Shown here piece after piece: positions 1 to 25,424 of a stretch of 25,424 nt of DNA. The DNA comes from a virus. The DNA lies in the IMG/VR virus record IMGVR_UViG_3300005613_000380, positions 1-25,424 of that record. One strand, written 5' to 3'. Position 1 is the first letter of the stretch; the number at the start of each line of letters is the position of its first letter. Under the pieces are notes generated by a model, which made no database searches, had not been told where the DNA came from, and saw only the letters and a list, made by a program, of their open reading frames with translations. Made by a program: the position numbers and the translations under genes.

Positions 1-20
1 ATTGGTGACGGCCGCGAATA

Positions 21-56
21 TGAGACACTTATGTCTCATGAGACACTTGTGTCTCA
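21..56. promoter_or_regulatory. Tandem pair of 18-bp palindromes (operator-like)
   Basis: Two abutting 18-bp dyads, TGAGACACTTATGTCTCA (21-38) and TGAGACACTTGTGTCTCA (39-56). The second is a palindrome with 8-bp arms around a TT centre; the first differs at one base. A tandem pair of near-identical palindromes is what a dimeric repressor bound cooperatively would use. The gene it controls is not visible; it may lie to the left of the window. The DNA-binding protein is unknown. Confidence 0.55.
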
Positions 57-433
57 ACACGATATCTCATATCATACTTGGATAGCAACCAGCCGACCAA
101 CCAGCCGACCAACCAGTTGCGCAGCACCACCACCACCTGGTACAACCAGCAACCAGCAACCAGCAACCAGGATGGATGGATGGTGGATGGATGGATGGAC
201 TGCGCGACGTGCGCGACGGATGGATGGTACTTTATAGCGCATAAAGTAGCAGACCCCCCTCGATCTATTTGCGACATACCCCCCACCGCCTCGGCGTCTG
301 GGTACCCACCGCAAACCCTCCCCCCACCTTCCCATGGTGAGACTTTCATACGCAACTTAAAAAAAGAAAAAGCTTGACAAGCACATAATATAGGTATATT
401 GTGCTTGAAATTCACCACGGTTTCTCTTTTCAT
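29..433 (-). CDS. Possible minus-strand ORF with strong Shine-Dalgarno
   Basis: On the minus strand, AAGGAGGAATCTC directly precedes an ATG at 433-431, a near-ideal ribosome binding site and spacing. The frame stays open for about 134 codons down to position 29. The first 25 residues (MKRETVVNFKHNIPILCACQ...) look protein-like. The rest is translated simple repeats and tryptophan/valine-rich sequence without family resemblance. It may be a real gene whose 3' part has been overwritten by repeats, or a short regulatory leader peptide, or chance. It would run opposite to every other gene here. Confidence 0.2.
   Translation of the reverse strand: MKRETVVNFKHNIPILCACQAFSFFKLRMKVSPWEGGGRVCGGYPDAEAVGGMSQIDRGGSATLCAIKYHPSVAHVAQSIHPSTIHPSWLLVAGCWLYQVVVVLRNWLVGWLVGWLLSKYDMRYRVETQVSHET
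91..217. repeat. Cluster of short tandem repeats (minisatellite-like)
   Basis: Several different simple repeats follow one another: AGCCGACCAACC twice (91-114), CAACCAG four times (143-170), a GGAT/TGGA tetranucleotide run (about 170-199), and GCGCGAC twice (202-208 and 211-217). Open frames through this stretch give only repeat-encoded peptides with no ribosome binding site, so I regard it as non-coding. Such tracts can vary in length by slippage. A role in recombination, spacing or phase variation cannot be decided from the sequence. Confidence 0.6.
228..248. promoter_or_regulatory. 21-bp perfect inverted repeat (operator-like)
   Basis: TACTTTAT (228-235) and ATAAAGTA (241-248) are exact reverse complements around a 5-bp AGCGC spacer. 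There is no U-tract, so it is unlikely to be a terminator. The size fits a repressor dimer site. From here to about 370 I see no gene and no other clear element. Confidence 0.45.
374..402 (+). promoter_or_regulatory. Sigma70-like promoter overlapped by a 28-bp dyad operator
   Basis: A consensus -35 TTGACA lies at 374-379. Candidate -10 boxes are TATATT (395-400, 15-bp spacer) or TATTGT (397-402, 17-bp spacer). The core is covered by an imperfect palindrome at 379-406, with arms beginning AAGCACA and ending TGTGCTT (10 of 14 positions symmetric). Its right half carries ATATTGTGC, whose reverse complement GCACAATAT recurs in the promoter region at 6078-6086. Reading rightwards it would transcribe the tRNA-like sequence and the small genes from 588. 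Confidence 0.45.
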
Positions 434-499
434 GAGATTCCTCCTTGTATTTGAGCGGCGCTGTCCCCTGCCTCGCCATTGAGCAAATTGGGGGCTTTT

Positions 500-572
500 G
501 GCGGGGAGGCCGGGTGGCCCGCCGGGGTTCATGTCCCTGGTTGTCCGGGTTCGATTCCCGGCCCCGCATCCA
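500..572 (+). tRNA. tRNA-like sequence, CAT anticodon, shortened D arm
   Basis: A T arm CCGGG-TTCGATT-CCCGG (549-565 region; 3' strand ends 561) is followed by CCCCGCA (562-568), discriminator T and an encoded CCA (570-572). The acceptor 5' strand GGCGGGG (500-506) pairs at six of seven positions, with the first pair mismatched. The anticodon stem CGGGG/CCCTG (523-527, 535-539) encloses TTCATGT, giving anticodon CAT. Three consecutive G-C pairs in that stem and an unpaired 1-72 position are hallmarks of initiator tRNA. The D arm is about four bases short and lacks the usual T8 and A14, so it may be a degenerate or phage-specialised tRNA, or a tRNA-derived attachment site. It has no pairing problem elsewhere. 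Confidence 0.5.
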
Positions 573-587
573 AGATGGAGATTGGCT

Positions 588-803
588 ATGGGGATGCTAA
601 ACAAAGAGGAGTGGGACGCGATGACTTTAAACTGGATACGGTACAATAATGGGGTGGTGCCGGCAGTTGAAGCGACTCATCGTATTCGTCGGGCATTGTC
701 CTTGGCCAGGCTGGTGAGGGCGGGAAAGATATATCGGGATGAGGATGATCCGATGAGCAAGTATCCGAACATCGTTTACCGGATTGTCGGGGAGGATGGG
801 TAG
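588..803 (+). CDS. Small hypothetical protein (71 aa)
   Basis: I chose ATG at 588 because GGAG (577-580) sits 7 bases upstream; upstream starts in this frame would run through the tRNA-like sequence. The product, MGMLNKEEWDAMTLNW..., is charged, without membrane segment or cysteine motif, and I do not recognise it. It is the first gene after the promoter at 374 and lies 15 bases after the tRNA-like element. The next small gene starts 6 bases after its stop. Confidence 0.5.
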   Translation: MGMLNKEEWDAMTLNWIRYNNGVVPAVEATHRIRRALSLARLVRAGKIYRDEDDPMSKYPNIVYRIVGEDG

Positions 804-809
804 GGTGAG

Positions 810-956
810 ATGTGGTGGTGGTGGGTGATTGCGATTTATCTGATTGGCCGGGCTGCCTGGTTTGTGGTTAAGACGGTGGGGAGGTTGGGGGCGTGGGTGC
901 CGGGGACTGGTTATGGGGGAGAAACGAAAAATGCTAAGGCGCAACGATCGTTTTAG
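810..956 (+). CDS. Small single-span membrane peptide (48 aa)
   Basis: ATG at 810 is preceded by GGTGAG. The product starts MWWWWVIAIYLIGRAAWFVV, a tryptophan-rich hydrophobic helix of about 20 residues, followed by a short basic, glycine-rich tail ending KAQRSF. It is likely a small inner-membrane protein. No family is recognised. It is too short for most gene callers, but frame, start spacing and composition are reasonable. Confidence 0.4.
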   Translation: MWWWWVIAIYLIGRAAWFVVKTVGRLGAWVPGTGYGGETKNAKAQRSF

Positions 957-1005
957 TCCGGTTTCCATACGACGTCTATTTATAGATATATATGAGATGC
1001 AACCG

Positions 1006-1096
1006 TATAGTGCAAAATTTTTATACTATACGGGAATCTGTAGTGCAAAATTTTTGTACTATGAGGGAATTTTTAGTAAAAAATTTTATACAATAG
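1006..1096. repeat. Three 33-bp-spaced dyads (iteron/operator array)
   Basis: TAGTGCAAAATTTTT begins at 1008 and recurs at 1041; a degenerate copy (TAGTAAAAAATTTT) begins at 1074. The spacing is exactly 33 bp both times, near three helical turns, so copies face the same side of DNA. Each copy is itself an imperfect palindrome: the first spans 1006-1030 with TATAGT and ACTATA at its ends, the second spans 1041-1061 with TAGTGCAAAA matched to TTTTGTACTA. The flank at 977-995 is very AT-rich. The array could be replication iterons or a cooperative repressor operator. The gene-free stretch 957-1165 contains nothing else clear; weak -10-like TATGAT (1143-1148) may drive the genes from 1166. Confidence 0.6.
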
Positions 1097-1165
1097 AGTG
1101 TGCAAGGTGCTCTATGTAACTTTGCGCAATTTGATATATGTCTATGATACCTATTGTGAGAGCAA

Positions 1166-1387
1166 ATGATTGAGTTATCCCACAAGCCGCTGATACGAGC
1201 ATTCAACTGTGACTGCATGGGCTTCATGGCAGGGGTGGGGGATAAGGCGTACAGTCTTGCTTGTTGTGATCCTCCCTATGGGATAGGAGAAGACGGGAAA
1301 AGCAACAGTTCAAGGGAAAATGAACGAAGTGGCGAAAAGAGTTTACCTGGCATCCCCATACTCGGGAACCAAGGCCCAGCAGATTGA
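1166..1387 (+). pseudogene. N-terminal remnant of a DNA methyltransferase
   Basis: The first ~50 residues match the beginning of phage N6-adenine/N4-cytosine DNA methyltransferases: a short strand, CDCMGFMAG, then CDPPYGIGEDGKSNSSR carrying the catalytic DPPY motif (about residues 34-37). The family is normally 200-300 residues, with an FxGxG SAM-binding motif afterwards. Here homology stops at about position 1318, the frame ends at 1385, and the DUF1937 gene begins at 1320 in another frame. No continuation is present in any frame, so this looks like a deletion that fused the remnant to the next gene. It cannot be an active methylase, but the peptide may still be translated and couple translation to the next start. 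Confidence 0.6.
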
Positions 1388-1652
1388 ACGCTATCGGCTT
1401 GTGTGTCAGATTGCGGCAAGCGTTATCCGGGAGGGCCATTGCGTCTTCTCCCCGATTGCCCACAGTCACGGCATTGCGGTCCATGGCAATCTTGACGGCG
1501 ACCACGACACGTGGGTGAACCAAAACCGGGAATGGCTGAATTGGTGCGATGAGGTGTGGGTGGCGACCTTAACTGGGTGGGAAGCCAGCAAAGGCGTATT
1601 GTGGGAAATAGAAACTGCCAAAGAACTTGGAAAAAAGGTGCAAATGATATGA
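1320..1652 (+). CDS. DUF1937 / nucleoside 2-deoxyribosyltransferase-like protein
   Basis: 110 residues starting MNEVAKRVYLASPYSGTK. The YLASPYS start, the conserved AHSHGIAVHG region, an acidic/aromatic DHDTWVNQNREWL segment and the DEVWVATLTGWEASKGVLWEIETAKELGKKV end fit the DUF1937 branch of the nucleoside deoxyribosyltransferase fold. Family enzymes act on the N-glycosidic bond of (deoxy)nucleosides or nucleotides; in phages they are presumed to work in nucleotide salvage or modified-base supply. An AAGGGAAA ribosome binding site abuts the ATG. The start lies inside the methylase remnant, and the stop overlaps the next start (ATATGA). Confidence 0.75.
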   Translation: MNEVAKRVYLASPYSGTKAQQIERYRLVCQIAASVIREGHCVFSPIAHSHGIAVHGNLDGDHDTWVNQNREWLNWCDEVWVATLTGWEASKGVLWEIETAKELGKKVQMI

Positions 1653-1822
1653 TAGACCCCGTAGAAATCTATTTTGACGAATTGAAATTTGAGACTGACC
1701 ATGCCATGCTGGTGGACATTGACGGACGGAAGGAATGGTTTCCGAAAAGCCAATGCCGAATTACGGAACCGGGTGTAATGGAAGTCTCTGAGTGGCTGGC
1801 TATCGAGAAAGGATTGGTGTGA
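1649..1822 (+). CDS. Small phage hypothetical protein (57 aa)
   Basis: MIDPVEIYFDELKFETDHAM... is an acidic protein ending WLAIEKGLV. The pattern (charged strand, IDGRKEWFPKSQC, then EVSEWLAIEKGL) resembles small conserved phage proteins of unknown function encoded near nucleotide-metabolism genes. The ATG overlaps the previous stop, and AAAAAAGGTG lies just upstream. No catalytic residues are evident. Confidence 0.6.
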   Translation: MIDPVEIYFDELKFETDHAMLVDIDGRKEWFPKSQCRITEPGVMEVSEWLAIEKGLV

Positions 1823-2049
1823 TGATCTCTGACCCGCAACAACGGAAACGGCTGGAGCAGGCTGTTGAATTGATCATGTCCTGCGTAGACGACCCCATTT
1901 CCCACAAGGCTCAGTCTGTGTACCTTAGCGTGGCAGGGGATTATTGCAGGCAAGTGGCAGAGGTGGAGCGACGAAAGTCGCTTTTGGACGACGACTTTAA
2001 ACGAAAGGAGACATTGTGGAAAAAGGAAAGGAAACATTCGAGGAACTGA
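1822..2049 (+). CDS. Small hypothetical, coiled-coil-like protein (75 aa)
   Basis: The ATG at 1822 overlaps the previous TGA (TGATG), and AAAGGA lies 8 bases upstream. The product is MISDPQQRKRLEQAVELIMS..., largely helical and charged, ending in a strongly basic tail (DDDFKRKETLWKKERKHSRN). Heptad-like spacing suggests a coiled coil. No family is recognised. The 3' end overlaps the histone-like gene at 2016 by 34 bases. Confidence 0.5.
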   Translation: MISDPQQRKRLEQAVELIMSCVDDPISHKAQSVYLSVAGDYCRQVAEVERRKSLLDDDFKRKETLWKKERKHSRN

Positions 2050-2186
2050 AGAAATGGGCGAACATCTTTATGGTCGAGGGCGAAAAGTTTTATGCGGCGG
2101 GGAACAAGAGTGCCGGGACTCGGGCGCGTAAGGCGCTGGATCAAATGGCGAAGCTCAAGGTTCAGTGGCGGAAAGAATCGCTTTGA
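2016..2186 (+). CDS. Histone H1-like (Hc1-type) DNA-binding peptide
   Basis: A GTG start at 2016 has AAAGGAG (2004-2010) five bases upstream. The 56-residue product begins VEKGKETFEELKKWANI (initiator V read as M) and contains KFYAAGNKSAGTRARKALDQMAKL. The core GNKSAGTRARKAL is the recognisable signature of bacterial histone H1-like Hc1 proteins, small basic proteins that bind and compact DNA. It lacks the long lysine/alanine-rich tail of chlamydial Hc1. In this context it may coat phage DNA or alter host nucleoid expression (inference). The GTG start makes it easy to miss. Confidence 0.65.
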   Translation: MEKGKETFEELKKWANIFMVEGEKFYAAGNKSAGTRARKALDQMAKLKVQWRKESL

Positions 2187-2189
2187 CCG

Positions 2190-2366
2190 ATGGAAGAGTG
2201 GTGGGATTATGCCAACATTCGATGGTTTTTGGCGGAGTGTGCTGAAGCACTGGAGGACCGGCTGCGTCATAGCATTATTGCCGATAATCATCGTTATATG
2301 GCTTTGCGGCTTGGTATTCCGTATGATTGGCTGCAAGATGGGACAGCAGAAACCGCCGCGTCGTGA
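2190..2366 (+). CDS. Small hypothetical protein (58 aa)
   Basis: ATG at 2190 follows the histone-like stop by three bases. The product MEEWWDYANIRWFLAECAEA... is amphipathic and ends ...GIPYDWLQDGTAETAAS. Codon composition in this frame (G-rich first positions) looks coding, better than the two overlapping frames, one of which offers a membrane-like peptide from 2209. The ribosome binding site is weak, so it may depend on coupling. No family is recognised. Confidence 0.4.
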   Translation: MEEWWDYANIRWFLAECAEALEDRLRHSIIADNHRYMALRLGIPYDWLQDGTAETAAS

Positions 2367-2445
2367 GCTTGGGACGTTTGGCCCTGGGGGCTGGTATATC
2401 CTGGGGCCTACGTTGGCTGTTTGGGTATCGTATAACTGAGGGGGC

Positions 2446-2646
2446 ATGGAGCACATCAGCATCGCAGAAAAATTCAAGATCCAGACCATGCCTGACCAAA
2501 GCGACGTGCCAAGAGATTTCTGCAAAAAGTTTTGTTGTGCGTGGCGGGGCGGATGGTGCGGGACAGTCCTGGCGCCGGAATATCGGAGGGGGAAATGTCT
2601 GTGGACGTGGAAAGAGATCAGAGACAGAAGGTTGAGGGGAAAGTGA
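2446..2646 (+). CDS. Small cysteine-containing hypothetical protein (66 aa)
   Basis: The frame MEHISIAEKFKIQTMPDQSD... continues with FCKKFCCAWRGGWCG, giving four cysteines in about 12 residues, then a basic tail. Metal binding is possible but the pattern is not a standard zinc finger. A GAGGGGG run sits too close to the ATG (1-4 bases), so the start may be the ATG at 2488. The overlapping frame from GTG 2363 to 2635 is the alternative reading. Confidence is low. Confidence 0.35.
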   Translation: MEHISIAEKFKIQTMPDQSDVPRDFCKKFCCAWRGGWCGTVLAPEYRRGKCLWTWKEIRDRRLRGK

Positions 2647-2669
2647 ATCCTTTACAGGAAGAACGGTAG
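2595..2669 (+). CDS. Very small ORF (24 aa) with good RBS
   Basis: ATG at 2595 lies directly after GGAGGGGGAA. The peptide MSVDVERDQRQKVEGKVNPL... is highly charged. The same frame is open from an ATG at 2553, which would give 38 residues. It overlaps the gene ending at 2646 and ends 12 bases before the HTH gene start, so it may serve mainly to bring ribosomes to that start. No family is recognised. Confidence 0.3.
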   Translation: MSVDVERDQRQKVEGKVNPLQEER

Positions 2670-2681
2670 GGTTATCAGCGT

Positions 2682-3044
2682 GTGGCGTCCCAGAAGCCCC
2701 TCAAAAAACAGTATGTCAAGCTGGACTACGGGTTTCTTGACAGCAAGGCATGGCGGTCGTTGTCTTTGGCTGCGCAGGCTCTGTATATCCAAATCAAGGC
2801 GGCGCGGAATCGTTCGAACGGCAAGGGCGTGGTGATCAACCGTTCAGACAACCATATTCGGTTTGGATTTGCAGATTCAACCGGGATGAGCAGGCCGACG
2901 TATTACCGGGCGATACGGGAATTGACTGACAAGGGATTTATCGGGGTGATGGAGCCTGGACGTCTCCCCAATCGAAAGGCGGCGTATGCCATCATTGACG
3001 AGTGGGCAGCTAAAGACTGTGAATGGCAAACCTCTTGGGACTAA
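2682..3044 (+). CDS. Winged-HTH phage replication/regulatory protein
   Basis: 120 residues from GTG 2682. The start KQYVKLDYGFLDSKAWRSLS and the body (AAQALYIQIKAARNRSNGKG..., ADSTGMSRPTYYRAIRELTDKGFI at about residues 64-87) match small phage proteins with an N-terminal 'YVKLDxxLLDSxAW' segment and a winged helix-turn-helix. Known relatives are annotated as HTH or replication-associated proteins. They probably bind DNA at an origin or operator. The AT-rich dyad array at 1006-1096 is a candidate target, by inference only. Confidence 0.65.
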   Translation: MASQKPLKKQYVKLDYGFLDSKAWRSLSLAAQALYIQIKAARNRSNGKGVVINRSDNHIRFGFADSTGMSRPTYYRAIRELTDKGFIGVMEPGRLPNRKAAYAIIDEWAAKDCEWQTSWD

Positions 3045-3048
3045 ACTT

Positions 3049-3183
3049 TTGTTAAGGCGGTGGGGGTTTTTATTTCTCTGGCGGCACGGGTACGGTTACC
3101 GGGATATCGCCAAATACAGCGATACAAACATTGGAACGGTTTCCAAGATATTGGAGCATATAGGGGCAAAAGATGGCAGGTAA
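3049..3183 (+). CDS. Small HTH protein (homeodomain-like)
   Basis: The frame reads ...LLRRWGFLFLWRHGYGYRDIAKYSDTNIGTVSKILEHIG. GYRDIAKYSDTNIGTVSKIL is a clear helix-turn-helix of the transposase/resolvase or sigma-region-4 type. The start is uncertain: TTG 3049 with GGGA upstream gives 44 residues and begins just after the previous stop; GTG 3019 or ATG 2986 (preceded by AAAGGCGG) would overlap that gene. Directly upstream of the small terminase candidate it could regulate late genes or assist DNA packaging (inference). Confidence 0.5.
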   Translation: MLRRWGFLFLWRHGYGYRDIAKYSDTNIGTVSKILEHIGAKDGR

Positions 3184-3724
3184 AGATGCGGTAAGGACGT
3201 ATATCGGGACGATTGACGGAAAGAAACTGCGGTTTTTGGGCCATATCCAGGCGTGCGACCCGGATAATTGTCCGCTGGCAAAGAACTGTGGATTTCAGTC
3301 TCCGGGGAACCAGTGCAAGGTGATCTACAATTACCTGGCGTCTCTGTACCGGGACTGGGTGGCGCCGGGGACTGGTCTTGGGGAGGAATTGAACCAGATC
3401 CAGATTGACCGGATCGGGTCCCACTTGATGCCCTTGTACCACCAACTGGCCCGGTTCTGCCTGGAGGCGGCGGCTCTGCCGTCCATGACCTACTTCAACA
3501 AGGGCGGCACTGAGATGGCGCACCCTCACTTTGCCGAGATCCGGGCGGCCCTGAAGGAGATCCGGGCGGAACTGAAAGAGTTGAAGCTGGAAAAGATGTG
3601 GAACGATAAGTTTCGATCCTCTTTGCCGGGTACGAACGTGAACGACATCATGCAGAAGGGCCAGATCGGCGCTTACGAGAAGATGGTGGAGCGGGCGCGG
3701 AATCTGGAGAAGAAAGGGAAATAG
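3173..3724 (+). CDS. Probable small terminase subunit (P27-like) with Cys4 motif
   Basis: 183 residues. The second half (LPSMTYFNKGGTEMAHPHFAEIRAALKEIRAELKEL) resembles P27-family small terminases, where a 'N.KG...HP...ELR.ALKELR..LKELGL' segment precedes the C-terminus. Its place immediately before the large terminase fits. Small terminases recognise the packaging site and recruit the large subunit. Unusual is an N-terminal cysteine cluster (C28, C33, C39, C48), which could bind zinc. The ATG overlaps the previous stop. The assignment rests on context plus a short match. Confidence 0.5.
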   Translation: MAGKDAVRTYIGTIDGKKLRFLGHIQACDPDNCPLAKNCGFQSPGNQCKVIYNYLASLYRDWVAPGTGLGEELNQIQIDRIGSHLMPLYHQLARFCLEAAALPSMTYFNKGGTEMAHPHFAEIRAALKEIRAELKELKLEKMWNDKFRSSLPGTNVNDIMQKGQIGAYEKMVERARNLEKKGK

Positions 3725-3726
3725 CC

Positions 3727-3891
3727 ATGTGGATATTATTGGCCGGGCTGATCGGGATCGTGGTGGGGATGGCGGCGATGCTGTTTGTGATTGGCATTTG
3801 CAGTAATGCGGCCCGGGCTGACTATGAGCTTGAGATTGCAACGCTGAAAGATGAAGCCGAAAGGTTAAAGAGTGATGGGCAGACCCCGTAA
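3727..3891 (+). CDS. DUF3789-like small membrane protein (54 aa)
   Basis: ATG 3727 follows the previous stop by two bases. MWILLAGLIGIVVGMAAMLF... forms one transmembrane helix, followed by NAARADYELEIATLKDEAER, a charged helix. Layout and the 'C..AAR.D.E' segment after the helix match the tiny DUF3789-type proteins found in phage genomes, whose role is unknown. It overlaps the terminase start by 20 bases. Confidence 0.55.
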   Translation: MWILLAGLIGIVVGMAAMLFVIGICSNAARADYELEIATLKDEAERLKSDGQTP

Positions 3892-5785
3892 ACAAGCCGC
3901 CCCTGGCCGTCCCGTCAATATCCGGGAAGACGATTGGCGGGACCCTGGGACCCCGGAAAGCGCCACTCTGGACGGGGACGCCATGATCCGGTGGTGCGAA
4001 AAGAACGTCAACGTCAACATCGTACCGTTCGGATCTTCCGTGTCCACATGGGTGCCCATTGGCGGACTGCCCACCACTAAGCATCCGGACACTGGCCGGT
4101 CTTACCGGGATCTGTGGGAAGGGCAGAAGGATATCCTGCGAGAAGCCCTCAAGATGGACGCCGAGGGCAGGTATGTCCATCGCCTGATCGTTTTTTGCTG
4201 GCAGCGCGGGGAGGGAAAATCGCTCCTCGTTTGCCTCATCGAACTTTTTCGCTTTTTCAACTTCCCCCGCCAGAAGATCGTATGCGGCGCCAATTCCAAG
4301 GATCAAGTCCAGTTTGTCCACTACGACATCATGAAGAGCATTGTCCTGCACTCCCCCAACCTTCTGGCCATGATCGGGCGCAAAGGCGTGCAGCAGAAGG
4401 GGCTTTATTTCTTTGACAGCAACGGCGCGGCCCAGTCCGAGATACGGACCATCTCATCTTTCTCCGGCATTGTGTCCAATATCAACTCCTACACCTTCAG
4501 TGAGATGTTTCAGCAACACAAGGTCGACTTTTTTGTGCAACTGGACGGCTCCATCCGGAATATCCCCAACGCCATGGGGTGCATCGATTCGACCGTATCG
4601 CCGAAGCAGCACCAGCTTTACCGCCTTTATGACACCTACATCAAGGGTGCGGACCCAACCCTGTACTTTTCATACCGCTATTCGGCCAAAGGGGATCCCG
4701 ACGACTACTGGAACCCCAACATGACCCAGGCCCAATTAGACTCTTACCGGGCCAAGTTTCCGTTCGGGGAGTTTGAGCGGTTCTTCCTGAACCTGTGGGA
4801 AGCGGGCGGCGAGCGGGTATTCAAACCCGAAGTGATCGAGGCGACCCGGTATCTGGGCGTGGACCATGCCGTGAATGCGCAAAGAACTTTGATAGATTTA
4901 TTGAAATCCAGAACTGAGTTTCAAATCCAGGAAAGCAAGATGAAGAACGAGCGGGACCTGGGCGATCTGGTGTACGACAAGCGCATCCCGGAAATCACCA
5001 AGCGCCTGTGGCCCATCGAGGACGTGTTCAAGCTGCGCACCCCGCAGAACCAGCCGCGGGTTGCCGAATCATCGGACCTGGACCGACTGGGCGACATTTA
5101 CGACACCCACTGGGCCATCATGTGCGCCCTGGACCGTGGCGATCCCATGAAGAAAAAGACGTCTGCCCGGACCATTGTGGCGGCGGTGGCTAAAGGTCTG
5201 ATGGGCAGCCGCAAGAACCCGTTTATGACGGCGGACGGCGAGGCCCCGGCCTACGTGTATGTGGTGATTCACCTGGCTAACATCGAGGATCATTCGCTGG
5301 AGGGCATCAAAAACCAATTTCAATTGATCCACGATGAATTCGACGGCATCGACATGGTGGGCGGCGAACGATGGGGCGCGTGGGACCTGGCGCCCTGGTG
5401 CGAGGAACGGGATATCGGACTGGATTTGTGGGTAGCGACTTATGATCGGCAAAAGGCCATGTTCGGGGAGTTCTTCACGGCAGCCCGGGACGGGCGGTTT
5501 AAGATCCCGCCAGTGGCCATTGCTGGGTACAAGAAGGACGACATATTCGAGGAGGAGGCGGAGATATTCGATCATCAGCCGCCCATGAGCGGCAAAAAGA
5601 GCGGGTTCTTTGGCAGTCCTGAAAAGTTCGCCAAGGGCGGCATTCAGGACGATGTGATGTTCACCATTGGCGGCGCCATCTATGCCGGCAGGAACCTGTC
5701 GGTGATGGACTTTAGGGAAAGGAAGGGGAATATGAACTTCGGGATGTTTTTTCCGGCTGGGGGGTTGTGGGGGAGGTATCGGTGA
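3872..5785 (+). CDS. terL: Large terminase subunit (packaging ATPase/nuclease)
   Basis: 637 residues, the usual length range for large terminases. The N-terminal ATPase carries the Walker A-like GEGKS at 113-117 (in CWQRGEGKSLLVC), and SYTFSEMF with a candidate catalytic Glu at 211. The C-terminal nuclease candidate acidic residues are D421 (ALDRGD), the WGAWDLAPW region and D593/D594 (QDDVMF). The protein translocates DNA into the prohead and cuts the concatemer. The start is GTG 3872 or ATG 3875. A lower-GC patch at about 4880-4940 falls between the two domains. A 436-codon antisense frame is a shadow. Confidence 0.92.
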   Translation: MMGRPRKQAAPGRPVNIREDDWRDPGTPESATLDGDAMIRWCEKNVNVNIVPFGSSVSTWVPIGGLPTTKHPDTGRSYRDLWEGQKDILREALKMDAEGRYVHRLIVFCWQRGEGKSLLVCLIELFRFFNFPRQKIVCGANSKDQVQFVHYDIMKSIVLHSPNLLAMIGRKGVQQKGLYFFDSNGAAQSEIRTISSFSGIVSNINSYTFSEMFQQHKVDFFVQLDGSIRNIPNAMGCIDSTVSPKQHQLYRLYDTYIKGADPTLYFSYRYSAKGDPDDYWNPNMTQAQLDSYRAKFPFGEFERFFLNLWEAGGERVFKPEVIEATRYLGVDHAVNAQRTLIDLLKSRTEFQIQESKMKNERDLGDLVYDKRIPEITKRLWPIEDVFKLRTPQNQPRVAESSDLDRLGDIYDTHWAIMCALDRGDPMKKKTSARTIVAAVAKGLMGSRKNPFMTADGEAPAYVYVVIHLANIEDHSLEGIKNQFQLIHDEFDGIDMVGGERWGAWDLAPWCEERDIGLDLWVATYDRQKAMFGEFFTAARDGRFKIPPVAIAGYKKDDIFEEEAEIFDHQPPMSGKKSGFFGSPEKFAKGGIQDDVMFTIGGAIYAGRNLSVMDFRERKGNMNFGMFFPAGGLWGRYR

Positions 5786-5997
5786 TGACCCACCAAGAAT
5801 ACCAAGAGAAACGAAACGCATTGATCCCGCTGGCCGTGGCGTTCGCCAACAAGAAAGAAGGCAGACGCTCCGATAACCCGTGGGAAGGCCCTCACATGTT
5901 CGCCAAACGCTGGAACCTCTGTTTTCTGACTGAAATGGACCGTTTGGCCGAAAAAGAAGGGTTGACTGTGCCGTTCAAGACCATCCCGCCCCCATAA
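5785..5997 (+). CDS. Small hypothetical protein (70 aa)
   Basis: ATG 5785 overlaps the terminase stop (TGATG), and GGGGGAGG lies about 8 bases upstream. MTHQEYQEKRNALIPLAVAF... is polar, with no recognised domain; it ends PFKTIPPP. Position between terminase and portal is typical for small accessory packaging or head genes. It is the last gene before the control region at 5998. Confidence 0.6.
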   Translation: MTHQEYQEKRNALIPLAVAFANKKEGRRSDNPWEGPHMFAKRWNLCFLTEMDRLAEKEGLTVPFKTIPPP

Positions 5998-6054
5998 TTT
6001 GTGCTCACATTTCACATCTTTACAAACTTCGTGTGCATCAAAATCACTTTTCTA

Positions 6055-6128
6055 TTGACATTTCCGTAATTATCTACGCACAATATTACAAAATTGTAGG
6101 CGGTATACCCTTCAATCACAATATTGTG
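6055..6128 (+). promoter_or_regulatory. Putative late promoter with CACAATAT dyads
   Basis: The 130-base gap 5998-6127 is AT-rich against its surroundings. TTGACA at 6055-6060 with CACAAT at 6079-6084 (18-bp spacer) makes a plausible sigma70-like promoter. GCACAATAT (6078-6086) covers the -10 and also occurs, inverted, in the operator at 379-406. A perfect 12-bp palindrome CACAATATTGTG lies at 6117-6128, at the portal start, and ACAAT/ATTGT flank 6081-6097. A shared repressor for both promoters is inferred. No terminator hairpin is evident after 5997. Confidence 0.45.
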
Positions 6129-7813
6129 TGCAGATGCCCGAAAATCCGAATCTACTGACCATAGACGACGTCCCAGACGAGTACCTTGAGGTAGTCGCCA
6201 GGGAATTGCAGTTCTCTGTCCCGTGGCAGTACGATCCTGATTATCAGACCTACAAAGACCCGGACAACTTCCCCGTCCTCTCTTCCCCCGACAAGGACGA
6301 TCCCTCCCGAACCCGAGACGTTCTACAGGAGCTTTGCTTCCAGAAGGCCACCCGCAACCCCCAGGTGGCCACCGCCATCAAAGGTCTTGTGGGACGTCTT
6401 ACGGGTATGGGGTTCAGCGTCAGCTCTGAAATTGCCGACCTTCAGGCCGTGATTGAAGAGATTGAACTGGATCCCCGCAACCGCCTGTACAACTTCTGGC
6501 CCAAGTACGTGGGCCGGTCCTTTATCGAGGGCGAGCTGTTCCTCTGCCTGACCTGCCATTCGGACGGGTTTATCGAAGTGGACTTCATCGACCCGGCAGC
6601 CATTACCGGGGCTGAGGATGACACCGGCATTATCGCGCACCCCAACAAGACCACCACGCCCCTGGTGTACTGCATTAAGGACGATGAAAGGAAGATTGAC
6701 GAGCAGATCCCCTCCATCTTCATTGCTCGCTATCCCGAATGGATCAAGATTGCGCAAAAAGACCGGTACTACTCAGATCAGGCCGTCAAGAGCAGCCGAA
6801 CTACCAACAGAAAATTCAAAGAACTGGGTGGATTCTTCCGATTCGTGGTGTCGTGGGATAAGTCCATGATCACCTTGCGCAACATCGGCCATGTGCGCAC
6901 GGTCCTCAAGTGGATCGAGCACTACGAGATGCTCAAGCAATACGAGATCGACTGGAAAAAGTCGGTGGGGTCCTATGTGTGGGCCGTCCAGTTCACGGAT
7001 TTCAAGTCGTGGATGAAGTGGATGCAGATGTCGGATGAGGACAAGCGAAAGACCGGCATTGCGGCCAAAAAGACCCCGGGCGGCACCATGGTCCTGGGAC
7101 CCAACATGGAGATGAAGGTCTTGAACCCGAACCTTCCCAATATCTCTGAATCCGATACCGATATCCTTCACATGGTTACGGCGGGCCTGAATGAACCCGA
7201 GGACGTGGCCACCGGCCAGAGCAAGGGCACATTCGCCTCTGTCAAAGAGTCCCGCGGCCCCATGAGCGACCGGATCTCCGATGAGGTCGCCTACTTCGGC
7301 AGGTTCCTGACATACGATTTTTGGGGGAGCATCTTCTTCCTCAAGTCCAAACTGACCGGCTTTAAGGAGACCTTCCGCGTGCGCGAGGCCGTGGAGTTCA
7401 AGAATAACGAACCTGTTTTCAAGTGGGTCCAGAAACGGCCCGAGCAGTTGATCGACATCAACTTTCCCACATCCGAGGTGAACGATCTGGAGGCCCGCGC
7501 CCGGGCGCTGTTGGGCGTCAAGCATGCGGCCATCCCCGAAACCCTGGGGATTCCCTACTCAGAGGTGGCGCGAAAGATGGGGTTTGGCAACTATGCCAGC
7601 CTGAGACTGAAATACGAGGCAGAAAAAGAAAAGTACCCTGAATTGCCTTTGACGCTGGACGCCGAAAGCATTCAGGAACAAGAACAGGCGGAACCGGCCA
7701 AGGCCGGCGTTCCCAAGAAGGACGGATCTGGCGAGGGAGTTCGCAAAAACAAAGGGAGAGGCGGTACGCCGAAAGACAAGCAGCAGAAAACAGGAAAAGG
7801 AAAGGCCAAGTAG
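6128..7813 (+). CDS. Portal protein
   Basis: 561 residues. Portal-like features are an N-terminal region with repeated DP motifs, LVGRLTGMGFSV, a long helical midsection, and EDVATGQSKGTFASVKESRGPMSDRI, typical of siphophage/myophage portal clips. The last 50 residues are lysine/glutamate-rich and basic (KNKGRGGTPKDKQQK...). Portals form the dodecameric DNA gate at one capsid vertex and bind the large terminase. The start is GTG 6128 or, more likely, ATG 6134; neither has a good Shine-Dalgarno, which is odd for a major gene. The CACAATATTGTG palindrome ends on the GTG. Confidence 0.88.
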   Translation: MQMPENPNLLTIDDVPDEYLEVVARELQFSVPWQYDPDYQTYKDPDNFPVLSSPDKDDPSRTRDVLQELCFQKATRNPQVATAIKGLVGRLTGMGFSVSSEIADLQAVIEEIELDPRNRLYNFWPKYVGRSFIEGELFLCLTCHSDGFIEVDFIDPAAITGAEDDTGIIAHPNKTTTPLVYCIKDDERKIDEQIPSIFIARYPEWIKIAQKDRYYSDQAVKSSRTTNRKFKELGGFFRFVVSWDKSMITLRNIGHVRTVLKWIEHYEMLKQYEIDWKKSVGSYVWAVQFTDFKSWMKWMQMSDEDKRKTGIAAKKTPGGTMVLGPNMEMKVLNPNLPNISESDTDILHMVTAGLNEPEDVATGQSKGTFASVKESRGPMSDRISDEVAYFGRFLTYDFWGSIFFLKSKLTGFKETFRVREAVEFKNNEPVFKWVQKRPEQLIDINFPTSEVNDLEARARALLGVKHAAIPETLGIPYSEVARKMGFGNYASLRLKYEAEKEKYPELPLTLDAESIQEQEQAEPAKAGVPKKDGSGEGVRKNKGRGGTPKDKQQKTGKGKAK

Positions 7814-7894
7814 CAATGGAGTTGTTCAAGCCGACAATATTTGAAGAACTTTTTAGGCCCGCATTTATTCCGCGCCATCTAAGGAGAATGAGCA

Positions 7895-9370
7895 TTGGAA
7901 AAGGCAACCCTTACACGATTGGCAGCAAAGGTCATCAACACCCCACTCATGATCCTTCCAGACAAGCTCAGCGTCATATTGTCTGTGATCGGGAACAGGA
8001 TAGGGATTGACGAGCAGATCGATTTGCTGAGGTCCGACTTCGAGACGCCGGAGCGCAAAGACGGTCCGAGCCCTTCGAATATCAGCGTCATCCCTGTGTA
8101 TGGGTCCCTTGTTCATCGAACCCATGGATTGGACGCCATGTCCGGCCTGACGTCCTACGATGAAATTCGAAACGATTTCAGGGCGGCGATGGAGGCGGAT
8201 ACAGACGCCGTCTTGTTCGACATCAACAGCCCGGGCGGCGAGGCGCACGGACTTATGGACCTGGTGGATGAAATTTACGATGCCAGAAGTGAAAAGCCCA
8301 TTTACGCCATTGCCAATGAGTCGGCTTATTCTGCCGCTTACGCTATTGCATCAGCCGCGGACAAGGTTTTTTTGTCGCGGTCAGCAGGTGTCGGCTCTGT
8401 GGGCGTTATTGCCATCCACATGGATCAAAGCAAGTACGATGAGAAGGTGGGTGTCAAATACACCCCCATATACGCAGGGGCAAGAAAGAACGATCTAAAC
8501 CCGCACTTTCCGTTGTCAAGCGAGGCGAAAGGCATTCTCCAGGACGAAGTGGCGGAGCATTACGAGATATTCGTGAACACGGTGGCCCGGAACAGAAACA
8601 TGAAGGTATCCCAAGTAAAGGCAACCGAGGCAGGGATGTTCACTGGCGATAGAGCTGTAACCATTGGGTTTGCAGATGAAGTGATGTCGTTCCCATCGGC
8701 AGTTGCCGCCATTGGCGGCAGCAAAGGTGCGATCTCCATGGGAACCCGTGAAACTAAAATCAACGCTCCCGAGAGCGACCCAAACAAACCTTTAGAGAAG
8801 GAGGTGAGCGGAATGAATTTTGACCAATTCAGCAAAGATCATCCTGAGCTGCTTAAAGAGATCGTGGACAAAACCACGGAAGAGCTGACCGTCCAGTTTA
8901 CAGCGGAAAAGCAAGGTCTTGAAGACAAGTTGGCCCAGGAGCGGAATGGTTTCTCTCAGGAGCGCGAGAAGTTTCAGACACAACTGGCGGCCCTTGAAAA
9001 GGCGGAAGCCATCCGACGGGAAAAGGAACTGAAGTTCGAGGCCCAGGCCCTGTGGCGGGACAAGCTGAATGCCAGCGATATCCCGGACAGACTGCATGAC
9101 AAGGTGATGAACCAGGTCAGCTACGAGCGGTTTGTCAAAGACGGGGTTCTGGACATGGAAGCCTTTGAGAAGGCCGTTGACGACGAGATCGTTGACTGGA
9201 CAGAACGGGGCGTGACTTCAAGCGCATTGGGATTCGGACTGTCTGTCAAGACGGTCGAGGACTCCACGGCGCGGAAACAGAAACAGGAAGAGCAAGACGA
9301 CGATGAACTGGCCAACTCGCTGTATTCCCTGGCGAGAGGCGTTCAGAGCGAAGGAAAGGAGGTGAGCTAA
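7895..9370 (+). CDS. Capsid maturation protease (S49/SppA-like) fused to scaffold
   Basis: 491 residues from TTG 7895, with AAGGAG 8 bases upstream. Residues ~100-260 form a ClpP/SppA-type serine protease: DINSPGGEAHG, the nucleophile candidate S146 in ESAYSAAYAIAS, GVGSVGVIAIHMD, and the general base candidate K198 in GARKNDLNP. From residue 307 the chain becomes charged and coiled-coil, typical of scaffolds. As in lambda C, the protease would process scaffold and head proteins during prohead maturation. It lies 81 bases after the portal. Confidence 0.9.
   Translation: MEKATLTRLAAKVINTPLMILPDKLSVILSVIGNRIGIDEQIDLLRSDFETPERKDGPSPSNISVIPVYGSLVHRTHGLDAMSGLTSYDEIRNDFRAAMEADTDAVLFDINSPGGEAHGLMDLVDEIYDARSEKPIYAIANESAYSAAYAIASAADKVFLSRSAGVGSVGVIAIHMDQSKYDEKVGVKYTPIYAGARKNDLNPHFPLSSEAKGILQDEVAEHYEIFVNTVARNRNMKVSQVKATEAGMFTGDRAVTIGFADEVMSFPSAVAAIGGSKGAISMGTRETKINAPESDPNKPLEKEVSGMNFDQFSKDHPELLKEIVDKTTEELTVQFTAEKQGLEDKLAQERNGFSQEREKFQTQLAALEKAEAIRREKELKFEAQALWRDKLNASDIPDRLHDKVMNQVSYERFVKDGVLDMEAFEKAVDDEIVDWTERGVTSSALGFGLSVKTVEDSTARKQKQEEQDDDELANSLYSLARGVQSEGKEVS
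8813..9370 (+). CDS. Nested in-frame scaffold protein (lambda Nu3-like)
   Basis: Inside the protease gene, AAGGAGGTGAGCGG precedes an in-frame ATG at 8813, one of the strongest ribosome binding sites in the window and the same sequence used before the genes at 9371 and 10077. Translation from here gives 185 residues: MNFDQFSKDHPELLKEIVDK..., a long coiled coil (about residues 20-85), then a compact C-terminal domain. The arrangement copies lambda C/Nu3, where an internal start makes free scaffold in excess over protease. The site is seen; its use is inferred. Confidence 0.75.
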   Translation: MNFDQFSKDHPELLKEIVDKTTEELTVQFTAEKQGLEDKLAQERNGFSQEREKFQTQLAALEKAEAIRREKELKFEAQALWRDKLNASDIPDRLHDKVMNQVSYERFVKDGVLDMEAFEKAVDDEIVDWTERGVTSSALGFGLSVKTVEDSTARKQKQEEQDDDELANSLYSLARGVQSEGKEVS

Positions 9371-10057
9371 ATGACGTTGGGCGATACCCCTTACATCTAT
9401 CGTGGAACGCAAGAGGATATTAGGCGCTTATTTTACAGCGACCATTCCATTGCGCTCACAAGGGCAGTGACCATCCCCGCAGGATACGGCGTGATTAAAG
9501 CCGGAGCCGTAATGGGGATCATCACGGAAAGCACGAACCGAGTGGACCAGTATGTCCCCTATACGGGCCTTGATGCAGTCGGAAACGTTGCGGCCGGCGT
9601 TGCCGACCTGTTTGGAGCGGCCTTCTTGACGGACGACCCAAGCACGGGCACAACCGGATATGTGACCATGGACGACAGTTACAAGTTTGCCGTTGGCGAC
9701 CATCTGGTTGCTGGCGACAGCGACTTGTCGCCTACAGACCTTGGGGCCATCACGGCCATCGACAGGACCACTTACAGCCATATTGCCGGGATCACCGTGA
9801 CCAATTCCTTTGATTCCGAAACTGTGGCCAAGGGGGCCGTAATTACCATCCAGTCAGCAACCTCATCTCCATATGTGTGCGCGAAGGGGATACTGATCGG
9901 TACGGTTGACGCAGGGACAGGCGAAAATGCGAAGGGCGCACAAGGCGTCATCGTGGTGAAGAACGCCATGCTCTACAAGAGCGGTCTCTACAACTACAAC
10001 GCGGATGTCCTGACAGACCTTGGCGGGTCTGAGGACGGCCGCTATGTTGTCATATAA
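9371..10057 (+). CDS. Head decoration protein, gpD-like
   Basis: 228 residues; AAAGGAGGTGAGCTAA precedes ATG 9371. A beta-rich, glycine/threonine/alanine-rich sequence (TIPAGYGVIKAGAVMGIITE, GYVTMDDSYKFAVGDHLVAG, AKGILIGTVDAGTGENAKGAQGVIVVKNAMLYKSGL) and position between the scaffold and capsid genes suggest a lambda gpD-like capsid-stabilising decoration protein. It is about twice the length of gpD, because of an inserted beta segment in the middle. Family is inferred mainly from position and composition. Confidence 0.65.
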   Translation: MTLGDTPYIYRGTQEDIRRLFYSDHSIALTRAVTIPAGYGVIKAGAVMGIITESTNRVDQYVPYTGLDAVGNVAAGVADLFGAAFLTDDPSTGTTGYVTMDDSYKFAVGDHLVAGDSDLSPTDLGAITAIDRTTYSHIAGITVTNSFDSETVAKGAVITIQSATSSPYVCAKGILIGTVDAGTGENAKGAQGVIVVKNAMLYKSGLYNYNADVLTDLGGSEDGRYVVI

Positions 10058-10076
10058 AGAAAGGAGGTGAACAGTT

Positions 10077-11300
10077 ATGCCTATCAGTATTAGCGATATA
10101 CCGGCACTGAAGTTGACGGTACTCAACAAGCTCATAACCAAGTACATGGCACCTCCGAATCTGATTCTCCAAAAAATGTTTTCGGATGTGAAATACGAAT
10201 CCGACGACATTGAATGGGAATCCCAGGTGGGTAGCAGGGGCTTGACTCCCTTTGCGGCTGAGGACGCACCTGCGCCGAGGGCGTCTGTACCTGGCCTTGC
10301 CTCAAATCGCGCCCATGCTGCGTTTTGGAAGGAAAAAACGTTTTTCGGAAGCTCTTTCCTGAACAACATTCGGCAGCCGGGAACGGACCGGAAGTATCAG
10401 CAGGCGGCGAGGACCCTGTCCAACCAGTCCAGAAACCTGAGTAACAGGGCATATCGGCGTAAGGAATGGATGATCGCCCAGATGCTGTGTAACGACGGGT
10501 TTACCTACAAGGACTACAACGATCAGTACATCACTTTGGACTACGGAATCCCGGACGACAACAAGGTATCCCTTGCGACGGCTGACAAGTGGGACGCGGG
10601 GACATCCCGTAATATCGCAGAGGACATCTTTGATGCGAAGCTGACGGTCAGCAACAACAATGCGGGCGCCTTGAACCATGCCATTTTCACCAGTGAAGTC
10701 CTGAAGTATTTGATCTTTGACGACACCATTCAGACACTGCTTCAGAAGTCTGCTTATGGCGAGGGGGACCTGTTCAAGAACCCCCAAATGGTCATTGGGA
10801 CGTTGATTGGTATTGGCAACATGCACCTTTACGATGAGGCTTATCAGATCAGGTCTTATCTGGATGCGGCCCTGAGCGCAGGGACAGATCCGACCGTGTA
10901 TGTTGACGATACCGTTGACTTCGAGGTAGACGGAACGCTGACAGTCCTCGATACGTCCGCAAATACCACCGAAACCCTAACTATTTCATCTATCGACAGC
11001 AATGCTGGAACGATTACCTGTACCGGCACGCTTTCTTCGTCCTATAAGGCGAAAGAGGACCTTGTTTACATGACGAAGAAGTTCATTCCGACCGACAAGT
11101 TTGTTATGTGGGCCGATACTGTCGATGGAGAACCCATTGCCGAGTTTATGAGTGCGCCTCATGAACTGTCAAGGCAGTGGGGTCAGCAAATGGACCGATG
11201 GACGGTTCAGGACCCGGATGGGTTGTACTTGAGGGTTGAAGACAAGGGCCTTCCGGTTCTCTACCACGAGGATGCAGTTTACCAACTAACCGTAGTCTAA
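10077..11300 (+). CDS. Major capsid protein (gpE-like) with inserted beta domain
   Basis: 407 residues; AAAGGAGGTGAACAGTT precedes ATG 10077. The sequence has the shape of lambda gpE-type capsid proteins: an N-terminal arm, SVPGLASNRAHAAFWKEKTFFG, a spine helix (EWMIAQMLCNDGF), NHAIFTSEVLKYLIFDD, and the C-terminal KKFIPTDKFVMWAD...VYQLTVV. Residues about 266-332 (AGTDPTVYVDDTVDFEVDGT... to KAKEDLVYM) read as a separate threonine-rich beta domain inserted in the fold. Such insertions project from the capsid surface. It forms the icosahedral shell. Confidence 0.85.
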   Translation: MPISISDIPALKLTVLNKLITKYMAPPNLILQKMFSDVKYESDDIEWESQVGSRGLTPFAAEDAPAPRASVPGLASNRAHAAFWKEKTFFGSSFLNNIRQPGTDRKYQQAARTLSNQSRNLSNRAYRRKEWMIAQMLCNDGFTYKDYNDQYITLDYGIPDDNKVSLATADKWDAGTSRNIAEDIFDAKLTVSNNNAGALNHAIFTSEVLKYLIFDDTIQTLLQKSAYGEGDLFKNPQMVIGTLIGIGNMHLYDEAYQIRSYLDAALSAGTDPTVYVDDTVDFEVDGTLTVLDTSANTTETLTISSIDSNAGTITCTGTLSSSYKAKEDLVYMTKKFIPTDKFVMWADTVDGEPIAEFMSAPHELSRQWGQQMDRWTVQDPDGLYLRVEDKGLPVLYHEDAVYQLTVV

Positions 11301-11315
11301 AGGGGGTGATCCGAT

Positions 11316-11786
11316 ATGAAATCAAGATTAGGACCATACCCCAGCGCAGGATTTCCGAAACTGGTGGCGGCGAATGTCTTGCCGCCGCTCGTGGCGGTGG
11401 TTTCCGGCGAATTGACCAGCAACGTAACAAGCGCACCCATGGGAGCGGCCAGATTCTCCGGGTACATCTCGGACGTATGGTTGTCCGTGGCCGGTTCAGG
11501 GAAGGATGACGCAGCGACCCTGAGCCTCACGGCGGATGTTATGATCAACGGGACCACGTGCTTGACCACGAACCCGGTGATCGCTCATGTGTCCGGCGAA
11601 GCGGCCCAGCAGAAAACCACCAAGGTGAGCGGCGACACGGGCGTCACCCAGGCCGTGCTGAGTTCCAGCAATTCGGTGTCTCAGGGCGATGTGATCAGCT
11701 ATAGCCTGACCCTGACCCGGACCGCATCTCCCACTACGGAGATAAACAACGCGGCGGTGGTAGTGGAGTTTGAACCTGCATTCTAA
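11316..11786 (+). CDS. Beta-rich Ser/Thr-rich virion protein (hypothetical)
   Basis: 156 residues; AAAGGGGGTGAT precedes ATG 11316. The body is rich in Ser, Thr, Ala and Val with alternating hydrophobic strands (LSLTADVMINGTTC, TKVSGDTGVTQAVLSSSNSV, ISYSLTLTRTASPTTEINNA), as in head-fibre or decoration proteins. Position after the major capsid gene agrees. I do not recognise the family. The abundance of surface Ser/Thr makes it a candidate acceptor for the sugar-modifying enzymes encoded downstream (inference). Confidence 0.55.
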   Translation: MKSRLGPYPSAGFPKLVAANVLPPLVAVVSGELTSNVTSAPMGAARFSGYISDVWLSVAGSGKDDAATLSLTADVMINGTTCLTTNPVIAHVSGEAAQQKTTKVSGDTGVTQAVLSSSNSVSQGDVISYSLTLTRTASPTTEINNAAVVVEFEPAF

Positions 11787-11801
11787 CGGAGGTCAATCGA
11801 C

Positions 11802-12269
11802 ATGCGTGTCGAACTATTGAAAACATTGAAAGGACAAAAGCTCTGGAAAAAGGGGACGGTGTTCGACGACGCCGATACCCCTTTTCCCAGGGATATTCAA
11901 GGTGAAATCCAAGCCCGTTCACGCGTAATCAAGGTGCTCCCCGACCTGCCCAAAAGGGTCGTGGAGGTCGCAGCGGAGATTGTTGCGGCGAAACCCGAAC
12001 CCGAGCCCCAAGCAGAGCAGGACGAGATCCCCCAGGATATCTTTCCGGAGCTGGAAAGACTGATCGAATTACAGGGCACCATAGCGTCCGTGGCCCGTCT
12101 GATGGATGTGTCAACCGTGACGATCAACCGATGGCGACAGAAAAGACCGCGAGCTGAAGTGATACAGAACGTCAAAGAGGCGTACGCAAAGGTGACGGCC
12201 CATGACCAAAACAGAGCTGACAACCCTTCTCCAGCAGGAGTTGAAGGGGCTTACTTCCAACCTGAATGA
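11802..12269 (+). CDS. Structural-region protein with C-terminal HTH
   Basis: 155 residues; CGGAGGT lies 8 bases before ATG 11802. The first 45 residues (MRVELLKTLKGQKLWKKGTVFDD...) form a compact basic domain seen in small head proteins. A Pro/Glu/Ala linker (KPEPEPQAEQDE, about 66-80) follows, then an HTH at 92-115 (TIASVARLMDVSTVTINRWR). A DNA-binding module in a head-gene position is unusual and may be a fusion, or may contact packaged DNA or regulate late genes. It overlaps the next gene by 68 bases. Confidence 0.55.
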   Translation: MRVELLKTLKGQKLWKKGTVFDDADTPFPRDIQGEIQARSRVIKVLPDLPKRVVEVAAEIVAAKPEPEPQAEQDEIPQDIFPELERLIELQGTIASVARLMDVSTVTINRWRQKRPRAEVIQNVKEAYAKVTAHDQNRADNPSPAGVEGAYFQPE

Positions 12270-12657
12270 CAACGATTACTCAAACGCCATTGACCAGGCC
12301 GAGCGGGATACCGGCTGGTCCATGCCGCAATCGACGGACTTCAAGGTAAAGTGGCTGATTGAGCGGAGCAAACGGCACATCTTTTTCTATCTGATGTCCG
12401 AGGCCGCCGCCAAGTTCAGGGTGGAAGACGTTCATCTTCAGCACAAGTTCGACCACTACGAAAAGCTCATCGACAAGATGGACGCTGACTTTGATCAGGC
12501 CCAGAAAGACGATCCATATCAGTTTGCAGACGTGTCCGCCTACGAGCAGTTTGGCCACAAGGTGGATGCCGGGTTTGCCTATGAGCCACAGACCGGCAGA
12601 GACCATACGTATGACGACGACAATGTGGTGCTGATTCATCCCAACGAGAACTCATGA
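12202..12657 (+). CDS. Head-tail connector-like protein
   Basis: 151 residues starting MTKTELTTLLQQELKGLTSN. It is mostly helical (NDNDYSNAIDQAERDTGW, IERSKRHIFFYLMSEAAAKF, HYEKLIDKMDADFDQA), the profile of gp6/gp15-type adaptor proteins that add onto the portal. AAAGGTGA lies before ATG 12202. Position after the head genes supports the call; sequence match alone is weak. The 68-base overlap with the previous gene implies coupling. Confidence 0.5.
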   Translation: MTKTELTTLLQQELKGLTSNLNDNDYSNAIDQAERDTGWSMPQSTDFKVKWLIERSKRHIFFYLMSEAAAKFRVEDVHLQHKFDHYEKLIDKMDADFDQAQKDDPYQFADVSAYEQFGHKVDAGFAYEPQTGRDHTYDDDNVVLIHPNENS

Positions 12658-12660
12658 TCC

Positions 12661-13281
12661 GTGTCTATCGGCGCTGACATAAAAGAAGTCTTTGAAGAGG
12701 TGGGATCGGCTTACACGATTGTCCGCGATGCCGGCAATGTGTCAGGCGAATACGGGATGTATAAAACCACATCCCAGGCCACCAAGCCCATCACCCTGGA
12801 GCATTTCCGGCGCGGAAAGCTGTCATACGATACCCAATGCACCACCGGCGACGTCATCGAGTTCGACACCACGGCGGAGCGGTTCATGGTCATGAACAAG
12901 CTCCCCAAGATGCTGGAAAACGAGGTCTACCGATACGATGCTATCTTCTACAAGTGCAATATCGCCAGCGGCGAACTGCTGAGGCCCAGCGGGGAAGTAT
13001 GGGACAGCGATACGTACCATAAAGAGACCCAGTGGAATTCGATCAAGGACAACTGCGATGCCATGCAGGTGGCGGCCCTTTACGGCAACGATCTCGAATC
13101 AGACCAGGAACTGGCCCTGCTGAATCTCCATAAAGACGAGGTTTACATTCCGCATTCTGTGGGCGCCCAAGTGATGGACCGCTGGCAACCGGCATCGGGC
13201 GAATATTATCAGGTGGCCACCATCGAAACCCGGCGATACCCCGGCGTTGACGTTCTGATTGTCGAGGAAGATCACAGGTAA
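12661..13281 (+). CDS. Phage structural protein of unknown type (206 aa)
   Basis: 206 residues from GTG 12661, three bases after the previous stop; the ribosome binding site is poor. The product begins with an EEVGSAYTIVRDAG segment, runs through mixed alpha/beta sequence and ends in ASGEYYQVATIETRRYPGVDVLIVEEDHR. Phage genes with this start and position serve as head-closure/neck components. I cannot name the family. It is the last virion-type gene before the glycosyltransferase cassette. Confidence 0.5.
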   Translation: MSIGADIKEVFEEVGSAYTIVRDAGNVSGEYGMYKTTSQATKPITLEHFRRGKLSYDTQCTTGDVIEFDTTAERFMVMNKLPKMLENEVYRYDAIFYKCNIASGELLRPSGEVWDSDTYHKETQWNSIKDNCDAMQVAALYGNDLESDQELALLNLHKDEVYIPHSVGAQVMDRWQPASGEYYQVATIETRRYPGVDVLIVEEDHR

Positions 13282-13303
13282 CCAATCACCCTGGAGGTGA
13301 AGC

Positions 13304-15322
13304 GTGAAAAAGAAGCATGTCCTGTTTGTGGGAGAACACCCCTACTCAGGGGTCGGCAACGGCAATATGATGGCCGCGATTCTTTCTCAAGTGAATCTGG
13401 AAAAATACAAAATTGCCTGCTTCTGCGCCCGAGACGTGGATCCCATCAACTTCATTTTCGATCCGCTGCCCATGACCATTGTCAATGCTACAACCCCCGA
13501 CGACTTTTGGGGCCACAGCAACCTGCTCAGCCTGTTGCAACGGCTGGAACTGGACATCCTTTGCTTTGTGGGCATCGACATCTGGCAGTACCATCGCATA
13601 TGGAACCGTATCGTCAACCTTCGGAACCAACGGGGATTCAAGATCGTATTCATCTTTCCTTACGATGTGCAGGACGTGCGGCTGGACTGGATTCACCTGA
13701 TCAACGACTGCGACGCGCCGTGCGTGTATTCACAGTATGGACTGAATACGATCAAAGACCATTGTCCGAATGCAAGATACTTCCGCCCCCCGCTGTGGAA
13801 CCACGAGCAGTTCAAACCGCTGGAAGACAGGCAGGCCGCCAGGAAAAGTTATTTCCCAAGCGTGCCGAACGATCATGTGATTTTTGGCTTTGTGGGCAAA
13901 AACCAGATCCGCAAATCCCCGGAACGATTACTGAAGGCGTTTTTTGAGGCCAAACAGGAAAACCCCAACATGACCCTGTATCTGCATACCGACTTTGACA
14001 AGGGCGTTTACAACCTGAAGCAGATCGCACGGGACATGGGCGCCCGATCCGGCGACCTCATCAGTAAGACGCCGGGCATCTATCCTGTCGAGCGGATGGT
14101 CAGCGTCTACAATGCCATTGACTGCCTGGTGAACTGTTCGATGCAAGAAGGTCTATCATGGACCCCGGTGGAGGCCATGCTGTGCGGGACCCCCTGCATC
14201 TTGTCCGACACCACGGCTCAGACGGAACTGGGGCTGGGAGTGGCCGAAATGGTTCCCTGCAACGACCTGGCGTTCGTGCCCATGGTGACCGAAGGCGGCG
14301 AATCGCACGTGGAGGCCAGGGCCTGCCGGGTACAGGACATCAAGCGGGCCATGCTCAAGGTGGCGGCAGATCCGGGACTCAGAGAAGAGATGGGTCGAAA
14401 GAGCCTGGAGCAGGGGCAAAGCTGGGTGGCGGGCATAGACAATGTCAACGACGTGCTGGATGCGGCTACGAAGGTCAAACCGAGGCCCAAAGCCAAGAAG
14501 GTCTTGTTTGCCCAATATTCATCCGCAGGCGATGTGCTCATGACCACGCAATGCTTCAAGGGAATCAAAGCGCGACACAAGAACATGCCGCTGGTCTACA
14601 TGACGCAGCCCATGTATCAGGATATCGTTGCTGAAAACCCATATGTGGATGAGATCATCGACTGGGATGAGCGCAGCCTCAAGGACTATCATGTGGTCTA
14701 CAACCCCCACGGCGAGCATATTCTGCATGGCGGGTTCAACAACCTGGATGTACCGCTTTACAGCATGTATCCGTATTTTTGCAAGGTGGATGCGGATGAG
14801 ATAGCGATCCAAGCCGTGGAGCCGGAAGAGGCTTTTTGGGACAAAAACAACGAAAGACCGATAGACTACCTCGTTGTCCACACCACAGGCGGCAGCAAGA
14901 TGTATCGGTCCTATCCCCATATGGACGTGGCCCTCAAGAATATCGGCCTTCCCATCGTCCAACTGGGCGGGGCCTCTGACATCCGTTGTAAATCGGACAT
15001 CGATCTTTGCGGTAAGCTCACTTTCAGGGAGAGCGCCTGGGTCATGAAACGCGCCAAAGCCGCGGTCGTCATAGACAGTTTCTTGTCGCATCTGGCCGGT
15101 GCAGTGGGGACGAATGCGGTGGTCTTGTACGGCCCGGCCCCCGCCAGAGTGGTCGGCCCACGGGCGCAACACGGAGCGCAGATCATCAACCTTCAGCCGG
15201 ATATGCTGGCCGTGTGCAAGATCATGAGCCATTGCTGGGGAACCAACCCCCAATGTCAAAGTCCCTGTATTCACACAATCTCGCCAACGAGAATCAAGAA
15301 GGCCCTGAAGGAGTTGTTATGA
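13304..15322 (+). CDS. Two-domain glycosyltransferase, GT4-GT9 fusion
   Basis: 672 residues; CTGGAGGTGA precedes GTG 13304. Residues ~1-395 form a GT-B enzyme of family GT4 with an EX7E motif at E282-E290 (EGLSWTPVEAM). Residues ~397-672 resemble GT9 heptosyltransferases: SSAGDVLMTTQCFKGIKARH, HTTGG at about 526-530, and AVVIDSFLSHLAGAVGTNAVVLYGP with D591. GT4 enzymes transfer from NDP-sugars; GT9 enzymes usually add heptose. One chain could therefore carry out two successive sugar additions. This is the first and largest gene of the cassette and has its own strong ribosome binding site. Confidence 0.85.
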   Translation: MKKKHVLFVGEHPYSGVGNGNMMAAILSQVNLEKYKIACFCARDVDPINFIFDPLPMTIVNATTPDDFWGHSNLLSLLQRLELDILCFVGIDIWQYHRIWNRIVNLRNQRGFKIVFIFPYDVQDVRLDWIHLINDCDAPCVYSQYGLNTIKDHCPNARYFRPPLWNHEQFKPLEDRQAARKSYFPSVPNDHVIFGFVGKNQIRKSPERLLKAFFEAKQENPNMTLYLHTDFDKGVYNLKQIARDMGARSGDLISKTPGIYPVERMVSVYNAIDCLVNCSMQEGLSWTPVEAMLCGTPCILSDTTAQTELGLGVAEMVPCNDLAFVPMVTEGGESHVEARACRVQDIKRAMLKVAADPGLREEMGRKSLEQGQSWVAGIDNVNDVLDAATKVKPRPKAKKVLFAQYSSAGDVLMTTQCFKGIKARHKNMPLVYMTQPMYQDIVAENPYVDEIIDWDERSLKDYHVVYNPHGEHILHGGFNNLDVPLYSMYPYFCKVDADEIAIQAVEPEEAFWDKNNERPIDYLVVHTTGGSKMYRSYPHMDVALKNIGLPIVQLGGASDIRCKSDIDLCGKLTFRESAWVMKRAKAAVVIDSFLSHLAGAVGTNAVVLYGPAPARVVGPRAQHGAQIINLQPDMLAVCKIMSHCWGTNPQCQSPCIHTISPTRIKKALKELL

Positions 15323-16059
15323 TCATCGGTATGAAATGCCTCAATGAAGAAGCGGCCGTCAAGCCCGTCATCGGAGACATCCATGATGAGCCATGGGTGG
15401 ATCGGATCATTGTGATCGACGGCTGGTCATCCGACGATACGGTCTATGAGCTGAAGCAGTTCCCCAAGGTCGAGGTTTACCCGCACAAATGGGAGAAATG
15501 GTTCCATGCCCAAGAAGTCGTCCAGTCCAACATCTTGTTGCAGTACATACCTCTGGGATCCACATTCTTCATCCTGGATTTTGATGAAAGATGTTCGCCG
15601 GAACTCAAATCACTACTTTCTGACATCGACCAGTCCGGTATGCCCGACGACGTGGACTGTGTCCATGTGTCCCGAAAGTCCTATGAGCTTATGCGATTCG
15701 ATGATTCGCCGTTTGCTATGCCCGACGAGGCAACCGGGTTCTGGCTGACAAGCCATCAGATCGGCCAGTACCCCGACTTTCAGTTGCGGATCATCCGGCG
15801 CAAGCTGGGGATGCACTGGGTCAACTCCCCGCACCACATCATGTATGGACTGCGGGAAGGGCTGTTTACCAACAAAAACATTCAGGCCGACCTGATTCAT
15901 TACCATGGCAAGGAAGACGCCAGGGATCGGCATGGCATCGAGCGGCAATGGCTGCGACACCAGGCCATGCGGCGCAAACTGGGTCTCGAAGCCGATGTGT
16001 TTGAATGCGATCCTCAACCTGAAATGGCACACTATGCGGAACCGGAGCATTGGGAATGA
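15319..16059 (+). CDS. GT2-like glycosyltransferase
   Basis: 246 residues from ATG 15319, overlapping the previous TGA; AAGGAG lies upstream. The start MIIGMKCLNEEAAV, then IIVIDGWSSDDT (D34) and FFILDFDERCSPEL (DFD at 87-89), are GT-A fold motifs of family GT2: nucleotide-sugar binding and a metal-binding DxD. A C-terminal HHIMYGLREG...LIHYHGK region carries histidines often used in substrate binding. Donor and acceptor are unknown. Confidence 0.82.
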   Translation: MIIGMKCLNEEAAVKPVIGDIHDEPWVDRIIVIDGWSSDDTVYELKQFPKVEVYPHKWEKWFHAQEVVQSNILLQYIPLGSTFFILDFDERCSPELKSLLSDIDQSGMPDDVDCVHVSRKSYELMRFDDSPFAMPDEATGFWLTSHQIGQYPDFQLRIIRRKLGMHWVNSPHHIMYGLREGLFTNKNIQADLIHYHGKEDARDRHGIERQWLRHQAMRRKLGLEADVFECDPQPEMAHYAEPEHWE

Positions 16060-16256
16060 TCGGCATTTTGGACTTTAAGCCATCAAATGTCTTACCGGAA
16101 GAAATCGTTGAATTTTTCGCTGAATATTGGGCGGATGAGATCAATGAACGGGAAGAAAACCTGGGCGAGTTTATCCAGCGGGTCGCGGAATACGCGCTGA
16201 TCACAGAAGCAAGGGCCTACATGAGCCAGTATGGCGACATAGGAGCTGTGGCATGA
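16056..16256 (+). CDS. Small hypothetical protein in glycan cassette (66 aa)
   Basis: ATG 16056 overlaps the previous stop, and its stop overlaps the next start (ATGA-type junctions on both sides), so it is translated in the operon. The product is MIGILDFKPSNVLPEEIVEF..., acidic, helical and without cysteines. It could be a partner of the adjacent radical SAM enzyme, as small acidic proteins often are, but nothing in the sequence proves it. Confidence 0.55.
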   Translation: MIGILDFKPSNVLPEEIVEFFAEYWADEINEREENLGEFIQRVAEYALITEARAYMSQYGDIGAVA

Positions 16257-17098
16257 AACCCATCTACGATATGTACATCGTCAACATCGACATCACCAAA
16301 CACTGCCACCATGCGTGCCCTTACTGCATTCGGTACATGCGGCATTTGAGCCCGGACAAGAAATACCACATGAGCCTGAAGGACTTCCAGAAGGCCCTTG
16401 ACTCTCTGGTAGGCTGGCCCAACGAGATTGGTTTGTGCGGCGGTGAACCGACGCTGCATCCCCAGTTCCCCGAGATCCTTCGGCTGATCAACGAGCATAA
16501 GGCCAAATACCCCGGCAGCCGGTTTCAGATGTTTACGGCCCACAGGGGGAACTTCGAGAAATACCATTCTCTGTTGCAGGGCGCCCTCTGCTGCGTTCAT
16601 CTCAACGAGCACAACGATGCGCAAAAGTCGGTTTGCCTGCACCAGCCCTCTACCGTAGCCATCGGCGAGGTGGTGGCAGATGAAACACTGAGAGAATCCC
16701 TGATCGACGATTGCTGGGTTCAAAAGACGTGGGCGCCGGTGATCAACGAAAAGGGCGCCTACTTCTGCGAGGTGGCTGGATCTATGGCCACGGTCATTGA
16801 CGGGCCGGACGGCTTTCCCATTGAACCGGGATGGTGGGACAAGACGCCCGAGCAGTACCAGGAACAGCGGGATTTCTTCTGTAAGCGATGCGGCATGGCC
16901 CTTCCCATGCAGCGGGACCTGCTGGGGTCACAGAAAGAGAAGTTCACCCCGAAACTGCTGGCCGAGTTCAAGCAGCATGACGCACCCAGAATGAGCGACA
17001 AGGATGTGGATATGGTGGGCTATCGGTTTTCCACCAAAGATATTGAAAAAAACCGGGATGGTTGGGACCCGGGGAACTACAGACAGGATTTGCAATGA
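16253..17098 (+). CDS. Radical SAM enzyme with C-terminal Cys motifs
   Basis: 281 residues. The canonical CX3CX2C [4Fe-4S]/SAM motif is C18-H-H-A-C22-P-Y-C25, and GGEPT at 63-67 positions SAM. C172 and C210/C213 (FFCKRCG) near the C-terminus suggest auxiliary cluster or zinc binding, as in SPASM/twitch-type enzymes. Such enzymes make radical modifications of peptides, sugars or cofactors. Lying among glycosyltransferases, it may modify a sugar or an acceptor protein (inference). Confidence 0.85.
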   Translation: MKPIYDMYIVNIDITKHCHHACPYCIRYMRHLSPDKKYHMSLKDFQKALDSLVGWPNEIGLCGGEPTLHPQFPEILRLINEHKAKYPGSRFQMFTAHRGNFEKYHSLLQGALCCVHLNEHNDAQKSVCLHQPSTVAIGEVVADETLRESLIDDCWVQKTWAPVINEKGAYFCEVAGSMATVIDGPDGFPIEPGWWDKTPEQYQEQRDFFCKRCGMALPMQRDLLGSQKEKFTPKLLAEFKQHDAPRMSDKDVDMVGYRFSTKDIEKNRDGWDPGNYRQDLQ

Positions 17099-17844
17099 GA
17101 ATCAGCGTCATCACAGCCTGGGGAGATGAGCATCTGTTGGCCCCCTACTTCTGCCGGCATTATTCTTTTGCAGACGAGATCATCGTCCTGATGGGACCGG
17201 GGATAAGCCAAGAGACCTGTGAGATATGCGATGGGTTCCCCAACGTGAAGGTCCGGGAGGTCCCCTATCCCAACGGCAAGTGGGATATGGACGTGAAGCA
17301 GGATGCTTTGACGTACACGGCCCACAATGAGGTTCAGGGGGACTGGGTGATCCTGGTGGATGCCGATGAGTTTGTCTTCCCCATGGCCCCGACCCCGGCC
17401 AATACTCTGGAGCCCATATTCGATCCAAGGCCGTTTCTGGAAACGGTTGACGGCAACGTGGTTATGGCTGCCATGTGGCACGTGTATCGGAATGTGAACG
17501 ACAAGGACTTGGATCCCAGACAACCGCCGTTGTTTCAGCGATGCTATGGCGACCCCGAAATCGAGCACCATTACATCAAACCCATCGTGGTGAAGCCCCG
17601 TGAAAGCCATATCAAATGGCACATAGGCGCTCACAGGTATTTCGACAATGAGCATATCCAAGTGTCGAGCAAGCGGTTCTACGGCGTTCACTGGCACTGG
17701 GCCGATGTGGATATCGCCATCGCCAGACACAGGATGGTATCGGAAAGAATTGTGGATCCCCAGAAGTGGCTAACCGATGCTACAGACGAAAACATGATTC
17801 GAGCACGGTGCGAGGCGCATAGGAATGACCCGAGACTGTTCTGA
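17095..17844 (+). CDS. GT-A type glycosyltransferase (GT2/GT92-like)
   Basis: 249 residues; ATG 17095 overlaps the previous TGA. The start MRISVITAWGDEHLLAPYFC and DWVILVDADEFVFP (DAD at 89-91) match the GT2/GT92-type 'DADEF' enzymes, where DxD binds the metal-nucleotide-sugar. A later IKWHIGAHRYF...VHWHWADVD section is rich in His and Trp and probably forms the acceptor site. Sugar specificity cannot be read from the sequence. Confidence 0.8.
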   Translation: MRISVITAWGDEHLLAPYFCRHYSFADEIIVLMGPGISQETCEICDGFPNVKVREVPYPNGKWDMDVKQDALTYTAHNEVQGDWVILVDADEFVFPMAPTPANTLEPIFDPRPFLETVDGNVVMAAMWHVYRNVNDKDLDPRQPPLFQRCYGDPEIEHHYIKPIVVKPRESHIKWHIGAHRYFDNEHIQVSSKRFYGVHWHWADVDIAIARHRMVSERIVDPQKWLTDATDENMIRARCEAHRNDPRLF

Positions 17845-18370
17845 GATCGAAGCCGAATTCCAACGGCGCAAGGTGCTCACCCTGGACATCAATGAGCATC
17901 TTGAGACTCTTCGGCAGCTTGCTTCCCAGGTGGCCCACGTGACCGAGTTCGGCGTTCGGGAAGGTCACTCGACGGTAGCCTTGGCGGCAGGGAAACCTGC
18001 GGTTTTAATCTCTTACGACATCCGACATCCCGGCCATGGATTGTTGGAGTTGATTTGGGAATGCGTGCCTGACTACAAGTTCGTCATGGAGAATACCCTG
18101 GAGGCCGTTATTGAGCCGACGGACCTGCTGTTGATTGATTCATACCACACCTATAGCCAGTTGAAGCAGGAACTTGAAAGACATGCAGGCAAGGTGAGTT
18201 ACTGCATTGCGCTGCATGACACGGAAACATTCGGTGATACAGGAGAAGACGGGACGTCTCCAGGTCTTCGGCAAGCGGTAAAAGAATTTTGCGACGCTCA
18301 CCCAGATGAATGGTTCGAGGTGGAGCACTACCCCAACAACAACGGCTTGACCGTATTGTCGAGAGGATAA
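17825..18370 (+). CDS. Class I SAM-dependent methyltransferase (Methyltransf_24-like)
   Basis: 181 residues; ATG 17825 overlaps the previous gene by 20 bases. The SAM site is VTEFGVREGHSTV (E41-G43-G47), followed by ISYDIRHP and DLLLIDSYHTYSQLKQEL (D100-D105). The DSxHxY pattern is characteristic of the Methyltransf_24/cephalosporin-hydroxylase group that O-methylates small molecules and sugars. It may cap a glycan end here (inference). Confidence 0.8.
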   Translation: MTRDCSEIEAEFQRRKVLTLDINEHLETLRQLASQVAHVTEFGVREGHSTVALAAGKPAVLISYDIRHPGHGLLELIWECVPDYKFVMENTLEAVIEPTDLLLIDSYHTYSQLKQELERHAGKVSYCIALHDTETFGDTGEDGTSPGLRQAVKEFCDAHPDEWFEVEHYPNNNGLTVLSRG

Positions 18371-18945
18371 TGAGCGATCATCCCTTTATAGAAGTTGTCA
18401 TCCCCTACGAGCCCTGTAAGCGGTCTGGGAAGGCGTACAACCGGGCCATGGAACACGCCTCTGACTGGGTGCTCATATTGGACCACGACCTCTTTCTGGC
18501 ATGTGCCAACTGGTATGAAGCGGCCTTGGATGCCGTGACCAAGCTGGGCCACAGGGCGGGCTGGATATCTGCTGTTACCAACCGGACCCCGTGTGCCATG
18601 CAGAAATCCCAAGGGTGCCCCGAGGGAAGCGACAACCTGATCGACCATATCCATTGGGCTGAGAGGGTCTGGAAAGACCATGGCAGCAGTACGGTTCATC
18701 ATGATGGACTGGGCTATACCGGGTTCTGGATTCTGACCCATAAAGAGGCATGGGAGAAGGTGGGGGGATTCCCTGAAGACAAAGGCTTTCACGTGGACAG
18801 CGCCTATTGCGAGGCCCTGTTCAATGCCGGGTATCAAGCCCACGTGATGCCTGGGGTCTACGTTTATCATCTGATGGATCGGAAAAACGAAGTGTGGAAG
18901 TGGAATCGATGGAAAAACTTTGGAACTGAGTGGAGGGTGTTGTGA
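18370..18945 (+). CDS. Glycosyltransferase family 2-like protein
   Basis: 191 residues; ATG 18370 shares a base with the previous TAA. It contains VVIPYEPCKRSGKAYNRAM, the DxD in DWVLILDHDLFL (D38-D40), and the C-terminal GFWILTHKEAWEKVGGFPED...VYVYHLMDRK typical of GT2 acceptor-binding regions. It is short for the family because the first beta-alpha unit is reduced, yet the main motifs are present. It likely adds one sugar in the same pathway. Confidence 0.8.
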   Translation: MSDHPFIEVVIPYEPCKRSGKAYNRAMEHASDWVLILDHDLFLACANWYEAALDAVTKLGHRAGWISAVTNRTPCAMQKSQGCPEGSDNLIDHIHWAERVWKDHGSSTVHHDGLGYTGFWILTHKEAWEKVGGFPEDKGFHVDSAYCEALFNAGYQAHVMPGVYVYHLMDRKNEVWKWNRWKNFGTEWRVL

Positions 18946-19256
18946 CCATATTCGTCTGCAAAATGTGCGGCCGGTCCATCCGGCAGGAAGAGAAGCCCAT
19001 GTGCTGCTATTTCGATCGCATGGACGCCATTGAAAACATCGGCGATGAGGACGCAATGAAGATGGGGCTGAGCATCCCGGAAGGCGAACGGTTCGAGTTC
19101 CCGGGGGATGTACAGTGGGACCCGGATACGGGAAAACCAGCAAAAATAAATTTGGTTCCAAAATACAGTAAGTCTGGCTGGCCAGAGGCTTTGGTCCCAG
19201 AGGGAAAAACGCTCCATCAGTTCCAGAACGCCATTATGGCAAGGGTGCGACAATGA
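18942..19256 (+). CDS. Small zinc-ribbon protein (104 aa)
   Basis: GTG 18942 overlaps the previous TGA; GGAGG ends five bases upstream. The N-terminal TIFVCKMCGRSIRQEEKPMCCYF has CX2C (C6, C9) and CC (C21, C22), which resembles a zinc ribbon. The remainder is polar, with a C-terminal EGKTLHQFQNAIMARVRQ helix. It may be a structural or adaptor component of a modification complex. The function is unknown. Confidence 0.55.
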   Translation: MTIFVCKMCGRSIRQEEKPMCCYFDRMDAIENIGDEDAMKMGLSIPEGERFEFPGDVQWDPDTGKPAKINLVPKYSKSGWPEALVPEGKTLHQFQNAIMARVRQ

Positions 19257-20116
19257 CCATCTCCATCGCCATCAACCTCGACACCCGACCCGGCTTCCTT
19301 GAGCAGAAGACCGAGCAGGGCACAATGCTGAACGGCACCCGGTCGCTGGATTTCTTTACCGATGGGGTTATCAACAAGGTCCGGTTCTTTGAGGGTCACG
19401 ATATCGAGACGACCGTGTTCATCGACGTTCACGATCCGCTGCCGAAAGAGACCCAGGACAGGCTGCTGGAGATGCAGACGAACGGGATCATCGACAATCT
19501 GGTGTTCAACCGGCATACGGAAAAGTATCTTGGAGAATACTTCCCAAAATGGAACGACCTAAACTTCCTGAACGCCATGACCATTACCCGTGGGGACTAC
19601 CTGGTTCACTTTGACGGCGACATGAACGCCTTCATCGAGGACCGGAGCGTTGTTGATGAATGGCTGAAATGGCTGGATGAGGAGAAATACCAATATATCT
19701 GCTACCCCAGCCAGCATTCACCCGGGCCTGCGGTAGACGGGAGGTATAAGTCATACTGGTGGGCCAGCACTCGGTTTTTTATCACCAAGCGGATGAACGA
19801 TCTGTACCCCAATATATCTGAGTACAGTGAAATCGTGAAATGCCTCAGCGATTCGAATTACCTTTTCAAAAACTATGCTGAAGATCCAAATGAACCAAAA
19901 AATCCATGGCTTGAGCACATCCTCGGCATGTGGGCGGTAAGCCAGAAACGGGTTTACTATCCCCCCATCGAACCCAACCGCTATCTCATCTTTGCATGGT
20001 CCCGGTATTACTCTGGCGTGTTGCAGCACCTCAACGAATGGCCTTACGAAAAGGTTGTCGAATACGTGAACAAGATCAGCTACCCGTGCGATGTGGCGGC
20101 TCAGGAGATCAAATGA
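19253..20116 (+). CDS. Glycosyltransferase-like protein (GT-A fold)
   Basis: 287 residues; ATG 19253 overlaps the previous stop. MTISIAINLDTRPGFLEQKT... begins a Rossmann-like strand, and GDYLVHFDGDMNAFI carries DGD at 121-123, the metal-binding position of GT-A enzymes. Later, YWWASTRFFITKRMNDLYP and the LEHILGMWAVSQKRVYYPP region fit acceptor-side sequences. Resemblance to GT2 is weaker than that of its neighbours, so family is uncertain. Confidence 0.65.
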   Translation: MTISIAINLDTRPGFLEQKTEQGTMLNGTRSLDFFTDGVINKVRFFEGHDIETTVFIDVHDPLPKETQDRLLEMQTNGIIDNLVFNRHTEKYLGEYFPKWNDLNFLNAMTITRGDYLVHFDGDMNAFIEDRSVVDEWLKWLDEEKYQYICYPSQHSPGPAVDGRYKSYWWASTRFFITKRMNDLYPNISEYSEIVKCLSDSNYLFKNYAEDPNEPKNPWLEHILGMWAVSQKRVYYPPIEPNRYLIFAWSRYYSGVLQHLNEWPYEKVVEYVNKISYPCDVAAQEIK

Positions 20117-21189
20117 AAATAGCTCTGACAGGCAATGTTTTTCCTTTCGGCATCGGCCACAGTTACGGCGGCGAGCGCATTCTTGGCTACCTGGTGAAGG
20201 AACTGGCGAATCTGGGCCATGAGGTTTATCTATTTGCCAGAGCGGGGACCAACGTCCCGGAAGCCACTGACTACATCCCGGTCGGTCCGCTGACCAACGC
20301 AGAGGACGTGCATTTTGAAGCGGCCAAGAAATACTTTGCCAATGCCGGGTTTGATCCTGATGTTTATTTTTGTGGCTACTTTGGCGAGGGCTGGTATCCC
20401 GAAACCCAGGAGCGGTGGCCCTATTGCGAATTGGTGTGGAATGTCTGGTGTCATTCGTGGTGGCAACTCAAGCAAAAACCTTTCAATGTGGTGACGTACT
20501 CCAAAATATTACAGGAGGACTTTCAGCGCCAGAACATTGAAACTACCATGATTCATTATGGTCTTCCCAAAGACCTGTACGCCTTCCAGCCCAAGAAAGA
20601 GAATTACGCCTGCTGGATCGGCAAACTGGAAGGCGGCAAGGCCCCCCGCATCGGCATCGAACTGGCCAGGGCCGCAGGGGTCAAATTGGTGGTCATGGGG
20701 CCTCCTTACAATACCGGGACCTTCTGGAATGAGGTCTATCCCTACATCGACAATAAGACGGTCTTTTGGGTGCGCGGTGTGGATGACGCCATGAAGTACG
20801 AAATTATGAGCAAGGCCAAGTGCCTGATCTATTCAAACGATAACTCATGGAAAGAACACTTCGGGATCATCATGGCCGAGGCCCTGGCCATGGGGACTCC
20901 CGTGGTCGGCATGAACCGGATCAACCAGGACTGCTCCATTGTGGTGGACAAGATCATCGAACACGGCAAGCACGGGTTCATCCTCAATTACCGGGATTCC
21001 AATAACCTTCAGGAGATCCTCGACGCCGGCGTCCCCCTGATCAACCGTATCCACGAGATCGACCCTGCCGACTGCCGGCAACAGTTCGAGGATCGGTTTA
21101 CCGCGGACCTGATGGCCCGAAGATACGAATGGCTGTTCGAGCGGATTGCGCAAGGTCAACGATTTGGAAGCGTGGAGGTGCCGTTTTGA
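20113..21189 (+). CDS. GT4 glycosyltransferase
   Basis: 358 residues; ATG 20113 overlaps the previous TGA. N-terminal FPFGIGHSYGGERILGYLVKEL and HEVYLFARAG are the acceptor-binding Rossmann start of GT-B enzymes. The EX7E motif is E248-HFGIIMA-E256 in KEHFGIIMAEALAMGTPVVGMN, which binds the NDP-sugar. It ends with a C-terminal helix returning to the first domain. It is a retaining enzyme, in line with the family. Confidence 0.88.
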   Translation: MKIALTGNVFPFGIGHSYGGERILGYLVKELANLGHEVYLFARAGTNVPEATDYIPVGPLTNAEDVHFEAAKKYFANAGFDPDVYFCGYFGEGWYPETQERWPYCELVWNVWCHSWWQLKQKPFNVVTYSKILQEDFQRQNIETTMIHYGLPKDLYAFQPKKENYACWIGKLEGGKAPRIGIELARAAGVKLVVMGPPYNTGTFWNEVYPYIDNKTVFWVRGVDDAMKYEIMSKAKCLIYSNDNSWKEHFGIIMAEALAMGTPVVGMNRINQDCSIVVDKIIEHGKHGFILNYRDSNNLQEILDAGVPLINRIHEIDPADCRQQFEDRFTADLMARRYEWLFERIAQGQRFGSVEVPF

Positions 21190-21923
21190 TCATTTCCGCA
21201 CAGAGAGAAACCCGACCTATGGGGGACAGAAGAGTTCTGTACTACCTGGAGCAGAAGGGCTTCTATCGTTGCATCGACTTTGGCGGGGTACAAAGGCCCT
21301 GGGCCTCTAAGCATGTGACCACCTACGTGGATCTGGTAAGCCCGAAAGAGTGGGAGAAGCGATACCCGGGGATGTATGACGATCACCCCGAGATATGGGA
21401 ATCCAGGCTTATTCAGGCCGATTGCGAGAACCTGGATACCTGGGCGTTGCTGGCTGATGAAGTTGAACAAAACGGACGGTTCGACTTCGCTATCAGCACG
21501 CATATGGTGGAACACCTGATGAACCCGAAGGCTTTCTTTGAGATGCTGCCGATGGTTGCGAGGCAAGGCTACATCGGCGTCCCCAACAAGATATTTGAGT
21601 TGGGTTGTGGCCGGGAGTTCACTGAAGAAGGGATTGAACGTCTGGGCCTGACCGGAACCTATCGCGGCGCCTTCCCCCATCGGTGGATCAGCACGATCAA
21701 GGACAACGTGCTGTGGCTGTTCCCTAAGCTGGGCGTCCTTGAATATGTGAACCTGGGATTTGAAGACACCCTGAAACATTACGAACCATTGGAATGGGGT
21801 CAGTTGGGGTTCTTCTGGGAAGACGACATCCCGGTGAGGCTGGTGACGGATGCGGACATCGGGTTCCCGAATCCCCAGGCCGCCATAGACTTTTACAGAA
21901 AGGAGTTGAGAGACGGGCTATGA
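21186..21923 (+). CDS. Class I SAM-dependent methyltransferase-like protein
   Basis: 245 residues. I chose TTG 21186 because GGAGG (21174-21178) lies 7 bases upstream and the codon overlaps the previous TGA. FYRCIDFGG (SAM-binding strand), TYVDLVSPKEW, RFDFAISTHMVEHLMNPKAFF (H106-MVEHL) and GYIGVPNKIFEL follow the Methyltransf_11/23 outline. The first glycine motif is eroded (DFGGVQRPW), so activity is likely but not certain. Confidence 0.65.
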   Translation: MIISAQRETRPMGDRRVLYYLEQKGFYRCIDFGGVQRPWASKHVTTYVDLVSPKEWEKRYPGMYDDHPEIWESRLIQADCENLDTWALLADEVEQNGRFDFAISTHMVEHLMNPKAFFEMLPMVARQGYIGVPNKIFELGCGREFTEEGIERLGLTGTYRGAFPHRWISTIKDNVLWLFPKLGVLEYVNLGFEDTLKHYEPLEWGQLGFFWEDDIPVRLVTDADIGFPNPQAAIDFYRKELRDGL

Positions 21924-22687
21924 AACACGATTTGATCCTTGGCTGTGGTATTGGCAGATGTGGAACCGGATGGTTGTCGTTCTTCATGTTCCTCAATCCC
22001 AAGATAGCCGTATGGGACGGACCTGGGATGGGAGAGATGTTTGACCATACGATCGAGAAGACGGACCTCCCGCTGAGTGACCTTCATGACGTGTGGGGAG
22101 ACGATTACCAGGAACCCACCCATGCCATGAAAAACGGTCTTGGCAAATGGGAAGGCTTTGACGAATTCACGGAGTATTACGATCGACGTATTTTGGGAAG
22201 GCGACAGTCTGAGGTCTACTTCGTTTCCCATGTCTTCGGAGAACAATGGTATTCGGTCTATGCGGATCATTTTGAATGCAGCCCTATCTGCGTGTGTTGC
22301 GCCCGGAAGGTCATTAGTCATTACCGATCGTTCAAGAGATGGTATCACGTCGACGGGATTACGGCTGAGGACTTCGTTGGCCGGCTTCGTGGATCCATGA
22401 ATTACATGGATGAGATTGTGGGCAGGGGCATCCCGGTGGTGGCTCTCAATATCCCTGATTACACGGTGAAGACGTGCGCCAAGAAAGCGGCCGCGACCAT
22501 GGCGAAGATCGGGATCGCCATGAGTGATGAACAAAAGTTGTTTCTCAAAAAGCGCCGGAAACTTGGGCCTTCACCTGTGGAGATAAACGAAACCGATAGC
22601 CAGCTGCTGAAAGAGCTTACTGCGGTGCCTGATTTTGACGATGTACTATTTCGGTATGACGCTTTCAGGAGAAAATATGAAGCCTGA
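21920..22687 (+). CDS. Sulfotransferase-like protein
   Basis: 255 residues; ATG 21920 overlaps the previous TGA. The N-terminal LILGCGIGRCGTGWLSFFM matches the PAPS 5'-phosphosulfate loop (GxGRsGTxWL). RKVISHYRSFKRW has R129 and S137 at the usual 3'-phosphate-binding positions. Cytosolic-type sulfotransferases move a sulfuryl group from PAPS to sugars or alcohols. Sulfation in a phage late region is unusual. The Ser at the 5' loop is replaced by Cys14. Confidence 0.7.
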   Translation: MKHDLILGCGIGRCGTGWLSFFMFLNPKIAVWDGPGMGEMFDHTIEKTDLPLSDLHDVWGDDYQEPTHAMKNGLGKWEGFDEFTEYYDRRILGRRQSEVYFVSHVFGEQWYSVYADHFECSPICVCCARKVISHYRSFKRWYHVDGITAEDFVGRLRGSMNYMDEIVGRGIPVVALNIPDYTVKTCAKKAAATMAKIGIAMSDEQKLFLKKRRKLGPSPVEINETDSQLLKELTAVPDFDDVLFRYDAFRRKYEA

Positions 22688-23867
22688 CATCACTTTCATA
22701 TTCCCACCCAGCCTTTTTCTGCTGGACCAGGCGGTCTTTCCGCCCCTGGGAATCATGTACCTGTCGGCCTACCTGAAGCAGCATGGCGTCAAGGTTCAGT
22801 GCCTGGACATGGGCATTGGCCACACCCCGGACATGGCCGAGGCCAACATTATCGGCGTGTCGTTTACCACCCCGCAGCGGCTGGAGGCGTTTCGGCTGGC
22901 AGAATATTTCGATTCCAATGGCGTCCCCCATATCATTGCGGGCGGTCCCCATGCGACCCACATGCCGGATGAATGCTGCGACCATGGTTTTGACGTAGCC
23001 ATCAGTGGACGGGGAGAGTTGCCGCTGTTGAACTATTCCAACAGCTATCCTCCGGACGGTATCGCCATTGACGACTACCCCTTTCCGGATCGGGATGCGC
23101 TGCCCATTCACGACTATCACTACGAGATCGACGGGAAACCGGCCACCCCCATCATGACGTCCCGGTCATGCCCGTTTCACTGCGCCTTCTGCGCCAAGAT
23201 CGACAACGACTTCCAGATGCAGTCTGCCGAGCGCACGGTGGCCGAGATCGAGCATGTTCACGACCGATACGGCTTCGAGGCGTTCATGATCTTTGACGAT
23301 GTTTTTGTGGCCAGCAAGAAGCGGCTCAAGAAAATTGTGGATATGATCGGTGGCCGGTACGCGTTCAGATGTTTTGCCCGGAGCAACCTGCTGGATGATC
23401 AGGTATGCCGCTTGTTGAAAAAAATGGGTGTGGTTGAAGTGGGTATTGGAGTTGAATCAGGTTCCAGCGACGTTCTTGAGAAAAACATGAAGGGCACGAC
23501 CCGAACCATGAATACCCGGGCCGTGGAACGGCTTCGCAACCACGGTATCCGGGCCAAGGCGTTTTTGATTGTCGGGTTGCCTGGAGAAACCACAGAAACC
23601 ATCGTGGAGACCGCCGACTGGATTGAAGAGGCCCGACCCGATGATGTGGACATCTCTATCCTCCAGCCCATGCCGGGATCTCGCATCTTTGCCGATCCCG
23701 AAAAATGGGGCATCCAGTACCAGTACAACGGCAAGCCTGGATGGTACAAGGGCACGCCCGGGCAATACGAGACCACGATTCAGGTGGGGGATCTGATGGC
23801 GGACGAACTGGTCCAATGGCGGGACCTGCTGGAACGGGAATATAAAAAACCGGAGCTGCTGCGATGA
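22677..23867 (+). CDS. B12-binding-like radical SAM enzyme
   Basis: 396 residues; ATG 22677 is inside the previous gene's end, with CAGGAG upstream. Residues 1-120 form a cobalamin-binding-like Rossmann domain (PPLGIMYLSAYLKQHGVKVQCLDM), but the DxHxxG cobalamin His is absent. The radical SAM motif CX3CX2C is C165-C169-C172 (SCPFHCAFC), followed by FMIFDDVFVASKK, VGIGVESGSSDVL and KAFLIVGLPGETTETI. Family members methylate unactivated carbons or form C-C/C-S bonds. The substrate may be a sugar or peptide. Confidence 0.87.
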   Translation: MKPDITFIFPPSLFLLDQAVFPPLGIMYLSAYLKQHGVKVQCLDMGIGHTPDMAEANIIGVSFTTPQRLEAFRLAEYFDSNGVPHIIAGGPHATHMPDECCDHGFDVAISGRGELPLLNYSNSYPPDGIAIDDYPFPDRDALPIHDYHYEIDGKPATPIMTSRSCPFHCAFCAKIDNDFQMQSAERTVAEIEHVHDRYGFEAFMIFDDVFVASKKRLKKIVDMIGGRYAFRCFARSNLLDDQVCRLLKKMGVVEVGIGVESGSSDVLEKNMKGTTRTMNTRAVERLRNHGIRAKAFLIVGLPGETTETIVETADWIEEARPDDVDISILQPMPGSRIFADPEKWGIQYQYNGKPGWYKGTPGQYETTIQVGDLMADELVQWRDLLEREYKKPELLR

Positions 23868-24064
23868 CCGTGATCTGGATTTGCCCGGAATGCCGGTGCA
23901 AGAACGAGGAGCCTGACGGCGAAATGAGCGGTTACCGTTGTAAGAATTGCGGGAGGCCGGTGGACAATATCATGAACATTTACTGGGAGAAACATAGCGG
24001 CGTACCGGGACCGGGTCCCAGAATATGCCCGTACCTGCCGCCGGACCCGAGGGAGACATGCTGA
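23864..24064 (+). CDS. Small zinc-ribbon protein (66 aa)
   Basis: ATG 23864 overlaps the preceding TGA. WICPECRCKNEE...YRCKNCGRPVD forms two CX2C knuckles (C7/C10 and C26/C29), a classical zinc ribbon of the rubredoxin-like/'YgiT' shape. The C-terminus is Pro/Gly-rich. It is the second ribbon protein in the cassette and sits directly after a radical SAM enzyme, so a metal or partner-binding role is possible. Confidence 0.6.
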   Translation: MTVIWICPECRCKNEEPDGEMSGYRCKNCGRPVDNIMNIYWEKHSGVPGPGPRICPYLPPDPRETC

Positions 24065-24450
24065 CCTTGTTTGTGGTGCAGAGCTGTGCAGACGCCAAAG
24101 ACCCCGGACCCACGGTGGCGTCTTTTGACGGGCTGGCCCATGAAATCCACTTTGTTCCCAATCTTCGGGCCGTCAACGAGGCGCTGGTCCAGAGCGACTG
24201 GTATGCGGTGATCTACGACGACGAACACATCGACGAACCGTTGATGGAAGGGCTCAAGGTCTTTACTGAGGAAAGCTCGGCAGACATGCTGGTTCTCCTG
24301 AAGAAAACCAGCGGGGGGTCCTATTTTCGGTGCCCGAGACTGTTTCGCCGCGATGTGATGCTCAGGGACGACGCCCTGATCCCCCAGGCGCCGGGGCTGG
24401 CCTTTGATACAGTGTTGAATGGAATGATCCATGATAACGATCCGGATTAA
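24058..24450 (+). CDS. Small GT-A-like protein of unknown function (130 aa)
   Basis: ATG 24058 with GAGGGAGAC upstream overlaps the previous stop (24062-24064). VASFDGLAHEIHFVPNLRAV, DWYAVIYDDEHIDEPLMEGL, ADMLVLLKKTS and CPRLFRRDVML resemble a trimmed GT-A core (YDDE in place of DxD) but are far shorter than real enzymes. It may be a degenerate glycosyltransferase or an accessory subunit. It ends the cassette, overlapping the structural gene at 24431. Confidence 0.5.
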   Translation: MLTLFVVQSCADAKDPGPTVASFDGLAHEIHFVPNLRAVNEALVQSDWYAVIYDDEHIDEPLMEGLKVFTEESSADMLVLLKKTSGGSYFRCPRLFRRDVMLRDDALIPQAPGLAFDTVLNGMIHDNDPD

Positions 24451-24988
24451 AGACAGCGACCTCAAGCGGTATCTAAATGCGCTCAACAAGTTGCGCACGA
24501 CCGTGGAGACGTTCGGCAAGGACGAAATGCAGCGGCGGTGCGCGGTGGATTATTATCAGTTGGTGGTGAAGAATATCCTGAACACGACATCTCCACAACC
24601 GTCATACAGAGGTCGCTATGGCGATTGGAAAAAAAAATACGGCTGGATGGGCTACCCCTCCCCCGGCAGGCTGCGGGGCGATCTCATCAAGAACATGACG
24701 GCATTCAAGGACAGCGGCAATGGGTGGTGGGGCGGCATTCCCAGGGGAACAACGGACCAGGGCGGGAAGTCGTGGTTTGGCAAGGGATCGAAAGGGCCAG
24801 GAGGCGGATCTCGGGATATCGGCAAGTACGGGTGGGTGATGGAAAAAGGCGGTGACTATTCGGCCCAGGGGGGCGGAAGACACCCGGGCCGTCCTGTCTT
24901 TGAACCCACAGCCAAAGAATACGCTCGGGAAGGATGGGGCAAGCGCGGCCAGGAGGCCCTGAACGAACTCAAGAAGGCGTGGTCGTAG
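24431..24988 (+). CDS. HK97 gp10-like neck/tail completion protein
   Basis: 185 residues from ATG 24431 (20-base overlap). MITIRIKDSDLKRYLNALNK..., a Lys/Gly-rich middle (SYRGRYGDWKKKYGWMG; WFGKGSKGPGGGSRDIGKYG) and GRHPGRPVFEPTAKEYAREG with a C-terminal helix match the gp10-type 'RPFL.PA...' end of tail-completion/neck proteins. They fit the tail to the head connector. Structural genes therefore resume here after the 11-kb insert. Confidence 0.65.
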   Translation: MITIRIKDSDLKRYLNALNKLRTTVETFGKDEMQRRCAVDYYQLVVKNILNTTSPQPSYRGRYGDWKKKYGWMGYPSPGRLRGDLIKNMTAFKDSGNGWWGGIPRGTTDQGGKSWFGKGSKGPGGGSRDIGKYGWVMEKGGDYSAQGGGRHPGRPVFEPTAKEYAREGWGKRGQEALNELKKAWS

Positions 24989-25019
24989 TTAGATTGCGTT
25001 AACCCAAAGGAGAGGGGAA

Positions 25020-25115
25020 ATGAAACAAATAGCGGAGAAGGAGAAACAAATAGCCAATACGAACCGAAAAGAGGAACTGATCACCATGGATGGGTCTACC
25101 TGGTTTTGGGATTAG
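25020..25115 (+). CDS. Tiny ORF (31 aa) with strong RBS
   Basis: AAAGGAGAGGGGAA directly precedes ATG 25020. The 31-residue peptide MKQIAEKEKQIANTNRKEEL... is highly charged; its DNA contains an AAACAAATAGC direct repeat (25024-25034 and 25045-25055). The ribosome site argues for translation, but the size and lack of homology leave it uncertain. It ends two bases before the next start. Confidence 0.35.
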   Translation: MKQIAEKEKQIANTNRKEELITMDGSTWFWD

Positions 25116-25117
25116 TC

Positions 25118-25333
25118 ATGCAGATACTCGATATCTACCCTAAAGACGTTCACGTCAACCTTGACTTGACGGCCACAGAGGTCAAGGGGTTGATCGAAGC
25201 CCTGAGTGCAGCCAAGATCGATTACAATGGGAAAGAGAATCCCGACATGCAGCACCATGTGGCCATACTTGACCGTTTTTACAAGCTCTTGACGGAGGTG
25301 CAGGATGGACTACCTCAGCATCCAGCAGCATAA
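25118..25333 (+). CDS. Small phage hypothetical protein (71 aa)
   Basis: MQILDIYPKDVHVNLDLTATEVKGLIEALS...; a beta-helix protein with a short Asn/Asp-rich C-terminus. The codon at 25118 is preferred; an in-frame TTG at 25106 is the alternative, and neither has a good ribosome site. The 'L.LT..EV..L...L' pattern occurs in small phage proteins of unknown function. It overlaps the next gene by 29 bases. Confidence 0.5.
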   Translation: MQILDIYPKDVHVNLDLTATEVKGLIEALSAAKIDYNGKENPDMQHHVAILDRFYKLLTEVQDGLPQHPAA

Positions 25334-25424
25334 GGACGCCCTGGACGATGCCATTTACCGGGCCGTGGCGCGGTTTGAAAAGAAAACCGGAAGGGTCATC
25401 ACTGAAATCCGGATAAGCCGCCTG
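25305..25424 (+). CDS. Partial structural-region gene, runs off window
   Basis: GGAGGTG lies four bases before ATG 25305. The 40 visible residues (MDYLSIQQHKDALDDAIYRA..., FEKKTGRVITEIRISRL) are an N-terminal helix-rich start, open to the window end. Neck/tail gene position suggests a virion protein, but the family cannot be decided from this fragment. Confidence 0.5.
   Translation, partial: MDYLSIQQHKDALDDAIYRAVARFEKKTGRVITEIRISRL

Follow-up and report, generated by a model that had tools for sequence, protein, structure and literature searches.

Glycosylation of phage virions is known from a few isolates and involves one or two transferases. Glycosyltransferase genes lie inside the head module of Synechococcus phage S-CBS4 (between portal and protease, with a methyltransferase beside them) and of Microcystis phage Mae-JY09 (between the capsid gene and the head-tail adaptor), in both cases as a few genes and without an annotated radical SAM enzyme. 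The gtrABC cassette of phage P22, which serves O-antigen conversion, consists of membrane proteins, has its own promoter and lies beside attP. Bacterial O-antigen and flagellin-glycosylation islands have conserved ends, an exchangeable middle and the same enzyme classes as the locus described here, including parts of HldE, and chlorovirus PBCV-1 encodes cytoplasmic glycosyltransferases and carries a methylated capsid glycan. According to papers that cite Freeman et al. 2023 (PMC12619734, PMC12363180 and PMC11256854), mycobacteriophages (Che8, Corndog and Myrna) modify capsid and tail proteins with their own glycosyltransferases; the first of these papers reports that the glycans of capsid and tail tube subunits sit at the C-terminal ends.

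In this study, we analysed a window of 25,424 nucleotides, positions 1 to 25,424 of record IMGVR_UViG_3300005613_000380, which carries a large glycan-modifying cassette between connector and neck genes. Like the mycobacteriophage, S-CBS4 and Mae-JY09 genes, these are a phage's own glycosyltransferases, and the last two examples show that sugar genes do sit inside morphogenesis modules, contrary to the view of the earlier note on this DNA. The GT4 half of the first cassette gene is 27-28% identical to the S-CBS4 and Mae-JY09 proteins, the match being limited to that half. Unlike P22 gtrABC, the cassette encodes soluble proteins within the late gene order; no membrane flippase or lipid-linked glycosyltransferase of the gtrABC type is apparent in it, and its place is the connector-neck interval in every case and not an integration site or module end. 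From the bacterial islands it differs in lying within a phage morphogenesis module and in having no apparent flippase or polymerase. The arrangement, thought undescribed in the earlier note, was not found in the open-access literature searched, most subscription journals being beyond that search.

Gene order and content of the cassette

The virion genes of the window are as follows.

3872-5785, + strand: terminase large subunit (PHROG 9, E 5e-12)
6128-7813, + strand: portal protein (PHROG 10963 portal, E 4e-4)
7895-9370, + strand: head maturation protease, S49 (PHROG 53, E 6e-102)
9371-10057, + strand: head decoration-like protein (a relative matches PHROG 49 head decoration, E 7.6e-5)
10077-11300, + strand: major capsid protein, MCP (PHROG 29, E 9e-31)
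11316-11786, + strand: small beta-rich head gene, candidate glycan acceptor (co-occurrence with the cassette; AlphaFold pLDDT 85.6)
11802-12269: gene between the preceding one and conn1
12202-12657, + strand: conn1, connector-region protein (position conserved in relatives; without family match)
12661-13281, + strand: conn2, connector-region protein, left border of the insertion site (conserved, alignment A1; without family match)
24431-24988, + strand: neck/tail-completion protein, right border of the site (a relative weakly matches Neck1/tail completion PHROG 5, E 0.0032)
25118-25333, + strand: small conserved ORF (present behind the neck gene in relatives)

The connector and neck proteins gave no match against PDB profiles. 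Downstream of the neck gene, relatives encode a 158-aa protein, a tube-like protein of about 195 aa and a protein of tape-measure size (1178-2017 aa), and because these tail genes come after the neck gene, the cassette lies inside the head-to-tail order. The gene order suggests a long-tailed (siphovirus-like), uncultivated lineage of tailed bacterial viruses, of which no cultivated relatives were found. Assignment to the myoviruses was rejected, no tail sheath having been found in 17 records, and so was a host assignment: relatives of the terminase occur in five binned genomes that belong to unrelated groups, and are probably misbinned viral contigs.

Between the end of the connector genes (13281) and the start of the neck gene (24431), the cassette extends from 13304 to 24450. 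The earlier note had counted 13 genes in this block; its coordinates and order hold, and the count becomes 15 with two small ORFs included.

13304-15322, + strand: GT4-GT9 fusion, cassette anchor gene (Pfam PF00534, E 9e-10, and PF01075, E 4e-9)
15319-16059, + strand: GT2 glycosyltransferase, second conserved gene (PF00535, E 8e-4, below cut-off)
16056-16256, + strand: small ORF of 66 aa, overlapping both neighbours
16253-17098, + strand: radical SAM enzyme (PF04055, E 1.6e-10)
17095-17844, + strand: GT2 glycosyltransferase (PF13704, E 3e-8)
17825-18370, + strand: class I methyltransferase, CmcI-like (PF13578, E 4e-4, below cut-off)
18370-18945, + strand: GT-A glycosyltransferase (PHROG 26101, glycosyltransferase, E 4e-9; below curated cut-off)
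18942-19256, + strand: small cysteine-rich, zinc-ribbon-like protein (CxxC by eye; homologues in the same place in relatives)
19253-20116, + strand: probable GT-A glycosyltransferase (DGD motif by eye only)
20113-21189, + strand: GT4 glycosyltransferase (PF00534, E 3.5e-10)
21186-21923, + strand: class I methyltransferase, MT2 (PF13489, E 2e-4, below cut-off)
21920-22687, + strand: possible sulfotransferase (N-terminal motif by eye only)
22677-23867, + strand: B12-binding radical SAM enzyme, conserved near the right end (PF04055, E 2e-20; PF02310, E 3e-12)
23864-24064, + strand: zinc ribbon of 66 aa (PF23783, E 1e-4, below cut-off)
24058-24450, + strand: g15, mini GT-A-fold protein (AlphaFold pLDDT 95.2)

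The stop/start coupling claimed earlier was found at each of the 15 junctions between GT4-GT9 and the neck gene (taking GTG 21186 as the start of MT2), with overlaps of 1-20 nt that measure exactly 4 nt in ten cases; the connector genes and the cassette are separated by 22 nt, with a Shine-Dalgarno sequence. Promoters and terminators showed no excess in the cassette region, and its GC content is the same as that of the head genes (0.541 versus 0.544). Overlapping junctions are a family trait, being found at 193 of 276 junctions (70%) in 49 non-redundant cassettes of relatives, 113 of them by exactly 4 nt. The cassette is probably expressed together with the virion genes.

Profiles bore out much of the earlier enzyme list, namely GT4, GT9, the GT2 at 17095, the GT4 at 20113, both radical SAM enzymes and the B12-binding domain, and were consistent at sub-threshold scores with the GT2 at 15319, the GT-A at 18370, both methyltransferases and the second zinc ribbon. 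The proteins at 19253-20116 and 21920-22687 had no match in Pfam or NCBIfam and nothing meaningful in the PDB, so that sulfation in the source phage, a claim resting on the latter protein, was not upheld. The radical SAM protein at 16253 was rejected as a prokaryotic viperin (only about its first 80 residues match, far below cut-off), and a defence system was set aside likewise, the radical SAM matches being partial only.

Distribution, fixed site and exchange of the middle genes

Among 108 related contigs, all environmental fragments, 71 carry a cassette with the same GT4-GT9 fusion gene behind the connector, 33 have an empty site and 4 are of other kinds. No cassette was interrupted by host operon genes, and the placement of a glycan-modifying cassette inside the morphogenesis order, as first noted, is kept in homologous phages. 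All 65 long copies of the fusion gene lie directly behind conn2; a search of 198 genomes from a single bacterial phylum yielded no copy. Cassettes range from 2.4 to 11.1 kb, the minimal ones consisting of GT4-GT9 and g15 only, and g15 is also found in some phages with an empty site.

The left end of the cassette is conserved and the middle is exchanged among relatives. The GT2 at 15319 is 78-84% identical in several relatives. In contig 3300017963_000257 the MCP is 50% identical, but GT2a, GT2c and GT4 are 84, 84 and 85% identical; phages with 77-79% identical MCP retain only part of the gene set. GIY-YIG endonuclease-like genes occur in or beside some cassettes and are a possible means of insertion. 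Together with the minimal and empty versions, they would suit a cargo island at a tolerated gap, the enzymes acting elsewhere and the position having no functional meaning. We consider this distinctly unlikely, since the anchor gene stays in one place down to capsid identities of about 40-45% and the majority of junctions overlap. Anchor divergence tracks conn2 divergence (r 0.78).

Membrane steps, donor sugar and the target of the glycan

The earlier note had offered two functions, modification of virion proteins and late remodelling of the host envelope. In the latter, the glycan would be placed on lipopolysaccharide or another surface polymer, with receptor masking, superinfection exclusion or serotype conversion as the outcome. 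GT9 is the lipopolysaccharide heptosyltransferase family, O-antigen loci typically have a variable middle and conserved ends, and surface polysaccharides are often capped with pyruvyl, carbamoyl, acetyl or methyl groups. No transmembrane stretch was found in any cassette protein of the source phage, and only 6 were called in 325 family cassette proteins (three of them in the GT4-GT9 protein itself), although the same test detected P22 gtrA, gtrB and gtrC. Nor could a flippase, polymerase, lipid-carrier glycosyltransferase or multi-spanning acyltransferase be recognised among the 325, the exception to the missing membrane steps being a single DUF2061 protein, found in one cassette. Since the cassette also sits among virion genes in every case, envelope remodelling is judged unlikely, though it keeps some weight because cytoplasmic enzymes of the lipopolysaccharide core need no membrane span.

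The GT9 domain scores 36.5 bits against a curated threshold of 22 for PF01075, and the fusion matches the heptosyltransferase models TIGR02193 and TIGR02195 (E about 1e-9). Two relatives (L077 and L067) carry an RfaE-domain-I-type kinase and an RfaE-domain-II-type adenylyltransferase between conn2 and the GT4-GT9 gene (E 2e-64 and 2e-47 in L077), and these split HldE genes beside the fusion are the context for ADP-heptose as a possible donor. The GT9 half of the anchor probably adds heptose. Four conserved C-terminal cysteines in this half had pointed to a TibC-type protein heptosyltransferase, a lead only, as TibC was not among the PDB profile matches.

The two radical SAM enzymes, one of them B12-dependent with PhpK and RiPP-type model matches (PhpK-type P-methyltransferase, E 8e-35, far below cut-off), and g15, whose predicted structure best matches the SunS/ThuS peptide S-glycosyltransferases (E 1e-4, TM 0.64-0.69 of query), might recall a phage-borne cluster that makes a small molecule or a modified peptide, such as a nucleoside or sugar compound. 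Such a natural-product cluster is very unlikely: no precursor peptide, exporter or immunity gene was recognised, glycosyltransferases are many, the site between head and tail genes is fixed and the minimal cassettes consist of nothing beyond GT4-GT9 and g15. For g15 itself, a complete SunS-type enzyme was rejected (fold likeness only; 130 aa versus 333-421 aa), as was relatedness by sequence to the cassette GT2 family (no profile match). A capsid glycosyltransferase of PBCV-1, a eukaryotic virus, is also among its fold matches (2p72).

Glycosylation of phage DNA to escape restriction appears highly improbable. Phage glycosyltransferases that act on DNA are well known (PMC12619734), but a thymidylate-synthase-fold hydroxymethylase was found in 0 of 17 related records (possibly fragments) while controls were detected, and capping enzymes suit protein or polysaccharide glycans better. 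A Tet/JBP search also found nothing, which carries little weight because it had no positive control.

Candidate acceptors and a proposed virion-glycosylation locus

Nearly all of the 33 empty-site contigs belong to one clade. In these cassette-less phages C-terminal Ser/Thr runs were found in 18 of 19 MCPs, 18 of 19 conn2 proteins and 24 of 24 tail tube proteins (full-length, one outlier excluded), versus 0 of 49, 0 of 49 and 0 of 25 in cassette-bearing phages; Ser/Thr-tailed ORFs numbered 97 in 0.44 Mb of cassette-less loci versus none in 1.42 Mb of cassette-bearing loci. A different glycan cassette with its own GT4 anchor lies behind the tail genes in 5 of the 7 cassette-less records extending at least 14 kb beyond conn2, and in 0 of 24 cassette-bearing records. 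We infer that the Ser/Thr runs are glycan acceptors; the C-terminal glycans reported for mycobacteriophage capsid and tail tube are a parallel. As the tails occur only in the cassette-less clade, they support virion glycosylation for the family and not directly for the cassette. This clade, with its tails and second cassette, is the reason why, mostly on comparative evidence, virion glycosylation is the better supported of the two functions first suggested.

The small head protein at 11316-11786 is the likeliest candidate acceptor in the source phage. Among contigs with a capsid gene, its gene type occurs in 52 of 66 that bear the cassette and in none of 31 with an empty site, the exceptions including nine cassette-bearing contigs of one clade. 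In a separate scan, all 60 copies lay behind a capsid gene, and the cassette was present in all 39 of these contigs that reach far enough. As proof, this link was set aside after tree and partial Mantel tests: divergence of the head gene correlates with that of the anchor at r 0.43, the same as the portal's, MCP and conn1 allowed for. Along the capsid tree the cassette is gained or lost only about two times, and the links to the head protein and to the Ser/Thr tails are therefore two independent contrasts at most.

The best reading of these sequences, and a fairly probable one, is a modular virion-glycosylation locus that places a glycan on virion proteins. The earlier observation is confirmed and its interpretation partly supported. 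The genes present, where they lie, their conservation and exchange, the missing membrane steps and the different arrangement of the cassette-less clade are observed directly, whereas substrate, acceptor, sugar and time of expression are inferred. Soluble glycosyltransferases, translated in the host cytoplasm from overlapping genes alongside head and tail proteins, would draw on host nucleotide sugars and assemble a short glycan on at least one virion protein; a heptose would probably be added by the GT9 half of the anchor. The methyltransferases and radical SAM enzymes would cap and diversify the glycan, as would carbamoyl-, pyruvyl-, acetyl- and sulfotransferases in relatives. Site and anchor genes would stay constant while middle genes swap between phages, and we propose that the glycan type therefore shifts like a serotype.

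More tentatively, the lineage may possess a serotype system of its own: an exchangeable locus at a single fixed position in the head-to-tail operon would decorate the head surface with a complex glycan that contains heptose and is methylated and otherwise capped, and a related clade would rely on a different cassette behind the tail genes, combined with mucin-like Ser/Thr tails on its capsid, connector and tail tube proteins. Judging from about a hundred environmental contigs, a large glycan locus appears to belong permanently to the virion module throughout this lineage, to vary like a bacterial serotype locus and to take another form in a related clade, which has apparent acceptor tails of its own. 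If this holds, the lineage would provide a natural experiment on phage coating (environmental decay, predators, receptor choice and superinfection). It would also supply cytoplasmic enzymes that glycosylate proteins, radical SAM enzymes for sugars and short tags that accept glycans.

Gene order and position of the cassette

The window is a complete IMG/VR virus record of 25,424 bases, in which the genes for terminase, portal, S49 head maturation protease, decoration-like protein and major capsid protein run from left to right on the plus strand and are followed by these features.

11316-11786, plus strand, small beta-rich protein behind the major capsid protein
11802-12269, plus strand, small protein
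12202-13281, plus strand, two connector-region proteins
13304-24450, plus strand, glycan-gene cassette of 15 ORFs
24431-24988, plus strand, neck-type protein to the right of the cassette

Overlaps of 1-20 nt were found at all 15 junctions from the first cassette gene through the neck gene, which agrees with the coupling described in the earlier note and corrects its count of 13 genes to 15 ORFs. Cassette GC equals head-gene GC, and no excess of promoters or terminators was detected across the region. A tRNA-Met gene is located at 500-572, and the first 2.6 kb otherwise show scant clear coding signal.

Capsid, terminase, connector and GT4-GT9 sequences served as queries in scans that gathered more than 100 related contigs. 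The insert between connector and neck that the earlier note had proposed to seek in relatives was present in 71 contigs, in which the anchor gene encoding the GT4-GT9 fusion (13304-15322 in the window) directly follows the connector protein. The neck gene directly follows the connector, with or without g15 (24058-24450 in the window), in 33 contigs, and four more could not be clearly placed in either group. Every contig having a long GT4-GT9 ORF carries it at the connector site (65/65). The GT4-GT9 profile had no match in 198 genomes from the phylum of one binned relative; in a different binned genome it recovered the copy carried by a viral contig. The neck gene is followed by tail genes, one of which encodes a protein of tape-measure size (1178-2017 aa); no tail sheath gene was found in the 17 records searched. 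From the connector-side copies and these tail genes, placement of the cassette within the head-to-tail order is general in the family. The phage collection yielded no cultivated relative by terminase and one very weak match by capsid.

The earlier note took sugar-modifying genes not to lie normally inside the morphogenesis operon, which is not supported: Synechococcus phage S-CBS4 and Microcystis phage Mae-JY09 likewise have glycosyltransferases within the head module, and position alone is therefore not new. As far as the sources searched extend, the new features are the locus size and radical SAM content, an anchored position that stays fixed around an exchangeable middle, and the different arrangement found in a related clade.

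Enzymes and exchange of cassette genes

Profile searches backed the GT4-GT9 fusion together with several enzymes of families GT2 and GT4, a pair of radical SAM enzymes, of which one bears a B12-binding domain, and two methyltransferases, several matches falling below curated cut-offs. The putative sulfotransferase of the earlier note received no profile backing, and neither did the putative GT at 19253. A mini GT-A domain was predicted with high confidence for g15 (pLDDT 95; closest folds SunS/ThuS), but the protein is short, shows no sequence relationship to the GT2 beside it and is found too in phages without the cassette. Four cysteines near the GT4-GT9 C-terminus (window 15240-15300), conserved among aligned full-length copies, may form a metal site.

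Complete cassettes range from 2.4 kb (GT4-GT9 and g15 alone) to 11.1 kb. The left end is kept (GT4-GT9 and usually GT2a, the GT2 at 15319-16059), the right end is often kept (B12 radical SAM and g15), and the middle varies between phages, with extra genes in relatives for carbamoyltransferase, sugar epimerases, polysaccharide pyruvyl transferases, DegT aminotransferases, hexapeptide acetyltransferases, GT8 and sulfotransferase-like proteins. In two relatives a split HldE (heptose-phosphate kinase plus adenylyltransferase) lies between connector and GT9 fusion (L077:9757-11389 and L067:10691-11952), and this adjacency points to ADP-heptose as a candidate donor. At L042:7494-9328 GT4-GT9 is broken across several frames, by either sequencing error or decay.

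Judged by sequence comparison, exchange of cassette genes between phages is visible. One phage has a capsid protein only 50% identical, yet its GT2a, GT2c and GT4 are 84-85% identical; phages with 77-79% identical capsid proteins have fewer cassette genes in common with the window. Anchor divergence tracks conn2, the connector protein bordering the site (12661-13281), more than capsid (r 0.78 versus 0.57). GIY-YIG endonuclease-like genes, called by eye, occur in L034 (the cassette of G011) and in L033 (G005) between conn1 (the other connector protein) and conn2; such genes could possibly drive the exchange. An insert of about 4 kb (L047:4900-9450) separates the small head gene from conn1 and contains unassigned ORFs encoding 672 and 485 aa.

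Glycan loci in the clade without the cassette

On a tree built from capsid and connector, unrooted so that cassette gain and loss are indistinguishable, the contigs with an empty site fall into a single clade, supported at SH-aLRT 100, except for one distant outlier. In this clade the capsid protein, conn2 and tail tube terminate in Ser/Thr runs, for example TTTTSSSTTTTT. They were found on 18/19 capsid proteins and 18/19 conn2 proteins of empty contigs, the exception being the outlier, and on 24/24 full-length tail tubes with the outlier set aside, as against 0/49, 0/49 and 0/25, respectively, in cassette-bearing phages. Loci L246, L035 and L086 are among those with all three proteins so ended. 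ORFs of at least 90 aa with a Ser/Thr run numbered 97 in 0.44 Mb of empty-clade loci and 0 in 1.42 Mb of cassette-bearing loci, with overlapping loci counted repeatedly. In one member of the clade (L100:5327-7519) a 730-aa protein, mostly Ser/Thr repeats, occupies the insertion site between connector and g15. Mycobacteriophages are known to have virions glycosylated by phage glycosyltransferases, and the glycans are reported on the C-termini of capsid and tail tube proteins (PMC12619734, citing Freeman 2023).

Long empty-clade records carry a second glycan cassette immediately after a Ser/Thr-rich tail protein.

L243:4190-13422, second glycan cassette
L244:4401-12822, second glycan cassette
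L245:2919-16211, second glycan cassette

The GT4 anchor of this cassette comes first and is followed by genes for methyltransferases, GT2, sulfotransferases and radical SAM, with a PIG-L deacetylase gene in one case, several of these names being assigned by eye. This anchor was found in 5/7 empty-clade records extending at least 14 kb beyond conn2 and in 0/24 cassette-bearing records; the two clades therefore have different glycan loci at different places.

Candidate acceptor and probable mode of action

The small head gene at 11316-11786 was present in 52/66 cassette-bearing contigs versus 0/31 empty ones, and five more cassette-bearing contigs have a different gene there with a similar N-terminal motif. 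A scan with this gene alone placed it behind the capsid gene in 60/60 loci, and the cassette was present in all 39 loci extending beyond the connector. The protein model (pLDDT 85.6) shows a weak resemblance to jelly rolls of the TNF/C1q-like type, among them a bacterial lectin domain (best E 1.4e-3, TM about 0.4-0.5). The protein is a glycan acceptor candidate, and the link is suggestive only, because it comes from two independent tree contrasts, one clade of nine contigs has mostly a small cassette without this type of gene, and the divergence of the gene tracks the anchor no better than portal divergence does.

A simple hydropathy test, which detected spans in all three P22 controls (GtrA, GtrB and GtrC), called none in the 15 cassette proteins of the window and gave six calls among 325 proteins from 49 cassettes; the large GT4-GT9 protein accounted for three of the six. 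The sole clear multi-spanning protein seen in any cassette is a DUF2061 membrane protein (L121:7842-8216). Since membrane spans are nearly absent, assembly of a lipid-linked polymer seems unlikely, and an acceptor in the cytoplasm would fit. Modification of the host envelope is the main rival, because the GT9 enzymes of lipopolysaccharide synthesis are likewise cytoplasmic. Glycosylation of phage DNA is unlikely, because a hydroxymethylase was found in 0/17 records.

What the analysis shows is the gene content of the cassette, its place, its conservation and exchange, the lack of membrane steps and the contrasting clade. Most likely, the cassette glycosylates a head protein alongside virion protein synthesis. 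As we infer its expression timing, substrate, acceptor and sugar, the enzymes would be produced together with the virion proteins and would attach a short, capped and variable glycan to the head protein.
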